DNA from: an uncultured Bacteroidia bacterium
Lineage (GTDB): Bacteria; Bacteroidota; Bacteroidia; Bacteroidales; UBA932
Direction: 5' to 3'
DNA: 64,000 nt
Assembly: GCA_902785065.1 (NCBI GenBank)
Contig: CACZXH010000003.1
Span: forward strand, 53,375-117,374
The notes under the pieces were generated by a model. The model searched no databases and had not been told where the DNA came from. It saw nothing but the letters and a program-made list of their open reading frames with translations. Position numbers and translations under genes: made by a program. This document shows positions 1 through 64,000 of the stretch, piece after piece; position 1 is the stretch's first letter, and each line of letters starts with the position of its first letter.

Positions 1-2793
1 CCAGCGGAGCGGGTTGTTGGAAGGCTGTCCGAAACGCTGGAGGTTGATCACGTCATTCCCGAACACGCCGTTGAAGAAAATGCTGAAATCCAGGTTCTTG
101 TAGGCTACGTCGAAACTGAGCGAAGCGAGGAGGTCGGGATTGGGGTCGCCGATGATGCAGCGGTCGTTCTCGTCCACGATCTCGGCATTGTCGCCGTTGT
201 ATTCGTTCACATACTTGAACTCACCGGGTTCGGCATCGTCTCCGGTCAGGCCGGCGGTGAGACCATCTTCCAGGCTCTGGACGATTCCGTTCACCTTGTA
301 ACCGTAGAACACATACATCGGCTGGCCGATGGCCAGGATATTGGTATACCCGCGGAACTGCGGCTGGCTGTTTCCGTAGTACTCGTACTGCATGCCGGTG
401 CGTGCATCGGTCATCAGACCGGCTTCAATGGCATTTCCGAGGCTCAGGACCTTGTTGCGGTTGTGGGTAAGGATCATCGTGGCTCCGACTTTCCAGTCCT
501 TGTTGGAGAACAGGATGCCTTCCAGGGTGGCCTCGATGCCCCTGTTCTGGATGACACCGTCGTTCACCCACATGCGGTCGTAGCCGGAGGACGGGGCGAT
601 GTTGCGTTCCCGCAGCAGACCGTCCGTCACTTTGTTGTACCAGTCGACTGTGAGGTTCAGCCGGTTGCCGAACAAGCTCAGGTCCATGCCGAAGTCCAGC
701 TGGGAAGTGGTCTCCCATTTGAGGTCGGTGTTGGCAATGCCGCTCCAGACGGCGTAAATGCCGCCCTCTCCGGTATAGCCGGACTGATAGCCGGGACCGA
801 TGGCCGTCTGCCAGGCACCGTTATAATAGTATTTGTGCTGGCCGAAGCGGCTCAGGGTCTGGTAGGGAGAGATGCCCTGGTTGCCGGAGATACCGTAGGA
901 AGCACGGAATTTCAGGACATCCAGCTGACGCACATCTTTCAGGAAGCTTTCATTGTGGGCGTTCCAGCTGACGGCGCCAGAGGGGAAGAAGGCCCATTTG
1001 TTCCCGGAACCGAACTTGGAGGAGCCATCGGCACGGGCCGTGAATGTGAAGAGATAACGATCGTCATAACCGTAGTTCAGACGCATCAGGCCGGACACGA
1101 GCGTGCTCTCGGACAGACCGTTGGAAATCCGGTAATGCTCGGGATCACCGGCCTGGAGGTTCTCGTTGCCCAGGGTCTCGTTGACGAATCCGACGCCGGT
1201 CAGGCTGGACGAGCGGGAGCGGTAGTGCTCGTAGGAATAACCGAGCATCGTGGTCAGGTGGTGCTTCTTGGCGAAGATCTTGTCGAAGGTGCCGTATACA
1301 TCGGCCACCATATTGTCGTCTTTCCAGTTGTTGATCTGACCGTAGCCGTTGTTGAAGGCTCCCGTCTCGGAGTAGACGTCCGGATTGTAGATGTCCTGGA
1401 TGCTTTCGCCGTGCTTGTAGTTGAACTGGCCGGTCAGGGTGAAGGCCGGGAACATCTTCCATTCCATTCCGGCATTGGCGATGACGTCGGTCCCTTCGGT
1501 CTTGTTGGTGGAAAGCTCTTTCAGCGCGATCGGGTGGTAGTAGTCGCTGGCGCTGTACAGCCAGTAATTGCCTTCTTCATCGTAAACGGGGAAAATGGGA
1601 TTCCGGTTGTAGGAGCGTCCGGGATTGTAATTCCGGTTGTTGTGGGTAATGTTCGCACCCATCTTCAGGATGAGGTTCTCGAAGATTTTGTGGTCTACGG
1701 AGAACTTGCCTCCGAACTTGTCATACCAGTCGTCCACGAAGACGCCGTTGTTCCGGAAGTAGTTGGCACTGGCTATGAACTGGGTCTTGTCGTTGGAACT
1801 GCGCACCTGTACGGTCGTGTTATTGGAAACCGGCAGTTTGCGCAGGACGAGATCTTCCCAGCGGGTGTTGGTGGTCCAGGTGGTCTGCAGTTCCTCAATG
1901 GACGGATAATAGATACCGTTGGCATTCACGGCGCCCACGTACTGCGGGACGAGACCGGCGTTAACCTTCGCCTCGTTCTGGGTGATGGCCATGAGGACGG
2001 GATCGTACCACAGGTTGAGCTTGGACGTCATCTGCGAGAGGGTGGTCTGCTGGCGGACGCTGATGCTGGTCTGTCCGGCAGCGGCTTTGTTGGTCGTGAT
2101 GAGGATGACGCCGTTGGCGCCGCGGGATCCGTAGATGGCCGACGCGGAGGCATCCTTCAGGACTTCCATGGACACGATGTCCTGCGGATTGATCTGGGCG
2201 AGATTGCCGGCATCGCCGAAGGGGAAACCGTCCACGACCAGGAGCGGCGCATTGGAGCCGTTCACGGAGGAATTACCCCGGACCCGGACCGTGGAGGCTG
2301 CACCCGGCTCCTGGGAGTTGTTGGTCACCTGGACACCGGCCACGCGTCCCTGCATGAGGGACTCGATGGAGTGGGACGGTTTGACGATGAGTTCTTCGGG
2401 GTCGAGGGAGGCCACGGACCCCGTGAGGTCGCTTTTCTTCATGCGGCCATAACCGATGGCTACGGTTTCTTCCAGCATGAAGGAGGACTCGTTGAGGACA
2501 ACGTTCACGACAGACCTGCCGTTGACAGGAAGAGTAGCATCTTCGTAGCCAAGACAGCTCACCGAGAGTGTCGCATTGGCAGCCACGCCGTTAATGGACC
2601 AGGAGCCATCCTCGCCACTGACCGCATACTTGTTCGTACCGGTGACGAGTACCGCAGCGCCGGCAACGGGTTTGCCGTTCTGGTCGCTGACCGTTCCGGA
2701 TACCTTGGCTGCAGGCTGGGCATGGGCGGAGCCTGCCGCAAGGACCAGAATCGATGCGACTGCAAGGAGAAAACATGTAATTCTCTTTTTCAT
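1..2793 (-). CDS. SusC/RagA-type TonB-dependent outer-membrane receptor (C-terminus beyond left edge)
   Basis: The reverse strand is open from an ATG at 2793 to the window edge, giving 931 residues without a stop. It starts with a signal peptide (MKKRITCFLLAVASIL, then cleavage near AHA-Q), followed by a carboxypeptidase-regulatory-like beta sandwich (about residues 28-110). A TonB plug follows, with SusC hallmarks: QGRVAGVQVTN, VRVRGNSS, LLVVDGFP, VLKDASASAIYGSRGANGV. The rest reads as beta-barrel strands rich in Tyr, Trp and Asn. SusC proteins import oligosaccharides with a SusD lipoprotein, which would lie downstream, off the left edge. The gene begins 8 bases after the GH130 stop, so it is the third gene of an operon, and the substrate is probably a mannose-containing glycan. 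The C-terminal barrel and stop are not visible. Confidence 0.95.
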   Translation of the reverse strand, partial: MKKRITCFLLAVASILVLAAGSAHAQPAAKVSGTVSDQNGKPVAGAAVLVTGTNKYAVSGEDGSWSINGVAANATLSVSCLGYEDATLPVNGRSVVNVVLNESSFMLEETVAIGYGRMKKSDLTGSVASLDPEELIVKPSHSIESLMQGRVAGVQVTNNSQEPGAASTVRVRGNSSVNGSNAPLLVVDGFPFGDAGNLAQINPQDIVSMEVLKDASASAIYGSRGANGVILITTNKAAAGQTSISVRQQTTLSQMTSKLNLWYDPVLMAITQNEAKVNAGLVPQYVGAVNANGIYYPSIEELQTTWTTNTRWEDLVLRKLPVSNNTTVQVRSSNDKTQFIASANYFRNNGVFVDDWYDKFGGKFSVDHKIFENLILKMGANITHNNRNYNPGRSYNRNPIFPVYDEEGNYWLYSASDYYHPIALKELSTNKTEGTDVIANAGMEWKMFPAFTLTGQFNYKHGESIQDIYNPDVYSETGAFNNGYGQINNWKDDNMVADVYGTFDKIFAKKHHLTTMLGYSYEHYRSRSSSLTGVGFVNETLGNENLQAGDPEHYRISNGLSESTLVSGLMRLNYGYDDRYLFTFTARADGSSKFGSGNKWAFFPSGAVSWNAHNESFLKDVRQLDVLKFRASYGISGNQGISPYQTLSRFGQHKYYYNGAWQTAIGPGYQSGYTGEGGIYAVWSGIANTDLKWETTSQLDFGMDLSLFGNRLNLTVDWYNKVTDGLLRERNIAPSSGYDRMWVNDGVIQNRGIEATLEGILFSNKDWKVGATMILTHNRNKVLSLGNAIEAGLMTDARTGMQYEYYGNSQPQFRGYTNILAIGQPMYVFYGYKVNGIVQSLEDGLTAGLTGDDAEPGEFKYVNEYNGDNAEIVDENDRCIIGDPNPDLLASLSFDVAYKNLDFSIFFNGVFGNDVINLQRFGQPSNNPLRW

Positions 2794-2801
2794 GTTGTTG
2801 A

Positions 2802-3806
2802 TTATTGGTTGGTCAAAAAGTCAAGCAAATTGTCGAGAGGACAGGTCGCAACGCCCACATATCGGTCGGCGCCGCCATAATAGACATAGAGGGTTCCGTC
2901 TTTCACGATATTCCCGGTCGGGAAGACGCATCCCGGATAGAACCCCTCCCGTTCGAAGGGTAGTTCCGGCTCGAGGATGGGTTCCGGGGTGCGGGCCAGC
3001 ACTTTCAGGGGATTGTCCCGGTCCAGCAGCATGGCCCAGACGGTGTAGTCTGCATGACCGCCGTCGGCCACCCCGTGATAGAGCACCAGGTAGCCGCGGT
3101 CCGTCAGAATGGGGGGCGTGCTGCCGCCGATTTTCTCCTCCTTGGTGCCGGGTCGGCCCTGGATGAGAAGATGGTCTTCAGCGCGCTCCCAGTTCAGCAG
3201 GTCGTCTGAGAACTTGAGCCAGATGGAAGGGAACTCCGTGGCATCGGTATGTTTGGGCCGGTGCAGCATGGCATACTTCCCGCCTATTTTCTGCGGGAAC
3301 AGGATGACGTCCCGGTCGTCCTGGACGGGGGAGGTGATCCGGCCCAAGCGCCTGAAATGGCGGAAGTCCCGGGTGCAGGCCAAGCCCGTGTTGCCCAAGT
3401 TCTCCCTCCAGGCAAGCGGCGCGAATCCATCCGTGTCCGGTTTCCTTACTACGTCGTGCGGGAAGGTCCAGTAACGGCCAGGGGGCATGGGCCTGTACGC
3501 GTAGGTAATGTAGAAAGTGTCGCCGAACTTGACGATACGTGCGTCTTCCACGCATCCGCTGTCCGGTCCGTCAGCACTGGGACAGAATACCGGTTCGTCA
3601 CTGGCGCGCTCGAAATGGAATCCATCGGTGCTGGTGGCCAGCCCGAACCGGATCACATGGTCCTCGTCGTCGCCTGCGGCCCGGTACAGCATGTAGAAAA
3701 CGCCGTTGTCCAGGATGACACCCGGATTGCAGACGACCAGATTCTCCCACGGATGGGTGGGATGAGGTGAGAGAATGGGGTTTCCCCCGTAACGGAGCAG
3801 TTTCAT
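2802..3806 (-). CDS. Glycoside hydrolase family 130 mannoside phosphorylase
   Basis: This 334-residue protein has GH130 features: MKLLRYGGNPILSPHPTHPWE near the start, NPGVI, FGLATSTDGFHFERAS, GCVEDARIVKF, ITYAYR, HRPKHTDATEFPSIWL, LVLYHGVADG and a final YYGGADRYVGVAT. GH130 enzymes phosphorolyse beta-mannosidic links (for example Man-Glc or Man-GlcNAc) to mannose-1-phosphate and act in the cytoplasm or periplasm. No signal peptide is visible from the chosen start, so a cytoplasmic location is inferred. The ATG at 3806 shares one base with the symporter's TAA (TAATG), indicating translational coupling. A longer in-frame start at 3881 exists but lies inside the symporter gene and lacks family similarity. 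Which GH130 subfamily, and hence which acceptor sugar, cannot be told by eye. Confidence 0.93.
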   Translation of the reverse strand: MKLLRYGGNPILSPHPTHPWENLVVCNPGVILDNGVFYMLYRAAGDDEDHVIRFGLATSTDGFHFERASDEPVFCPSADGPDSGCVEDARIVKFGDTFYITYAYRPMPPGRYWTFPHDVVRKPDTDGFAPLAWRENLGNTGLACTRDFRHFRRLGRITSPVQDDRDVILFPQKIGGKYAMLHRPKHTDATEFPSIWLKFSDDLLNWERAEDHLLIQGRPGTKEEKIGGSTPPILTDRGYLVLYHGVADGGHADYTVWAMLLDRDNPLKVLARTPEPILEPELPFEREGFYPGCVFPTGNIVKDGTLYVYYGGADRYVGVATCPLDNLLDFLTNQ

Positions 3807-5386
3807 TATCTGAAAATGAATAAAAGGATTGCACTCAGCACAAGCAGCCCGCCGGCCATGACGCGGTAGTTCTTCCACCACTTCTCTTCCCGGAGTTCCC
3901 GCGTTTCAGCCTTGAAATCAGCACAGCTGAACGTGGTATTCTCCAGTTTTTCTGCGGCAGGCCGTTCCGTGGCGATACTGACCAGATAAATGACCAACAT
4001 GCTGAAAACCAGCAGGATGGGGACGATAAAAAGGAAATGCATGTCTCCAAAGATCTCGTGGCGCCAGAAAAGCAGCACCAGGGCGAGGGCGAGTCCGGAC
4101 AGGAGGCCGGCGAAGGCCCCGCGTGCATTGGTCCGTTTGACGAAAACGCCCATCAGGAAGGTGGCTACGATGGGAGGCGAAATATAGGACAGCATTTCCT
4201 GGTAATACTTCAGCAAGGAACCGAACTTTTCGATGTTCGGCGCCCAGAGCGTAGCAATGACGATAATGACCAGGGCCGAAACCTTTCCGACCCGGACCAG
4301 CTTCTTCTGGTCGGCCTTCCTGTCGATTTTGGCGTAGAAGTCCATGGTGAACAGGGTGGAGGCCGAATTGAGGATGGCGCTCAGGGTGGAGGTAAGGGCG
4401 GCGAGCATGGCCGACAGCATTAAGCCGAGCACCCCGGCCGGCATGAACCTCAGGACCATGGTCGGGTAGATCATATCGGGATTCTCTACACCGGGGAAGA
4501 AGTGCCTGGCCATGACGCCGGGGATATTGAAAATGAACAAGGTGCAGAGGGTCAGGAAACCGGCCAGCATGACTCCGATCCGTCCCTGGTTCACGCTCTT
4601 GGCGCTGAGGACCCGTTGCACCAGCGTCTGGTTGTTCGCCCAGAAATAGATGCCCAGCACGGGCATTCCCACCAGCAATCCCAGCCACGGAGTGGAAGAA
4701 TCGTTGAGGGGCCGGATGAGTCTGGCCGCGATGTCGCCGTTTTCCATCAGTCCGGCGAAGTATTCTCCACCACCTTTGACAAAGCAGATGACCATCATGA
4801 CGATGGATCCCACCAGAAGTACCACGGCTTGGATCAGATCCGTGTTGATGGCGGCGGAAAGACCGCCCGGAATCGTGTAAGAGGCGGCGATGACGGCAAA
4901 GATCAGGACGAACACCCAGAGTTCCACTTCCGGGAAGAGAAGCTTCAGGATGAGCGCGGCGGAGTAGAGGGCGCCAGCCGCATCGAGAAAAATGTTGCCG
5001 ATGATACTGATGGCGGAAAAATAATACCTCGACCGGCTGTCGAATCGTTTCTCCAGGAATTCAGGAATCGTGAAGATCTTGGACTTAATATATAAGGGAA
5101 GGAGAAATACCGCGAAAAAGACGAGGACCCAGACGCCCGTCAGATTATAGTTGAATACGGCGATTCCTGTCGCGTAGGCATCTCCGGTCTGGCCGATGAG
5201 GGTGGTGCTGGAGATACTGGCGGCGAAGAGGGACAGGCCGATAATGAACCAGGGGGTACCTCTTCCTGCCAGGAAATACGAGCCGGCATTGGAACTTTTG
5301 CCGTTTTTCAGTCCCCACCAGATGATGAAGACCAGGTATACGGCGATAATGACGATATCAATAATGCCTATTCCAGAGAATTCCAT
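3806..5386 (-). CDS. Sodium:solute symporter (SSS family), probable sugar importer
   Basis: The 526-residue protein has about 13 hydrophobic segments. It opens with IIDIVIIAVYLVFIIWWG and shows the SSS core motifs YFLAGRGTPWFIIGLSLFA and ASISSTTLIGQTGDAY. SSS proteins move sugars or other solutes across the inner membrane with sodium. It is the first gene of a minus-strand operon with GH130 and SusC and lies divergent from the AraC regulator. A logical scheme is SusC/D import across the outer membrane, symport of the oligosaccharide or mannoside across the inner membrane, then phosphorolysis by GH130. The substrate assignment is inferred from context. A TATCTTTG promoter element lies 23 bases upstream of the ATG. 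Confidence 0.92.
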   Translation of the reverse strand: MEFSGIGIIDIVIIAVYLVFIIWWGLKNGKSSNAGSYFLAGRGTPWFIIGLSLFAASISSTTLIGQTGDAYATGIAVFNYNLTGVWVLVFFAVFLLPLYIKSKIFTIPEFLEKRFDSRSRYYFSAISIIGNIFLDAAGALYSAALILKLLFPEVELWVFVLIFAVIAASYTIPGGLSAAINTDLIQAVVLLVGSIVMMVICFVKGGGEYFAGLMENGDIAARLIRPLNDSSTPWLGLLVGMPVLGIYFWANNQTLVQRVLSAKSVNQGRIGVMLAGFLTLCTLFIFNIPGVMARHFFPGVENPDMIYPTMVLRFMPAGVLGLMLSAMLAALTSTLSAILNSASTLFTMDFYAKIDRKADQKKLVRVGKVSALVIIVIATLWAPNIEKFGSLLKYYQEMLSYISPPIVATFLMGVFVKRTNARGAFAGLLSGLALALVLLFWRHEIFGDMHFLFIVPILLVFSMLVIYLVSIATERPAAEKLENTTFSCADFKAETRELREEKWWKNYRVMAGGLLVLSAILLFIFR

Positions 5387-5408
5387 AGTAACGATTGCTG
5401 GTTCAGTG

Positions 5409-5416
5409 CAAAGATA
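5409..5416 (-). promoter_or_regulatory. -7 element (TATCTTTG) of the symporter-GH130-SusC operon
   Basis: The minus strand reads TATCTTTG, matching the Bacteroidota -7 consensus TAnnTTTG, 23 bases before the symporter ATG at 5386. No clear TTTG -33 element is present at N18-20, which fits a promoter that needs an activator such as the adjacent AraC protein. Confidence 0.6.
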
Positions 5417-5457
5417 TTGCTTATTATCCTTCCTTTTTTACACAATGCAGCAAAAGG

Positions 5458-5488
5458 TTGATACTATTTTGAATTTTTCTTACTTTTG
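5458..5488 (+). promoter_or_regulatory. Promoter of the AraC regulator gene
   Basis: TTG (5458-5460), N20, TACTTTTG (5481-5488) fits the Bacteroidota sigma-ABfr consensus. The -7 element ends only five bases before the ATG at 5494, so the transcript would have almost no leader. Confidence 0.5.
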
Positions 5489-5493
5489 TGACC

Positions 5494-6339
5494 ATGAAAG
5501 ACATCCAGCAGGAAATAACTCCGGTGGAGAACGATGACCTTTTCGTCGTTCTCCATCACCGGGACGCCAAGTTCGACTACCCGATTCATTGCCACGCCGA
5601 GTATGAGATCAACCTGGTGCTTCATTCCGACGGTACCCACATTATCGGCACTCGCCAGGAGTCCTTTACGGGGATGGATATGGTGATTATCGCCCCTTTT
5701 GTCCCGCATGTCTGGCGGGGAAGGGAGGAGGGGAACCAGGTGGTGACCATCCAGTTTTCCGGGAAAATGCTGGAGTTTCCCATGATGCGCCTGAGACAGT
5801 TCCGGAGTATCGAACACCTGTTGGAGCGTGTCGTACCGGCTGCAAAAATATATCTGTCTGGAGATGACCCCTTGGTGAAGGATGCCTTGTCGCTCGTGCA
5901 GGCCAAAGGATTCGATGCCACTTTGGCTTTCTTCCATCTGCTGAACGAAATGTCGGAAAGGGAGTTGGACGTGCTCGGAGATTTTGATTCGGGTATCCGG
6001 ACTTCCCGATCGCGGAGGATTGCCAAGGTGATGGATTACGCCCAGAAGCATGTAGGGGAGACCATCCGTCTCTCGGACGTCTCTTCCCTGGTGGACATGT
6101 CGGATTCTGCCTTCTCTCATTTTTTCAAGAAACACACCAACCTTTCGTTCATCACGTATCTGAACGGGCTTCGCATTTCCAAGGCCTGCCGGCAGCTGGA
6201 GTCGACGGCGATGAGCGTGAGCGAGATCTGCTGGGACTGCGGTTTCAACAACAAGTCCAATTTCAACAGGCTGTTCCTGCAGGCCAAGGGCATGACCCCG
6301 ACGGCCTATCGGAATTATATCTCCAAGATTCTGGTGTAG
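5494..6339 (+). CDS. AraC-family transcriptional regulator of the mannoside locus
   Basis: A 281-residue protein. An N-terminal cupin-like sensor domain (about residues 15-100, with [21 protein letters not shown] and FVPHVWRG) is followed by a C-terminal double helix-turn-helix (about 180-280, with [20 protein letters not shown] and [15 protein letters not shown], ending in the usual GMTPTAYR). Such cupin-AraC proteins usually bind a small sugar and activate a neighbouring catabolic operon. Divergence from the symporter gene supports that role. ATG 5494 was chosen; GTG at 5488 is in frame but overlaps the -7 element. It is followed by a terminator hairpin. Confidence 0.92.
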
Positions 6340-6362
6340 CCTGGGGCGACCGACCTTATGCC

Positions 6363-6397
6363 AGCGCCCCTGCCAATTTGTCAGCAGGGGCGCTTTT
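6363..6397 (+). terminator. Intrinsic terminator after the AraC gene
   Basis: Perfect 11-bp stem AGCGCCCCTGC / GCAGGGGCGCT with a 10-base loop, followed by TTTT. It lies 24 bases after the AraC stop. Confidence 0.8.
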
Positions 6398-6472
6398 GGC
6401 ACAATGTTCGATGAAAGTGCAGTGCCGCCCGCGGTGGGCGGCGTGAAACGGAAATTTAAATCGAACAATATC

Positions 6473-8419
6473 ATGGGTAAAATTATCGGCATCGACCTTG
6501 GAACCACGAACTCGTGCGTGGCCGTGATGGAAGGCAACCAGCCTACCGTCATCATCAACAACGAGGGACAGCGCACCACCCCGTCCGTCGTCGCTTTCAC
6601 CGACGGCGGCGAGCGCAAGATCGGCAACCCGGCCAAGCGCCAGGCGATCACCAATCCGAACAACACCATTTTCTCCATCAAGCGGTTCATGGGTGAACCC
6701 TACGATGTGGTGACGAAGGAAATCGAGCGGATGCCCTACAAGGTGGTCCGTGGCGAGAACAACACCACCCGCGTGGATATCAACGGCAAGCTCTACACGC
6801 CGCAGGAAATCTCCGCGATGATCCTCCAGAAGATGAAGAAGACCGCGGAGGAATACCTGCGCCAGGACGTCACCGAGGCGGTCATCACCGTTCCGGCGTA
6901 CTTCTCCGACTCCCAGCGCCAGGCCACCAAGGAGGCCGGCCGTATCGCGGGTCTCGACGTGAAGCGTATCATCAACGAGCCGACGGCTGCGGCCCTTGCT
7001 TATGGCCTTGACAAGAAAGACAAGGACATGAAGGTGGCGGTCTATGACCTCGGCGGCGGTACCTTTGATATCTCCATCCTGCAGCTCGGCGGCGGTGTCT
7101 TCGAGGTGCTCTCCACCAACGGCGACACCCACCTGGGCGGCGATGACTTCGACCAGGTCATCATCGACTGGCTCGCCGGCGAGTTCGCCGCGGAGAACGG
7201 CGGCATCGACCTGAAGAAGGACCCGATGGCCCTCCAGCGTCTGAAGGAAGCTGCGGAGAAGGCGAAGATCGAACTCTCCAGCCAGACCTCCACGGAGATC
7301 AACCTCCCGTACATCATGCCGGTGGACGGCATTCCCAAGCACCTGGTGAAGACCCTCACCCGCGCGAAGTTCGAGCAGCTCTCCGACAACCTGTTCCAGC
7401 GCTCCATCGAGCCGTGCCGCAAGGCCCTGGCCGATGCGCACCTGAACCCGTCGGACATTGACGAGGTCCTCCTCGTGGGCGGTTCCACCCGTATCCCTTA
7501 CGTGCAGGAGCTCGTGAAGAACTTCTTCGGCAAGGAGCCCAACAAGAGCGTGAACCCGGACGAGGTCGTCGCCATCGGCGCCTCCATCCAGGGCGGTATC
7601 CTCACCGGTGAACTCCACGACCAGAACATCCTCCTGCTGGATGTCACCCCGCTTTCCCTGGGTATCGAGACCCTCGGCGGCGTGATGACCAAGCTCATCG
7701 ATGCGAACACCACGATCCCGGCCCGCAAGGCCCAGATCTTCTCCACGGCGGCCGACAACCAGCCTTCCGTCGAGATCCGCGTCCTGCAGGGCGAGCGCCC
7801 GATGGCCCGCGACAACAAGCAGATCGGTGTCTTCCACCTGGACGGCATCGCCCCGGCCCCGCGCGGCATCCCGCAGATCGAGGTTGCCTTCGACATCGAC
7901 GCCAACGGCATCCTGAACGTTTCCGCGACCGATAAGGCCACGGGCAAGGAGCAGCACATCCGCATCGAGGCTTCCTCCGGCCTGTCCGACGCCGAAATCC
8001 AGCGCATGCGGGACGAGGCGAAGGCCAACGAGGCCGCCGACAAGGCCGAGAAGGAGCGCGTGGACAAGATCAACAACGCCGACGCCCTTACCTTCCAGGC
8101 CGAGAAGTTCCTGAAGGAGAACGGCGACAAGATCCCTGCCGACGTCAAGGGTGAGGTCGAGAGCAACTGCAACCTCCTCAAGGAGGCCGTCAAGAGCCAG
8201 AACATGGCCGATATCGAGCGCTATTCCGACGCGCTGAACAAGGCCTTCGAGAAGATGTACCAGGCCAGCGCCGGCGCCCAGCAGCAGGGTGGTCCGCAGG
8301 GTCCGTTCCAGGGCGGCCCGCAGGGCGGTCCTTTCGGTGGCGGTAATCCGGGCGGCCCCTTCGGCGGCCAGCCGGGCGGCGGAAACCCGGGCGGCGACCA
8401 GGGCCCGGACGAGCAATAA
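6473..8419 (+). CDS. dnaK: Molecular chaperone DnaK (Hsp70)
   Basis: A 648-residue Hsp70. The N-terminal ATPase domain has [18 protein letters not shown], the [10 protein letters not shown] motif and [12 protein letters not shown]. The substrate domain follows (from about residue 395, [16 protein letters not shown]), then the helical lid. It folds client proteins in the cytoplasm with DnaJ and GrpE, neither of which is adjacent. The start at 6473 is fixed by the conserved [10 protein letters not shown]. The tail is unusual: after the lid it ends in about 40 residues of Gly, Pro, Gln and Phe repeats ([17 protein letters not shown]) and PDEQ. Bacterial DnaK normally ends in an acidic EEVD/K-like motif. 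No consensus promoter and no CIRCE element were found in the 75 bases upstream. Confidence 0.98.
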
Positions 8420-8434
8420 GCCGGTCCTGACAGC

Positions 8435-8463
8435 AAAACGGTGCCCCGCAAGGCACCGTTTTT
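8435..8463 (+). terminator. Intrinsic terminator of dnaK
   Basis: AACGGTGCC / GGCACCGTT stem with a 6-base loop and a five-T tract. The T tract runs into the -33 element of the next gene's promoter. Confidence 0.85.
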
Positions 8464-8490
8464 GTTTTCAAGGAATTATTCCTATTTTTG
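8461..8490 (+). promoter_or_regulatory. Promoter of the coiled-coil protein gene
   Basis: TTTG (8461-8464), N18, TATTTTTG (8483-8490). The predicted transcript start near 8496 excludes the ATG at 8493 and supports the ATG at 8514. Confidence 0.7.
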
Positions 8491-8513
8491 TCATGGCAAA
8501 CAAGATGCAGATT

Positions 8514-9206
8514 ATGAAACGGATTTTGACCCTTATCTCCCTGGCCTTCGTGGCCGCTTCTTTCTCTGCCTTCGCGCAGAACAACGAGGTTCTTGAGCAG
8601 GCCCGCCAGCAGGTTCAGGAAAAGCAGGGCGTGCTGGATGACGCTGAACGCGCCCACCGGCAGCAGCAACAGGAAAGCCGCCGCAACATCAACGCCGCGG
8701 AGCGGCAGATCGACGCCGGCAAGCTCAATGTCGAACAGAGCAAGAAGCGCATCCAGGCGATGAAGGAGGATATCAAGGCCCGCGAGGCCGAGATCAAGAT
8801 CAAGAAGCAGGCGCTGAAGCTCCAGAAGGAATCCCTCAAGCTGGACGGCCGGCTCGATGCGGCCGACAAGGCGCAGCTCAAGCTCGCTGAAAATGACAAC
8901 AAGGCCCTGGAGCGCGGACTCAAGGATGCCAAGCGGCTCCTCAAGGAAGAAGAAACCCGCCTGAAGGCCTCCCAGAAGGCCATCAGCGCCGCCAAGAAGC
9001 AGATCCGCGAGTCCAAGAAGGCCGAGAAAGAGACCCGGCAGAACGTTCGCGACGCGAAGAAGGAAATGAAAGCTTCCCAGAAGGAGCTGAAGAATGCCAC
9101 GCAGGTCGAACAGAACCTGCAGCAAGCCCGCGAGGCGGCCGAGGCCGCTGAGGGCCAGGCCATCCGGACCAATCAGGTCGTGGAGGAGGTCATCCGCACG
9201 GAGTAA
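8514..9206 (+). CDS. Secreted coiled-coil protein of unknown function
   Basis: A 230-residue protein. It has a signal peptide (MKRILTLISLAFVAASFSAFA-Q) and is then almost entirely charged and helical, with repeated Lys/Glu/Ala/Gln heptads (KEEETRLKASQKAISAAKKQ, KEMKASQKELKNA). This predicts a long periplasmic coiled coil. No enzymatic motif is visible. Composition resembles OmpH/Skp-like or TolA-like helical proteins, but no family signature is recognised. It has its own promoter directly after the dnaK terminator. An in-frame ATG at 8493 would add seven residues but falls too close to the -7 element. Confidence 0.75.
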   Translation: MKRILTLISLAFVAASFSAFAQNNEVLEQARQQVQEKQGVLDDAERAHRQQQQESRRNINAAERQIDAGKLNVEQSKKRIQAMKEDIKAREAEIKIKKQALKLQKESLKLDGRLDAADKAQLKLAENDNKALERGLKDAKRLLKEEETRLKASQKAISAAKKQIRESKKAEKETRQNVRDAKKEMKASQKELKNATQVEQNLQQAREAAEAAEGQAIRTNQVVEEVIRTE

Positions 9207-9209
9207 TTC

Positions 9210-10277
9210 CTAGCGGATGCCATAGCGCCGGAGAATCCGCAGCAGCGGCTTCTCAATGGAGCGCGACCAGCAATAATACCCGTAGTCATCGGGATGGATA
9301 CCGTCCACCGACGATTCCTGCAAAGGGGTCGAGGCGGACGGTTTGATATAGTACACGTCCTTATACCGCTTCACGGCGATCTTCATCAGGCTGTCGGCCA
9401 TGTGCTGCTTGGCGGATTCCGTGGCCTCGACGGCCGTATCGAAGTTCCGCCGCTCCCGGCGGATGGTCTGCTGGAAGACCAGGGGCTTGCCCGGATGGGC
9501 GGCCTGCAGGCGCTCGATGAAGGGGAAGAGCCGTTCCTCGATCATTTTCGCGTTCGGGTTGGAGAAGGCGTCGAAGACGAAAGCGTCGGCGTCGACATCC
9601 TCCAGGACGGCGGCGAAGTACGGCTGCATCTTGCAGTTGCCGCTGCAGCCCAGGGGAAGCATCTGGATGCCCGTGTGGCGGGTGAACTGGTCGGGATAGG
9701 ACATGCCGGCCCGGCTCGTGGAAATGCCGTGCGTGTAGCTGGAGCCGAAGATGGCCACGCGGTGCCGGAAGGGGGATTCCATCGGCACCAGCATCCGTCC
9801 TTCCTCCACGCCGATCTTGACAGAGGTCAGTTCGCTGTAAATGGGCAGGTACAGGAGACAATCCTTGACGCCCGGGGCCATGTTCTTGATCAGGTCCATG
9901 GGCGCCTGCGGGTTCCGGGGCGCGGGGCAGCAGGCGGCGGCCCAGAGCCATTCCCCGTCTTTCCGGATATACAGGTCGAAGCCGTGGGAGGCGAGGCGCA
10001 TCGTGTTGTTCGCCTGGTAGGAGAAATCGCCCTCGGCCTGGACGGTAATGGAAGGGGAGTCGGTGCGGAACAGGACCGCGATGCCCGCGGGACAGCGGAC
10101 CTGCAGGTTCTCCGCCTTGGTGAACCCTTTGTACCGCACGGTGTCCACGCGGTGGTAGGGGTTGGGCGTGTCGATGATTTTGCCAATGAGGGTCAGGTCG
10201 GAGGCCTCGGTATAGACTTGGGCGGACAGGGTGGCGGAAAGGAGGACCGCCAGGGTGGAAAGGACGAACTTTTTCAT
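9210..10277 (-). CDS. SGNH/GDSL-type hydrolase with N-terminal beta domain
   Basis: A 355-residue secreted protein with signal peptide MKKFVLSTLAVLLSATLSA-Q. Residues about 25-170 form a beta-rich accessory domain. The C-terminal SGNH hydrolase shows block I VAIFGSSYTHGIS (nucleophile Ser in GSS) and the catalytic Asp-His pair in VDGIHPDDYGY. SGNH enzymes remove acyl or acetyl groups from glycans or lipids; the substrate here is unknown. It lies convergent to the coiled-coil gene, with only three bases between the stops. The start at 10277 was chosen because the eight extra residues of a longer frame precede the signal peptide. Confidence 0.85.
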   Translation of the reverse strand: MKKFVLSTLAVLLSATLSAQVYTEASDLTLIGKIIDTPNPYHRVDTVRYKGFTKAENLQVRCPAGIAVLFRTDSPSITVQAEGDFSYQANNTMRLASHGFDLYIRKDGEWLWAAACCPAPRNPQAPMDLIKNMAPGVKDCLLYLPIYSELTSVKIGVEEGRMLVPMESPFRHRVAIFGSSYTHGISTSRAGMSYPDQFTRHTGIQMLPLGCSGNCKMQPYFAAVLEDVDADAFVFDAFSNPNAKMIEERLFPFIERLQAAHPGKPLVFQQTIRRERRNFDTAVEATESAKQHMADSLMKIAVKRYKDVYYIKPSASTPLQESSVDGIHPDDYGYYCWSRSIEKPLLRILRRYGIR

Positions 10278-10320
10278 GGATGGAGCCGGTTGTTTCCACA
10301 AAAATACGCATAAAAATGCT

Positions 10321-10328
10321 TATTTTTG
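10321..10328 (+). promoter_or_regulatory. -7 element (TATTTTTG) of copA
   Basis: TATTTTTG at 10321-10328 implies transcription from about 10334, so the in-frame TTG/ATG at 10326-10331 cannot be used and ATG 10356 is the start. No TTTG was found at the expected -33 spacing. Confidence 0.5.
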
Positions 10329-10355
10329 ATGGTTAATTTGAAAGATTATCGGACA

Positions 10356-12539
10356 ATGGGTGTCAAGAGAAGAAACTTTCCTGTCCAGGGAATGGGGTGC
10401 GCGGCTTGCGTAGCGCGCGTGGAGAATACGCTCAAGGCCTGCCCCGGCGTGAGCGGGGTGCGTGTTTCCCTGGCCTCAAATACCGCCCAGGTCGACTATG
10501 ACCCGGGCCAGACGTCGCCCGCCGCCCTGCAGAAGGCGGTCCGGGATGCCGGCTACGACCTCCTCGTGGACGGCTCCGATGACGAAGCGGACTCGGAAGC
10601 CGAGATAGCCCGGCAAGACGCATACAAGGCTCTTCAGAAAGATACGGTTCTCGCCTGCGTGCTGGCGGCGCTGGTGATGCTGCTCACCATGGGATTCCAG
10701 GACTTCCCGGGCAAGGGCTTCGTCCTCTGGGCCCTGGCGACGCCGGTCGTCTTCTGGTGCGGCCGCCGTTTCTTCAAGGCCGGCTTCAGCGCCGTCCGCC
10801 ACGGCAGCGCGAACATGGATACGCTCGTGGCCCTTTCCGTGTCTATCTCGTACCTCTTCAGCGTCTTCAACCTCCTGTTCCCGCAGGTTTGGACTTCTCA
10901 GGGACTGGAGGCCCATCTGTATTTCGAATCGGCGACGATGATTGTCGCCTTCATCCTTATCGGCCGACTGCTGGAAGAGCGGGCGAAGCACAGCACCACC
11001 GCCGCCATCCGCGGGCTGATGGGCCTGCAGGCGAAGGAAACGACCGCCCGGCCCGGCGAAACGCTCCTGGTGAAGCCCGGCGAGCGCCTGGCGGTGGATG
11101 GTGTGGTGACCGAAGGTTCTTCCTATGTCGATGAGAGCATGTTGACCGGCGAACCGGTTCCCGCCCTCAAGCAGGCGGGGGCCCGGGTCTATGCCGGCAC
11201 CATCAACCAGCATGGCGCCTTGACGGTCCGGGTGGAGAAAGTGGGTGGGGACACCCTCCTGTCCGGCATTATCCGGATGGTCCGGGACGCGCAGGGGTCC
11301 AAGGCCCCGATCCAGAAGGCCGTGGACCGCATTGCGGCCATCTTCGTGCCCGTGATCATCGGCCTTTCCGTCCTGACGCTCCTCATTTGGATCCTGTGCG
11401 GGGAAGTGACCCTGGGTCTGCTGGCCATGGTCACGGTGCTTGTGATTGCCTGCCCTTGCTCCCTGGGCCTTGCGACGCCGACGGCCATCATCGCCGGCAT
11501 CGGCAACGGCGCCTCCAAGGGCATCCTGATCAAGGATGCCGAGAGCCTGCAGGTGGCCCGGAAGGTCAACGCCATGGTCATGGACAAGACCGGCACCCTG
11601 ACAGAGGGGAAACCGTCCGTGGTGGAATCCGTGTGGGATCCGGCGATCACGACGGAGGACGACCCGGCGGAACTGAACCTCCGCGACGTCCTGTTCTCGC
11701 TGGAGCACCGGTCAGACCATCCGCTCGCCATCGCCGTCTGCGACTCCCTTCGTGGCTGTGAGGAACTCCCTGTGGAAGGCTTCGAGGCCATTTTGGGCAA
11801 GGGAATCTGCGGCACGGTCCGGGGAACCCGCTACTATGTGGGCAACCTGGAACTGCTCAAGGAAGTCCTGGGCGGCGTGCCCGAAGCGACGAATCCGATG
11901 GTGGCCGACAGCATCGGTCCCTGGATGGACGCAGGGTATTCGGTGACGCTCCTGTTCGACCAGGCGAAGGTGTATGCCGTCCTGGCGTTGTCCGACGATT
12001 TGAAGGATACTTCGGTCCAGGCCGTCAAGGCCCTGCAGGCCGACGGCATCGAAATCCACATGCTCACGGGCGACAATGAGGTGGCCGCCCGTCATATCGC
12101 TGAGGTTACAGGTATCCAGCACGTGAAAGCGAACGTTCTCCCGCAGGACAAGGCCGATTATGTCCGGCAGCTGCAAGCCGCCGGGAAACGCGTCGCCATG
12201 GTCGGTGACGGCATCAATGACAGCGCCGCCCTCGCGCAGGCGGACCTCGGCATCGCGATGGGGCAGGGAAGCGACATCGCCATCGACACGGCGCAGGTGA
12301 CCATCGTCTCTTCTGACCTGTCGAAGCTCCGTGACCTGGTCCGGCTTTCCCGCCGGACGACCGCGGTCATCCGGGAAAACCTTTTCTGGGCCTTCATCTA
12401 CAACCTCCTCGCCGTGCCGGTCGCGGCGGGAATCCTCTATCCGTTTACCGGATTCCTGCTGAATCCCATGGTCGCAGCCGCCTGCATGGCGCTCTCGAGC
12501 GTCTGCGTGGTATCGAACTCCCTGCGACTCCGGAAATGA
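10356..12539 (+). CDS. copA: Copper-exporting P1B-type ATPase
   Basis: A 727-residue P-type ATPase. It has one N-terminal heavy-metal domain (GMGCAACVARVE, CxxC metal site), eight predicted membrane helices, the ion-path motif CPCSLGLATPTA (CPC marks P1B copper pumps), phosphorylation loop DKTGTLTEGKP, SDHPLAIAV (the HP motif), TGDNE and the hinge GDGINDSAALAQADLGIAMG. It pumps Cu(I) from cytoplasm to periplasm. CPC and the single CxxC domain favour copper over zinc or cadmium. Monocistronic; it shares a bidirectional terminator with the convergent trpS. No copper-responsive regulator is adjacent. Confidence 0.95.
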   Translation: MGVKRRNFPVQGMGCAACVARVENTLKACPGVSGVRVSLASNTAQVDYDPGQTSPAALQKAVRDAGYDLLVDGSDDEADSEAEIARQDAYKALQKDTVLACVLAALVMLLTMGFQDFPGKGFVLWALATPVVFWCGRRFFKAGFSAVRHGSANMDTLVALSVSISYLFSVFNLLFPQVWTSQGLEAHLYFESATMIVAFILIGRLLEERAKHSTTAAIRGLMGLQAKETTARPGETLLVKPGERLAVDGVVTEGSSYVDESMLTGEPVPALKQAGARVYAGTINQHGALTVRVEKVGGDTLLSGIIRMVRDAQGSKAPIQKAVDRIAAIFVPVIIGLSVLTLLIWILCGEVTLGLLAMVTVLVIACPCSLGLATPTAIIAGIGNGASKGILIKDAESLQVARKVNAMVMDKTGTLTEGKPSVVESVWDPAITTEDDPAELNLRDVLFSLEHRSDHPLAIAVCDSLRGCEELPVEGFEAILGKGICGTVRGTRYYVGNLELLKEVLGGVPEATNPMVADSIGPWMDAGYSVTLLFDQAKVYAVLALSDDLKDTSVQAVKALQADGIEIHMLTGDNEVAARHIAEVTGIQHVKANVLPQDKADYVRQLQAAGKRVAMVGDGINDSAALAQADLGIAMGQGSDIAIDTAQVTIVSSDLSKLRDLVRLSRRTTAVIRENLFWAFIYNLLAVPVAAGILYPFTGFLLNPMVAAACMALSSVCVVSNSLRLRK

Positions 12540-12540
12540 C

Positions 12541-12573
12541 AAAAAAGCGGCGCTCATCCGAGCGCCGCTTTTA
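12541..12573. terminator. Bidirectional terminator between copA and trpS
   Basis: AAAAGCGGCGCTC / GAGCGCCGCTTTT, a 13-bp perfect stem with a four-base loop. A and T tracts on the two sides make it work for both convergent genes. Confidence 0.9.
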
Positions 12574-12576
12574 GAT

Positions 12577-13581
12577 TCAGATCTGGTAGAATCCGACTTT
12601 CTTGTAGACCTTCCGAAGGGTCTTGTTGGCTACGTAGGAAGCCTTTTCGGCGCCCTTCAGATACACATCGTTGAGGTAGGCCTTGTCCTTCATGAGGCGT
12701 TCGGCTTCTTCACGGATCGGGCGGAGGGCTTCCACCACGGCTTCGCCGACGGCGGGCTTGAAGACGCCGTAGCCCTGTCCGGCGAATTCCGCCTCGATTT
12801 CGGGAATGGTCTTGCCGGTGAGGGTGGCGTAGATGTTCATGAGGTTGGCGACGCCGGGCTTGTTCTCCTTGTCGTACCGGACACAGTTCTCGCGGTCCGA
12901 GTCGGTGACGGCCCGCTTGAACTTCCGGCGGATGTCGTCGGGGGAGTCCATGAGGAAAACGCAGCCGTCGGGAACGGATTTGCTCATCTTGTCGCCCGGA
13001 GTGGAGAGACCGTAGATCCGGGCGCCGGTCTTGGCGATCATCGGCTCGGGAATCTTGAATACGTCGCCGTAGATGCTGTTGAAGCGCTGGGCGATGTCGC
13101 GGCAGATCTCCACATGCTGTTTCTGGTCTTCTCCGACAGGAACGAAATCGGGCTGGTACAGCAGGATATCGGCCGCCATCAGCACCGGGTAGGTGAATAG
13201 GCCGGCGTTGATATTGTTTTCGTATTTGGCCGATTTGTCCTTGAACTGGGTCATGCGGGACAGTTCCCCGAACATCGTATAGCAGTTCAGCACCCAGGCG
13301 AGCTGGCTGTGGGCGGGCACATGCGACTGGAGGAAGAGCACGTTCTGCTCCGGGTCCAGGCCGCAGGCGATGTACTGGGCCAGCTGGTTGATCGAGCGCT
13401 TGCGGAGTTCGGCCGGATCCTGCCGGACGGTAATGGTATGGAGGTCGGCCATGAAGTAGAAACATTCATAGTCGTTGACCCGGTCCGCCCAGTTCTTGAT
13501 GGCCCCGAGATAGTTCCCGAGATGAAGGTCTCCGCTGGGCTGGATGCCGGACAGCATTCTTTTCTTCTGCAATTCTTCCAT
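12577..13581 (-). CDS. trpS: Tryptophan--tRNA ligase
   Basis: A 334-residue class I aminoacyl-tRNA synthetase. It has the HIGH-like motif PSGDLHLGNYLG (residues about 15-26) and the KMSKS loop GDKMSKSVPDG. Other TrpRS landmarks are YFMADLHTIT, MFGELSRMTQFKDKS and DILLYQPDFVPVGEDQKQH. It charges tRNA-Trp in the cytoplasm. The length is typical. The ATG at 13581 fits the family N-terminus. A TATTTTTG promoter element lies 20 bases upstream. Confidence 0.97.
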   Translation of the reverse strand: MEELQKKRMLSGIQPSGDLHLGNYLGAIKNWADRVNDYECFYFMADLHTITVRQDPAELRKRSINQLAQYIACGLDPEQNVLFLQSHVPAHSQLAWVLNCYTMFGELSRMTQFKDKSAKYENNINAGLFTYPVLMAADILLYQPDFVPVGEDQKQHVEICRDIAQRFNSIYGDVFKIPEPMIAKTGARIYGLSTPGDKMSKSVPDGCVFLMDSPDDIRRKFKRAVTDSDRENCVRYDKENKPGVANLMNIYATLTGKTIPEIEAEFAGQGYGVFKPAVGEAVVEALRPIREEAERLMKDKAYLNDVYLKGAEKASYVANKTLRKVYKKVGFYQI

Positions 13582-13601
13582 GTAGTATCAATTAGGGTCT
13601 G

Positions 13602-13609
13602 CAAAAATA
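13602..13609 (-). promoter_or_regulatory. -7 element (TATTTTTG) of trpS
   Basis: The minus strand reads TATTTTTG 20 bases before the trpS ATG. No clear -33 element. Confidence 0.5.
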
Positions 13610-13652
13610 CGCAAATCCTTTGAAAAAACGTTATCCTTGTATGCAAAACGGG

Positions 13653-16600
13653 CTACGGCAGCTGCTCGAGTCCCAGGTCCTTGAAGGTTCTCGGGGCCGG
13701 GATGCCCGGGAGGGGCTTGCGGTCCTTGATCTGCTCGAGGGCCACCTCGATGGCCTTGAGGAGCTGCTGGTCCTCGCCGGCATACTCGCGGAGCGGATCG
13801 TTGTCCAGGAGGATGTCCGGATCCACGCCGTGGTTCTCCACGATCCACTCGCCGGTCTTCGCGTCATAGTTCGTGAAGAACGGGACGCGGACGTCGGTGC
13901 CGTCCATGTACGGCAGGGAGCCGCTGATGCCCACGATGCCGCCCCAGGTGCGCGTACCGATGACGGTGCCCAGGTCGTTGGCCTTGAAACTCCACGGGAA
14001 CAGGTCGCCGTCGGAAGCGGAGTACTTGTTGATCAGGAGCACCTTTGGACCGGTGTGCGTGCCTTCCGGGACGGTGCCGGTGAGGGTGGAACCGCGGCGC
14101 ATCGTCATCCGGTATACCTCGCGCTGAAGGCGCTCGATGATCATCGGGGAGATGTTGCCGCCGCCGTTTTCGCGGTCGTCAATGATCAGGGCTTCCTTGT
14201 CCAGCTGCGGATAGTAGTACCGGGCCCACTCGTTCAGGCCTTCGGCGCCCATGTCCGGAATGTAGATATAGCCCACCTTGCCGCCGGATTTCTCCTCCAC
14301 GGTCTTGATGTTCTTCAGGATCCACTCGTAGTGGTAGAGCGGGTACTCGTCGGCAATGGGTTTGACGACCACCTTCTTGCCGCCGACGGTGAGTTCGGTA
14401 AGGACCTCGGCCTTGCCCACAAGGAGTTTGTACACATTGTCCACATCCTTGAGGGAGACACCGTCAATGGCGGTGATCACATCCCCTTCTTTCACGCCGA
14501 GTCCCGGCTCCTGGAGCGGAGAACGCAGTTCGGGCCGGTAGGTCGCGCCCTGGAGGATGCGGTCGATGCGGAAACCGTCCTTGACCTTCGAGAGTTCGGC
14601 GCCGAGCAGGCCCATCGGAATGCGCGCCGGCTTCGGATAATCGGCCGGGGCCGTGACGTAGGCGTGGCCGCTGGCGACTTCGGAGATCATCTCGCCAATG
14701 ACGTAGTTCACGTCCAGGCGCGTCTTGGCGTACGGGATCAGGACCTCATACTTGGCCTTGACAGCCTTCCAGTCGCGTCCGTGCATGTTTTCCAGGTAGT
14801 AACCGTCGCGGAAAGCGCGCCAGACCTCGTCGAAGAGCTGGGGCCATTCCTGGCTGTAGTCGACCGTCGCGACCAGGCCGTCGAAGGACACCTTGTCCTT
14901 CAGACCCACCTTCGGGCCGGGTGCGGCCACGTACAGATCGCGTCCCTTCACGAAGACGGCCTTCTTGTCGCCGTTCCGGACGGACATCCGGGCATCGACA
15001 CAATCCTCGTCCTTGCCGGTGGCGAAGTCGAACACGCGGGTGCCGCGGCCGCCGCTGTACCAGAGGGACTTGCCGTCGCTGTAGAAGCCGCGGCCGTTCA
15101 CCGGAAGCTTCACGATCCGGTCCAGGATGCCGTCCGGGTCGATCTTCGTGGAGGAGGGGGTGGCCTTCGCCGGGGCGGCCGGCTTCGCCGCGCCCTTGCC
15201 CGGCGCGTCCTTCGGCGTGTCCTTCGGCGCGTCCGCCTCGACCTTCACTTCCGGATCCTTGGCGATTAGCGGGGAGGGCGTATCCTTGGCAAGCATCGCC
15301 ATATACACGCCGGACATATTGCCGTAGGCATAGTTCCATTCGATGTTGCTGTACTGCGGGTTCAGATCCCGGTCGGAGGTGAAGATCAGGTACTTGCCGT
15401 CCGTGCTGAAGGTAGGGCTGCCGCTGTTGTACCAGCGTTCGGTCACCGGATACTCCTTGCCGTCGGCGAGGTTGTAGAGGTAGATGATGTTCATCTCGTT
15501 CTTGGCCGGACGGGTGTAGGTGATCCATTTGCTGTCCGGGGAGTACTGGACACCGCGGAATTCAGCCTCGGGATTCTCCATCACCGTGCGACGGGTCTTC
15601 GCGAAGGGATCGACCTCCACGAGGCGGTTCTTGCGGTCGCCGTACAGGATGTGCTTGCTGTCCGGGCTCCACTGGATAGAACGGATATAGGTGTCGGTGC
15701 CTTTCGTTACCTGGACCGGGTCGCCGCCCTTGACCGCGTCGTACAGGTAGATTTCGGTCTCGCCCGTAGCGTCGCCGATCCAGGCGATCCATTTCCCGTC
15801 CGGGCTCCAGTCCGCACTGCGGTCGTTGGAACCGGGTGTGCGGCTGATGTTGCGGGTGACGCCGGCCTCCACGGGCACGTCGAAGACTTCGCCGCGGGCG
15901 GTCACGACCATCCGGGCCCCGTCCGGGGACAGGCTCATGCCGGTGCGCTTGTCGGCTACGGCCTTGCGCTCCGTGCGGCCGTAAACATCGTCCGAAGCGA
16001 GCGTGACGGTGATCTTCGTGGCCTGGCGGGTCTTCGGGTCCAGCCTGTACAGCCAGCCGCCGTTCTCGAAGACGATCGTCTTGCCGTCGGTGGACGGGAA
16101 TTTCACGTCGTATTCCTTGAAGTCCGTCACCTTTTCGGTCTTCTTCGTCTTCGTATTGTACACGAAGAGGTTCATGATCATGTCACGGTCGGAAGCGAAG
16201 AAGATTTCGTCGCCGATCCACATCGGGAAAATATCCTGGGCGATGTTGTCGGTGATATTCTCCACCTTGCGGGCCTGGGGGTCATAGACCCACACGTCGT
16301 CCGCCATGCCGCCCCGGTAGTACTTCCAAGTGCGGAATTCGCGCATCACGCGGTTGTAGGCCAGCTTTTTCCCGTCCGGAGAATAGGAGCAGAAGCCGCC
16401 TTCCGGAAGCGGAATCTCCGCGGGCATCCCGCCCTCGGGCCCCACGGTCCAGAGCTTGCCGGGGAACCCGTCGCCGATGCGGTTGCGGTAAACGATCCTC
16501 TTCCCATCCGGGGACCAGCCCATGACGATGTTGTTCGGGCCCATACGGTCGCCCAGGTCGTCGCGGCCGTTGGTGGCGGTATAGGTAATCCGGACCGGTT

Positions 16601-16895
16601 CACCGCCCGTGGCCGGGATCAGAAAGACCTCGCGGTTGCCGTCATATTCGCCCGTGAAGGCGATGCTCTTTCCGTCGGGGGAGTACCGGGCGAACATCTC
16701 GTAGCCGATATGCGAGGTGAGCCGGCGGGCCACGCCGCCCTGGACCGGGACGGTCCATAAGTCACCGGCGTAGGAAAAGGCCACTTCGGTGCCGTTCGTG
16801 GCGGGGAAACGTAGCAGGCGCGCCTCATCGGCACGGGCGGAAACGCCGGCGGTCAGGGTCGCCGCCAGCGCAAGGATCATAAAAGAATGCTTCAT
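13653..16895 (-). CDS. Secreted Tricorn-like S41 protease
   Basis: A 1,080-residue protein with signal peptide MKHSFMILALAATLTAGVSA. An N-terminal beta propeller is made of PD40/WD40-like repeats (YSPDGKSIAFTG, WSPDGKRIVYRN, YSPDGKKLAYN, WSPDGKWIAWIG, WSPDSKHILYG). A Pro/Ala/Lys-rich linker follows at about 545-590, then a core region, a PDZ domain (about 785-860, GVKEGDVITAIDGVSL) and the S41 tail-protease fold (VGYIYIPDMG, IIDDRENGGGN, NKYSASDGDLFPW with the candidate nucleophile Ser). This order matches Tricorn peptidases, which trim peptides. The signal peptide puts this one in the periplasm, unlike archaeal cytosolic Tricorn. The 100 bases upstream hold a TATGTTTG promoter element and a palindromic repeat. 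Confidence 0.92.
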   Translation of the reverse strand: MKHSFMILALAATLTAGVSARADEARLLRFPATNGTEVAFSYAGDLWTVPVQGGVARRLTSHIGYEMFARYSPDGKSIAFTGEYDGNREVFLIPATGGEPVRITYTATNGRDDLGDRMGPNNIVMGWSPDGKRIVYRNRIGDGFPGKLWTVGPEGGMPAEIPLPEGGFCSYSPDGKKLAYNRVMREFRTWKYYRGGMADDVWVYDPQARKVENITDNIAQDIFPMWIGDEIFFASDRDMIMNLFVYNTKTKKTEKVTDFKEYDVKFPSTDGKTIVFENGGWLYRLDPKTRQATKITVTLASDDVYGRTERKAVADKRTGMSLSPDGARMVVTARGEVFDVPVEAGVTRNISRTPGSNDRSADWSPDGKWIAWIGDATGETEIYLYDAVKGGDPVQVTKGTDTYIRSIQWSPDSKHILYGDRKNRLVEVDPFAKTRRTVMENPEAEFRGVQYSPDSKWITYTRPAKNEMNIIYLYNLADGKEYPVTERWYNSGSPTFSTDGKYLIFTSDRDLNPQYSNIEWNYAYGNMSGVYMAMLAKDTPSPLIAKDPEVKVEADAPKDTPKDAPGKGAAKPAAPAKATPSSTKIDPDGILDRIVKLPVNGRGFYSDGKSLWYSGGRGTRVFDFATGKDEDCVDARMSVRNGDKKAVFVKGRDLYVAAPGPKVGLKDKVSFDGLVATVDYSQEWPQLFDEVWRAFRDGYYLENMHGRDWKAVKAKYEVLIPYAKTRLDVNYVIGEMISEVASGHAYVTAPADYPKPARIPMGLLGAELSKVKDGFRIDRILQGATYRPELRSPLQEPGLGVKEGDVITAIDGVSLKDVDNVYKLLVGKAEVLTELTVGGKKVVVKPIADEYPLYHYEWILKNIKTVEEKSGGKVGYIYIPDMGAEGLNEWARYYYPQLDKEALIIDDRENGGGNISPMIIERLQREVYRMTMRRGSTLTGTVPEGTHTGPKVLLINKYSASDGDLFPWSFKANDLGTVIGTRTWGGIVGISGSLPYMDGTDVRVPFFTNYDAKTGEWIVENHGVDPDILLDNDPLREYAGEDQQLLKAIEVALEQIKDRKPLPGIPAPRTFKDLGLEQLP

Positions 16896-16920
16896 ATCAA
16901 GTGTTGATGGTATTCTTTTA

Positions 16921-16928
16921 CAAACATA
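16921..16928 (-). promoter_or_regulatory. -7 element (TATGTTTG) of the Tricorn-like gene
   Basis: The minus strand reads TATGTTTG 25 bases before the ATG at 16895. Confidence 0.5.
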
Positions 16929-16960
16929 CGAAAAAAACTGGACTTTCGGGCACCCTTCCT

Positions 16961-16997
16961 GTCATTCTGAGGAGGTCGCAGACCGACGTGGGAATCT
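16961..16997. repeat. Dispersed palindromic repeat (GTCATTC...GGAATCT type)
   Basis: GTCATTCTGAGGAGGTCGCA then GACCGACGTGGGAATCT. The frame GTCATTC-N-GGAATCT recurs at 45538-45769. It overlaps the 3' end of the LytM lipoprotein gene and supplies bases of its TAG stop. Confidence 0.6.
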
Positions 16998-18579
16998 AAT
17001 CGCACCGGATTCCCTCGACCTGCCCTTTCTTCCGCTGCAAGTTCACCAGGTCCAGCGTCCCGTTCAGGAACGGCGCCGGGTCCGTCAGGGCGTCGGACTT
17101 GAGTTTTCCCGTGGACGGATCGACCGCGAAGGCGGCCATCAGGTCCAGGTGCTTGTTGGGGACGTCGACGTCGTCGAAAGCATTGCCCGTCTTGCCGGTA
17201 TAGCCGATCAGGTCCCCGGCGAAGACCCGGTCGCCCTTCGCGAAGGGTTTGCCGGTGCGGGGATTGACCGCAACCGGTATCCCGTACCGCAGGTGCGAAT
17301 ACTGCAGGTACACTTTCCTGTCGTACCCTTTCACCTCGTTTTCGGTGACGATGACGTTTCCGAAGGACTTCTCTTCGTACCGGTCGGGATGGTCGCTCTC
17401 CGTCCGGATGACATACCCGGAATACAGGGAATAGACCGGCGTCCCCGGTTTCGCATACAGGTCGATGCCCCAGTGATACCGGGGCGTCCCGTCCTCATAG
17501 TACCCTCGCAGCGCTTTGTAGGTGCCATTGACATAGCTCCCGCTGCCGGTGGCGGCGATGGACATCCGCTTGAGCGGGTTCGCGACGCCCCTTTCCAGGT
17601 CCACGCAAGGACCGGCGTCCTCATACCAGGCGGTCGCCTGGATGTCGTGCGTTACTTTCCATGGGAAATATGGCCGCTTTTCCCCGGCGAAATCGCCGGT
17701 CCACCGGCCGAATTCCAAAGAATAGAACGTGTGCCTGGGGAAGCCGCCGAGCGTGGCCCAGCTCCCCGAACTATAGGTTCCGCATCCTTTCACGTCCACA
17801 TAGTCCGGCAGGTTCGTCGTGATGCTGACCGTATATTGCGGATGGGAAATCAGGATTGCGCTCTTCTCCGCCCTGTCCGTTTCCGGCTTCTCGGCCATGC
17901 ACACCGCGCTCTCCAGTTCCCAACCATCCGTCGTATCGCCCGCCCGGGTATCCGAGGGACGGTACAGTTTCAGGTAATGCACGCTGCTTTTCCCGGCGAT
18001 TTCCTCCCTGGGCAGGAGAACGGACTCCCGGAGCAGGCCGGCCTGATAGTTTTCCACCCGGAAGACGCAGCCTTCCGGCGTGGAAAGGAGGACGGCGCCC
18101 GTGAAACCGGGCATTTCCAGGTAATCGAAATCCGGATGATTGGCGGCATAGGTCGTTTCGGCGACCATCGTGGCAATAAATCGGTGGCGGACGCCCTCCT
18201 GGAGCGTTTCGACGTAAAACTTCTGGATGGCTGTGGCGGCGCCGATGTCGGGCGCGAGGTCCGCGCCGTATTCGGCGAGCGCCGGCTCCCCGTCAGGGTG
18301 GAAGGGAATCTGGGTGAAAATGATTTCGCCGAAGCGGATGGTCCGCGCGTGCTCTGTGTCCAGGAGGGAACCCAGCGCGACGGATCGGCCATCCGTCCGG
18401 GTGGCGGTGCCGGGAAGGAGGTTGTAGGAAGACAGGTTGCCATAGAGCGGCACCTGGGCGGCGGGGATGCGGCGGTCCCGGACGGCGTCCGGGATGCCGG
18501 CATCCGGGCCCGCCTCCTTGCCGCACGCGGCGGCGACGAGGAGGACGGCCGGAATCAAGAATCTTGTTGCAGTGCGCAT
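16996..18579 (-). CDS. M23 (LytM) metallopeptidase-domain lipoprotein
   Basis: A 527-residue lipoprotein: signal MRTATRFLIPAVLLVAAAC with lipidation predicted at Cys19. The first ~350 residues form a poorly recognised beta-rich region. The C-terminal domain is M23/LytM-like: YHWGIDLYAKPGTPVYSLYSGYV (the HxxxD zinc site), GNVIVTENEV, LQYSHLRYG, KGDRVFAGDLIGYTGKTGNA and KHLDL. M23 domains cut or bind peptidoglycan cross-bridges. The HxxxD and YSHL motifs are present, so it may be active. The start is fixed by the lipobox; a longer frame to 18702 runs through the structured leader region upstream. The long transcribed leader (see the RNA feature) is unusual and may regulate it. Confidence 0.85.
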   Translation of the reverse strand: MRTATRFLIPAVLLVAAACGKEAGPDAGIPDAVRDRRIPAAQVPLYGNLSSYNLLPGTATRTDGRSVALGSLLDTEHARTIRFGEIIFTQIPFHPDGEPALAEYGADLAPDIGAATAIQKFYVETLQEGVRHRFIATMVAETTYAANHPDFDYLEMPGFTGAVLLSTPEGCVFRVENYQAGLLRESVLLPREEIAGKSSVHYLKLYRPSDTRAGDTTDGWELESAVCMAEKPETDRAEKSAILISHPQYTVSITTNLPDYVDVKGCGTYSSGSWATLGGFPRHTFYSLEFGRWTGDFAGEKRPYFPWKVTHDIQATAWYEDAGPCVDLERGVANPLKRMSIAATGSGSYVNGTYKALRGYYEDGTPRYHWGIDLYAKPGTPVYSLYSGYVIRTESDHPDRYEEKSFGNVIVTENEVKGYDRKVYLQYSHLRYGIPVAVNPRTGKPFAKGDRVFAGDLIGYTGKTGNAFDDVDVPNKHLDLMAAFAVDPSTGKLKSDALTDPAPFLNGTLDLVNLQRKKGQVEGIRCD

Positions 18580-18636
18580 GACCAGGGTTTTAAGGAAAAC
18601 AGATCCGCACCGCGGACCCTCCGCGGCGGTGTTACG

Positions 18637-18767
18637 AAAAACCCGGAAAAGACTCGGGGGCGGGCGCTCTCCGGCCGGAGAGCCCCTGTGGCTCAGACCC
18701 ACAGGGTTCAGATGGGGGCGCCTGTAACCAAGGCTTGAACGCTACGTCCCGCACCCTTCGCAGTCTG
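18637..18767 (-). ncRNA. Candidate structured RNA or 5' leader regulator upstream of the LytM lipoprotein gene
   Basis: A strong promoter (18772-18802) starts a transcript about 190 bases before the next ATG. By eye the RNA folds with a closing stem of AGACT/AGTCT plus GGGTGCGGG/CCCGCCCCC (one mismatch). Inside are a GTTCA/TGAAC stem topped by GCCT/AGGC, a hairpin CCCTGTGG/CCACAGGG, and a perfect hairpin GCTCTCCGG/CCGGAGAGC. The 5' CTCAGAC can instead pair with GTCTGAG in the loop of the third hairpin, so two exclusive folds exist. A further hairpin (CGCGGA/TCCGCG) precedes the ATG. It is either a small RNA (6S RNA was considered) or a cis-acting leader. No known class is recognised. Confidence 0.45.
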
Positions 18768-18771
18768 AGAG

Positions 18772-18802
18772 CAAAGATAGGAGATAAACCGGAAAAACAA
18801 AA
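18772..18802 (-). promoter_or_regulatory. Strong promoter for the structured RNA / LytM transcript
   Basis: The minus strand reads TTTTG, N18, TATCTTTG (-7 at 18779-18772), close to an ideal Bacteroidota promoter. Its -33 element abuts the T tract of the fba terminator. Confidence 0.75.
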
Positions 18803-18830
18803 GAACGGCGCCCGAAAAGGACGCCGTTCC
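18798..18830 (-). terminator. Intrinsic terminator of fba
   Basis: The minus strand reads GAACGGCG, an 11-base loop, CGCCGTTC, then TTTTG. It follows the fba stop by 23 bases. Confidence 0.85.
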
Positions 18831-18852
18831 TTGAACTTTTTCAGCCGGGGGA

Positions 18853-19854
18853 TTACTCGGCCTTGCCGTCGGAACCGAGGACGTTGACGATCTTGTGGAT
18901 GTACATCTTCTTCATCTCCTCGCGGGCCGGCTTGAGGTACTGGCGGGGATCGAAGTGGCTCGGGTTCTCGGCCATGTGCTTGCGGATGGCAGCGGTCATC
19001 GCCAGGCGGCTGTCAGAGTCGATGTTGATCTTGCAGACGGCGCTCTTGGCGGCCTCGCGGAGCTGCTCCTCGGGGATGCCGACCGCGTTCGGCAGGTTGC
19101 CGCCGTACTTGTTGCACATGTCGACATATTCCTGCGGGACGGAGGAAGAGCCGTGGAGGACGATCGGGAAGCCGGGGAGCTTCTTTTCGATCTCGTGGAG
19201 GACGTCGAAGGCGAGCGGCGGAGGGATCAGACGGCCGGTCTTCGGGTCGCGGGTGCACTGCTCCGGGGTGAACTTGTAGGCGCCGTGGGAGGTGCCGATG
19301 GAGATGGCGAGGGAGTCGCAGCCGGTGCGGGTGGCGAAGTCGATGACCTCTTCCGGCTTGGTGTAATGGGATTCCGCGGCGGAAACCTCATCCTCGACAC
19401 CGGCGAGCACGCCGAGTTCGGCCTCGACGGTCACGTCGAACTGGTGGGCGTATTCCACGACCTTCTTGGTGAGGGCGATGTTCTCCTCGTACGGGAGGGA
19501 GGAAGCATCGATCATCACGGAGCTGAAGCCCATGTCGACGCAGTCCTTGCACAGCTCGAAGCTGTCACCGTGATCGAGGTGGAGGCAGATCTGGGGGTGC
19601 TCCCAGCCCAGTTCCTTCGCATAAGCGACGGCACCTTCGGCCATATAGCGGAGGAGGGTGGAGTTCGCATAGTTGCGGGCGCCCTTGGAAACCTGGAGGA
19701 TGACCGGGGACTTGGTCTCGGCGGCAGCCTGGACGATGGCCTGGAGCTGCTCCATGTTGTTGAAGTTGAAAGCCGGGATGGCGTATCCGCCGGCGACAGC
19801 CTTGGCAAACATCTCACGGGTGTTCACAAGACCCAATTCTTTGTAAGAAACCAT
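18853..19854 (-). CDS. fba: Class II fructose-bisphosphate aldolase
   Basis: A 333-residue zinc-dependent aldolase. Landmarks are AIPAFNFNNMEQLQAIV, the metal/substrate motif CLHLDHGDSFELCKDCVDMG, VMIDASSLPYEEN, VEAELGVLAGVEDEV, IGTSHGAYKF, IVLHGSSSVP and KINIDSDSRLAMT. It splits fructose-1,6-bisphosphate into DHAP and glyceraldehyde-3-phosphate in glycolysis and gluconeogenesis. The length and start (MVSYKELGLVNTREMF) are typical. It is divergent from gmk and monocistronic. Confidence 0.96.
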   Translation of the reverse strand: MVSYKELGLVNTREMFAKAVAGGYAIPAFNFNNMEQLQAIVQAAAETKSPVILQVSKGARNYANSTLLRYMAEGAVAYAKELGWEHPQICLHLDHGDSFELCKDCVDMGFSSVMIDASSLPYEENIALTKKVVEYAHQFDVTVEAELGVLAGVEDEVSAAESHYTKPEEVIDFATRTGCDSLAISIGTSHGAYKFTPEQCTRDPKTGRLIPPPLAFDVLHEIEKKLPGFPIVLHGSSSVPQEYVDMCNKYGGNLPNAVGIPEEQLREAAKSAVCKINIDSDSRLAMTAAIRKHMAENPSHFDPRQYLKPAREEMKKMYIHKIVNVLGSDGKAE

Positions 19855-19896
19855 AATTATAAAGTGTTAAACAGATATCGCTACTTTAACCATCCG

Positions 19897-19925
19897 CAAA
19901 TTTAGCAATTTTTTTCGTATTTTTG
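19897..19925. promoter_or_regulatory. Divergent, closely packed promoters of fba and gmk
   Basis: On the minus strand TAAATTTG (19904-19897) is the fba -7 element. On the plus strand TATTTTTG (19918-19925) is the gmk -7 element. The two lie 13 bases apart back to back, so polymerase bound at one likely covers the other. Confidence 0.5.
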
Positions 19926-19951
19926 TATCATCATCCATGCACAATAGGACC

Positions 19952-20515
19952 ATGAACAAAGTATTGATTTTCTCCGCGCCCTCCGGGTCGGGCAAAAGCA
20001 CCGTCGTGAACCATATCCTGAGCGGCCATAAGGGCATCGAGTTCTCCGTCTCGGCCACCTCCCGGCCGCCGCGCGGCGAGGAGAAGGACGGCGTGGAATA
20101 CTTCTTCTACTCCGCCGACATTTTCCGTCTCCTGGTGCGGGACGACAAGTTCGTCGAGTTCGAGGAGGTCTATCCCGACCGCTTCTACGGTACGCTCAAG
20201 GCGGAAGTGAACCGCATTTGGGCCCGCGGGAACGTCATCATTTTCGATGTGGACGTTAAGGGTGGGGTGAACCTCAAGAAATACTTCGGCGACCAGGCCC
20301 TTTCCGTCTTCATCCAGGCTCCGTCCGTGGAGGTCCTGCGGCAGCGCCTGATCGGGCGCGGCACCGATTCCGCCGAGGACATTGAGAAGCGCGTCGCCAA
20401 GGCCGCCGAGGAAATGACCTACGCCCCCCAGTTCGACAAGGTCCTCATCAACGACGACCTCGCCACCGCGCTGGCTGAGGCCGATGCGATGGTCGATGCG
20501 TTCCTGGCCGAATGA
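19952..20515 (+). CDS. gmk: Guanylate kinase
   Basis: A 187-residue P-loop kinase: FSAPSGSGKSTVVNHIL (Walker A), VSATSRPPRGEEKDGVEYFF (GMP binding), EFEEVYPDRFYGTLK, FDVDVKGGVNLKK and RLIGRGTDSAEDIEKRV. It phosphorylates GMP to GDP. ATG 19952 fits the family start; an in-frame ATG at 19937 would add five residues. Its stop overlaps the nadD start (ATGA), placing it first in a gmk-nadD-CYTH operon. Confidence 0.96.
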   Translation: MNKVLIFSAPSGSGKSTVVNHILSGHKGIEFSVSATSRPPRGEEKDGVEYFFYSADIFRLLVRDDKFVEFEEVYPDRFYGTLKAEVNRIWARGNVIIFDVDVKGGVNLKKYFGDQALSVFIQAPSVEVLRQRLIGRGTDSAEDIEKRVAKAAEEMTYAPQFDKVLINDDLATALAEADAMVDAFLAE

Positions 20516-21069
20516 GAATTGCGGTTTATTCGGGCTCTTTCAACCCGCTGCATATCGGCCATCAGGCCATTATGGAGTATTTGACGCGGGATGCGGCGTT
20601 TGACTGGGTGTACCTCATCGTATCGCCGCAGAGTCCGTTCAAGGACGCGTCGAATGCGCTCAGCGGGCGCGAACGGTATGAGGCGGCGGTGGAGGCCGTG
20701 AAGCGGCATCCGGAGATCCGGGTCTGGGTCGATGACATAGAGCTCGGGATGGAACCGCCGCATTATACGATCCGGACGCTGGACGCGCTGCGGGCGCGGG
20801 AACCGGAGAACGAGTTCACGCTGGTCATCGGCGCGGACAACCTGGAGAGCTTTCCGCGCTGGCGGGAGCACGAGCGCATCCTGAAGGAGTACGGCGTCGC
20901 GGTCTTTCCGCGGAAGGGGTACCACCGCGGTTACCTGAAGGCGCGCCTGATGCGCGAGTGCCCGGACTATCGCATCGACCTGCTGAGAGCGCCCCGCATC
21001 GACATTTCTTCCACCGAGATCCGCGACGGCCTCGCCGCCGGACGCGACATGTCATCCTGGCTGATGTAA
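20512..21069 (+). CDS. nadD: Nicotinate-nucleotide adenylyltransferase
   Basis: A 185-residue nucleotidyltransferase with GSFNPLHIGHQAIMEYL (HxGH), SPFKD, IGADNLESFPRW and the ISSTEIRDGLA signature. It makes deamido-NAD from nicotinate mononucleotide and ATP. The first four bases overlap the end of gmk. The coupling of guanylate kinase and NadD is consistent with a nucleotide-supply operon. Confidence 0.95.
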   Translation: MRIAVYSGSFNPLHIGHQAIMEYLTRDAAFDWVYLIVSPQSPFKDASNALSGRERYEAAVEAVKRHPEIRVWVDDIELGMEPPHYTIRTLDALRAREPENEFTLVIGADNLESFPRWREHERILKEYGVAVFPRKGYHRGYLKARLMRECPDYRIDLLRAPRIDISSTEIRDGLAAGRDMSSWLM

Positions 21070-21071
21070 AT

Positions 21072-21596
21072 ATGAACATAGAGACTGAAAAGAAATTCCT
21101 CGTAAAGGACGATAAGTACAAGGCGCAGGCGGTGAAGTCTTACCGCATCCGACAGGGGTATCTGGCCCATGACAGCGGTCGGACGGTGCGCGTGCGCATC
21201 CGCGACAATCAGGGATTCCTCACGATCAAGGGTCCGTCCCTCATTCCCGGAAGCCGTCCCGAATGGGAGAAGGAAATCTCCCTGCAGGAGGCCGAGGACC
21301 TGTTCGTGCTGTGCAAGCCGGGCAGCGTGGACAAGACGCGCTGGATCGTCCCGGCCCAGATGCCCGGTCAGGCCGGGCATGACGGGGAAGTCGTCATGGC
21401 CGACCCCGATCGGCCATCTCGCTTCTTCGAAGTGGACGAGTTCCACGGGGAGAACGACGGCCTGGTGATGGCCGAAATCGAGCTGGGAAGCCCGGACGAG
21501 CCTTTTGAGAGGCCGTCCTGGCTGGGGGAGGAAGTGACGGATGACAGACGGTATTACAACGGCTATCTCGCCGAGCATCCGTTCAAGACCTGGTAA
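21072..21596 (+). CDS. CYTH-domain protein (triphosphate tunnel metalloenzyme family)
   Basis: A 174-residue protein beginning MNIETEKKFLVKDD (the ExExK signature of CYTH). It continues with RIRQGYL, TVRVRIRDNQGFLTIKGPS, WEKEIS, KTRWIVP, FEVDEFHGENDGLVMAEIEL and WLGEEVTDDRRYYNGYLA. Bacterial CYTH proteins of this size are usually inorganic triphosphatases. It starts two bases after the nadD stop. Residues about 97-115, between the normal strands TRWIVPAQ and FFEVDEF, are encoded by two GC-rich palindromes (21361-21379 and 21396-21417) that look like an inserted repeat. The usual family has only a short turn there. Confidence 0.9.
   Translation: MNIETEKKFLVKDDKYKAQAVKSYRIRQGYLAHDSGRTVRVRIRDNQGFLTIKGPSLIPGSRPEWEKEISLQEAEDLFVLCKPGSVDKTRWIVPAQMPGQAGHDGEVVMADPDRPSRFFEVDEFHGENDGLVMAEIELGSPDEPFERPSWLGEEVTDDRRYYNGYLAEHPFKTW
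21361..21417. repeat. Pair of palindromic repeats inside the CYTH gene
   Basis: TGCCCGG-TCAGG-CCGGGCA (21361-21379) and ATGGCCGA-CCCCGA-TCGGCCAT (21396-21417), separated by 16 bases containing GACGG and GTC. The unit is in frame and adds GQAGHDG-like residues. A related copy lies in the cobalamin riboswitch at 21741-21776. Confidence 0.6.
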
Positions 21597-21607
21597 TCCA
21601 GGTTTTT
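21588..21607 (+). terminator. Terminator of the gmk-nadD-CYTH operon, overlapping the stop codon
   Basis: ACCTGG-TAAT-CCAGGT followed by five Ts. The loop contains the CYTH TAA stop codon, and the T tract runs into the promoter of the cobalamin leader. Confidence 0.65.
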
Positions 21608-21610
21608 TCG

Positions 21611-21618
21611 TATCTTTG
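21611..21618 (+). promoter_or_regulatory. -7 element (TATCTTTG) of the btuG-btuB leader
   Basis: TATCTTTG immediately precedes the riboswitch; transcription is expected from about 21624. Confidence 0.6.
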
Positions 21619-21620
21619 CA

Positions 21621-21820
21621 CCAGAGGATGGTGCTGCGGCCGGGAGTCTTCCCGGCGAGCTCAATAGGGAAGCCGGTGGGAATCCGGAACTGTGCCCGCA
21701 GCTGTGTCGTCCAGAACGGCTCCGAATCGATGCCATTGAAGAGATTGCCGGTCATGCCGGCCATGACAGATTCTTCGAGAAGGCCGGGGCCGGGACCAGT
21801 CAGAAGACCTGCCATCGTCC
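21621..21820 (+). promoter_or_regulatory. Cobalamin (adenosylcobalamin) riboswitch
   Basis: The leader carries the conserved B12-box core: AATAGGGAAGCCGGTGGGAA, then TCCGGAACTGTGCCCGCAGC and TGTGTCG. The 3' element CCAGTCAGAAGACCTGCC follows at 21797-21813. It precedes btuG and btuB, so cobalamin binding should repress uptake genes. The variable region between core and 3' element contains a palindrome resembling the dispersed repeat (21741-21776). The last 57 bases before the btuG ATG (CGGGCTCGGGGACAAGTCCG) could form the expression hairpin. Confidence 0.9.
21741..21776. repeat. Palindromic repeat within the riboswitch variable arm
   Basis: GATTGCCGGTCATGCCGGCC then ATGACAGATTC. It has the core GCCGG-TCATG-CCGGC and the same TCA...CCGG(G)C-ATGAC layout as the repeat in the upstream CYTH gene at 21361-21385. 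Confidence 0.5.
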
Positions 21821-21877
21821 AGTTGCACAATCGGGCTCGGGGACAAGTCCGTGTGGGAACGTAAACTTTGTTTTTCA

Positions 21878-23053
21878 ATGAAAAAAGCAACGCTGCTTTT
21901 GCTGTGCGGTGCGCTGGCTTTCTGCGCGTGCCGCAAGGATCCTGTGCCGGAACCGCCGTCCAAGGACGCGGACCTGACCGGCCAGAAGGTCGATGTCTCC
22001 GGTTTCCCGGAATCGGCCCGTAAACTGTTTGTCTTGAACGAAGGGGGCATGGGCGCCAACAATGCGACCCTGGATTTCCTCCGGTTCTCTGACGGGAACT
22101 ACGTCACGGGCGCTTTCAAGAAGATGAATCCGGGCATGGGCGCCGGCCTCGGCGACGTGGGGAACGACGTTGCGGTCCAAGGGGATGATCTTTGGATCGT
22201 CGTGAACAATTCCGGCCTCGTGGAGGTCGTCTCCGCCAAGGATGAGACGGAAATCGCCGCGATTGCGGTTCCCACCCCGCGGAATGTCGCCTTCGACGAC
22301 CAATATGCCTATGTCACTTCCTGGGCGGGCGCCTATGCCACGGGGAGCTATGACGAGAACGGTTATTACACGATTACGGATTCCAAGAACCCGAAGGGCC
22401 AGGTATACCGGATTGACCTGAAAACCAAGAAGGTGGCCGGAAGTGTCGAGGTGGGTTATCAGCCGGAAGGCATCGCTTGCCATGCCGGCAGACTCTATGT
22501 TGCCAACTCCGGCGGCATTTCCAGTCAGCTCCCGCCGGACTACGCCTATGACAACACCCTCAGCATCATCGACACGAAAAGTTTCAAAGTCACGGAGACC
22601 CTTCCGGTGCAGGTGAACCTGAAGAACGTCTATGCGGACGGCCAGGGGAATATTTATGTGACCACCCTCGGTAACTTCTGGGATGTACATTCCGGCCTGT
22701 ATCTGATCCGACCCGGGCAGGGGAATGCCGTCTCCAAGGTAGCGGATTATGTGAGCGTTTCCACCCTTCTCGGGGATACGGTCTATTGCATCGGCACCGA
22801 AACGGAATTCGACTGGAGCGCCACCTCCCATGTCTACCAGTCCTGGAGCGTCCAGGGCGGGAACAAGAAGAATTGGACCTTGAATGTTAGCGCAAAAGTG
22901 CTGTACGGCCTGTATGCGCTGGACTCCGAGACGTTCTTCGTGAGTGACGCCGGGAATTATTTCGATCCGGGCACCGTCTCTTGTTACTACAAAGGCGCCA
23001 GGCGGTGGAGCGTGGACGCCGGCGTCTGCCCTGGGCATTTCGCCTTGTATTGA
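21878..23053 (+). CDS. btuG: BtuG-like cobalamin-binding surface lipoprotein (beta propeller, DUF5074/YncE type)
   Basis: A 391-residue lipoprotein with signal MKKATLLLLCGALAFCAC; the lipidated Cys is predicted at 18. The mature part has YncE-like propeller blades: KLFVLNEGGMGANNATLDF, LGDVGNDVAVQGDDLWIVVN, TPRNVAFDDQYAYVTSW, YQPEGIACHAGRLYVANSG and NTLSIIDTKSFKVTET. In Bacteroides, BtuG binds cobalamin on the cell surface with extreme affinity and caps BtuB. Position directly after a B12 riboswitch and before a BtuB-type receptor strongly supports the same role. The start is set by the signal peptide. Confidence 0.9.
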   Translation: MKKATLLLLCGALAFCACRKDPVPEPPSKDADLTGQKVDVSGFPESARKLFVLNEGGMGANNATLDFLRFSDGNYVTGAFKKMNPGMGAGLGDVGNDVAVQGDDLWIVVNNSGLVEVVSAKDETEIAAIAVPTPRNVAFDDQYAYVTSWAGAYATGSYDENGYYTITDSKNPKGQVYRIDLKTKKVAGSVEVGYQPEGIACHAGRLYVANSGGISSQLPPDYAYDNTLSIIDTKSFKVTETLPVQVNLKNVYADGQGNIYVTTLGNFWDVHSGLYLIRPGQGNAVSKVADYVSVSTLLGDTVYCIGTETEFDWSATSHVYQSWSVQGGNKKNWTLNVSAKVLYGLYALDSETFFVSDAGNYFDPGTVSCYYKGARRWSVDAGVCPGHFALY

Positions 23054-23054
23054 T

Positions 23055-25040
23055 TTGCTGAAGCGCGCTGTCATAGCGCTGGCCGCCGCCTTGTCCGCCC
23101 CCTGGAGCCTGCAGGCCCAGGAGGCGGACACGCTGGCCGCCGCGTCGGTCTGGTCCGTGCAGGTCTATCCCGTGGTGAAGCCCGCCGAGTCGGTGTACCT
23201 GCCGGGCGCGAAAGCGGCGCCCGCCCAGGTGGCGGACGTCCTGCGCCGCTTCACCGGCGTCCAGGTCAAGGACTACGGAGGCGTGGGCGGCCTCAAGACC
23301 GTCAATGTCCGGAGTCTCGGCAGCGAACACGTGGGCATCTTCCTGGACGGGGTCCAGGTGGACAACGCCCAGAACATGCAGGTGGACCTGGGCCGGTTCT
23401 CCACGGACGGTCTGGCGATGGTCTCCCTCTATAATGGGCAGAAAACCAAGCGGTTGCAGACGGCTAAGGAGTACGCGTCCGGCGCGGCGGTCCATCTGGA
23501 CAGCGAGCGGCCCCTGCTGTTTGACCAGGACGGCGGGCGGGCTCGGCTTCGGGGAGGATCGTTCGGGACCTTCCAGCCTTCCCTTCAATGGGACCGGCAA
23601 TGGGGACCGGTTATCCTTCGGGTATCGGCGGAAGGACTGACTTCCAACGGCCGGTACAAGTATCCTTGTTTCGACACGACGCTGGTCCGGGAAAACGGGG
23701 ATATCAAGAGCCTTCGCCTGGAATCAGGCCTGTTCGGACAGTTTCGCCACGGCGACTGGCGCGTCCGGGTGTATGGCTATGGCTCCGAACGGGGATTCCC
23801 CGGTCCGGTCATCCGCCGCGCTTCGGGTTTCCCTTTCAGCGCGGAGCGCCAGGCCGACCGGAATTTCTTCATCCAGGGCGGTTGGAACCAGGATTGGACC
23901 TCCCGGTATGCCACGTCGCTGAAGTTCAAGTTCGCCGACGATTACATCCATTACAACACCCATCCGGAGAAGAATCCGATGGCGCTGCCGTATGACTTGC
24001 ACTACCGCCAGCGGTCCGGCTATCTCTCGCTGGCCCAGTCGCTTGTCCTGGCCGATCCGTGGTCGGTGGACCTGAGCGTCGATCTCCAGCGGAACGCGCT
24101 GGATTCCGATGCCGGCCAGTCTGTCACCCCCCGCAGGAACGTCCTCACGGCCGCCCTGGCGACACGGCTCGCCTGGGAAGATTTCCGCATGGCGGCCCAC
24201 TGCGTCTATCAGGGGGCCTGGGACCGGTTCCTGACGCCGCAGGCCGGCGGATGGACCCGCGAAAACAAGTTCCGGGATGCCTGGATGCCGTCTTTCAGTC
24301 TGTATTATTCCCCGTTCCGCTGGCTGGAAGTGGATGCTTTCGCGAAGCGCAGCTACCGGCTGCCCTCCTTCAATGACCTGTATTATTCGCTGATGGGCAA
24401 TTCCTCCCTCGTCCCGGAATCCGCTTTCCAGACCGGGATCGATATCCGGTTGGAACATGCTTCCGGCCCTTGGTCTTTCGAGGGAAGGATCTCGCCTTAT
24501 AGGAACCGCATTGACGACAAGATCGTGGCCATTCCCACCTCCTCGCAATTCCGCTGGACGATGCTGAACATCGGAAAAGTGGATGTGGCGGGGGTGGATC
24601 TGAAGGCCGATGCACGATTCTGGCGGAAGGGATGGTCGGTGGACGTGACCTTCCGCTACTGTTTCCAGCAGGCGCTGGACCACAGCGATCCGGACAGTCG
24701 CACCTTCGGCAACCAGATCCCCTATATCCCGCTGCACAGCGGCGGTGTGGACCTGTGCGCCGGATGGGAGGACTGGTCTTTCACTTGGGAGACGGTGTTC
24801 ACCGGTGCCAGATGGTCCCGGACGGCCAACACGCCGGACTACTATATCGCCCCCTGGACCGTCAGCGATATCTCCCTCTTCCGGAAAATGACAATGCCCG
24901 CGCTCAAGAACCGGGCGTTGCTGCCGGAATTGAACGCGGGCGTGACGGTCAGGAATCTGTTCAATCACCGTTATCAGGTCGTCCAGGGCTATCCGATGCC
25001 GGGATGCAACCTGATGTTCACGGTGGAGTATTCCTGGTAA
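23055..25040 (+). CDS. btuB: BtuB-like TonB-dependent cobalamin receptor
   Basis: About 661 residues. A short signal peptide (KRAVIALAAALSAPWSLQA-QEAD) is followed by a plug domain (PAQVADVLRRFTGVQVKDYG, NVRSLGSEHVGIFLDGVQVDNAQN) and a 22-strand-type barrel ending in an aromatic residue (VEYSW). No ATG precedes the signal peptide in a sensible position. The frame opens with TTG at 23055, two bases after the btuG TGA, taken here as start; a CTG at 23058 is also possible. With BtuG it should import cobalamin across the outer membrane under the riboswitch. It ends with only four bases before the convergent FKBP stop. Confidence 0.9.
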   Translation: MLKRAVIALAAALSAPWSLQAQEADTLAAASVWSVQVYPVVKPAESVYLPGAKAAPAQVADVLRRFTGVQVKDYGGVGGLKTVNVRSLGSEHVGIFLDGVQVDNAQNMQVDLGRFSTDGLAMVSLYNGQKTKRLQTAKEYASGAAVHLDSERPLLFDQDGGRARLRGGSFGTFQPSLQWDRQWGPVILRVSAEGLTSNGRYKYPCFDTTLVRENGDIKSLRLESGLFGQFRHGDWRVRVYGYGSERGFPGPVIRRASGFPFSAERQADRNFFIQGGWNQDWTSRYATSLKFKFADDYIHYNTHPEKNPMALPYDLHYRQRSGYLSLAQSLVLADPWSVDLSVDLQRNALDSDAGQSVTPRRNVLTAALATRLAWEDFRMAAHCVYQGAWDRFLTPQAGGWTRENKFRDAWMPSFSLYYSPFRWLEVDAFAKRSYRLPSFNDLYYSLMGNSSLVPESAFQTGIDIRLEHASGPWSFEGRISPYRNRIDDKIVAIPTSSQFRWTMLNIGKVDVAGVDLKADARFWRKGWSVDVTFRYCFQQALDHSDPDSRTFGNQIPYIPLHSGGVDLCAGWEDWSFTWETVFTGARWSRTANTPDYYIAPWTVSDISLFRKMTMPALKNRALLPELNAGVTVRNLFNHRYQVVQGYPMPGCNLMFTVEYSW

Positions 25041-25044
25041 AGGA

Positions 25045-25650
25045 TTATAGAACCTCGAGAAGTTCGACGACGAACTTCAGGGCGCTGTACGGCGGAATGG
25101 CGTTGCCGGCTCCGTGCTCGCCGTAAGCGAGGTTGTACGGCAGGTAGAGCTCGTACTTGGCGCCTTCGGCCATCAGCTGGAGACCTTCGGTCCAGCCCTT
25201 GATGACCTGGTTCAGGCCGAAGACGGCGGGTTCACCGCGCTTGTAGGAGCTGTCGAAGACCTGGCCGTTCGCAAAGGTGCCCTCGTAGTGGCACTTCACC
25301 TGGCTGGCGGCCTTCGGCTTCTTGCCGGTGCCTTCCTGCAGGACCTTGTACATCAGGCCGCTGCCGGTGGCGCGGACCTCGGGGTCGCGGGCGACCTTGG
25401 CGAGGAACTTCTCGCCTTCCTCCTTCGCGGCGGCGCCGGCTGCGGCGGCCCGCTCGGAAGCCTCTTCCTCCATTTCCTTGTAGAACTGTTCAAGGGCCTC
25501 CCCGGCCTCCTCCATGGAAATGGCGAGCTTGTCTCCCTGGAGCATGGCCTTCAGACCGGCCACGAAATCGTCGAAATTGAGCCCGTGCACTCCGTTCTGG
25601 AGCAGGTTGCCGGCCAGGCTCATGCCGAATGCATAACTTTTCTTGTCCAT
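25045..25650 (-). CDS. FKBP-type peptidyl-prolyl isomerase
   Basis: A 201-residue protein: an N-terminal dimerisation region (MDKKSYAFGMSLAGNLLQNG... about 1-85, FkpA/Mip-like) and a C-terminal FKBP domain (SGLMYKVLQEGTGKKPK, VKCHYEGTFANGQVFDSSYKRGEPAVFGLNQVIKGWTEG in sequence, LPYNLAYGEHGAGNAIPPYSALKFVVELL). It catalyses proline cis-trans isomerisation and acts as a chaperone. Unlike Mip, no signal peptide is visible from the ATG at 25650, so it may be cytoplasmic. The longer frame to 25770 runs over the promoter. Confidence 0.93.
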   Translation of the reverse strand: MDKKSYAFGMSLAGNLLQNGVHGLNFDDFVAGLKAMLQGDKLAISMEEAGEALEQFYKEMEEEASERAAAAGAAAKEEGEKFLAKVARDPEVRATGSGLMYKVLQEGTGKKPKAASQVKCHYEGTFANGQVFDSSYKRGEPAVFGLNQVIKGWTEGLQLMAEGAKYELYLPYNLAYGEHGAGNAIPPYSALKFVVELLEVL

Positions 25651-25667
25651 AGTCAAAAGATTGTGTG

Positions 25668-25675
25668 CAAAGGTA
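25668..25675 (-). promoter_or_regulatory. -7 element (TACCTTTG) of the FKBP gene
   Basis: The minus strand reads TACCTTTG 17 bases before the ATG at 25650. Confidence 0.5.
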
Positions 25676-25718
25676 CGAAAAAATCCCGCACGAGGTAGGC
25701 CGATTGCGAAACATTTGC

Positions 25719-25726
25719 TATATTTG
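25719..25726 (+). promoter_or_regulatory. -7 element (TATATTTG) of the NRPS operon
   Basis: TATATTTG 24 bases before the NRPS ATG. No TTTG lies at N18-20; an activator may be needed. Confidence 0.5.
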
Positions 25727-25750
25727 AGGTTAAGTAAATTCGAAAGCCAC

Positions 25751-28700
25751 ATGAGTAAGTCCGTTTCCAAGACGTCTCCCGCGGGCCCGGAAGAGGCCCG
25801 TACCTGGTTCGTCGAACATTATTCGGCCTGCGCCGACCTGGATACGCGTCTGATTCCCGACCTGCACACAGGCGGAAAAGGCGAAATGAAGAAGGTGGAA
25901 TGCCCCATAGCCTTTGGAACCAAGGATTTGGATGTGCTTCGCAAGCGTTTCTCCTGCGAAGCGGACATCCTGCTGACGACCGCTTTCGGCGTCACCGTCT
26001 CGGCCTGGAATGCCGATACGAAGGCGTTCTTTCCAACGGGCGGCGGCAAGCGTCCGGTCCTGGTGGAATGGACCCCGGAACAGTCGCTGGAAGAACTGGT
26101 CCGGAACCGGAAGGAACAGGCCGAAGGCGCGGCCCGTTTTGCGGATTATACTTATGAGGACTGCGTCCGTGACCTGGGTCCGGGCTTCTCCGCCTCTTTC
26201 GACGGGCCGGACGACCCAGACGCCGAGGTAGGGGAGGACGCCCTGGCCTTCCGGCTGACGGACGCCGGCAAGGACGGATACAAGCTGGTGTGCCGATTCC
26301 GCTCCGACCAGTATTCGGAAGGCATCCTGCAGCAATTCGCGGACAGTTTCTCCGCCTGCCTGCTGTCCATGGAGAAGGCCGATAAGGTCAGCGACCTCGC
26401 CTTCGCGACGGAAAAGCAGGTGGCCGAGACCGATTCCTTCAACCCGGAACCCTTCCCTGGCGACCCGAATGTGACCCTTCTGGATCTTTTCCGCGAGAAT
26501 GTCGCCAAGTACCCCGACCATCCGGCCGTCGTCTTCCGCGACACGACGCTCACCTATGCGGAACTGGACGCATTGACGGACCGGCTGGCCGCCCATGTCG
26601 CTTCGGTCGTGAAGCCCGGCGGGGTGGTGTCCATTATCCTGAACCGGAACCAGTTCATGGTCATTGCGCCGCTCGGCGTCCTGAAGGCCGGCTGCGCCTA
26701 CGAGCCGCTGGACCCGTCCTACCCGACCGAACGCCTCTCTTTCATGGTCCAGGATGCGGGCGCCTCCCTGCTCATTGCCGATCCCGGCCTGGAAGGCCTT
26801 ATCAGCGGTTATGAGGGACCGGTCCTGTCGACGGACAAGATCCAGTCCCTGCCTGAAGGGAAGGCGAATGTTCCCGCCCCCGCACCGGACGACCTGTTCA
26901 TCCTGCTTTATACGAGCGGAACCACCGGCGTTCCCAAGGGCGTGCAGCTGTGCCATCGGAACATTTCCGTCTTCGCCCGGAACAACGACGCAGCCCTGGG
27001 CATTACGCAGGTTTCGCACACCGCGGCCTATGCCAGTTTCGGTTTCGACGCCAACATGAGCGATTTCTCCACGGCGCTCGCGGCCGGCGCGTCCCTGTAT
27101 ATCATCCCGGAGGAGATCCGGCTGGACCTCCTCGCCCTGAACGAATACTTCGAGCAGAACGGCATCACGCATTCGATGATGACCACGCAGGTGGCCACGC
27201 AGTTCGCCATCAACTTCCCGGAGAACAAGTCCCTGGTGGGCCTGTACACCGGCGGCGAGAAGATGGCCAGTTTCCCCGTGCCCAAGTTCGGCATGTTCAA
27301 CTGCTACGGCCCCACGGAGACGACGGCCTATGTCGTGAGCAAGCACGTGACCGTCCAGGAACCTGACGTTCCAATCGGGCGTCCGCTTCCGGGCGTCCAT
27401 GCCTTCATTGCCGGCAAGGGCGGCTGGCGGATGCCGGTGGGGGCCGCCGGTGAGCTGCTGGTTTCCGGCCTGCAGGTGGGCAAGGGCTATCTCGGACGCC
27501 CGGACAAGACCGCCGAGGTGTTCGTGGACAACCCCTACACCGACGATCCGCTGTTCAAGTCTATGTACCGGACCGGTGACATTGTCCGCTGGCGCGCCGA
27601 CGGGGACATCGAGTTCATCGGCCGCAAGGACATGCAGGTCAAGATCCGGGGCTTCCGGATCGAACTGAAGGAGGTAGAGAGCGTGATCCGGGAGTTCCCC
27701 GGCATCACGGACGTGACGGTCCAGGCCTTCGACGAGGAAGGCGAGGGCGGCGGCAAGTTCCTGGCGGCGTACGTCGTCAGCGATGCCCCCGTGGACATTG
27801 ACGCCCTGAATGCGTTCATCCTGGAGCGCAAGCCCCCGTACATGGTCCCTTCCGTGACCATGCAGATTGAGGCCATCCCCCTGAATGTCAATCAGAAAGT
27901 GGACCGGAAGGCCCTTCCGAAGCCTGAGGTCCGCAAGGCGGAGAAGCCCGCGGTGGAAGCGCCGCTCAATATCCTGGAACAGGACATCGCCGCGCTGATC
28001 AAGGAATCCGCGCACATCGACGGGTTCTCCCTGACGGACCCGCTCGTCTATGCCGGCCTGACCTCCCTGTCAGCCCTGCGGCTGGCTGTGGAGCTGCACA
28101 AGAAATACGGTATCTCGGTGGACATGCACACCTTCGTCAAGACGGCGACCCTGCAGAGCATCGAGAATGAGATCCTTACCTCCCTGATTTCCGGGCAGGC
28201 CGCCCACGGAGCGGGCATCGCCACGCACGGGACCGGCCCGCAGCCGTTGACTTTCCAACAGGCGGGCCTCTATTTCGAGTGCATGAAGGCCCCGGCCCAA
28301 ACGGTCTATAACCTGCCGGTGATCTGGACCCTCCCGGGGTCCCTGGATCCGGAGAAAGTCCGGGAAGCCGTTCTGAAAGTAATCAAGTGCCATCCGGTCC
28401 TGAATTCCCACTTCGAGATGCAGGAAGGGAAGGTGATGCTCGTCCCCTGTGACCAGGAACCGGAGGTGGGCTTTTCAACCATCCCGGAGGAGAACCTCGC
28501 GGACTGCAAGGCCCATTTCCTGGAGCCGTTCAATCTCGGCGAAGGCCCCTTGTACCGCGCTGAAATCGTGAAGGCGGGCGAAGGCCTGTACCTGCTCACC
28601 GATTTCCATCACCTGGTCTTCGACGGCCGTTCCATGGACATCTTCATGGCGGAACTCTGCGCCGCCGTGGACGGCGTGGATCCGAACCCGGAAGAATATA

Positions 28701-31700
28701 CTTATTACGATTATGCCGCGGACCAGAAAGCCGCGGAGGAAGGCGAGGAATTCGCCGCTGCGGCCGCGTTCTTCCAGGAGAAGATGGCAGGCTGCGAAGG
28801 CGCCAGCGCCATCCTGCCTGACAAGGAGAAGGGCGACGCCGCCGGCGTGGTGGCCTCGCTGGAAATCCCCGTGGACGGGAAGATCTCCGAGCGATGCCTG
28901 GCGCTGGGCATTTCTCCCGCCAGCTATTTCCTGTCCGCCACGTTCCTGGCCGTGAGCGCGTTCTGCGGCAGCAAGAAGGTCTATATCTGCACCGTCAGCA
29001 ACGGCCGTTCGGACCTGAGAGTCTCCGACACGATGGGTATGTTCGTCAATACGCTGGCCCTCGCGGGTGACACGGGTGTCGAGCAGGTGACGGATTATCT
29101 CAAAGAGACGGACAGTCTTTTCTCTGAAAGCCGCGCGCACGAATACTATCCCTTCGCCAAGGTCTCTTCCGACTTCGGTTTCCAGCCGCAGGTGATGATG
29201 GCCTATCAGGTGGGCCTGCTGGAGACCTACAAGATGGGCGGCGCCGAGATTACCTCCGAGGACCTTGCCACCGAGACGCCGATGTTCCCCGTGAGCATCT
29301 TTGTCAATGGCGGGGAAGCGGCCGAAAGCATCCTTATCCAGTACGACGAGACCCTGTATAGCCGGGAACTCATGCAGAGCTTCGCCAGTACGATGGCGCA
29401 GGCGTTGCGCGGGATGCTCGCGGACGGTCCGATGGACGGCATCGCGCTCATTGACAAGAAACAGGAGAAACTCCTGGACGGTTTCAATGCCTATACCCTC
29501 CCGGTGGACACCACACAGACCATCGTGTCCCTGTTCCGGGCCCAGGCAGCCCAGCGGCCGGACGCCCCGGCGGTGTGCTATGGAGGCAAGACGCTGACAT
29601 ACCAGGAACTGGACGAAGTGTCCGACCGGATCGCCGCCCACATCGCCTCGCTGGGTCTCGGACGGGAAGACGTCGTCTCCGTCCTGATCGGCCGCAGCGA
29701 AAACATGGCCGTTGCCTCTCTCGGCGCCCTCAAGGCCGGCTGCGCCTATCAGCCGCTGGATCCTTCCTATCCCGAGGAGCGCCTGAACTTCATGATCGGG
29801 GATGCGTCCGCGAAGCTGCTCATTGCCGATGCGCAGTACCGGCCCCTGATTACGTCCTATGCGGGCCCCGTTCTGGACACCGCGGACATCGCCGCGCTGC
29901 CTTCGGGTCCCGTCCCGGAAGGTCCGGTTCCCGAGAACCTGTTCATCCTCCTGTATACTTCGGGTTCCACCGGTGTCCCGAAGGGCTGCATGCTGGAGCA
30001 CCGCAACCTGGTGAACTTCTGCGCCTGGTACCGGAACTATTATGCCCTCACCCCGGAAAGCCGGGTGGCGGCCTATGCCAGCTACGGCTTCGACGCTTGC
30101 ATGATGGACATGTATCCCGCCCTGACGACGGGTGCCTCTGTCTACATTATTCCGGAGGAGACCCGGCACGACATGTCGGAACTGGACCGCTTCGTCACGG
30201 AGAACGGCATCACGCACAGCTTCATGACCACGCAGGTGGGCGTGATGTTCGCCTTGAATTATCCGGAAAATCCTTCCTTGAAACATTTGTCCGTGGGCGG
30301 CGAGAAGCTCGTGTCCATGGACCCGCCTTCCTACGCCTTCCACAACGGGTACGGCCCGACGGAATGCACCATCTTCTCTACGATCTTCGACGTGCAGAAG
30401 AAGGAGCCGAACATTCCCATCGGCCATCCGCTGGACAATCTGCGGCTGTATGTGACGGACACCGCCGGCCGCCGGCTCCCCGCCGGAGCCGTCGGCGAGC
30501 TCTGGATTTCCGGCCCGCAGGTGAGCCGGGGCTACCTGAACCGTCCGGAAAAGACCGCAGAGACCTTCATCGCCAATCCGTTCGCCCAGGAATATCCCTA
30601 TGACCGGGCGTACCGGACCGGCGACATTGTCCGGTACAGGCTGGACGGCAACATCGAATTCGTGGGCCGCAACGACGGCCAGGTCAAGATCCGGGGCTTC
30701 CGGGTGGAGACCAAGGAAGTGGAGGCCGTCATCCGGGAATTCCCGGGCGTGAAGGACGTGACGGTCCAGCCGTTCGACAATCCGGCCGGCGGCAAGTTCA
30801 TCGCCGCCTACGTCGTGTGCGAAGGGGACCTGGACACCAAGGCCCTGTCCGCCTTCATTCTGGAGCGGAAACCGCCGTACATGGTCCCGGCCGCTTTCGC
30901 GAAACTGGACAAGATTCCGCTCAACGTGAACCAGAAGGTGGACCGCAAGGCGCTGCCGGCTCCTGTGATGACTTCGGGCGGCGACTATGTCCAGCCCGAG
31001 GGCCCGACCGAGACCGCCCTGTGCGAAGTCTTCGCCGAAATCCTGGGCATGGAGCGCGTGGGCGCCACCGACAGCTTCTTCGACCTTGGCGGCTCCTCGC
31101 TCATGGTGACGAGCGTGCTGGTGAGCGCCGAAAAGCGCGGTCTGAAGTTCTCCTACGGCGACGTGTTCAACAATCCGACGGCCCGCGCCCTGGCGGCCTT
31201 CCTGACTGGAGGCGCCGAAGCGCCTGCCGATGACAAGGATGATGTCACCGCCTACGACTATTCCGCCATCGAAAAACTGCTCACGGGCAATACCCTGGAG
31301 GCTTTCCAGACCGGAGAACGTCGCGGACTGGGGAAAAACATCCTGCTTACGGGCGCGACCGGCTTCCTGGGCATCCACGTCCTGCGCGAACTGATCGAGC
31401 AAACCGGGAAGGACACTGTCATTTGGTGCCTCCTCCGGGGCAAGGGCGCCATCACCGCGGAGCGACGCCTGTCCGAGATGCTGGTTTACTATTTCGAGAA
31501 GAACTACCGGCCGCTCATGGGCAATCGGATCCGGCTGATTGAAGGCGACATCACCGGTGCGGAGATCTTCGACGCCCTGCTTGTGTCCGGTACCCCGTTC
31601 GACCTGGTGGTGAACTGCGCGGCCAACGTCAAGCACTTCTCCCGCGGCGACGATATCCTGAAAGTCAATTACGTCGGCGTCCAGAACCTCGTCGGCTTCT

Positions 31701-32443
31701 GCATGGCCGCGAAGGCCCGGCTGGTCCAGGTGTCCACCATCAGCGTGGGCGGCATGACCGAGGGCTCCGTGCCGGTGGTCATGGACGAGCAGATGCTGTT
31801 CTTCGGGCAGAATACGGACAACCAGTACGTCGTGTCCAAGTTCCTGGCCGAACGGTGCATCCTGGAGAAGGTCGCTGAAGGCCGCCTGGATGGCAAGATC
31901 ATCCGGGTGGGCAACCTGTCCCCGCGCGCGGTGGACGGCGAGTTCCAGATCAACTTCAACTCGAATGCCTCGATGGGACGCCTGAAGGCGTACCGGATGC
32001 TGGGCGGATGCCCGTACCCGCTGCTGGAAGAACGGATGGAATTCTCGCCGATCGACCAGACCGCCCGCGCCGTCGTCCTGCTGGCCGGAACGCCGGCCGC
32101 GAACGTGGTTTTCCACGTCCAGAATGACCATATGCTGCCGATGGACGATATCCTTTCCCGGCTCCACAAGGATGACGGAAGCCCCCTGGACTATCTGGAG
32201 GTGGAAGCATTCGTGCGCCGGATGGACGAGGCCAAGGCCGATCCGGAGAAGGCCCGGATCCTTTCGAGCATCATCGCCTATACGCAGGCGGAAGGCCAGG
32301 TCCAGATGGTGGAGAACGTGGCTTCGAGCGTCTTCTCCATGCAGGTACTGCACCGGCTGGGATTCCGCTGGGACGAGACTTCCAGCGCGTATGTGGACAT
32401 GATTTTCCGCCTCCTGGATTCTTTCCGTTTCTTTGACGATTGA
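25751..32443 (+). CDS. Two-module nonribosomal peptide synthetase with terminal thioester reductase (partial C-A-T-C-A-T-R)
   Basis: 2,230 residues. Residues 1-230 match only the C-terminal half of a condensation domain and lack HHxxxDG. A1 spans about 245-725 (LYTSGTTGVPKG near 386, CYGPTETT, YRTGDIV). T1 has GLTSLSALRL with Ser near 770. C2 has an intact HHLVFDG near 952. A2 spans about 1250-1735 (LYTSGSTGVPKG near 1400, GYGPTECT). T2 is DLGGSSLMV near 1780. The NAD(P)-binding reductase has TGATGFLG near 1866. It should join two amino acids and release them reductively as a peptide aldehyde or alcohol, which may cyclise. By-eye specificity codes are DASMYGCAYK (A1) and DAMFSGGIFK (A2); substrates are not assigned. 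It is followed after five bases by an RsbU-type gene. Confidence 0.93.
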   Translation: MSKSVSKTSPAGPEEARTWFVEHYSACADLDTRLIPDLHTGGKGEMKKVECPIAFGTKDLDVLRKRFSCEADILLTTAFGVTVSAWNADTKAFFPTGGGKRPVLVEWTPEQSLEELVRNRKEQAEGAARFADYTYEDCVRDLGPGFSASFDGPDDPDAEVGEDALAFRLTDAGKDGYKLVCRFRSDQYSEGILQQFADSFSACLLSMEKADKVSDLAFATEKQVAETDSFNPEPFPGDPNVTLLDLFRENVAKYPDHPAVVFRDTTLTYAELDALTDRLAAHVASVVKPGGVVSIILNRNQFMVIAPLGVLKAGCAYEPLDPSYPTERLSFMVQDAGASLLIADPGLEGLISGYEGPVLSTDKIQSLPEGKANVPAPAPDDLFILLYTSGTTGVPKGVQLCHRNISVFARNNDAALGITQVSHTAAYASFGFDANMSDFSTALAAGASLYIIPEEIRLDLLALNEYFEQNGITHSMMTTQVATQFAINFPENKSLVGLYTGGEKMASFPVPKFGMFNCYGPTETTAYVVSKHVTVQEPDVPIGRPLPGVHAFIAGKGGWRMPVGAAGELLVSGLQVGKGYLGRPDKTAEVFVDNPYTDDPLFKSMYRTGDIVRWRADGDIEFIGRKDMQVKIRGFRIELKEVESVIREFPGITDVTVQAFDEEGEGGGKFLAAYVVSDAPVDIDALNAFILERKPPYMVPSVTMQIEAIPLNVNQKVDRKALPKPEVRKAEKPAVEAPLNILEQDIAALIKESAHIDGFSLTDPLVYAGLTSLSALRLAVELHKKYGISVDMHTFVKTATLQSIENEILTSLISGQAAHGAGIATHGTGPQPLTFQQAGLYFECMKAPAQTVYNLPVIWTLPGSLDPEKVREAVLKVIKCHPVLNSHFEMQEGKVMLVPCDQEPEVGFSTIPEENLADCKAHFLEPFNLGEGPLYRAEIVKAGEGLYLLTDFHHLVFDGRSMDIFMAELCAAVDGVDPNPEEYTYYDYAADQKAAEEGEEFAAAAAFFQEKMAGCEGASAILPDKEKGDAAGVVASLEIPVDGKISERCLALGISPASYFLSATFLAVSAFCGSKKVYICTVSNGRSDLRVSDTMGMFVNTLALAGDTGVEQVTDYLKETDSLFSESRAHEYYPFAKVSSDFGFQPQVMMAYQVGLLETYKMGGAEITSEDLATETPMFPVSIFVNGGEAAESILIQYDETLYSRELMQSFASTMAQALRGMLADGPMDGIALIDKKQEKLLDGFNAYTLPVDTTQTIVSLFRAQAAQRPDAPAVCYGGKTLTYQELDEVSDRIAAHIASLGLGREDVVSVLIGRSENMAVASLGALKAGCAYQPLDPSYPEERLNFMIGDASAKLLIADAQYRPLITSYAGPVLDTADIAALPSGPVPEGPVPENLFILLYTSGSTGVPKGCMLEHRNLVNFCAWYRNYYALTPESRVAAYASYGFDACMMDMYPALTTGASVYIIPEETRHDMSELDRFVTENGITHSFMTTQVGVMFALNYPENPSLKHLSVGGEKLVSMDPPSYAFHNGYGPTECTIFSTIFDVQKKEPNIPIGHPLDNLRLYVTDTAGRRLPAGAVGELWISGPQVSRGYLNRPEKTAETFIANPFAQEYPYDRAYRTGDIVRYRLDGNIEFVGRNDGQVKIRGFRVETKEVEAVIREFPGVKDVTVQPFDNPAGGKFIAAYVVCEGDLDTKALSAFILERKPPYMVPAAFAKLDKIPLNVNQKVDRKALPAPVMTSGGDYVQPEGPTETALCEVFAEILGMERVGATDSFFDLGGSSLMVTSVLVSAEKRGLKFSYGDVFNNPTARALAAFLTGGAEAPADDKDDVTAYDYSAIEKLLTGNTLEAFQTGERRGLGKNILLTGATGFLGIHVLRELIEQTGKDTVIWCLLRGKGAITAERRLSEMLVYYFEKNYRPLMGNRIRLIEGDITGAEIFDALLVSGTPFDLVVNCAANVKHFSRGDDILKVNYVGVQNLVGFCMAAKARLVQVSTISVGGMTEGSVPVVMDEQMLFFGQNTDNQYVVSKFLAERCILEKVAEGRLDGKIIRVGNLSPRAVDGEFQINFNSNASMGRLKAYRMLGGCPYPLLEERMEFSPIDQTARAVVLLAGTPAANVVFHVQNDHMLPMDDILSRLHKDDGSPLDYLEVEAFVRRMDEAKADPEKARILSSIIAYTQAEGQVQMVENVASSVFSMQVLHRLGFRWDETSSAYVDMIFRLLDSFRFFDD

Positions 32444-32448
32444 TCAGA

Positions 32449-34230
32449 ATGGCCTCTTTCATCGACAGAATCCGCACTTTTTTCATGCAGAGGAAAGGCT
32501 CCCGCCTGGTCCTCATCCTCCTGGCGGCCCTCTTCCTGGAGGTGGTCGCCGTGGTGCAGTATACCTATACGCGCAACATGCTGATTCAGGAAGAAGAACG
32601 GATTACGCGGATGGAACTGACGATGGAGTCCGATGTCATCCTCAATACCCTGAGGGAGGCGGAACTGTCGATGCGCGAGAATGAGTGGAGTGTCCTGCAG
32701 AGCCTGGCACACCCGGATTCCCTGTTCGGAGCGGCCGAGCGGATGATCGAGAGCAATCCGCGCGTCGCGGGCGCCTGTATCGCCGTCCTGCCGGATTATT
32801 ATCCGGCTAAAGGCCGGCTGTTCGAGCCCTATGCCCACAAGGAAGGGGGCCGGATCGTGGTGGAGCAGATTGCCGGTCCCGACCACGACTATACGCTGGG
32901 TCCCGACTTCCAGCGGGCGCTCCGGGAGGAGATGGATTTCTGGAGCGACCCTTATGCCTATGGTACGGACCCGGTCCGGCAACTGACCACCTACACCTAT
33001 TCCGTCCGGGACCGGTCGGGCCGTCTCGCGGCCATCTGCGGTCTGGATATCGACCTGACCTGGCTCAGCGACACGCTGAATGTCAATCCGTACTACCCCT
33101 CCAGCTTCGGTTTCTTGCTCACGCGGAGCGGACAGCTGGTGGCCGGGCCCCGGGAGGAAGACGTCCCGCCTGAAACCGTGGACTATGTGGCGGGCCTGGT
33201 GATGGATCCGACGGTCGAACGGACCATCCGGGGGCGTCATCGGGTCAATTGCATCGTATTCCAAGATCCCGTCAACGGGGAAGAGGCTTATCTCGATTTC
33301 AAGGCTCTGCCGCGGGATCCGGGCTGGATCGTCGCAGAGGTGTCCTACCGGGATGAGGTGCTTGCTCCGGTTCGTCCGATGATGTGGCGGATCATGCTGA
33401 TGGCGCTCGCGGGTCTGGCTTTCCTCCTCTTCATCCTCGACCGTTTCGCCCGGAACGGGAAGCGGCTCTGGGAGGCGGATGTGAAGCAGGCCCGCATCGG
33501 GAGCGAGCTCCGGGTCGCCCGGCGCATCCAGGAGGAAATGCTGCCGAAGTCTTCCCTGGACCGGAGCGACCTGACCGCCCGGGGATCCCTGGCTCCGGCC
33601 AAGGAGGTGGGGGGAGACCTCTTCGACTACTTCGTCCGGGAAGGGAAACTGTTCTTCTGCGTGGGAGACGTGTGCGGGAAAGGCGTTCCTGCCGCCATGG
33701 TGATGGCCGTCACCCATGCCATCCTGCGGATGCTTTCCGAGCAGGAGGAGGCTCCGGCCCGGATTGTCGGGGAACTCAACCGCGAAGCGTGCCGGAACAA
33801 TGCGACGGGGACGTTCGTGACGCTCTTCCTGGGGGTGTTGGACTTGTCCACGGGCCGCTTGCGGTACTGTAACGCCGGCCATGACCGGCCGATCCTCGTC
33901 GGCGACTCCGTGGAGGAACTGCCGGCCTTGGCGAATGTTCCCGTGGGCGTGTTCGACGACTTTACGTACCAGGAACAGGAAGCTATGGTCGCCGCCGACT
34001 CTCTCCTGTTTCTCTATACGGATGGGGTGACAGAATCGAAGGATGTCGACCGTCAACAGTATGGCCGGGACCGGCTCCTCGAAGCCTTGTCGGCCTGTTC
34101 CCGGAAGCCGGACGCCCTGATCCAAGCGGTCGGGGCCGATGTCCGGGCCTTCGCCGGGGAGGCCGAACAGAGTGACGACATCACGATGCTCGCCGTCCAC
34201 TATCATCCGAAGGAAAACGCAAAAGGCTGA
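32449..34230 (+). CDS. Membrane sensor with RsbU/SpoIIE-type PP2C phosphatase domain
   Basis: 593 residues: a membrane helix at about 18-38 (LVLILLAALFLEVVAVVQY), an extracytoplasmic Cache-like sensor (about 40-300), a second helix (MALAGLAFLLFILDRF, about 320-335), a short linker and a SpoIIE/PP2C phosphatase (RRIQEEMLPKSS, VGGDLFDYF, GDVCGKGVPAAMVMA, LGVLDLSTGRLRYCNAGHDRP, LFLYTDGVTES, SDDITMLAV). Metal-binding Asp residues are present. RsbU enzymes dephosphorylate STAS anti-anti-sigma factors in response to a signal, and the next gene is such a STAS protein. ATG 32449 lies five bases after the NRPS stop; an overlapping in-frame TTG (32440) is also possible. Either way it is co-transcribed with the NRPS. 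Confidence 0.93.
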   Translation: MASFIDRIRTFFMQRKGSRLVLILLAALFLEVVAVVQYTYTRNMLIQEEERITRMELTMESDVILNTLREAELSMRENEWSVLQSLAHPDSLFGAAERMIESNPRVAGACIAVLPDYYPAKGRLFEPYAHKEGGRIVVEQIAGPDHDYTLGPDFQRALREEMDFWSDPYAYGTDPVRQLTTYTYSVRDRSGRLAAICGLDIDLTWLSDTLNVNPYYPSSFGFLLTRSGQLVAGPREEDVPPETVDYVAGLVMDPTVERTIRGRHRVNCIVFQDPVNGEEAYLDFKALPRDPGWIVAEVSYRDEVLAPVRPMMWRIMLMALAGLAFLLFILDRFARNGKRLWEADVKQARIGSELRVARRIQEEMLPKSSLDRSDLTARGSLAPAKEVGGDLFDYFVREGKLFFCVGDVCGKGVPAAMVMAVTHAILRMLSEQEEAPARIVGELNREACRNNATGTFVTLFLGVLDLSTGRLRYCNAGHDRPILVGDSVEELPALANVPVGVFDDFTYQEQEAMVAADSLLFLYTDGVTESKDVDRQQYGRDRLLEALSACSRKPDALIQAVGADVRAFAGEAEQSDDITMLAVHYHPKENAKG

Positions 34231-34261
34231 TTTTAAATGATATAAATACTTCGTTAGGAAT

Positions 34262-34564
34262 ATGAAAACAACTGTAAAAGAACTGGATGGAAGACTGGTC
34301 GCCGTTCTCACCGGCGAACTGGATACCGCCTCCGCCGCCGAGACGGAAGCCGCACTCAAGCCCTTGTTTGAAAGCACAGGAAAGGACCTCGTCCTCGACT
34401 GCTCCAATCTGGAGTACATTGCCTCGAGCGGCATCCGCATCCTGGTGAACCTGCTCAAGACGGCGAAGGCGAAGGGAGACCAGGTTGTTCTGAAGAATGT
34501 CAACGAGGTGATCCGGGACGTGCTGGAGCTTACCGGGTTCGTTTCCTATTTCGATTTCGAATGA
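34262..34564 (+). CDS. STAS-domain anti-sigma factor antagonist
   Basis: A 100-residue SpoIIAA/RsbV-like protein: GRLVAVLTGELDTASAAE, LVLDCSNLEYIASSGIRILV (the conserved phospho-site Ser in ASSGI) and KNVNEVIRDVLELTGF. Such proteins, when dephosphorylated by an RsbU-type phosphatase, bind an anti-sigma kinase (RsbW). The upstream phosphatase is the obvious partner; no RsbW or cognate sigma factor is present in the window. Its TGA overlaps the next ATG (ATGA at 34561). Confidence 0.94.
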   Translation: MKTTVKELDGRLVAVLTGELDTASAAETEAALKPLFESTGKDLVLDCSNLEYIASSGIRILVNLLKTAKAKGDQVVLKNVNEVIRDVLELTGFVSYFDFE

Positions 34565-35850
34565 AACGGCTTGCCCTGATTCTCCTCGCCGCCCTGCCGC
34601 TCTGCGCCCGGGCGCAGGATCATGCGTTCTCGGTCGATGCCGATTACCTCACGCGCGGTGAAATCCGGCGTGGCGGCATTTCTGTCGAGGAAGACGGGGA
34701 TGCGCTGCACTCGCGTTTCATTCTCAGCAGGACCCGTCTGGGAGCGACCTACTCCCGCGACTGGCTCACGGCGCGGCTGACCGCCCAGCACGCCGACACC
34801 TGGGGAAGTGCGGCTGGAAACGCCCTGTCCATGAACGAGGCCTGGGTAAAGGCGCAGTTCCCGGTGGGCCTCTTCGCCCAGCTGGGACGCCAGCGTCTCT
34901 CCTATGACGACCAGCGTATCTTCGGCGCGGACGACTGGTCCATGACCGGCTACTCCCACGACGGCTTGAAGCTGGGGTTCGAGCGTGCCGGGCACAAAGT
35001 CCATCTGTTCGGCGCCTATAACCAGAACGTGGACAACATCGACCAGGGCGGTACCCGTTTCAGCGGAGGAATCCAACCCTACAAGTCCCTGGCTTCCCTG
35101 TGGTATCACTACGATATCCCGAAGTCGAATATCGGCGCCTCCCTTCTCTTTGTCAATATGGGCCTGGAATACATAGATTTCAAAGAGGATACTTATGCGA
35201 CGTGTTTCCAGCAGCTTGCCGGCACTTTCCTGTCCTGGACGCCGAAGCATTTCGGGCTGGAGGCGTCCTATTACCACCAGTGGGGGAAGGCCAATGGGAA
35301 CATCCCCCTGAATGCCTGGATGGCCAGCGCAAAGGCCACGGCCACGCCCTCGGAACACTGGTCCTTCCGGGCCGGCTATGATTACTTGAGCGGCGAAGAG
35401 GATTTCCCCATTCCGGGCGGCGGAAACATCGGCCTGGTGCGCCACGAAATCGTCCGGGGATTCAATTCCCTGTACGGTTCGAACCACAAGTTTTACGGGG
35501 CGATGGATTTCTTCTATGTATCGACGTACGTGAACGGATTCACGCCCGGCCTCCAGAATCTCTATGCCGGCATTTCGTGGAGTCCGGTCAAGCCCTTGTC
35601 GGCGGATGCCGCCATCCATTTCTTCTCCACGGCCGCCCCGGTCCAGGATGCCAAGAAAGCCCTGGGACACGAGATGGAGTTGGAGGTGACCTGGACCATC
35701 CTCCCTTCCGTGTCGCTCAGCGCCGGCTATTCATTCATGCTGGGCACCGAGACCATGTCCATCCTCAAACGAAGCGCCGACAACAACCGGCTGCACTGGG
35801 GCTGGCTGATGCTGAACGTGACCCCGACCTTCTTCAAGACCAGATGGTAA
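34561..35850 (+). CDS. Outer-membrane beta-barrel protein (alginate-export/porin-like)
   Basis: 429 residues with signal peptide MKRLALILLAALPLCARA-Q. The rest is alternating amphipathic strands (LHSRFILSRTRLGATYSRDW, AWVKAQFPVGLFAQLGRQRL, SYDDQRIFGADDW) ending in an aromatic-rich strand (LMLNVTPTFFKTRW). The LGRQ...Y.DQR pattern resembles the alginate-export (AlgE-like) family. It overlaps the STAS gene by four bases, so it belongs to the NRPS-RsbU operon. It could be an export or uptake pore for the NRPS product or simply a stress-regulated porin; the sequence does not decide. Confidence 0.8.
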   Translation: MKRLALILLAALPLCARAQDHAFSVDADYLTRGEIRRGGISVEEDGDALHSRFILSRTRLGATYSRDWLTARLTAQHADTWGSAAGNALSMNEAWVKAQFPVGLFAQLGRQRLSYDDQRIFGADDWSMTGYSHDGLKLGFERAGHKVHLFGAYNQNVDNIDQGGTRFSGGIQPYKSLASLWYHYDIPKSNIGASLLFVNMGLEYIDFKEDTYATCFQQLAGTFLSWTPKHFGLEASYYHQWGKANGNIPLNAWMASAKATATPSEHWSFRAGYDYLSGEEDFPIPGGGNIGLVRHEIVRGFNSLYGSNHKFYGAMDFFYVSTYVNGFTPGLQNLYAGISWSPVKPLSADAAIHFFSTAAPVQDAKKALGHEMELEVTWTILPSVSLSAGYSFMLGTETMSILKRSADNNRLHWGWLMLNVTPTFFKTRW

Positions 35851-35858
35851 GCTGAAAA

Positions 35859-36431
35859 ATGACCCTGATCGAGACCATTGAGATCTTCGCCCTGGTGACC
35901 GGTGTCGCCTACGTCGTCCTGGAGATCCTCCAGAAGAATGCGATGTGGGTGGTGGGCATCCTCACCGGGGCGGCCTGCGCCTACAGCTTCGCGGTGCAGC
36001 GGAGCTGGGGGATGATGGGCCTGAACATTTATTACATCGTGATGTCCGTCATCGGCCTCATCCAGTGGCGGAAGGACGGAGCCGCCGTGGGGGAGGATGT
36101 GATCCATCTGCGGCCTTTGCCGAAGAAAACGGCCATTTGGAGCGCCGTGGGCTTTGTCCTGGGGTCCCTCGTCCTGATCTGGGTGTTCCGCGCCCTGGGG
36201 GATGGCGTCTCTGAACTGGACGCCCCCGCAACCGTCCTGAGCGTCATTGCGACCTGGTGGCTCACCCGTTCGTATATCCAGCAGTGGATGCTGTGGGTGG
36301 TGGCCGACGCCCTCACCTCGATGCTGTGCGTGGTGAACGGCCAGTACTGGATGGCGTTCCTGTATCTCGCCTACATCGCCTCGGCGGTGTACGGCTATTA
36401 TCATTGGAAAAAGAAAGGAGTGGAACTATGA
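35859..36431 (+). CDS. pnuC: Nicotinamide riboside transporter PnuC
   Basis: 190 residues with seven or so membrane helices. PnuC hallmarks are AYVVLEILQKNAMWVVGILT, WGMMGLNIYYIVMSVIGLIQW, ATWWLTRSYIQQWMLWVVAD and NGQYWMAFLYLAYIASAVYGYYHW. It mediates facilitated uptake of nicotinamide riboside. It starts eight bases after the barrel gene and overlaps the kinase gene by four bases (ATGA). Confidence 0.93.
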   Translation: MTLIETIEIFALVTGVAYVVLEILQKNAMWVVGILTGAACAYSFAVQRSWGMMGLNIYYIVMSVIGLIQWRKDGAAVGEDVIHLRPLPKKTAIWSAVGFVLGSLVLIWVFRALGDGVSELDAPATVLSVIATWWLTRSYIQQWMLWVVADALTSMLCVVNGQYWMAFLYLAYIASAVYGYYHWKKKGVEL

Positions 36432-37243
36432 TCCTGATTGTCGAAAGCGGCGCCACCAAGACCGACTGGTGCCTCGTGGATGCCGGGAAGCCGGTCCACC
36501 GGCTGCAGACCCCGGGGATGAACCTGTCCTCGATTGCGGCGGAGGCCAACGCTTCCGTCTTCGCGGACGCGGTCGAGAACTTCACGGACGTGGACGAGGT
36601 CCATTTCTATGCGGCCGGCCTGCTGGAGTTCCCCACGGAACTGGACCTAGTGTTCAAGGAGCGTTTCCCGGGTGTCCGGTGCGAGTATGCCTCCGACCTC
36701 CTGGCGGCCGCCCGCGCAGCCTGCGGCCATGCGGCGGGCCTCGCCGCCATCCTGGGCACCGGCTCCAACACCTGCCATTATGACGGGGACAGGATTGTTC
36801 GCAACATCCACGGCGGCGGCTTCATCATCGGCGATGAAGGCAGTGCCGCAGCCCTCGGGCGGCTGTTCCTCGCGGATCTCGTAAAGGACCTGGTCCCGGA
36901 GGATCTGGTGGAGGCTTTCTCCGCGTTCCACGAGGTGGATTATGCTTCCGTTGTCCGGAACGTCTACAAGTCTCCCGCGCCTTCCCGCTATCTGGGAAGC
37001 CTGGCACCCTTCATCCTGGAGCACCGGGGAGAGGCCTATGTGGACGCCCTGGTGGAAAGGAACTTCCGCGACCTGTTCGAGCGCACGCTCGTCCGCTACG
37101 ACCGCCTTCCCGTGGGCGTGGTCGGCGGCTTCGGCTGCGCCTGTCGGGCGGAATTGGAGCGCCTGGGCGCTGCATACGGCCTTACCTTCTCCCGTTTCAT
37201 CCCTTCGCCGATGGAAGGACTCGTCGATTACCATGGCGTATAA
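36428..37243 (+). CDS. BadF/BadG-type ATPase, probable N-acetylglucosamine or amino-sugar kinase
   Basis: 271 residues of the ASKHA fold: MILIVESGATKTDWCLVD (phosphate 1), ILGTGSNTCHYDGD (phosphate 2), GGGFIIGDEGSAAALGRLFL and VGVVGGFGCACRAEL. The family includes GlcNAc kinase. Being coupled to pnuC (ATGA), a nicotinamide riboside or other nucleoside kinase role is tempting, but the motifs are those of the GlcNAc kinase branch. The gene runs 11 bases into recR. Confidence 0.88.
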   Translation: MILIVESGATKTDWCLVDAGKPVHRLQTPGMNLSSIAAEANASVFADAVENFTDVDEVHFYAAGLLEFPTELDLVFKERFPGVRCEYASDLLAAARAACGHAAGLAAILGTGSNTCHYDGDRIVRNIHGGGFIIGDEGSAAALGRLFLADLVKDLVPEDLVEAFSAFHEVDYASVVRNVYKSPAPSRYLGSLAPFILEHRGEAYVDALVERNFRDLFERTLVRYDRLPVGVVGGFGCACRAELERLGAAYGLTFSRFIPSPMEGLVDYHGV

Positions 37244-37859
37244 AGAGAAATACCCTTCTGAACTCCTTTCCGACGCGGTCGAGGCCATCGGCACGCTCCC
37301 GGGCGTGGGCCGTCGCAGCGCGCTCCGGCTGGCCCTGCACCTGCTCCGCCAGCCGCAGGAGAACGTGCACCATTTCACGGAAGCCATCAACAGGCTCCGG
37401 GACGACGTCCGCTACTGCAAGGAGTGCCGCATGATTTCCGACGAGGAGACGTGCTCTTTCTGCGCGGACCGCTCGCGCGACCATAGCGCCATTTGCGTGG
37501 TCGAGAGCGTCCGGGACGTCATGAGCATCGAGAATACCGGCCAATATCACGGCGTGTACCACGTCCTGGGCGGCATCATTTCCCCGATCGCCGGCATCGG
37601 CCCGTCCGACCTGAGCATTCCGGAACTGGTCCGGCGCGTGGAGGCGCTGGAGGATCCCGCCGGCGCGGAAGTGATCTTCGCCCTCAGCGGCGACGTAGAA
37701 GGGGAGTCCACCGCCTTTTATCTGTATCGCAAACTGTCCCATACGGGCGTGCGCTTCTCCACGCTGGCCCGCGGACTCGGCTTCGGCGACGACCTCGAGT
37801 ACGCCGATGAACTCACCCTGGGCCGTTCCATCACGGCCCGTCAAGAATTCAAACCATGA
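37233..37859 (+). CDS. recR: Recombination mediator RecR
   Basis: 208 residues: a helix-hairpin-helix (LPGVGRRSALRLALHLL), a zinc finger (CKECRMISDEETCSFC), a Toprim domain (ICVVESVRDVMSIENTGQYHGVYHVLGGIISP in sequence) and the typical C-terminus (TLARGLGFGDDLEYADELTLGRSI). It loads RecA with RecF/O at gaps. The start at 37233 overlaps the kinase gene; its end overlaps mntP (ATGA). Confidence 0.97.
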   Translation: MAYKEKYPSELLSDAVEAIGTLPGVGRRSALRLALHLLRQPQENVHHFTEAINRLRDDVRYCKECRMISDEETCSFCADRSRDHSAICVVESVRDVMSIENTGQYHGVYHVLGGIISPIAGIGPSDLSIPELVRRVEALEDPAGAEVIFALSGDVEGESTAFYLYRKLSHTGVRFSTLARGLGFGDDLEYADELTLGRSITARQEFKP

Positions 37860-38431
37860 ATGTGATTTTAAGCGCCATCCTGCTGGGCATTTCCCTCTGC
37901 GCCGACTGCTTCGCGGTGGCGCTCTGCTCCAGCGTGACCGTCACCCGCGAGGAGGTCCGCCGCAAGGTGTGGACCATCGCCGCCGTCTTCGCCGTCATCC
38001 AGACGGGCCTTTTCATGGCCGGCTGGGGCCTGGGTACGGGCGCGACGGAACTGATTTCGGAATATGTCGGCCATTTCGAGAAGGTGGCCCATGTCATCGG
38101 CTTCCTCCTCCTGCTGTACGTGGGCGGCGAGATGTTCATCGACGGGGTCCGCAGCAAGTCGGACCACCTGAACCTCAGCGGCTTCAAGAGCATCGTCCTG
38201 GGCGGCGTCGCCACCTCCATCGACGCGGCGGTGGTGGGTCTTTCCATGGCGATGGACGCCGCTCCGTGGTCGGAAATCTGGCCCATTTCGGTGTCCATCT
38301 TCGTCTTCACGGCCCTTTCGGTCCTGGTCGGTATGCTCTCCGGCAGCTTCATCGGCCGGAAACTCGGTTACTCCGCCCGCATCGTGGGCGGGCTCGTCCT
38401 CATCGGTCTGGGCATCAACATCCTGTTGTAG
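37856..38431 (+). CDS. mntP: Manganese efflux pump MntP
   Basis: 191 residues and six membrane helices arranged as two repeats: ILLGISLCADCFAVALCSS (first DxxxxxA motif) and GGVATSIDAAVVGLSMAM (second), plus GGEMFIDG. It exports Mn(II). Coupled to recR by ATGA overlap. No yybP-ykoY manganese riboswitch lies directly upstream, as it sits inside an operon. Confidence 0.92.
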   Translation: MNVILSAILLGISLCADCFAVALCSSVTVTREEVRRKVWTIAAVFAVIQTGLFMAGWGLGTGATELISEYVGHFEKVAHVIGFLLLLYVGGEMFIDGVRSKSDHLNLSGFKSIVLGGVATSIDAAVVGLSMAMDAAPWSEIWPISVSIFVFTALSVLVGMLSGSFIGRKLGYSARIVGGLVLIGLGINILL

Positions 38432-38480
38432 TTTTTACCGTTTTTTTTCGTATTTTTAACATTCTGAATCATAGAAGACG

Positions 38481-39599
38481 ATGGCGAACAAACCTTATCA
38501 GGAAATCTCCGATATCACCCTGCTGCCCGCCCCGGACGAGACGGGCTTCATCTCCCGCTATGCTTTCCAGTACATAGACTTCAACGAGGTCCCGCAATAT
38601 GTGGCGGCCGGGCACCGCTTCTCCGACTGCTGCTTCCTCGGCTGTGAGATCCCCACCGAGATGGAAGGGCACATCGGCAGCACCTGCCTGGTCTTCCCCC
38701 GGATGGGCCGCATCTACAACGCCTTCCGCGGCAAGCTGTACACCGGGGAAACCCTCTACGCCGGCTACGATCCCGAGAACGAGGACTCCTATGCGACCTG
38801 CTTCGACTCCCGGGTCTATGCCGACTACAAGGAAAAAGGGGTGAACTGCGACGACATCCGCGAAACCCTGGGCCGGACGATGCACGACCGGGCCATCGGC
38901 GACGCGATGCGGGAATTCCTGAGCCGGTTCGACCCGCACCAGGTGGTCGCCATCATGGGCGGTCACGCCCAGCTGCGCACCGACGCCTCCTACCGCCGCG
39001 TAGCCCTCATTGCGAAGGCGCTCACCGAGCGGGGCAAGCTGATGGCGTCCGGCGGCGGCCCCGGTGCGATGGAGGCCACGCACCTCGGCGCCTGGATGGC
39101 CGGGAGGTCGATGGAAGAGTTCGACGACGCCCTGGAAATCCTGTCCGTCGCACCCACCTTCAAGGACGAAGGCTGGCTTCGCTCGGCCTTCGAGGTCCGG
39201 AAAAAGTATCCGCAGAACAAGTACCGCAGCCTGGGCATCCCGACTTGGTTCTACGGGCACGAGCCCGCCACGCCGTTCGCTACCCATATCGCCAAGTACT
39301 TCTTCAACAGCCTGCGCGAGGACGTCCTGCTGTCCATTGCCAAGGGCGGTATCATCTATTCGCCCGGCTCAGCCGGCACCATCCAGGAAATCTTCCAGGA
39401 CGCCGCGCAGAATCATTATGAAACCTTCGGAGCCCCCAGCCCGATGGTCTTCCTGGACAAGGAATTCTTCACGAAGGAAGTCCCCATATACCCCTTGCTG
39501 GAAGACTTGCTCTCCCGCGAGAAGTACAGAGGACTTCTGATTTCTGTGACGGACGACCCTCAGGAAGTCATCGACACCCTGATGTCTTTCCCGAAATAG
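38481..39599 (+). CDS. LOG-family protein (possible nucleotide 5'-monophosphate nucleosidase)
   Basis: 372 residues. The Rossmann-like LOG core is in the second half: VVAIMGGHAQLRTDASYRRVALIAKAL, LMASGGGPGAMEATHLGAWMAG (GGGxGxMEA) and GGIIYSPGSAGTIQEIFQD, where LOG proteins normally have PGGxGTxxE. The Gly-to-Ser change in PGS and the long N-terminal region set it apart from short cytokinin-type LOGs and fit the large PpnN-like group. A TATTTTTA promoter-like element lies at about 38451. Its stop is one base from the convergent esterase stop, with no terminator between. Confidence 0.85.
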   Translation: MANKPYQEISDITLLPAPDETGFISRYAFQYIDFNEVPQYVAAGHRFSDCCFLGCEIPTEMEGHIGSTCLVFPRMGRIYNAFRGKLYTGETLYAGYDPENEDSYATCFDSRVYADYKEKGVNCDDIRETLGRTMHDRAIGDAMREFLSRFDPHQVVAIMGGHAQLRTDASYRRVALIAKALTERGKLMASGGGPGAMEATHLGAWMAGRSMEEFDDALEILSVAPTFKDEGWLRSAFEVRKKYPQNKYRSLGIPTWFYGHEPATPFATHIAKYFFNSLREDVLLSIAKGGIIYSPGSAGTIQEIFQDAAQNHYETFGAPSPMVFLDKEFFTKEVPIYPLLEDLLSREKYRGLLISVTDDPQEVIDTLMSFPK

Positions 39600-39600
39600 C

Positions 39601-40860
<1,260 letters not shown>

Positions 40861-42249
40861 TTAATTGTGATGTCCGTGTGTTCTGTTCCAGTTGTCCCAA
40901 GGCTCGGATGCCTTCTTGCAGAGGTCCAGGAAATGGGCCTTGAGTTCGTCCCAGCGGTAGTAGGGACCGGAGACGGGTTCGATGCCGGGAATGAGGATTT
41001 CCTTTTCGTTGTAGAGGACCTTCGTGAGGACCTCGCCCTTCTTGTTCTGGTAGAAGATCATCTGGCAGTTGGTGGCCATCGGGACCTGGAAGAAGGCGTA
41101 CCAGCCTTTCGCGTGGGCCTCCTTGTAGGGGAGCCTGCGGTTCTGGGGATCATCGACTCCCATCAGGGCGAAGAGCGGCAGGATAGAAGTGTCGTGGCCG
41201 AAGCGGAGGTCGGCGGTGCGGTGGCTGCCGGGCTGCATCGCAGCGTCGGCCTTCTCGATGAAGTCCATCATCAGCGGACGGATGGCGAAGCGGATGACGT
41301 CGCCGTTCTCAACGGAACCGCCCCACATGCGGTAAATGGAGTCGTTGCCGCTGGCCCAGAGGTAAACCAGCTCCTCCGGGACGAAATACTTCCGGAGAAT
41401 GTCGATGCCCAGGAAGTCGATGACCTGGCACAGACCGCCGGCGGAGAAGCACGCCTTGACAAAGGGCTCGGGATTGCCGAGGACCTTGAGGGCGGCGTCG
41501 TAGTCCTTGAACAGCGGGGTCAGGAAGCGGGTGAAGTCATAGCCGGGCGTGCCGGTCGCAGGCGTATATTTGTTGCTCTCCGGGTTGCCGCCGCGCATGC
41601 GGGCCATCTGCTCCGGCGAGAAACTCGGACGCGGCGCCGGCACCTCGCCGGGACGCGGGACGCGGAGGCTCGGGTTGATATAGCCCATGAACCGTTCCGC
41701 GCTCGTGTAGGTGAACTCCTGCCGGGGACTTGCCGCCTTCATCGAGTTGGTGAAGTTGCACATGGACACGATGCAGCGGAAGTTCGTGCTGGAGAAGCTG
41801 TTCACCTCCCAGCGGTCCTTGTTCTTGAAAACGGCGGGGAACCGTTCCACCATCCGGGCCGCCAGCATCTGGTGCTCTTTGGCACCCCGGGGCGTCAGGG
41901 AACCTTCCATGCCCTTGTGGGCCTCGACGATGGCGTTCACGTCGGCATACAGGGCCTTGCCGGTCTCGGTGAGGAGGTCGAGGGAGTCCAGGACGGGGAA
42001 CGCGCCCATCGCCGCACGGGCGAAGGTGGAGTTCTGCTCATACCGGGAGCCGTGGCGTCCGTAATGGGAGATGTAGAACGGCTTGAAGCCCTTCGGGGCC
42101 TTCGTGTCCACGATGGGATCGAACTCGTACGAGTGCATGTTGTTCGCCGCCCGGTCCGGGTTCTCGGTGAACAGGCGCACGACTTCCTCCTGGGCGCTGA
42201 GGCTCAGGCAGAAAACGGCCAAAAGTGCTGTGGTAAAGAGTCTTTTCAT
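40861..42249 (-). CDS. Secreted histidine-type phosphatase (acid phosphatase/phytase, branch 2)
   Basis: 462 residues with signal MKRLFTTALLAVFCLSLSA-Q. The catalytic motif is SHYGRHGSRY (RHGxR) and the proton-donor motif is RFGHDTSILPL (HD type, as in acid phosphatases and HD phytases rather than the HAE of MINPP). It hydrolyses phosphomonoesters in the periplasm; inositol phosphates are possible but unproven. It is the first gene of the pair with the esterase. The ATG at 42249 lies inside a near-palindrome (42247-42290). Confidence 0.9.
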   Translation of the reverse strand: MKRLFTTALLAVFCLSLSAQEEVVRLFTENPDRAANNMHSYEFDPIVDTKAPKGFKPFYISHYGRHGSRYEQNSTFARAAMGAFPVLDSLDLLTETGKALYADVNAIVEAHKGMEGSLTPRGAKEHQMLAARMVERFPAVFKNKDRWEVNSFSSTNFRCIVSMCNFTNSMKAASPRQEFTYTSAERFMGYINPSLRVPRPGEVPAPRPSFSPEQMARMRGGNPESNKYTPATGTPGYDFTRFLTPLFKDYDAALKVLGNPEPFVKACFSAGGLCQVIDFLGIDILRKYFVPEELVYLWASGNDSIYRMWGGSVENGDVIRFAIRPLMMDFIEKADAAMQPGSHRTADLRFGHDTSILPLFALMGVDDPQNRRLPYKEAHAKGWYAFFQVPMATNCQMIFYQNKKGEVLTKVLYNEKEILIPGIEPVSGPYYRWDELKAHFLDLCKKASEPWDNWNRTHGHHN

Positions 42250-42290
42250 CAGTGTTATTGTTTGTTTTACAAATATAATAAAAACTGATG
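42247..42290. promoter_or_regulatory. Promoter and near-palindromic operator of the phosphatase-esterase operon
   Basis: The minus strand carries TATATTTG (42277-42270). The whole stretch is flanked by CATCAGT and ACTGATG, seven-base inverted arms, with partial symmetry (TTATTGTTTGT against ACAAATATAATAA) between. It could bind a dimeric regulator. Confidence 0.4.
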
Positions 42291-42315
42291 AAAGAGCAAG
42301 ATTTTCTTTTCCCTG

Positions 42316-42906
42316 CTACAAGAGTGCGAGCAGCCGGCCCTGGATGCGGGCGTATTCGGCTTCGAAGTTCGGGGTAAGGAGATTCTGTCCGATGGCGGCG
42401 GTCAGTTCCTCCTGTGTCCACCAGCGGCCTTCCGTCACTTCGTCATTGTCCGGATGGAGGTCAGGATGGCCCACGCAGGCAAAGACGAACACGAATTCGC
42501 GGTCGCGCTCCGTCTCCCAGACATTGGTCTCCAGGAACACCGGATTGAAAGCGGTCAGGCCCAGTTCCTCGGCGGCTTCCCGGTACAGGGCTTCCTGCGC
42601 CAGTTCGCCGTAGGTGACGTGTCCGCCGACGGCCGTGTCCCAGTAGCCCGGGAGGAGGTCCTTTTCCAGGGACCTTTTCTGCAGGTAGATCCGGCCCAGG
42701 CGGTCGACCAGGTGGAGATGGACCACCGGATGGAGGGCTTTGGCGCCGCTGTGGCACCAGGCCCGGGTCGCCTGTCCATAGACCAGTCCGCTGGGCTCGA
42801 CGAGCGGGAGCATCTCCTCCGACGAGACGGCGGGGAGGCCGGGCGCATCGACCGTGGGCCGGGGATAGACCGGTGCGGGTTCCAGGGGGTATACCAGTTC
42901 GGGCAT
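42316..42906 (-). CDS. NUDIX hydrolase (Idi/YfcD-like)
   Basis: 196 residues with a full NUDIX box: GGHVTYGELAQEALYREAAEELGL (Gx5Ex7REUxEExGU). Around it are HPVVHLHLVDRLGRIYLQKRS and KDLLPGYWDTAV, as in isopentenyl-diphosphate isomerase-like/YfcD NUDIX proteins. The substrate is unknown. The ATG at 42906 overlaps the transporter's TGA by one base (TGATG), so it is the last gene of the four-gene operon starting at 46248. Confidence 0.9.
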   Translation of the reverse strand: MPELVYPLEPAPVYPRPTVDAPGLPAVSSEEMLPLVEPSGLVYGQATRAWCHSGAKALHPVVHLHLVDRLGRIYLQKRSLEKDLLPGYWDTAVGGHVTYGELAQEALYREAAEELGLTAFNPVFLETNVWETERDREFVFVFACVGHPDLHPDNDEVTEGRWWTQEELTAAIGQNLLTPNFEAEYARIQGRLLALL

Positions 42907-44600
42907 CAGGCGAAGGAAATGAGGATGAGCAGCTGGGCAACCAGCACGCGGAGGAACATCGACAACGGGTACACCGTCGCGTAATTCACGGAAGTATAAT
43001 CGCTTCCATACATGCCCTGGGCAAAGGCCAGGGCCGGCGGATTGCAGCAGGAGCCGGCGATGAGACCGCAGACTTGATAGAAATTCAGGCGGACGAGCAG
43101 GCGGGCGATGACAAAGGTGAGGAACACCGGGACGATCGTGATGATCGTGATGATCGCACCGTACAGGATCCACCAGTAACCGCCGTTCACAATGGAACTG
43201 ACGAAATTCTCGCCGGCGCCGAGGCCCACGGCCGCGAGGAACAGCGAGATGCCGATTTCGCGGATCATGAGGTTGGCGCTCATCGTGGTGAAGGTCGTGA
43301 TCTTGTGTTTCGGACCGAAGTGTCCCAGGAGGATGGCGATGATGAGCGGGCCGCCGGCCAGACCCAGTTTGATGGGCTGCGGGATGCCGGGGAAGCGGAT
43401 GGGGAGGGAGCCGAAGATGATACCGACCACGATGCCCAGGAAAATGGGCACGAGGTTCGGTTTGTCGAGGGCGCCGCTGGAATTGCCCACCTGCTCGGCC
43501 ACGCGCTGGATATTCTGTTCCGCGCCGATGCAGATCAGGGCGTCGCCCATCTGCAGGTACAGGTCCGGGCGGGCGACCAGTTCGACGCCGCTGCGGATGA
43601 CGCGGGTCACGCTCACTTCATAGGCCTCGCGGAAATGCAGGTCTCTGAGTTTCTTGCCGGTCAGGGACGATTTCGTGACCGTCAGGCGGCGGGTCACCAG
43701 GTGATGGTCCATCCGGTCCCAGTCCTCCACGTGCATGGGCACTTCCTGGCCGAAGAGGATGCGGAGTTTTTCCACCTCCTGCTGAGAGGTGACGATGAGG
43801 ACCTTGTCCCCCTCCTCAAGCACGATGTCGCCGGTCGCGAAGAGGATTTCCTTCCCCTTCATGATGCGGGAAACGACATACTCGCCGTTGAATTCGTGGA
43901 GGATATCGGACAGTTTCTTGCCGAAAATGGCCGGATTCTCGACGGCTACATGCATCCGGCGGGGATGGGAGCCGGTATCGTCCTGGGCTTCGAGTTCCGC
44001 CAGCTCCTTGGCCGGGTCGACCTTGAAAAGGTTCTTGCCGACGAGCAGGACCAGAATGACGCCGATGACGCCGATGGGGTAGGTCACGGCATAGCCGGAA
44101 GCCAGTTCGGAAGCGGCCTTGGAGGCGGCGACCGGGTCCATGCCGCCGGCCGAGGCCACGTCGATATAGGTCTGCTGGGCGGCGCCGAGGCCCGGGGTGT
44201 TGGTCACCGCGCCGGACATGACGCCCACCATGGTCTTGAGGTCCACGCCCGTAATCAGGGAGATGATCCAGGTCACGGCCACGGCGAGCAGAACGTTCAC
44301 GAGGGCCAGGAGGTTCATCTTCACACCCCCGGATTTAAGGGAATGGAAGAAGCCGGGACCTACCTGCAGGCCGATGGAGAAGACGAACAGGATCAGGCCG
44401 AATTCTTTGATGAAATGCAGCATCTCGGGATCCGCGCGGAAGCCGAGATGGCTCATCAGGATGCCCGTGAACAGGATCCAGGTGGCTCCGATGGAAACGC
44501 CCTTGATCTTGAACCGGCCCAGATAGATGCCGATGCCGATCACAAAGGCGAGCAGCATGATCGTATGGGCGACGCCCTGACCGAGGAACAGATCTCTCAT
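42906..44600 (-). CDS. AspT/YidE-type transporter with two TrkA-C domains
   Basis: 564 residues. Two hydrophobic halves of about five helices each carry the duplicated motif (IKEFGLILFVFSIGLQVGPGF and MIREIGISLFLAAVGLGAGENF; GVMSGAVTNTPGLGAAQ and GLIAGSCCNPPALAFAQ). Between them lie two RCK-C/TrkA-C regulatory domains (about 205-370). This is the aspartate:alanine exchanger (AAEx) family; the substrate cannot be assigned. It starts three bases after the thioesterase stop. Confidence 0.92.
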   Translation of the reverse strand: MRDLFLGQGVAHTIMLLAFVIGIGIYLGRFKIKGVSIGATWILFTGILMSHLGFRADPEMLHFIKEFGLILFVFSIGLQVGPGFFHSLKSGGVKMNLLALVNVLLAVAVTWIISLITGVDLKTMVGVMSGAVTNTPGLGAAQQTYIDVASAGGMDPVAASKAASELASGYAVTYPIGVIGVILVLLVGKNLFKVDPAKELAELEAQDDTGSHPRRMHVAVENPAIFGKKLSDILHEFNGEYVVSRIMKGKEILFATGDIVLEEGDKVLIVTSQQEVEKLRILFGQEVPMHVEDWDRMDHHLVTRRLTVTKSSLTGKKLRDLHFREAYEVSVTRVIRSGVELVARPDLYLQMGDALICIGAEQNIQRVAEQVGNSSGALDKPNLVPIFLGIVVGIIFGSLPIRFPGIPQPIKLGLAGGPLIIAILLGHFGPKHKITTFTTMSANLMIREIGISLFLAAVGLGAGENFVSSIVNGGYWWILYGAIITIITIVPVFLTFVIARLLVRLNFYQVCGLIAGSCCNPPALAFAQGMYGSDYTSVNYATVYPLSMFLRVLVAQLLILISFA

Positions 44601-44603
44601 AGC

Positions 44604-45362
44604 TTAAAATACCAATTTGACACAGAAGGCGGCCTTGCCGTCCACACGGCCTTCCACGTACCAGACCAGCGCCCCGTCCTCCTCCGCCTGCAGCCGGAAA
44701 AGCTGCACGGTGGTGCCAGGCGTGGTCTCCTTGTTGAAATTGATGTACGCGTCCCGGACCCGTCGGCCCGAAACGGTCTCGTAGTCGATGCAATCCATCG
44801 CCCACACCATATAGCGGGCGTTGTTCGTATGGCCGATGATGTCCACGTCGGAATACACGACCGTATGCTCGCCGGCGGGCACGGGCTCCGCCCCGCGGGG
44901 CATCGCCACCTTCGGGGCGCGCTCCGCTATGGCGTCGTCCACATCCCCCGTGCTCAGCTTGTCCTGGAGTTCCTCGGGGCGGACCAGGCGGCGCGTACGC
45001 TCGTCGATCACCACCCAGGAACTGGTGCAGGTCACGAGGCGGTTGCCATCGGTATCCTGCAGAAAGAAATCACGGAGGTAAAACAGGCCGTCCGCACCCT
45101 TGTGCCAGGTGTACAGCGTGACATTGTCCCGCCACTGGGGCGGATTCTCGAAATGGAAATGCATTCGGGACAGCACCCAGGCCACGTGGTGGACGTGCAG
45201 GTCATCGTAGCCGAAACCCAGCTCCTGGGCGGCCCAATAGGCGATTTCCTGGGCCATGTCCATAAAGGAGGCCGGCTTCAGGTAGAATGAGGCGTCCGTG
45301 TCGTAGCACGGGACGCAGATATCCTGGCAGAATTTGTATCCTTCTCTTCTGACTTCGCTCAT
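44604..45362 (-). CDS. Acyl-ACP thioesterase (FatA-like double hotdog)
   Basis: 252 residues with two hotdog domains: CYDTDASFYLKPASFMDMAQ, LHVHHVAWVLSRMHFHFENPPQW and WHKGADGLFYLRDFFLQD, then the second hotdog with YSDVDIIGHTNNARYMVWAMDCI (the catalytic N-x-H-x-N-N segment). It hydrolyses acyl-ACP to free fatty acid or related products. ATG 45362 (MSEVRREG) was chosen because the upstream in-frame extension overlaps the previous gene. Seven bases separate it from the HU-CCDC81 gene. Confidence 0.9.
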   Translation of the reverse strand: MSEVRREGYKFCQDICVPCYDTDASFYLKPASFMDMAQEIAYWAAQELGFGYDDLHVHHVAWVLSRMHFHFENPPQWRDNVTLYTWHKGADGLFYLRDFFLQDTDGNRLVTCTSSWVVIDERTRRLVRPEELQDKLSTGDVDDAIAERAPKVAMPRGAEPVPAGEHTVVYSDVDIIGHTNNARYMVWAMDCIDYETVSGRRVRDAYINFNKETTPGTTVQLFRLQAEEDGALVWYVEGRVDGKAAFCVKLVF

Positions 45363-45369
45363 AACTACA

Positions 45370-46248
45370 CTAATAACGCAGAATCTGAAGTTCCTCCTTG
45401 GAATACAGCAGCGGATCCAGCAGCCCCGGTGCAATCCGGCTCAGCAGCACGAACACCAGCAGCAACCCCACCAGCACGCTCAACACAATCCATAAGATCC
45501 TCCACAGTTTTCGATGCGATTCCTTCGGCTTCACCTCGTCATTCCCGACCTGATCGGGAATCTCCTCTACCTTTGCGGGTACATTTATCGGCTCCGGTTC
45601 CGGTTCGGACTCCTCTTTGTCATTTCGACCAAGCGCAGTGCGTGGAGAAATCTCCTCCGCAACCGGTTCCTCCTCCTCATTTCCGACGTGATCTTCCTCG
45701 TCATTCCTGGCCTCCTTTTCGTCATTCCGGGCTTGCTCTTCGTCATTCCGGGCTTGACCCGGAATCTCCTCGATCAACTCCGCCAGCCCCGCAACTGCCG
45801 TCGCTACCTCTTCGGGCGTCTCGACGTGCGTCTTGAGGGAGAGGGGAGCGAGGCCCAGGCCTTCGGGATAGATGTCCAGGTCCTCGTCGGCCACGAAGAA
45901 GAAATGGTTCTCGCGCGTGGCGCGGAGGCGTCCCAGGCCCGGGAAGACGACCGTCTTCTTGACCTTCAGGACCTCCTTCATCTCGGTGAGGAACTCCGTC
46001 AGGATGCGGGTGGCCATGTCGGTATCGACCTCCTCGTTATCCCGGGCGTACAGGTCCACGAGATACGTGTCGCCGCCCTGCTTCGGGGAGAAATACAGCC
46101 GGCGGTAGGGAGGGTTGATCGTATAGCCCTTGTCGGAAAAGGTGGAGGGCACCAGTTCGGCCACGAAACAGCCGACCCCGGGCAGGGTCACGGTGTCATG
46201 GTCCAGGATAGCCTCCTTCACCATTTTTGCAAGCAGATCGATATCCAT
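45370..46248 (-). CDS. HU-CCDC81-type membrane-anchored protein with repeat-encoded linker
   Basis: 292 residues. Residues 1-125 resemble the HU-like CCDC81 domains of Bacteroidota (MDIDLLAKMVKEAILDHDTV, LPGVGCFVAELVPS, INPPYRRLYFSPK, FPGLGRLRATRENHFFFV). Residues about 160-240 are a highly acidic linker full of GQARNDE, QARNDEK, ALGRNDK and DQVGNDE units, encoded by dispersed palindromic repeats. A single membrane helix follows (LWRILWIVLSVLVGLLLVFVLL, about 255-276). HU-CCDC81 proteins are often linked to SPOR/cell-envelope proteins. It is the first gene of the operon with thioesterase, transporter and NUDIX. Start 46248 follows a TATCTTTG element. Confidence 0.8.
   Translation of the reverse strand: MDIDLLAKMVKEAILDHDTVTLPGVGCFVAELVPSTFSDKGYTINPPYRRLYFSPKQGGDTYLVDLYARDNEEVDTDMATRILTEFLTEMKEVLKVKKTVVFPGLGRLRATRENHFFFVADEDLDIYPEGLGLAPLSLKTHVETPEEVATAVAGLAELIEEIPGQARNDEEQARNDEKEARNDEEDHVGNEEEEPVAEEISPRTALGRNDKEESEPEPEPINVPAKVEEIPDQVGNDEVKPKESHRKLWRILWIVLSVLVGLLLVFVLLSRIAPGLLDPLLYSKEELQILRY
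45538..45769. repeat. Cluster of GTCATTCC...GGAATCTCC palindromic repeats inside the HU-CCDC81 gene
   Basis: Full units lie at 45538-45565 (GTCATTCCCGACCTGATCGG then GAATCTCC), 45619-45655 (GTCATTTCGACCAAGCGCAG... GAAATCTCC) and 45742-45769 (GTCATTCCGGGCTTGACCCG then GAATCTCC). Partial GTCATTCC units lie near 45700 and 45721. Translated on the minus strand they give RNDE/GNDE-type residues. Confidence 0.8.
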
Positions 46249-46273
46249 CGCGGTCAGTTTCAGATTCGCGATG

Positions 46274-46281
46274 CAAAGATA
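46274..46281 (-). promoter_or_regulatory. -7 element (TATCTTTG) of the HU-CCDC81 operon
   Basis: The minus strand reads TATCTTTG 25 bases before the ATG at 46248; divergent from the tRNA promoter. Confidence 0.55.
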
Positions 46282-46302
46282 GTGAAAAAAACCGCAAAAA
46301 AG

Positions 46303-46333
46303 TTTGGAGTTTCCGAAAAAGGTTGTACCTTTG
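46303..46333 (+). promoter_or_regulatory. Promoter of tRNA-Asn
   Basis: TTTG (46303-46306), N19, TACCTTTG (46326-46333): an ideal Bacteroidota promoter, predicting a start about 37 bases before the mature tRNA. Confidence 0.8.
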
Positions 46334-46376
46334 CAATCCCGAAACAACAACAGGGCATCCGCAAGGATGAAAACAT

Positions 46377-46453
46377 TCCTCAGTAGCTCAGTTGGTTAGA
46401 GCATCTGACTGTTAATCAGAGGGTCCTAGGTTCAAGTCCTAGCTGGGGAGCCA
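46377..46453 (+). tRNA. tRNA-Asn(GTT)
   Basis: A cloverleaf folds cleanly. The acceptor stem is TCCTCAG / CTGGGGA (one G-U pair), the D arm has AGCTCAGTTGGTTAGAGC, the anticodon arm is TCTGA-CTGTTAA-TCAGA with anticodon GTT, and the T arm is CCTAG-GTTCAAGT-CCTAG. Discriminator G is followed by CCA (46451-46453). The last part of the gene (from 46416) overlaps, antisense, the 3' end of the island's serine recombinase, marking the insertion site. Confidence 0.96.
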
Positions 46454-48047
46454 AAGCGGACAAATTGTCAAAATTGACGGTTTGTCCGTTTTCTTTTTCT
46501 CCGTAACTATCTGATTTTAAGCCCCATGTAAATAGGAATTCGTTCTTGGAAACAGGTTCAATATCGTCATTTTCCTTGCTCCAATACATTCCGTCTGGGA
46601 ACACAAGATTTTGAAGGTGGCGCTTGTGACCGAGATTTAGCAACCGCCACATTTTCAATAAATTATCTTTCATAGAAAGCCCTAATGTGACATATTGGTC
46701 CAGGTTCAATATTTCTTTCTCCTTTGTCAGAATTTCGGACTGGATTTCGTCACGTTCAGCTTCTAGTTTCTCCAACTGCTTACTGCATATTTCCTGAATT
46801 TTTGCGTTGGGTGAAGTTGCCAGATTATACTCAACTTTTTCTATCTCTGAATTTTTACGGGCCAGGTTCGTTTTAAGCCCTAAGATAACTTCCTTTCCAT
46901 TCACATTGAGAATTGGAAACGATTTCATTAACTGAGTTTTTACCGCCTCCGTGAAATGCTCCGGAAAAGAAACACTATCCAGCCATTCTTCAAAAGCCGC
47001 ATTAGCTATCTTGGTGGAGACATTGCACCGGCAACCTTTATGGCTGCATACATAATAGCCAATATCTCTACCGTATTTCTTCCTCATTTTGGTACTTAAT
47101 GAAGCCGTCAGATTATGCCCACAAACAGGGCACCGGAGCGAGCCGAGGAGCGGAGCATACTCTTTATCCATTTTGGTCTCATAGCCCCTTGTATGGGCTT
47201 TTAAGACGATATTATTAACCTTCAAGAAAGTCTCCAAAGGAACGAGCGGCTCGTGCGGTCCTTTGATTATCTCTCCTTCGAGAAATGGGTGTGAAAAATA
47301 CCCCGCATAAAAAACATTTCGGAAAATACTCGACCAGCGTTGCTTATAAAGGTCGAGACCCATGGCCTTCATTCGGACACGGATCTCTTCATTCGTCAGG
47401 TTTTCATTGGCTTTCATTTGGAACGCTTTCCGGATCAGCTTTCCTTCCTCGTTTATAGTTATGGTTTGCTGGGATCTGGTGGTCTTCATATCATATCCCC
47501 TCGGAGCAGCTTGTATCCATCTTCCATTCCTCAATGCCCGTGCACCATTGTCTCTTACTGTTTGAGAATTGATATTATTAGTGTGGTTCGCTACTAATAA
47601 TTCTATTCCTTGCACCATTTTTCCAGTAGCCGTTCTAGCATCGTAACTTGATGTTGCAGAGAAAATAGGGATACCTCGCTCCATCAATTCATCCACAATA
47701 GAAAAGGACTTCGTGCCCGTTCTCGAAAAACGGCTTGTGGAATATACGATGACCGCGTCAATCCTGTTTTTCTTGTCCATTACATATTTCAACATCCTGT
47801 TAAAACGTTTTCGATTTACGTCGCTCTTTGCACTCTCATGCTCTCCATCGAAACACTCTACAACTTCATATTGATGTTGTCTTGCCCACTCGTAGCACCG
47901 CTCTAATTGAGTTTCAGGACTAAAACCGTCCTCTTGCTCTTTAGAACTCACTCTCTGATAGATGACAGCACGGCCACCCACCTTAAATGTCCTCTTCTTA
48001 CCCTTCACAAATGGTTTGAGGACGTTGTTCATTTCTTCTACGTTCAT
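46416..48047 (-). CDS. Large serine recombinase (integrase) of the island
   Basis: 543 residues: the resolvase catalytic domain (about 24-165, AVIYQRVSSKEQEDGFSPE with nucleophile Ser, YSTSRFSRTGTKSF), the recombinase domain (about 185-300), a zinc ribbon (CPVCGHNL ... CSHKGCRC, about 325-355) and a coiled coil (about 395-450). Its last ~11 codons (APQLGLEPRTL) are encoded by the antisense strand of the tRNA-Asn T arm and variable loop, and the TGA lies in the tRNA anticodon arm. Integration therefore supplies the end of the gene. The start overlaps a small upstream ORF (ATGA). AT-rich compared with flanking host genes. Confidence 0.93.
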   Translation of the reverse strand: MNVEEMNNVLKPFVKGKKRTFKVGGRAVIYQRVSSKEQEDGFSPETQLERCYEWARQHQYEVVECFDGEHESAKSDVNRKRFNRMLKYVMDKKNRIDAVIVYSTSRFSRTGTKSFSIVDELMERGIPIFSATSSYDARTATGKMVQGIELLVANHTNNINSQTVRDNGARALRNGRWIQAAPRGYDMKTTRSQQTITINEEGKLIRKAFQMKANENLTNEEIRVRMKAMGLDLYKQRWSSIFRNVFYAGYFSHPFLEGEIIKGPHEPLVPLETFLKVNNIVLKAHTRGYETKMDKEYAPLLGSLRCPVCGHNLTASLSTKMRKKYGRDIGYYVCSHKGCRCNVSTKIANAAFEEWLDSVSFPEHFTEAVKTQLMKSFPILNVNGKEVILGLKTNLARKNSEIEKVEYNLATSPNAKIQEICSKQLEKLEAERDEIQSEILTKEKEILNLDQYVTLGLSMKDNLLKMWRLLNLGHKRHLQNLVFPDGMYWSKENDDIEPVSKNEFLFTWGLKSDSYGEKENGQTVNFDNLSALAPQLGLEPRTL

Positions 48048-48184
48048 ACTTTCTTTGCTACTTCAAAAACTGCTATTGAATAAAATACAAGGAAGTCGGC
48101 CAACTGGTCGGCCTCCTCGTCAGTAAGGTTTTCACAACCCTTGATCTGTTTAATCTCATCGATTGATAGTTTTAGGTTTTCCAA
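48044..48184 (-). CDS. Small acidic ORF coupled to the serine recombinase
   Basis: 46 residues from a TTG start (ENLKLSIDEIKQIKGCENLT, then DEEADQLADFLVFYSIAVFE and VAKKV). A stop codon lies immediately upstream of the TTG, and no in-frame ATG exists. Its TGA overlaps the recombinase ATG, suggesting translational coupling. The pattern SIDEIKQIKGCENLTDEEADQLADFL looks like a small helical protein often found beside Bacteroidota recombinases. The function is unknown; it may be a recombination accessory factor. Confidence 0.5.
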   Translation of the reverse strand: MENLKLSIDEIKQIKGCENLTDEEADQLADFLVFYSIAVFEVAKKV

Positions 48185-48196
48185 TTACATTGCGTG

Positions 48197-48549
48197 TCAT
48201 TTTGGCATTTCGCCAACATTATACGCTTTCGTGCCCCTGCCCGCAGATCCGGTGCCAGAGATATAGCACAGGTAGCTTTCACCTTGCCCGTTGGAGGGCT
48301 CTCTATCTTCTAGTGTATGAATGACTATTGTAGTCCCATTATCTTTTTTTCTCTAACCCATATGGGGGAAATAGTATCTCGGAGCCCCATTTCAACCGCC
48401 TTCCTCTCTTGTTTGAGGATTTCCGTCAATAAGTATTGTCTCCTTTTGGTGGTCGAAAATTTGGTGTTAATGTACTTGAATGCTAATACCTGCAGGGTGT
48501 CAATAACCGCCTGCTCCTCTTCTGTCATTTCTTGATATTTCTTTTCCAT
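48197..48549 (-). CDS. Small ORF with apparent -1 frameshift continuation
   Basis: The zero frame (48549-48325) encodes 74 residues: MEKKYQEMTEEEQAVIDTLQ, then KRRQYLLTEILKQERKAVEMGL and ending WVREKKIMGLQ. At 48349-48343 the reading strand has A-AAA-AAG, a classic -1 slippery heptamer. In the -1 frame translation continues DNGTTIVIHTLEDREPSNGQ and on to GEMPK, stopping at 48197. The extension reads like protein and has no start codon of its own. Either programmed -1 frameshifting, or a one-base indel in the 7-A run (mutation or sequencing error). No function recognised. Confidence 0.5.
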
Positions 48550-48659
48550 AATAATAAGTGTTTTAAGTCATTGAATTATTAACCAGATACTTTATAATAG
48601 TCGAAACCTTTTTTCAAATATACTTTTCCTTTTTTTCTTTGATCTTTTTGAGTAGAGCA

Positions 48660-48698
48660 AAAAAAACAGGCCCTCATAGTGCAGAGAGCCCGTTTTTA
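48660..48698 (-). terminator. Terminator of the restriction-modification operon
   Basis: The minus strand reads AACGGGCTCTC, an eight-base loop, GAGGGCCTGTT, then a run of Ts. The stem has two mismatches. The reverse complement also ends in Ts, so it may act both ways. The 239 bases between 48550 and 48788 hold otherwise only AT-rich DNA, including the inverted repeat ATTGATAT / ATATCAAT. Confidence 0.6.
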
Positions 48699-48788
48699 CG
48701 ATCAAAAGTGTGATCTTCAAAAGATCAACATTTTTTAAGATTGATATTTATATCAATATAATAACTACTAATTGATATTAGTATCTAA

Positions 48789-51700
48789 TTAAGGGAATAG
48801 CACTGGATCAATCTCCTTCATAATGCGATCCGTTTCTTCAAGAGCGTAGATGATGTGCCCGTAGTGGAGGATGTCCTTATAGTCCAGCTTCCGGCCCCGG
48901 CGGTCTTTGAGCCATTTCTGCGCTGGTTGGTATCCACCGATGAAGAAGGTCCACGCCAGTTCAGAAACACCTCCGAAATACTGCGTGTCATTGATCAACA
49001 CCTTTCCTTGATCATACCGTATTGCCTCGACGATGTTCTCGCCAGTAACCGGGAACGTAATACGTCGTTCCCAATTCTTTGCCTCCTCCATAAGGTGCAA
49101 TTTCCTCAATTCTTCTCCAAGAGCTACAAGTTGCTGAAACTGATCTTTGTCTTTTGGATATGGGATCTTCGGAAAATCAATTTTTAGAAACTCCTTGTAA
49201 GTTTCCCGATAACGAGGACTATGAAGAACAGCGTATACATAGTCGAACAACTCCTCTGGTTTAGCAATACAACCTAATTGCTTTTGAAATGCCTCAACTA
49301 TTTCTTCTGATAAATTGGGATAGATACTCCCATCCCCAGCATATAAATAAAGCGGAATAATATAAGTACTGTCACTTGAACTATCCAGCACATGCATATC
49401 CACCAATCCATTAGAAACAAAGGTATAACCTAGGCTGAGTTGTCGATTACCTTTCGCCGTGATGAGACCATAATTATTCGGGATTAGCATGTTACGCATT
49501 TTATCATAACGATGATCTCCTCGAAGAATAATCTGCTGAACGGTTTCTTTCTGGGGATAATAGCAGAACCTGTTATCAAATGGCCTGTAACAAACTCTTT
49601 TCTTACTCTCATCAGGAGCGTTACGGAAGAAAACCCTTTTCGTCCGTAAATTCCAATCTTCATTTTCCTTTATGGAATACCTCGAGGCTATTGTGTTATC
49701 CTCAACCTCGGAATTCATAAGTGATAACATATCATCTAGATCCTTTCCCGAAAAATGAACGAAAAGGTTATCCTTTCTAAACTTAACGCCACTGGTTTGG
49801 ATTAAGAAAAGATCCCCTAAACTTACACCCTTATTATACTCATCAATCGCAGAAAAATCCTTTGGGACGAAGAAATAATACGGCTCAGATAAGGTAACTT
49901 TGGTCCAACTAATTGAATGTAGCGATGTTGAATTTAGCCACTCATATTTATAATCACGGGTTCCAAATAAATCTTTGTGAAATACCTCAGCATAGGTTCC
50001 TTTCCCCTTCTTCCCGGTTTTGACAAAGATATTGATACTTACTCCCTGCATGATATCAAACACATTCTTATCTTCCGACCCGTCTGGAGCCACCTCCTTT
50101 TTTCTACTGTTACCGTGAAGATCAAGAATGTAGATGCGATCAAACTCGGCCAGCAAACTCTTTCGCATTTGTCGGTGGATAATACCATCAATGAAAGAAT
50201 TGTTTGAAATAAAAGCAAGAATTCCTTCGCCTTTCTTATTTACATAGTGATGACCAAGACGAATGAACTTGATATAATCATCTGAAAGAGGTTGAATATT
50301 CCTTTCTACAAGGTTCTTCTTGTAATCGGCAACAAGATCCGTAATCCACTTTCCGTTATTTTGGCTTGACACTGAATACGGCGGATTTCCCGTACATATC
50401 ATTACAGGGGTCTCCGTCTTTACACGTGACGCTTCATCCGCCTCGTCTGATAGCCACTTTGCAAACAGGGTCGCAGCACGTGGAGTTGCTTCTTCTAATG
50501 AATTGGTAAGGAAAATATTAAGACGGTCTTTTGACGCCTTATCATATCCTGTTGCCTTTAAAGTCAAAGATAGTTTCAGATGTGCGATTGTATAAGAGGC
50601 CATGAGGATCTCAAAACCGTGGAGCCTGGGGATAAGGCTTTTCTCAACATATGATGGCCATACCCCTTCCATCCCTTCGAATTTATCTCTGACTTGTTGT
50701 ATTATTTCAGCAAGGAAAGTTCCTGTTCCCGTAGCCGGGTCGAGGATCTGCACTCTATGCACGGGGACCATTTCATGTTTCATGCCGTCCGAAGTTCGTT
50801 TGTCCTTAGATTGCTGAATGGCACGTTTGATCATAATCGTACTATCATCAGCCAAACCCATCGGAAGGTTAAACTCCGTTTGTAGGATCTCGTCTATCGA
50901 GGAAATAATAAACTTCACAACAGGAGCTGGGGTGTACCATACCCCACGAGCTTTCCGGAGCTTCGGATCATATTCTGCAAGAAAGTCTTCGTAAAAATGG
51001 ACAATCGGGTCACTATGCCGCTTGTTTCCACCATAATTCCGCATAATTCGATCCGCATCAGTAGCGGCAAACATAGATGCAAGGTCTTCCACAATCCACG
51101 ATATGCTCTCGTCAAGATCATATACGGCGATTGACTGGAATATTTTGCGAAGGAAAGGGTTGGACTTAGGTATCAATTCTGCCGCTTCCTGTCGGGAGAA
51201 GTCTTCCGGGGTTTGATCATTCAGACGTGCTGTGAATAAACCATACACAATTGTTTGGGAATAAATATCCGCAAACTCTTCAGGTTTGAGGTCGTGGATG
51301 AGGACGTTCCTAAATGCACGAAGTTGAGCTGCCATGTCGCTGTCCCCATCCTCACCATCAATCGCAATGCTGCTTTTCACTGCATCAGCAAGTAGGTGTG
51401 CCTTTGCTGCCATTTGCTTTGCCAGCGCCGCAGAAGACGTAATACGCTGCCGCCCCTCTGTTGCAAGATGGAGAACCATTTCAGTAAATTTCGCCTCATT
51501 TCCCGGGATCCCAACGATATGGTTGCCGTGGGTCTCAGCGATACGTACAGCATCCTGAAACTCGCCATCCACGTAAAGATGGAAATCAAGATAATCCGTG
51601 AAAATTATACGATTAAGAGAGGACTTATATCGGTTGAACTGATCCTTGTGCTGTCGCCGTCCATCAAGGTCTGTGTCATTCACGTCCTTTGCCTCCAAAA

Positions 51701-51896
51701 AAGCCACAGGAACGTTTTTCTGAGTGATAACGTAATCTGGTGCCCCGCAGTCAATACGACGTGGCTCATTGGTAACGACGAAGTTATTTAGAATGGATTG
51801 GAGGTATGATGCCAGTGAACCACGAAAACTGTGCTCGGTGGTATTGCCAACATGATAGAGCTGATCTATCGCTCGAATGTATTCCTTGAAGTCCAT
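48789..51896 (-). CDS. Single-chain type IIG/ISP-like restriction-modification enzyme
   Basis: 1,035 residues. The N-terminal nuclease-like domain has APDYVITQKNVPVAFLEAKD, a PD-(D/E)xK pattern (Asp, then Glu-x-Lys). A helical connector follows. The gamma-class N6-adenine methyltransferase has motif I DPATGTGTFLAEI (near 395-407), motif IV NPPYS (near 505) and motif X-like ARGVWYTPAPVV. The C-terminal ~400 residues form a target-recognition region like that of type ISP enzymes. No helicase (DEAD/Walker) motif is visible, so it is closer to type IIG than true ISP. It should methylate one strand and cut unmodified DNA, as phage/plasmid defence. Preceded by a 73-residue ORF with a one-base gap. 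Confidence 0.85.
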   Translation of the reverse strand: MDFKEYIRAIDQLYHVGNTTEHSFRGSLASYLQSILNNFVVTNEPRRIDCGAPDYVITQKNVPVAFLEAKDVNDTDLDGRRQHKDQFNRYKSSLNRIIFTDYLDFHLYVDGEFQDAVRIAETHGNHIVGIPGNEAKFTEMVLHLATEGRQRITSSAALAKQMAAKAHLLADAVKSSIAIDGEDGDSDMAAQLRAFRNVLIHDLKPEEFADIYSQTIVYGLFTARLNDQTPEDFSRQEAAELIPKSNPFLRKIFQSIAVYDLDESISWIVEDLASMFAATDADRIMRNYGGNKRHSDPIVHFYEDFLAEYDPKLRKARGVWYTPAPVVKFIISSIDEILQTEFNLPMGLADDSTIMIKRAIQQSKDKRTSDGMKHEMVPVHRVQILDPATGTGTFLAEIIQQVRDKFEGMEGVWPSYVEKSLIPRLHGFEILMASYTIAHLKLSLTLKATGYDKASKDRLNIFLTNSLEEATPRAATLFAKWLSDEADEASRVKTETPVMICTGNPPYSVSSQNNGKWITDLVADYKKNLVERNIQPLSDDYIKFIRLGHHYVNKKGEGILAFISNNSFIDGIIHRQMRKSLLAEFDRIYILDLHGNSRKKEVAPDGSEDKNVFDIMQGVSINIFVKTGKKGKGTYAEVFHKDLFGTRDYKYEWLNSTSLHSISWTKVTLSEPYYFFVPKDFSAIDEYNKGVSLGDLFLIQTSGVKFRKDNLFVHFSGKDLDDMLSLMNSEVEDNTIASRYSIKENEDWNLRTKRVFFRNAPDESKKRVCYRPFDNRFCYYPQKETVQQIILRGDHRYDKMRNMLIPNNYGLITAKGNRQLSLGYTFVSNGLVDMHVLDSSSDSTYIIPLYLYAGDGSIYPNLSEEIVEAFQKQLGCIAKPEELFDYVYAVLHSPRYRETYKEFLKIDFPKIPYPKDKDQFQQLVALGEELRKLHLMEEAKNWERRITFPVTGENIVEAIRYDQGKVLINDTQYFGGVSELAWTFFIGGYQPAQKWLKDRRGRKLDYKDILHYGHIIYALEETDRIMKEIDPVLFP

Positions 51897-51897
51897 A

Positions 51898-52119
51898 TCA
51901 AATTTTACGGTCTTTAGTCAGTAATTTCCCCTTTCGGATGATTACCTTCTGGTTCTCAAAGGGTTTAACTTCGGAAATACCATAGTTGCGGAGAGAGCTG
52001 TATTTTATTCCGATCTCGTCCTCCGTATGGTGGTCGTATATACAGGCTACAGAGCCATAGTAGGAGTGCTGGTCTCCCTTCTTGATCGTCAAGTGTATGA
52101 CCGTCTTCTCGAACTTCAT
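51898..52119 (-). CDS. Small protein upstream of the restriction-modification gene
   Basis: 73 residues: MKFEKTVIHLTIKKGDQHSY, then YGSVACIYDHHTEDEIGIKY and a basic C-terminus (KVIIRKGKLLTKDRKI). No known domain recognised; no HTH is apparent, so it is not an obvious C (controller) protein. Its stop is one base before the RM start. ATG 52119 sits well after an ideal promoter; a longer frame to 52206 would start upstream of that promoter. Possible roles are control of RM expression or an anti-restriction partner, both inferred only from position. Confidence 0.6.
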   Translation of the reverse strand: MKFEKTVIHLTIKKGDQHSYYGSVACIYDHHTEDEIGIKYSSLRNYGISEVKPFENQKVIIRKGKLLTKDRKI

Positions 52120-52144
52120 GTTGATCGTATTGAGTGGTGTTCTG

Positions 52145-52175
52145 CAAATATACATTATTTCTGGGATATGACAAA
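52145..52175 (-). promoter_or_regulatory. Promoter of the small ORF-RM operon
   Basis: The minus strand reads TTTG (52175-52172), N19, TATATTTG (52152-52145): ideal Bacteroidota spacing. Confidence 0.75.
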
Positions 52176-52199
52176 AAAGACTAAAAAGCCATAAAAATA

Positions 52200-52231
52200 T
52201 TTGCATATTAGTCTAATTTGCATTATCTTTG
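52200..52231 (+). promoter_or_regulatory. Promoter of the DUF2693 gene
   Basis: TTTG (52200-52203), N20, TATCTTTG (52224-52231). It is divergent from the RM promoter, with 24 bases between their -33 boxes. Confidence 0.7.
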
Positions 52232-52255
52232 TCAAAGAAACAAAAAGAACAGATT

Positions 52256-52597
52256 ATGAAACAGATGATTGCCACCATTACCAACGACGCTCTTGTCGCA
52301 GCCCACATCAATTCTATCGCCCGCACTATGGGATCCACCCTGAAAGGCGTTGCCACAGCCATGCTCATTGAAGAAGCCAAGCGCCAGATGCGAGACGGCG
52401 TATGCCATTTCGTCTACCTGAAGAAGGACGGCTCCGTCCGGGAAGCCTTCGGTACACTGGACAAGGCCATCCTCGACCATACTCTTGTCGGTACTGGCCA
52501 ATCTCCTGAGAGCTGGGGCTGCTGCTACTACCATGATGCGATCAAAGGAAGCGGTCGCAGCTTCCGTTGGGCTAACCTGATTGCCGTTCTTTCGTAG
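52256..52597 (+). CDS. DUF2693-type SH3 beta-barrel-fold protein
   Basis: 113 residues: MKQMIATITNDALVAAHINS, then CHFVYLKKDGSVREAFGTLD and RSFRWANLIAVL. This matches the small SH3-fold DUF2693 proteins common on Bacteroidota plasmids, phages and mobile islands (the FxKxDGSxREAFGT core). Function unknown; a nucleic-acid-binding or host-modulating role has been assumed from the fold. It has its own promoter and a terminator, so it is probably expressed alone. GC content is higher than in its island neighbours. Confidence 0.8.
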   Translation: MKQMIATITNDALVAAHINSIARTMGSTLKGVATAMLIEEAKRQMRDGVCHFVYLKKDGSVREAFGTLDKAILDHTLVGTGQSPESWGCCYYHDAIKGSGRSFRWANLIAVLS

Positions 52598-52606
52598 ACC
52601 TCAACC

Positions 52607-52631
52607 GGGAGGGCCGACCACGCCCTCCCTT
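52607..52631 (+). terminator. Terminator after the DUF2693 gene
   Basis: GGGAGGG, nine-base loop, CCCTCCC, then TT. The T tract is short, so strength is uncertain. Confidence 0.55.
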
Positions 52632-52644
52632 CAAATAGACAATT

Positions 52645-53307
52645 ATGGATCAAGTTGTACTCCTTTGCCGTGTTAGTACAGCCTCTCAGGACTATGAAAG
52701 GCAGGTTGCTGAACTCACAGAATTCTGCCAGCGTGCCGATTGGCAGGTCACACGGGTCTTTGCAAACAAGGTCTCCGGCAAGCTCCCAGTCGAACAGCGT
52801 CCAGAACTCCTGGAGATGCTGGACTTTGTTCGGACTAACAAAATCAAAAAAGTGGTTGTCCTTGAAATCTCACGCCTGGGTAGAAACACCCTCGAAGCCC
52901 TAAAGGTAATCCAAATGCTAAACGATGCCGGTGTCTCCTTGTATATTAAAAACTATAATTTGGAGACGCTTGATCAGAATGGAAAAGTGAACCCTATTGC
53001 TTCGCTAATATGCACCATCCTTTTAGAGGTTGCCCAAATGGAACGGCTTACGATAATCGAACGCATGTCAAGTGGGCGTGATCAATACATCAAAAAATGT
53101 AAAGAAACCGGGGTAAAAATGGGGCGTCCTTCAACTTACAGAAAATCCTTAGATGATTATCGCAGAGAATACTCAAAAGAAATATCCCTTCTCCGAAAAA
53201 TGTCTCTGAAAAATGTATCTTCCATCACTGGAACCAGCATAAATACGTTGAGGCGGCTTCGAGATTTATTTCCTGATGCTAAATGTATATCGGCCAAGAA
53301 TACTTAA
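52645..53307 (+). CDS. Small serine recombinase (resolvase/invertase)
   Basis: 220 residues: the resolvase domain (VVLLCRVSTASQDYERQVAEL with catalytic Ser, VLEISRLGRNTLEAL, ERLTIIERMSSGRDQYIKKC) and a C-terminal helix-turn-helix (LRKMSLKNVSSITGTSINTLRRL). It belongs to the DNA invertase/resolvase class rather than the large integrases. It may resolve island multimers or invert a nearby segment; no paired inverted repeats were recognised around it. Its 3' end overlaps the convergent NADAR gene by 42 bases. Confidence 0.92.
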   Translation: MDQVVLLCRVSTASQDYERQVAELTEFCQRADWQVTRVFANKVSGKLPVEQRPELLEMLDFVRTNKIKKVVVLEISRLGRNTLEALKVIQMLNDAGVSLYIKNYNLETLDQNGKVNPIASLICTILLEVAQMERLTIIERMSSGRDQYIKKCKETGVKMGRPSTYRKSLDDYRREYSKEISLLRKMSLKNVSSITGTSINTLRRLRDLFPDAKCISAKNT

Positions 53308-54423
53308 TCCGAATGTCAATCGCCTCCCCATAAGAAAAATATTCTTATCATATAATTGAGGATAATTGATCGGGAGTTCCTCTCCAGCGATCAAGCAAAG
53401 AGAACAGGCTTTAAGTATTTTCCCCATCACATTCCTCCCCTCCCAAACGCCGACGTTGTTCATCTTCAATTCTTCTTCTGCAATCTCCTTCTTTTTTGCA
53501 GCAGGATGCAACCCTTTATACTTCTCTCCCTTCGCCCTACGTCTCCGCCATAATTCCGTATTATGACACCCCCAGATCTTTGCCGTTGGGTCATATTTAC
53601 CTGTACTATCTTCCACGATCATTGCATTTAACGGAACTTGCCTCAACAATTTGGCGAAATCTGCATTCGTTTTACACTTCTGCCATACAACCCACTTCAT
53701 CCATTCGATGTTAAACGGTATTCCCGTCTCAGGGTCGCATTCCGTCCAATCCCTCCGTCCTAATCTCTTATTTTGCTCCCGGATCTCCTTCTTTGCCTTC
53801 CATCCATTGTCGTTCTCTTGGAGTTGTTTTTGGATATTCAGATGTTCAGGAGTATTGTTCGAAAACAATCCTGCAATATAAGCAGCTTCGCTATTATTGA
53901 AATGAACATCACCTAACTGGAACCCAAACCCTTTTACCATATTGCCGACGTTGAACTTCTGCCCATCAATAATGTCGTCTTGGCTCTTAAAACTTCGAAC
54001 TAGAACCGTAGTTGCATCGATATGCTCCTCTTTCAGATAATCAATATCCTCCAACTTATAATTTCGTTGTTTGGGAAGAATTGCTTCCTTGAAATTATAG
54101 TCAGCCTCTCTCCGTTCAATCTCTGCAACAATGTCTCGGAGAGCCTTCAGAGATGAAACCTTCCGAATAATACCATTCCCGAATTCGATGTAACCAGCGA
54201 TCTTGAATTGGTCACCTCTGTCTTCAATCGTCTCATGCAAATCGTATGTTGAAACATTGAGCGCTTCCGCAATTTTAACGAGCGTGTTCGGCTTTAGTTC
54301 CTGTCGCCCGTTGAGGATCCGATTAACAGTTTCTTTGGTCAGACCGCTTTGTTCAGCCAGCTGTTTTTGCGTCATGTTCTTCTTGATCAAAAGACCTTTG
54401 ATCCGTTCAATGGCATCTTTCAT
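53266..54423 (-). CDS. XRE-type HTH protein fused to a NADAR (YbiA/DUF1768-like) domain
   Basis: 385 residues. Residues 5-60 form a clear XRE helix-turn-helix (KKNMTQKQLAEQSGLTKETV, NRILNGRQELKPNTLVKIAEAL). Residues about 155-350 match the NADAR fold: FNNSEAAYIAGLFSNN, AKKEIREQNKRLGRRDW, WMKWVVWQKCKTNADFAKLL, LNAMIVEDSTGKYDPTAKIWG and VWEGRNVMGKILKA. NADAR domains remove ADP-ribose from guanine or act in NAD/ADP-ribose chemistry and recur in defence islands. The HTH fusion suggests a repressor or sensor that couples ADP-ribose hydrolysis to transcription. Island position beside a restriction enzyme supports a defence or anti-defence role; no DarT-like partner is visible. Confidence 0.82.
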   Translation of the reverse strand: MKDAIERIKGLLIKKNMTQKQLAEQSGLTKETVNRILNGRQELKPNTLVKIAEALNVSTYDLHETIEDRGDQFKIAGYIEFGNGIIRKVSSLKALRDIVAEIERREADYNFKEAILPKQRNYKLEDIDYLKEEHIDATTVLVRSFKSQDDIIDGQKFNVGNMVKGFGFQLGDVHFNNSEAAYIAGLFSNNTPEHLNIQKQLQENDNGWKAKKEIREQNKRLGRRDWTECDPETGIPFNIEWMKWVVWQKCKTNADFAKLLRQVPLNAMIVEDSTGKYDPTAKIWGCHNTELWRRRRAKGEKYKGLHPAAKKKEIAEEELKMNNVGVWEGRNVMGKILKACSLCLIAGEELPINYPQLYDKNIFLMGRRLTFGLSILGRYTFSIRK

Positions 54424-54444
54424 TTGAAATGATTTTTCTCCCTA

Positions 54445-54452
54445 CAAATATA
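54445..54452 (-). promoter_or_regulatory. -7 element (TATATTTG) of the XRE-NADAR gene
   Basis: The minus strand reads TATATTTG 21 bases before the ATG at 54423. The 206 bases from 54424 to 54629 hold this element and AT-rich DNA. They also hold the inverted repeat GGGTCT / AGACCC (about 54616-54639), which may terminate or regulate the upstream rep gene. Confidence 0.5.
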
Positions 54453-54629
54453 CGAGAAAAATGATAACAATATCAATCGAATATTTTATCTTAAACGGAT
54501 ATGTATTTTTACCCATGTCATGCCCTCTTCAGGTATTAAATTGATAGCGATCTTTTTTTGATATCCTATCTGCATATCTTTCAAGTCCTTGGCCTCAAAA
54601 AATATGCACTGGTGGGGTCTGTTGTTATT

Positions 54630-55502
54630 CTAGACCCTGCCATTGCAAGTAATAATGTCTTGCCACGCCAATTTCACTCGTCCTTTGGTGAACCTTAGCA
54701 CAGAAGAAAGATGGTAATAATACATATCCATCAAGGTCTCTTGGTCAAATAGCATTTCTTCGCATTGAATAACATTGTTTTTCTTACAATAGTCCTGCAA
54801 CTCTTGATAATGCAAACGGACTTCTAGACGGAATAGGTATCTTGGGTCATTGTAGTAATCCAAAATGTACTCTTTTCCGGATCCCTCCACCTCCGCTTTT
54901 TTATCATAACTTTGTACGGTGATGCCATTCTCCTTCTTTTTTATGGCTTTCGCCTGCCGTATCGTTATGGTCGGGCATTTAAGCCGATCAAGGGAGGTGG
55001 AGTAGTCAATTGTCACTCCTGGGATCCGTTTCTTCCGATCTTGTATTCTTTTACCGTTGAGGATAGTATCAACTTCTGGATTTCTCATCATCCGTTTAAT
55101 AATTGAACTGATATTTTTGCTATGATCAATAGCAATATCGATGGCCGTGAAATTATTAAAAACTAAGCCCAGCAAAGTAGGGAAAGAAAGCACTTGTTTT
55201 AATCTCTTTTGGTCATATAGTACAGAATTCACTACTTTGAGATAGCAGAACGTGCTATCTTCAGCACCATATCGGCCGTATTTGAACAAGCCAACTTCTT
55301 CCCTTGCCTCCACATCTCCAATACATATTGAAAACGTATATTCAAAGCGATCTCCTGAAACTCTATACACGGTAAACGGAGCAAACTCACGAAACTTGCC
55401 AACCTCAACGTGGGAAAGATCGTCTAGCAAAAGAGGATCCGCCAAGTAGCAGATCCTCAACTCATCAATTACAGGCTTCCCAATTTCCCCCTCTCTGGAC
55501 AT
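54630..55502 (-). CDS. Probable replication-initiation (Rep) protein of the island
   Basis: 290 residues. Landmarks are FEYTFSICIGDVEAREEVGL, NNFTAIDIAIDHSKNISSII, VQSYDKKAEVEGSGKEYIL and RLEVRLHYQELQDYCKKNN. The pattern TAIDIAIDH ... SYDKK ... FRLEVRLH resembles rolling-circle initiators of phages and plasmids (phage gpII/Rep_trans type), where Y and the ExR segment are near the active region. A catalytic tyrosine cannot be fixed by eye. A replication gene would mean that the excised island can replicate as a circle. It starts nine bases after the NUMOD3 gene. Confidence 0.5.
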   Translation of the reverse strand: MSREGEIGKPVIDELRICYLADPLLLDDLSHVEVGKFREFAPFTVYRVSGDRFEYTFSICIGDVEAREEVGLFKYGRYGAEDSTFCYLKVVNSVLYDQKRLKQVLSFPTLLGLVFNNFTAIDIAIDHSKNISSIIKRMMRNPEVDTILNGKRIQDRKKRIPGVTIDYSTSLDRLKCPTITIRQAKAIKKKENGITVQSYDKKAEVEGSGKEYILDYYNDPRYLFRLEVRLHYQELQDYCKKNNVIQCEEMLFDQETLMDMYYYHLSSVLRFTKGRVKLAWQDIITCNGRV

Positions 55503-55511
55503 GTCCTCATA

Positions 55512-55730
55512 CTATTTCCTTTTTGAGTTATTGCCCTGAGGATTGCCTAAATACTCATCCATAGAGAGATCCTGCTGCGGTCGATGCGGCACATCTTTCC
55601 AATACTCTTTCATTGCCTGACTGATGTGCTGGCGGTGCGTCGCACTTTTGGCTCGGCCTGTTGTTGCTTGGCTGATTTTCTCCCTATGCTCGTCGGAGAG
55701 TTCACGCCATTGTCGTTTATAGTTATTCAT
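55512..55730 (-). CDS. NUMOD3-type DNA-binding small protein
   Basis: 72 residues. ELSDEHREKISQATTGRAKS then THRQHISQAMKEYW matches the NUMOD3 helix-turn motif (S-x-E-x-R-x-KIS...G+...S-x-x-x-R-x-x-IS-x-A), usually part of homing endonucleases. Here it stands alone with a basic tail. It may act as a DNA-binding accessory to the adjacent Rep. An SD-like AGGAGG and a possible eight-codon leader (TTG start) precede it, out of frame, which is unusual for Bacteroidota. Confidence 0.65.
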   Translation of the reverse strand: MNNYKRQWRELSDEHREKISQATTGRAKSATHRQHISQAMKEYWKDVPHRPQQDLSMDEYLGNPQGNNSKRK

Positions 55731-56103
55731 TATTGTTCGAGCGTTTCAATGCTCCTCCTGTAATAAATATACTAACTCCCGTAAAAAAGAAAAGAGTAGT
55801 AGAATTCTGGTTTTTTGTGATCATGTCTATAATTCACTCAAGGCACCGTAGGTAGGGGTATTATACTTACTAATTAATTGTTGAAAAAACCGACTTACAT
55901 TGCTGATAATCAGCAAAATGGAGGGAGGACTTCCAGCCGTTAATACCTTATACGAAGAGGTGGAAAAACATGGTAAAAAAAGGCTCATTTTTCATTGATT
56001 TTTACCAAAATTGGCAGGAGCCACTCTCTATTTCCGTCAATAAACTCTACTACCTTTCTGAAGTCTCGCCATAAGTTCAAGATTTCGACTGTCGGGGGAG
56101 CTG
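55731..56103. other. Island right flank, no gene seen
   Basis: AT-rich intergenic DNA. It contains a TATATTTA promoter-like element for the NUMOD3 gene (about 55765), the inverted repeat TTGCTGATAATCAGCAA (about 55902), and the candidate right attachment core GTTCAAG (56075-56081). No convincing ORF or tRNA fold was found. Confidence 0.5.
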
Positions 56104-56137
56104 AAAACGCCTTTAGGTTATCCTAGGGGCGTTTTTC
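56104..56137 (+). terminator. Terminator at the island's right end
   Basis: AAAACGCC-TTTAGG-ttat-CCTAGG-GGCGTTTTT, an almost perfect stem with a five-T tract. It may be the original terminator of tRNA-Asn, pushed away by the insertion. Confidence 0.75.
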
Positions 56138-56164
56138 TTTGTTATTTGCACCACGTTTGCACAA

Positions 56165-56188
56165 CGAAAAGGGCCGGAGTGCCGGCCC
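56165..56188 (-). terminator. Terminator of the glycerophosphodiesterase gene
   Basis: The minus strand reads GGGCCGG, four-base loop, CCGGCCC, then TTTT, nine bases after the stop at 56197. Confidence 0.85.
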
Positions 56189-56196
56189 TGTATTTC

Positions 56197-57132
56197 CTAG
56201 TGTCTATTCTCATTCTTCAAGAAACGGATGAGATCGTTTGGGTAGTTGCTCTCCAAGATGTTGAAACCCTGGTCCACAAGCCAGCCCCAGCCTTCGGACG
56301 GGCGCTTGAACATGGACGTGTGGTCATCGTGCCCGGCTGTATGTTCAGGCCATGTAGCGGCTATGAAGGCACGGGAGCCGGATTCCAGCACTTTCGGGAG
56401 AAGGCGGTAAGTCTCGGAGTCCAGGGTTTTCATCCTGAACTGGAAAGCGATCGGGTGAAGCTTCTCCAGGTATTCGTCCACATAGGATTCGAGATGGGGG
56501 ATCGTGTCTTCAATGACAGGGCAGTAAATCACGCGCTCCAAATCCTTTCCGAAAATTCTCCGGGCTTTCTCATAAGGCCAGTTAAGGACGAATACGGCTT
56601 CTTCAAGAACGTCGTTCTTGCGCAGGATATTCAACAAGGCTCTTACCAGCGTGCCTTCTTCATGTCCCGGGATATCATAACTGGCTTTGTCCAGATATAG
56701 GCATATCTTGCCCTTGGTGAGTCCAATGAACTCTTCCAACGTGGGCACTTCCTGATCCGTCCGTCCGCCCCAGTTGGTTTTCAGATGGAGTTTCTTGATT
56801 TCAGCCAGGGTCATTTCTGAAATGGTTCCGGTTCCGTTGGTCATCCGGTCTACCGTGTAGTCGTGCATGATGACGATCTGGCCGTCTTTGGTCATCCGGA
56901 CATCTGTTTCAATGATGTCGGCGCCGAAAAAAAGGGCATGCCGGACCGCTTCCAATGAGTTTTCCGGCGCGTACAGGCAGTCGGCCCGGTGAGCGGCGAC
57001 CCAGACGTAATCAGTCTTCTGCTTAGACCGGAGCAAGTCAATGGTGTTGCTCTCCTGGGCATAGGCCATCCGGCCGGAGCCAAGCATCAGACCGATGATT
57101 ACTCCCCAGGCCATTATGCTACAAGTTTTCAT
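56197..57132 (-). CDS. Secreted glycerophosphodiester phosphodiesterase
   Basis: 311 residues with signal MKTCSIMAWGVIIGLMLGSG...AYA-Q. GDPD motifs are AAHRADCLYAPENSLEAVRHAL (HR), ADIIETDVRMTKDGQIVIMHD (ExD and HD) and TNGTGTISEMTLAEIKKL. It hydrolyses glycerophosphodiesters to glycerol-3-phosphate in the periplasm. Monocistronic, with a TATCTTTG promoter (57213-57206) and its own terminator. It is the first host-like gene after the island. Confidence 0.93.
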   Translation of the reverse strand: MKTCSIMAWGVIIGLMLGSGRMAYAQESNTIDLLRSKQKTDYVWVAAHRADCLYAPENSLEAVRHALFFGADIIETDVRMTKDGQIVIMHDYTVDRMTNGTGTISEMTLAEIKKLHLKTNWGGRTDQEVPTLEEFIGLTKGKICLYLDKASYDIPGHEEGTLVRALLNILRKNDVLEEAVFVLNWPYEKARRIFGKDLERVIYCPVIEDTIPHLESYVDEYLEKLHPIAFQFRMKTLDSETYRLLPKVLESGSRAFIAATWPEHTAGHDDHTSMFKRPSEGWGWLVDQGFNILESNYPNDLIRFLKNENRH

Positions 57133-57432
57133 TTTAGTCAGTAATATGTGCGCTAGTTTTAGTGCGGATGAAACAGCTGATACCCGGCTTCCCGGTTTCC
57201 AGTAACAAAGATACGTTTTTTTTCAGGACGATACAAGATGTCGGCACCGAGGATAATCGTAATTGGTTCAGTGCTAAGGTATTATAAAAAGGTCGGTTCC
57301 CAACCCCTCATTGAAAAGGGAGGTTGGGAACTGGTCGGTTTGTAACTCGCTGAATATCAGTCGTATGCAAAAAGGCGGGGACCAGACCCCCGAGGGACGC
57401 AGGCCAATCAAAGGATCTGCCTGGACGGGAAC
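57133..57432. other. Intergenic region with promoter and hairpin
   Basis: It contains the glycerophosphodiesterase -7 element (57206-57213, minus) and a 10-bp perfect hairpin GTTCCCAACC / GGTTGGGAAC (57296-57331, 16-base loop). The sequence GGTCGG precedes the hairpin and CTGGTCGG follows it; GCTGAATATCAG lies near 57350. The hairpin lacks a T tract. It may be a remnant of a mobile element end or a transcription attenuator. No gene is seen. Confidence 0.4.
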
Positions 57433-58200
57433 TTACAGATCGTCGATGGGATTCCTTCCCAGGGTGCCGGTGGAGGCCGTCGTGGCGGCGTTCGCGTACT
57501 TCAGGATGACGTGCCAGGAGGATTGGTTCGAGACGTCGGCATCCAGGGAAATGGTGCCGTTGGGCAGGTTGTAGACGGCGAGGTTCCGGTTGACGACCGG
57601 GTCGATGCCGTATTTCCGGGTCAGGTCCGCCTGGAGGTTGTCGTAGGCCTTTTCCAGGGCGTCCCAGTCCGAAATGACCGGGAAATCGACCCGGATTTCC
57701 TGGACCGGGTTGCCGGTCGGAGTCACCTTGCAGCCGCTGTAGCCGGCGAAGTCACCCGTGTAGGTGCCGTTCCCGGCATTCCTGAATCCGGCCTTGACCA
57801 GTTCCGATCCGAAGGCCGACAGCGAGCCGGTCAACGGGATGCCCTTGAAGGTGAGGGGAGCCGATGCCGTGGTGGTCGTGGACGGAGTCTGCGTGGTCTG
57901 GGTCTGGGTGGACGGTTTCTGGCCCTGGTATTTGCCGATGCCGAGTTCCCGTTCCAGGTCCTCGATGTCGGGGTCCTGGTTCGAAGTCGTTCCGGAGGGT
58001 TGTTTCTTCGGGCTGAACCAGCCGCCGGATTCCTCCGAATTCCCTTTGCCGGATCCGACCGATCCGCCGGTGCCGCCCGATCCGCCGGGCAGGTTGATGA
58101 CGCTTCCGAATTGGCTGGAGCACCACCTCACGGCCAGGAAAATGACCGCGACGGTGATGATGAGCCGGAGGAGTTTCTTCAATCCATTCTGCATATTCAT
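57433..58200 (-). CDS. Hypothetical membrane-anchored protein
   Basis: 255 residues. One N-terminal membrane helix (LLRLIITVAVIFLAVRW) is followed by a Gly/Ser/Thr/Gln-rich low-complexity region (about 35-115, including TQTQTTQTPSTTTT), then a folded C-terminal domain of about 130 residues (LTFKGIPLTGSLSAFGSELV, DWDALEKAYDNLQADLTRKYG). No family recognised; the last domain resembles small envelope proteins with an alpha/beta fold. Starts at 58200; an ATG six bases later is equally possible. It lies 18 bases downstream of the esterase stop on the same strand, probably one operon. Confidence 0.7.
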   Translation of the reverse strand: MNMQNGLKKLLRLIITVAVIFLAVRWCSSQFGSVINLPGGSGGTGGSVGSGKGNSEESGGWFSPKKQPSGTTSNQDPDIEDLERELGIGKYQGQKPSTQTQTTQTPSTTTTASAPLTFKGIPLTGSLSAFGSELVKAGFRNAGNGTYTGDFAGYSGCKVTPTGNPVQEIRVDFPVISDWDALEKAYDNLQADLTRKYGIDPVVNRNLAVYNLPNGTISLDADVSNQSSWHVILKYANAATTASTGTLGRNPIDDL

Positions 58201-58218
58201 CGATGTTTAGGTGATTGT

Positions 58219-59082
58219 CTATTTTCCGAAATTCCGGGAGGCGAAGGGCAGCGAGAGGCGGAGGGCGGTGTGCCAGTACTCCCAGCCGTGCCAGCCGTCG
58301 CGGATGCGGAGCTCGCTGCGGAGGCCGCGGGCGCGCATCTTCTGGAAGAGGGCGACGGACAGGTCCATCAGGCCGTCGTCGTCGCCGCAGTCGAAGAACC
58401 ACTTCACGGTGCGGAGTTGCTCCAGGGTGGCGTCATCGGCCTTGTCGATAAAATCGAGGGCGGAGTGCTCGCGGACGGCTTTGTTCACCAGGTAGAACTT
58501 GTCCTTTTCCATGTCTTCGCGCACGGTACTGTCCAGCCAGGCGCTCATCGCATAGCAGCTGGAGAACATGTCCGGGTGTCGCTGGGCATAGACGGTGCTG
58601 CCGCCGCCGCCCATCGACAGGCCCATGACAGCGCGGTGCTGCTTGTCGCCGTAGATTTTGTAACGGGCCTCGACCGTGGGGATCAACTCCTTGAAGAAGA
58701 AGTCCTCGTAAGGGTGGCCGGGCATGTTGAAATAGCCGTTCCAGTTGTTGTGGATGTCGGGGTCGCCGGCGTTGGGCATGATGATGACCATCGGCACGAT
58801 CTCGCCGCTGGCGATGAGCTCGTCCACCACGTCCTTCATATGGCCCGTGGTCGCCCAATCCTTATAGGTGCCGTACAGGCCGTGGAGGAGGTAGACGACC
58901 GGGTACTTGACGTCCGAGGCGGGGTCGAAGCCGGCGGGCAGGTACACGTTGATGTCGACAGGACCGCCGAGAAGGGGACTGTCCACCCGGTCGGCGCGGA
59001 TGACACTCTGGCGGAGCGGCTGGCCGAAGGCGGCGGGAAGGAGAAGCAGGCCTGCGAGGAGGCTCATCATCAGTCTTTTCAT
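58219..59082 (-). CDS. Secreted esterase of the CE1/putative-esterase family
   Basis: 287 residues with signal MKRLMMSLLAGLLLLPAAFG-Q. Alpha/beta-hydrolase motifs are YPVVYLLHGLYGTYKDW, VPMVIIMPNAG, HRAVMGLSMGGGG (nucleophile Ser), WFFDCGDDDGLMD (acid) and DGWHGWEYWHTAL (His). It resembles S-formylglutathione hydrolase/feruloyl esterase-like Bacteroidota enzymes that deacylate plant polysaccharides; the substrate is not certain. In-frame ATGs at 59085 and 59106 exist; 59082 gives the cleanest signal peptide. Confidence 0.87.
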   Translation of the reverse strand: MKRLMMSLLAGLLLLPAAFGQPLRQSVIRADRVDSPLLGGPVDINVYLPAGFDPASDVKYPVVYLLHGLYGTYKDWATTGHMKDVVDELIASGEIVPMVIIMPNAGDPDIHNNWNGYFNMPGHPYEDFFFKELIPTVEARYKIYGDKQHRAVMGLSMGGGGSTVYAQRHPDMFSSCYAMSAWLDSTVREDMEKDKFYLVNKAVREHSALDFIDKADDATLEQLRTVKWFFDCGDDDGLMDLSVALFQKMRARGLRSELRIRDGWHGWEYWHTALRLSLPFASRNFGK

Positions 59083-59190
59083 CATTCGGGAAATTGGTTT
59101 TCCCAAATGTAATGATTCTCCCGGTTTTTTTCATCGTTTTTGGGAAATAGTTTTCGATTCGCACCGGAAAAATACCTATCTTTACAAGGT

Positions 59191-61401
59191 ATGGCAATCG
59201 ACATTGACAAATTCGTTCACGACCAGTTGTCGGTCTGGCCCGCCGTGGCGGCGAAGTACCGCGCGCTGAAGAGCGCCCAGACCCGCCAGATGACCATCGG
59301 CGGTATCCTCGTCACCCTTCAGTCGAACCCGGGCCGGCTGCCCATCTTCGACCACGGCTGCCCGCTGTGCGAGGAGAACTACCTGGACCATCAGCATTTC
59401 CTTCCGTTCGAAGGCCGCAAGGGCCGGAAATACCGCATCCTGGTGAACCGGGCGCCCATCTTCCCGAACCACCTCGTGATCACCCGGGACGTCCACGTCC
59501 CCCAGACCATCTGGCACCGCTATCCGGACATGCTGGACCTCGCCGTCCAGTTCCCGGACTACGTCATCTTCTACAACAGCCCCTACAGCGGCACCACCGT
59601 CCCCGGCCACGCGCATTTCCAGGCCTGCCCCAAGGGATACATGCCCCTGGAGCGCATCGCCGGCCGGCTCCTCCACAACATCGCGATGAACGGGGGGCAG
59701 GTCCCGGAGAGCCTTTCCGCCAATGTCTCCTTCGTGGATTCGGTCCGGGACGCCCAGCTGTTCCATTACAAGCACTTCACCCGGGGCGTCTTCCTGCTCC
59801 GCGCGGAGACGGCCAAGTCCATGGCGAAGATGTTCTACCGCCTCCTGGACTGCTGCGACCTCGCGGAAGGGGAGATGGAACCGCGCTTCAACGCCCTCAC
59901 CTTCTTCAGCGAAGGCGAGTACCGTGCCGTCGTGATGTGCAGGGCGGCGCACCGACCGCACCATTTCTATGCGGAAGGGGAGGAGCATTTCGCCCTGAGC
60001 CCCGGCGCGGCTGACATGGCCGGCTTCTTCGTCATTCCGGAAGTGGCCGATTACGAGCGCCTTACGCCGAAGATTCTGACGGACATCCTGCAGGAGATCT
60101 CCCTCTCCGAGAAGCAAGAGGAGCGTCTCCTCTGGCGTCTGGTCCGCACCCAGCCCAAGATCGAGGTGGGCATCCTTTCCGGCCCGGAAATCACGTTCGA
60201 AATCATTTCCGACGGCGCCGGTCCGCAGAAAGTCTCCTACCGCGAGGGAAAGATCGACTATAACGGCACCCTGTACGACGAGCTTGTCTTCGAAGCCCCG
60301 ACCATTTCCACCCTCTTCGCCGAACCGTCGTTCATCCTGTACGGCGTGACCATCGGCGTGGACTTCCATTGGCAGCGGCAGCAGGACCAGCAGTTCGCCG
60401 GCACCCTCAAGTTCATTGTGGACGAAGGCAAGGTAGTGGCCGTCAATGTCATCGGCGTCGAGGACTATCTCCTGAGCGTCATTTCCTCCGAAATGAAGGC
60501 GACGGCCTCGCCGGAATTCCTGAAGGCCCATGCGGTCATCTCTCGCTCCTGGGTGATGGCGCAGATCGCCCACCGGAAGGCCCGGAAGAAAGCCCCTGTG
60601 CCCTTTTCCTTCGATAACGTGCCCTCGCTCGTGACCTGGCTGGACGCCGCCCGGCCGTCCGGACCGGAGGGGCCCGTGGGCGAAATCGTCAAATGGTTCG
60701 ACCACGACGACCACCATCATTTCGATGTCTGTGCCGACGACCACTGCCAGCGCTACCAGGGCCTGACCCTGGCGGTCGGGGAGAAGGTCCGTGCGGCCAT
60801 TGACGAAACCTGGGGCCTCACGCTCCGCTGTGGCGGGGATTTGGTCGACGCCCGCTTCTACAAGTGCTGCGGCGGCAAGACCGAACGCTTCTCCACGGCC
60901 TGGGCCGATGAAGACTATCCGTACCTGACGGTCCACGACGACCCCTGGTGTGACACCCATGACAAGGAAATCCTGGGCCAGGTCCTGAACGATTATGACC
61001 TGGAGACCGAGGATTTCCACGACTGGACCGTCCGCTATCAGCGTGCGGACCTTGCCGCCCTCATCACCCGGCGCTCCGGCGTGGATATCGGCGACCTCGT
61101 CGCCCTGGAACCCCTCGAGCGCGGCGGCTCCGGCCGCATCAAGAAACTCCGCATCGTCGGCTCCAAGACCACGCTTACCGTGGGCAAGGAACTGATTATC
61201 CGCCGATTCCTCTCCGAAAGCCACCTGTACAGCTCCTGGTTCGACGTGGAAATGACCGGCGACGAGGTCGTCCTCCATGGCCACGGCTGGGGCCACGGCG
61301 TGGGCCTGTGCCAGATCGGCGCCGCCGTCATGGCCGCCAAGGGCAAGACCTTCGAAGAAATCCTCTCCTTCTACTATCCCGGAACAACCCTCGAACGATG
61401 A
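59191..61401 (+). CDS. DUF4922-SpoIID/LytB fusion protein
   Basis: 736 residues. The N-terminal ~310 residues match DUF4922, a HIT/GalT-like fold: CPLCEENYLDHQHFLPFEG, RILVNRAPIFPNHLVITRDV and TTVPGHAHFQACPKG (HxHxQ, as in nucleotidyl-transferases/phosphorylases). The C-terminal ~400 residues match SpoIID/LytB: GTLKFIVDEGKVVAVNVIGV, EDYLLSVISSEMKATASPEF, LKAHAVISRSWVM, FYKCCGGKTE and HGHGWGHGVGLCQIGAAVMA. SpoIID proteins are peptidoglycan lytic enzymes or amidase enhancers that act outside the membrane, yet no signal peptide or membrane helix is visible here. It overlaps the AmpG-like gene (ATGA), and the third gene is NamZ. A TATCTTTA promoter-like element is at 59177-59184. Confidence 0.85.
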   Translation: MAIDIDKFVHDQLSVWPAVAAKYRALKSAQTRQMTIGGILVTLQSNPGRLPIFDHGCPLCEENYLDHQHFLPFEGRKGRKYRILVNRAPIFPNHLVITRDVHVPQTIWHRYPDMLDLAVQFPDYVIFYNSPYSGTTVPGHAHFQACPKGYMPLERIAGRLLHNIAMNGGQVPESLSANVSFVDSVRDAQLFHYKHFTRGVFLLRAETAKSMAKMFYRLLDCCDLAEGEMEPRFNALTFFSEGEYRAVVMCRAAHRPHHFYAEGEEHFALSPGAADMAGFFVIPEVADYERLTPKILTDILQEISLSEKQEERLLWRLVRTQPKIEVGILSGPEITFEIISDGAGPQKVSYREGKIDYNGTLYDELVFEAPTISTLFAEPSFILYGVTIGVDFHWQRQQDQQFAGTLKFIVDEGKVVAVNVIGVEDYLLSVISSEMKATASPEFLKAHAVISRSWVMAQIAHRKARKKAPVPFSFDNVPSLVTWLDAARPSGPEGPVGEIVKWFDHDDHHHFDVCADDHCQRYQGLTLAVGEKVRAAIDETWGLTLRCGGDLVDARFYKCCGGKTERFSTAWADEDYPYLTVHDDPWCDTHDKEILGQVLNDYDLETEDFHDWTVRYQRADLAALITRRSGVDIGDLVALEPLERGGSGRIKKLRIVGSKTTLTVGKELIIRRFLSESHLYSSWFDVEMTGDEVVLHGHGWGHGVGLCQIGAAVMAAKGKTFEEILSFYYPGTTLER

Positions 61402-62675
61402 AACCGCGCACTCCCTGGCTCTGGGTTCCGACCCTCTATTTCGCGGAAGGCCTTCCGTACTTTATCGTGAACACGATTTCCGTCGTGATCCTCAAGGACT
61501 TCGGCATGGACAACGCCCGGCTGGCCCTGCTCACCAGCCTGATCGGCCTGCCCTGGCTCGTGAAGCCGCTCTGGAGCCCCTTCGTGGACATTTTCAAGAG
61601 CAAACGCTGGTGGATCGTGACGATGCAGCTGCTGATGGCCGTCGCTGTCGGCGCCCTTGCCGCGATACTCCCGGCCTCCTCCACCTTCACGTGGATGCTC
61701 ATCCTGTTCGTCATCACCGGATTCGCCTCCGCCTCGCACGACATCGCGGCTGACGGCTATTACATGCTGGCGCTGGACGAGGGACGGCAATCGGCCTTCG
61801 TGGGCATCCGCAATACCTTCTACCGGATCGCGATGGTGTTCGGGCAGGGCGTGCTCATCGTCCTGGCCGGCTGGCTGGAGAAACGGACCGGGGCCGTGTC
61901 CACGGCCTGGTCCTGGACCCTCCTCGCGACGGCCGCCATCCTGGCCCTCGTGACGGCCTACCACGCCTTCGTCCTGCCGCGTCCCGCGGAAGACCGCACG
62001 GCCGGCGGCAAGACGGGCGGTGAGATCCTGCGCGAGTTCGGCGCCGCGTTCGGGAGCTTCTTCACGAAGCCCGGCATCGGCCTGCTCGTGTGCTTCCTCC
62101 TGCTGTACCGCCTGCCGGAAGCGCTGTCTGTCAAGCTCTTGTATCCATTCTTCAGCGATGCGGTCGCCGACGGAGGACTGGGACTGGACAAGGCTGCCTT
62201 CGGTATGGTGTACGGCACCGCCGGGGTGATTGCGCTCCTCGCGGGCGGCATCCTGGGCGGCTGGCACATCTCCCGCCGGGGCCTCCGCAGTTGTCTGCTG
62301 CCGATGGCCCTGAGCCTGGCGCTGCCGTGCGCCGTGTACCTGTTCCTGGCGCTCACGCAGCCCGCCTCCGTCTGGACGGTCGGCGCCTGCGTCGTCTTTG
62401 ACCAGTTCGGCTACGGCTACGGCTTCACGGCCTACACGGTGTACATGATGTACTTTGCCGACGGTCCGCTCAAGACCTCCCACTACGCGATCTGCACCGG
62501 CTTCATGGCCCTGTCCATGCTGCTGCCGGGCGCCGTGGCAGGATATCTGCAAGAGGGCCTGGGGTATGTGGGGTTCTACGTCCTGGTGATGGTCTGCTGC
62601 CTGGCCACCGTGGCCGTGACCCTGTATGCACGCCGCCGCGTCCCGGCCGATTATGGACGCGTCAAGAAAGACTGA
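61398..62675 (+). CDS. AmpG-like MFS muropeptide permease
   Basis: 425 residues and about 12 helices. AmpG hallmarks are LYFAEGLPYFIVNTISVVIL, SLIGLPWLVKPLWSPFVDIF, GFASASHDIAADGYYM, GIRNTFYRIAMVFGQG and FGYGYGFTAYTVYMMYFADG. AmpG imports anhydro-muropeptides from the periplasm. Its ATG overlaps the SpoIID fusion's stop, and NamZ follows after two bases, so a peptidoglycan-recycling role is well supported. Confidence 0.88.
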   Translation: MKPRTPWLWVPTLYFAEGLPYFIVNTISVVILKDFGMDNARLALLTSLIGLPWLVKPLWSPFVDIFKSKRWWIVTMQLLMAVAVGALAAILPASSTFTWMLILFVITGFASASHDIAADGYYMLALDEGRQSAFVGIRNTFYRIAMVFGQGVLIVLAGWLEKRTGAVSTAWSWTLLATAAILALVTAYHAFVLPRPAEDRTAGGKTGGEILREFGAAFGSFFTKPGIGLLVCFLLLYRLPEALSVKLLYPFFSDAVADGGLGLDKAAFGMVYGTAGVIALLAGGILGGWHISRRGLRSCLLPMALSLALPCAVYLFLALTQPASVWTVGACVVFDQFGYGYGFTAYTVYMMYFADGPLKTSHYAICTGFMALSMLLPGAVAGYLQEGLGYVGFYVLVMVCCLATVAVTLYARRRVPADYGRVKKD

Positions 62676-62677
62676 CC

Positions 62678-63913
62678 ATGAAGAAGTTGCTGACACTCAT
62701 CCTTTCCCTGGCGAGCCTTTCGCTCTCCGCCCAGGTCTATACCGGTATTGACATGCTGGAACGGTACGGCTTCGAGGAACTCCGCGGCAAGCGGGTGGGA
62801 CTGGTGACGAACCCCTCCGGCGTGGACCGGAACCTCCGTTCCACCATCGACATCCTCTTCGAAGCGCCCGAGGTGAACCTCGTCGCCTTGTACGGCCCGG
62901 AGCACGGCGTCCGTGGCGATGCCTACGCCGGCGACCACGTGGCCAGCGGAAAGGACCCGAAAACCGGCCTTCCGGTGTACTCCCTGTATGGCTCCACCCG
63001 GAAGCCCACACCCGAGATGCTGAAAGGGGTCGACGTGATGGTCTATGACATCCAGGACGTCGGCACCCGTTCCTACACCTTCATATCCACCCTGGGTCTG
63101 GTGATGCGCGCCTGTGCCGAGCAGGATATCGAAGTAATGGTCCTGGACCGTCCCAACCCGCTGGGCGGACTCAAGGTCGAAGGATGCCTCGTGGAGCCGG
63201 GCTTCTTCTCCTTCGTCAGCGAGTTCCGCATCCCGTATGTGTATGGTCTCACCGTCGGCGAGCTGGCCGGCCTCATCAACGAGGAAGGTCTCAACTGCGG
63301 GGTGGAGGGCAAGGAAAAGCCCCTCAAGTGCCGCCTGACGGTCATTCCCATGCGCGGATGGGAAAGGTCCATGTTGTACAAGGACACTGGCCTGCCCTGG
63401 ATCCTTCCGTCGCCGAACATTCCGTCCGAAGCCTCGGCCATCGGCTATCCCTCGGCCGGCATTGCCGGCGAATACGGCTACCTGAACATCGGCGTCGGCT
63501 ATACCATTCCGTTCCAGACTTTCGCGGCCCCCTGGATCGACGCGGACCAGCTGAAGGAGCGCCTGGACAGCTATGGAATCCCCGGCACCGCCTTCCGGAC
63601 CATCCACTACAAGCCCATCTCCGGACAGAATCCGCAGATGCAGCACGGCGTTCAGTTTTTCTATACGGATTACGAGGCCGCAACCATCACGCTGACGCAA
63701 TTCTATGTGATGCAGGCACTTCAGGAATTGTACCCTGGACGCAATCCCTACAAGGTTTTGAAGAAAACCCGCATGCTCGATATCGTTTGTGGCACGGATT
63801 ATGTGAGAAGGGAATTCGGAAAGCGACTGAAAGTCGAAGATATCCAGTCCAAATGGATGCAGGATACGGAAGCTTTCAAGGAGCTCTCCGAAAATTATTA
63901 CTTATATCGTTAA
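62678..63913 (+). CDS. namZ: Exo-beta-N-acetylmuramidase NamZ (DUF1343, GH171)
   Basis: 411 residues with signal MKKLLTLILSLASLSLSA-Q. DUF1343 motifs are GKRVGLVTNPSGVDRNLRST, VALYGPEHGVRGDAYAGDHV, MVYDIQDVGTRSYTFISTL, VLDRPNPLGG, LPWILPSPNIPS and QHGVQFFYTDYEA. NamZ releases MurNAc from the non-reducing end of peptidoglycan-derived sugars in the periplasm. Two bases after the permease gene; third in the recycling operon. Confidence 0.93.
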   Translation: MKKLLTLILSLASLSLSAQVYTGIDMLERYGFEELRGKRVGLVTNPSGVDRNLRSTIDILFEAPEVNLVALYGPEHGVRGDAYAGDHVASGKDPKTGLPVYSLYGSTRKPTPEMLKGVDVMVYDIQDVGTRSYTFISTLGLVMRACAEQDIEVMVLDRPNPLGGLKVEGCLVEPGFFSFVSEFRIPYVYGLTVGELAGLINEEGLNCGVEGKEKPLKCRLTVIPMRGWERSMLYKDTGLPWILPSPNIPSEASAIGYPSAGIAGEYGYLNIGVGYTIPFQTFAAPWIDADQLKERLDSYGIPGTAFRTIHYKPISGQNPQMQHGVQFFYTDYEAATITLTQFYVMQALQELYPGRNPYKVLKKTRMLDIVCGTDYVRREFGKRLKVEDIQSKWMQDTEAFKELSENYYLYR

Positions 63914-63931
63914 CTTTTAAACGACAAAGCC

Positions 63932-64000
63932 ATGAGAAGGATGATCAACACCGTAGCCGCCCTCTTCATCACGATAGCGATGATTGCGGCCCCTGAGGCG
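63932..64000 (+). CDS. Partial secreted protein, cut by the right edge
   Basis: Only 23 codons are visible: MRRMINTVAALFITIAMIAA then PEA, which look like a signal peptide or membrane anchor. It starts 18 bases after namZ and probably continues the recycling operon. Its identity cannot be told. Confidence 0.5.
   Translation, partial: MRRMINTVAALFITIAMIAAPEA

Follow-up and report, generated by a model that had tools for sequence, protein, structure and literature searches.

Gut anaerobes presumably use reductase-ended nonribosomal peptide synthetases (NRPSs) to produce reactive peptides, for which, to our knowledge, few triggers are known. A described enzyme of this architecture is AusA of Staphylococcus aureus, the aureusimine/phevalin synthetase, which has the domain order A1-T1-C-A2-T2-R. 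In the published account, a dipeptide aldehyde is released reductively and cyclizes to a pyrazinone, and the cluster includes a phosphopantetheinyl transferase (PPTase), AusB (PMC12153313). An NRPS with signaling neighbors is described for Methanobrevibacter ruminantium M1, in which mru0066–mru0071 include the NRPS gene mru0068, two serine phosphatases, an anti-sigma factor antagonist, and a MatE exporter; the authors suggest roles in sensing, regulation, and export for the neighbors (Leahy et al. 2010, PMC2812497). Partner switching itself is described for RsbU/RsbV/RsbW of Bacillus and SypE/SypA of Vibrio fischeri, in which a PP2C phosphatase and an RsbW-like kinase oppose each other on a STAS protein. 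The source for both systems (PMC12826045) also describes the response regulator TciR, which has an RsbW-like domain and governs indigoidine production; its authors report no RsbV homologue in the strain. In SiaABCD of Pseudomonas aeruginosa, a PP2C phosphatase and a separate kinase protein, SiaB, determine whether a small antagonist-like protein is phosphorylated. The output involves a diguanylate cyclase and is not a sigma factor, and the abstract names no NRPS (PMC7647112). A survey of rumen clusters counts NRPS clusters and, in the passages on them, does not discuss these regulators (PMC8241843). Searches of the open PubMed Central literature on NRPSs with SpoIIE/STAS genes in Bacteroidetes, on NRPSs with an anti-sigma factor antagonist, on partner-switched biosynthesis, and on MATE–HATPase fusions returned no other paper that, judged by title and start of abstract, concerns this arrangement. 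As far as these searches go, the new elements here are the spread and variable wiring of the linkage in ruminant-gut Bacteroidales, the association with an AlgE-like barrel, the kinase missing from the copy analyzed, the lack of a SigB/F/G-type factor over cut-off, and the kinase–MATE fusions.

The locus lies in a 64-kb stretch of Bacteroidales DNA (the window) from a genome of 2.74 Mb in 50 contigs (G000). Open reading frames and Pfam matches give the plus-strand gene order NRPS, PDC/Cache–SpoIIE phosphatase, STAS, and AlgE-like barrel over positions 25751–35850, with pnuC next. The NRPS runs from an ATG at 25751 to a stop at 32443, and the phosphatase ATG at 32449 follows after five bases. 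The phosphatase ends at 34230, 31 bases before the STAS gene (34262–34564), which the barrel gene (34561–35850) overlaps by 4 bases at the STAS stop. This order, the five-base gap, and the overlap had been read from the sequence in a first-pass annotation, and coordinates and Pfam bear them out. The upstream edge is set by a minus-strand gene at 25045–25650, outside the operon and presumably an FKBP-type peptidyl-prolyl isomerase, a name taken from its sequence. A Bacteroidetes-type −7 promoter motif, TATATTTG, occupies 25719–25726 on the plus strand, 24 bases 5′ of the NRPS start codon. In a motif scan of the 64-kb window, TANNTTTG, which we take to be the Bacteroidetes −7 consensus, occurs on the plus strand at 25719 and then 15.8 kb further on at 41565, with none between the operon genes. 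It is also found on the minus strand at 25668, near the FKBP-type gene, and 34 times in the window versus 12.7 expected. A promoter or terminator between the NRPS and phosphatase genes had been named as a sign against their linkage; neither a promoter motif nor a terminator-like site was found around 32440–32460. The four genes look like one predicted transcript. The pnuC gene (35859–36431, plus strand; Pfam NMN_transporter, a nicotinamide riboside transporter) begins 8 bases past the barrel and is probably on the same transcript, but is probably not part of the NRPS/partner-switch system; a PnuC match is absent from 20 labelled related loci. PADLOC returned no defence match for the phosphatase, STAS, or barrel.

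The arrangement was initially held to be unfamiliar, a view that the M. ruminantium cluster corrects: it is not wholly new. Both loci have an NRPS adjoining a serine phosphatase and an anti-sigma antagonist, a likeness drawn from the published description (PMC2812497). M. ruminantium is a rumen microbe, but an archaeon, whereas the window is from Bacteroidales. In the text, the first module of its NRPS has a C domain and the enzyme bears a thioesterase, whereas the legend to Figure S8 gives a thioester reductase; the passages on the cluster mention no outer-membrane barrel and state no protein fusion (PMC2812497). Its cluster includes a MatE exporter, whereas no MATE match was found in the window.

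The NRPS (25751–32443, 2230 aa) is a two-module enzyme with Pfam matches to two AMP-binding, two PP-binding, and one Condensation domain and to NAD_binding_4, the reductase. Its order, C remnant-A1-T1-C2-A2-T2-R, includes the A-T-C-A-T-R arrangement of AusA (PMC12153313) with one intact C domain. NF047350 (AusA) is the top NCBIfam model at 946.3 bits, below its cut-off of 2500, and the enzyme is not a member of that equivalog. The terminal R domain proposed initially is confirmed at 31316–32440: the GATGFLG and YxxxK motifs are intact, and Y171 and K175 are invariant across 12 aligned sequences. The C2 domain (28241–29425) retains an intact HHLVFDG. HHxxxDG occurs only once in the protein, at residue 953, and the N-terminal 245 residues (25751–26485) are a remnant of a starter C domain, comprising its C-terminal half and lacking the half with HHxxxDG; residues 14–245 align with residues 180–445 of a relative with an intact starter C domain (L061). 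The NRPS of locus L118 is of equal length and also has one HHxxxDG, so both enzymes carry a broken starter domain. From what is known of the family, such a break would abolish N-acylation, and the predicted product is a dipeptide aldehyde with a free amine that could cyclize. The compound released reductively would be a dipeptide aldehyde or pyrazinone. Motif alignments read by eye gave no recognizable specificity code for the adenylation domains. A PPTase gene accompanies AusA, whereas none was found in the window, where partner-switch genes stand instead; the one PF01648 match in the genome is on contig 9.

The phosphatase (32449–34230, plus strand, 593 aa; Pfam MCP-like_PDC_1 and SpoIIE) is a predicted membrane sensor with a PDC/Cache domain at 32587–33438 and a SpoIIE/PP2C domain at 33484–34203. 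Its SpoIIE/PP2C Asp motifs, the role of which in SpoIIE we assume, are intact. The RsbU-type label first given to it stands for the Cache/PDC and SpoIIE parts but did not bring out that the RsbW-like kinase half is missing. The protein stops just past SpoIIE with no C-terminal kinase domain, whereas kinase and SpoIIE are fused in one predicted protein at 27 of the 38 SpoIIE loci among the best 80 of 547 described below, as in SypE (PMC12826045); SypE bears a receiver domain where the window protein bears PDC. The fused RsbW-type HATPases of these relatives have motifs resembling N, G1, and G2 boxes. An HMM search found no RsbW-type kinase anywhere in the window, whereas one is present at 30 of the 35 loci with SpoIIE and STAS among the best 80 of 547; L119, L121, L122, L124, and L125 likewise have none in the fetched stretch. 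The STAS protein (34262–34564, plus strand, 100 aa; Pfam STAS) contains Ser55, conserved in 14 of 14 sequences and presumably equivalent to the phosphorylated Ser of SpoIIAA-type proteins; by this analogy it is the likely phosphorylation site.

With no kinase in cis, the window switch would need one that acts in trans. HATPase_c_2 exceeds its cut-off at two places in the genome. On contig 12, the match is joined in one protein to a sister phosphatase, with RelA- and APH-like genes as neighbors; on contig 7, it is a 142-aa protein whose neighbors resemble, by eye, NuoE/NuoF. The contig-12 domain appears to be the likelier trans kinase. Pfam STAS exceeds its cut-off twice in the genome, in the window and on contig 12.

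The finding is more general than the window alone. At E ≤ 1e-100, the NRPS was matched in 22 of 199 genomes in a family-level sample, and at E ≤ 1e-50, the reductase domain in 7 of 393 genomes in an order-level sample, the source genome included in both. Two of the 22 genomes (G057 and G138) were left out of the fetched stretches. SpoIIE or STAS is present in 10 of the 20 family-scan stretches and absent from 10 (L066, L074, L076, L078, and six of genus g22), several of these negatives being cut by contig ends; the order scan gave 3 of 6 with and 3 without, the latter all cut by contig ends or short. At the g22 locus, an ECF sigma gene and a PPTase are found instead (Pfam on L073), with no SpoIIE in the six stretches. 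A scan of named genomes gave 547 confirmed loci, the best 80 of which were analyzed by six-frame HMM scan. Titles name Bacteroidota in 79 of these best 80 and a ruminant host or RUG isolate (RUG presumably meaning rumen uncultured genome) in 59. Of the best 80 of 547, 44 have SpoIIE, STAS, or an RsbW-like HATPase near the NRPS; among the 46 whose NRPS frame is flanked by 2 kb or more on each side, 37 do. These counts take a switch gene anywhere in the fetched stretch and include L158 and L187 solely for a MATE-fused kinase, L148 with a partial SpoIIE, and L192 with a STAS match of only 159 bases; without L192, they are 43 of 80 and 36 of 46. Because each stretch ends 10 kb from the reductase domain, it shows little of the region 5′ of the NRPS, and absences should be read with caution. 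Some of the 80 loci come two per genome, such as L118 and L124 on one contig.

SpoIIE alone occurs at 32 of the 46 well-flanked loci of this set, versus 0.57 expected from a density of 48 in 50.1 Mb across 23 genomes taken from the other scans and not from those that hold the 80 loci. One genome, G450, with 40 SpoIIE matches, was excluded from the density; with it, the expectation is about 1 of 46. A chance neighborhood is rejected on this comparison, although the loci are mutually related, so the excess is not a tally of independent events. In two genomes (G045 and G461), the single SpoIIE adjoins the NRPS. The nearest switch gene at the 44 loci is upstream on the same strand in 21 and on the opposite strand in 15, and downstream on the same strand in 5 and on the opposite strand in 3. 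Three orders recur: PDC-SpoIIE-HATPase, STAS, barrel, NRPS; a phosphatase–STAS pair divergent from the NRPS; and the order NRPS, phosphatase, STAS, barrel of the window, found at L166/L067, L068, and L178. This variation in orientation and gene order rejects a single hitch-hiking block. The proposed NRPS–phosphatase–STAS link thus recurs, and the majority of well-flanked loci are linked. Homologous NRPSs without switch genes, named beforehand as evidence against the link, were also found, in the family scan and at 9 of the 46 well-flanked loci (L118, L142, L149, L150, L159, L167, L168, L169, and L173). Similar pairings in many ruminant-gut bacteria suggest a shared way of controlling such peptides, which would make the sensor-phosphatase/STAS module a concrete, genetically testable switch for reductase-ended NRPSs.

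A tree of 70 SpoIIE proteins places the window phosphatase in a group of 28 (98/98 support), of which 26 are linked to an NRPS and 2 to a barrel; the main RelA-linked lineage, in which 15 of 17 rows are RelA-linked (support 99/96), is separate. Further NRPS-linked phosphatases occupy other parts of the tree. Linked and unlinked loci are intermixed on the NRPS reductase tree, with no clustering of the linkage: 32 changes versus 34.2 in shuffles, 132 of 500 of which were as low as 32. The "cut" group in this tree (35 of 102 rows) includes every switch-less family- or order-scan locus, cut or not. Duplicates were merged for the trees (L061/L119, L062/L122, L063/L121, L064/L128, L067/L166, and L101/L193). 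The branch to the window phosphatase is long (0.67), which together with the missing kinase suggests that this copy may be changing role. It could even be a decaying remnant in which the kinase is lost, the phosphatase is drifting, and STAS is fixed in one state. The closest NRPS among the best 80 of 547 loci, that of L118 (reductase 81% identical), has no switch genes beside it, and in the L118 genome the window phosphatase finds a single match, at 32%; a paralogue of this NRPS, L124, lies about 50 kb away on the contig and has them. We nevertheless regard decay as improbable: the Asp motifs and Ser55 are intact, the frames are open with tight spacing retained, and five other SpoIIE–STAS loci equally have no kinase in the fetched stretch.

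The classical output of such a module would be transcriptional, with STAS causing an RsbW-like anti-sigma kinase to release an alternative sigma factor that drives NRPS transcription. The Rsb proteins act on sigma-B, for which no homologue exceeded the cut-off in the genomes searched here. SpoIIE, STAS, and, in many relatives, HATPase_c_2 do form the classical set, and Leahy et al. likewise read such neighbors as regulating NRPS expression (PMC2812497). In 14 genomes, the window's own included, however, no SigB/F/G-type factor exceeded the TIGR02980 cut-off, a result that covers this type and not other sigma kinds. The operon has neither a kinase nor a sigma gene, and the kinases of relatives are often fused to membrane proteins, either the phosphatase or a MATE pump. 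Matches to the sigma model of 111–120 bits sit in frames of 286–347 aa, which we take by their size to be primary sigma factors. These results make classical sigma control improbable and lend no support here to the sigma-factor control that the first-pass annotation named as the known role of RsbU–STAS pairs.

Our preferred reading, to which we give an even chance, is that the operon directs biosynthesis of a reductively released dipeptide (an aldehyde, then a pyrazinone) and carries its own post-translational, non-sigma partner switch, for which SiaABC(D) is a precedent (PMC7647112). The PDC/Cache domain of the membrane phosphatase would detect a ligand in the periplasm, and the phosphatase would dephosphorylate STAS, which an RsbW-like kinase, in the window one acting in trans, would re-phosphorylate. 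The phosphorylation state of STAS would then switch a non-sigma partner, with the synthetase or the route of export as the likeliest candidates. STAS locked in one phospho-state may offer a handle to turn silent clusters on. If the ligand were the exported peptide itself, binding to the PDC/Cache domain and driving its own production, the system would be autoinducing. Although the sensor domain is encoded in the NRPS operon, this version has little probability: sister phosphatases with a like sensor belong to RelA-type operons whose stretches hold no NRPS, and the NRPS-linked SpoIIE proteins of L061, L126, and L131 have no PDC.

The barrel (34561–35850, plus strand, 429 aa) resembles AlgE by Pfam (Alginate_exp) and by its AlphaFold model (pLDDT 75, 13 sequences). 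The 17 best PDB matches of the model are all AlgE, with TM scores of 0.62–0.65 at 13–15% identity, and it is a possible, putative export channel. A barrel follows STAS in 11 of the best 80 of 547 loci, as well as in the window. In two further genomes (G175 and G091), a barrel–phosphatase pair adjoins genes for PqqD, a nucleotidyltransferase, and an ABC transporter, and the stretch holds no NRPS. These observations, together with kinase–MATE exporter fusions at some loci, would fit a switch that governs the outer-membrane channel or exporter rather than synthesis; phosphatase, STAS, and barrel would then be the unit and the NRPS one of several cargoes. A barrel is found, however, in only 16 of the best 80 of 547 loci versus SpoIIE in 38, a count from which diverged barrels may escape, and we consider this reading doubtful. 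Under the preferred reading, the barrel and the MATE–kinase fusions suggest a route by which peptide release may be coupled to the switch.

A MATE exporter is found in 6 of the best 80 of 547 loci. Pfam identifies fusions of an RsbW-like domain with such an exporter at L069, L070, L108, and L198; sequence or HMM matches indicate the same fusion at L101/L193, L158 (cut), and L187. L108 is a short contig without an NRPS, with a neighbor that is C-domain-like by look only, and a second pump at L198 has a Pfam match for MatE only. With the kinase welded onto the pump, the pump itself would read the switch, and peptide would be released only when the sensor allows. A broader and more tentative proposal is that STAS binds the synthetase or exporter, so that the switch acts directly on peptide assembly and secretion without new transcription, and that the module is shared by gut Bacteroidota, Bacillota (a Lachnospiraceae-titled family), and, by published description, a rumen archaeon. 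A phylum scan for the MATE–kinase fusion matched 15 of 395 genomes, among the matches listed in the MATE part only. In the family of the Lachnospiraceae-titled genome, 225 of 250 genomes match, and in at least 24 of the 250 the match spans nearly the whole query, which rejects rarity of the fusion for that family. Among 21 regions analyzed for this family (L198 and L223–L242, the latter chosen from the best matches and not at random), NRPS A, C, or R domains occur in 12, SpoIIE in 7, and STAS in 6.

The gene order of the window is common to L067, a locus from a related genome (G176), in which one in-frame stop in the assembled sequence splits the NRPS (6886-14100) into two open frames. Related reductase-ended NRPSs also occur in loci of genus g22 (L071-L073, L077, L079, and L080), and SpoIIE was not found near the NRPS in these loci. 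In L073, an ECF sigma factor, an unassigned 404-aa protein, and a PPTase are encoded upstream of the NRPS. Here, a similar enzyme has a different regulator. A Bacillota version of the NRPS/partner-switch cluster is found in L198, from a Lachnospiraceae-titled record (G979). There, the NRPS occurs together with a MATE-HATPase fusion, a SpoIIE-HAMP protein, and a separate HATPase, and the cluster also holds a GH3-family protein and an alkyl-sulfatase-like protein.

The same control pair accompanies another kind of peptide cluster. In L086 (G175, 2869-9296), Pfam assigns a barrel and a PDC-SpoIIE-HATPase adjoining PqqD, NTP_transf_5, and ABC transporter genes, which are RiPP-like; L087 (G091) has the same arrangement. 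An NRPS is absent from both fetched stretches. A sister operon encodes RelA_SpoT synthetase-like, HD_4 hydrolase-like, and APH-like kinase proteins with a PDC-SpoIIE-HATPase and a STAS protein. It is present, with varying completeness, in L081-L085, L090-L096, L098-L100, L113, L116, and L200, its genes having been called by Pfam in L094 and by match in the other loci. Because the partner switch adjoins alarmone-type enzymes, this gene content suggests that it may control (p)ppGpp.

Within the window, genes for a DUF5074 protein (21851-23053, + strand) and a TonB-dependent receptor (22944-25040, + strand) lie just 5' of the NRPS operon. A low-GC island (0.39-0.45 versus about 0.60) spans 46000-56000 and looks like a mobile element; it carries serine recombinases (46416-48047 and 52645-53307) and encodes, at 48789-51896, a restriction-methylase of type IIG/ISP.
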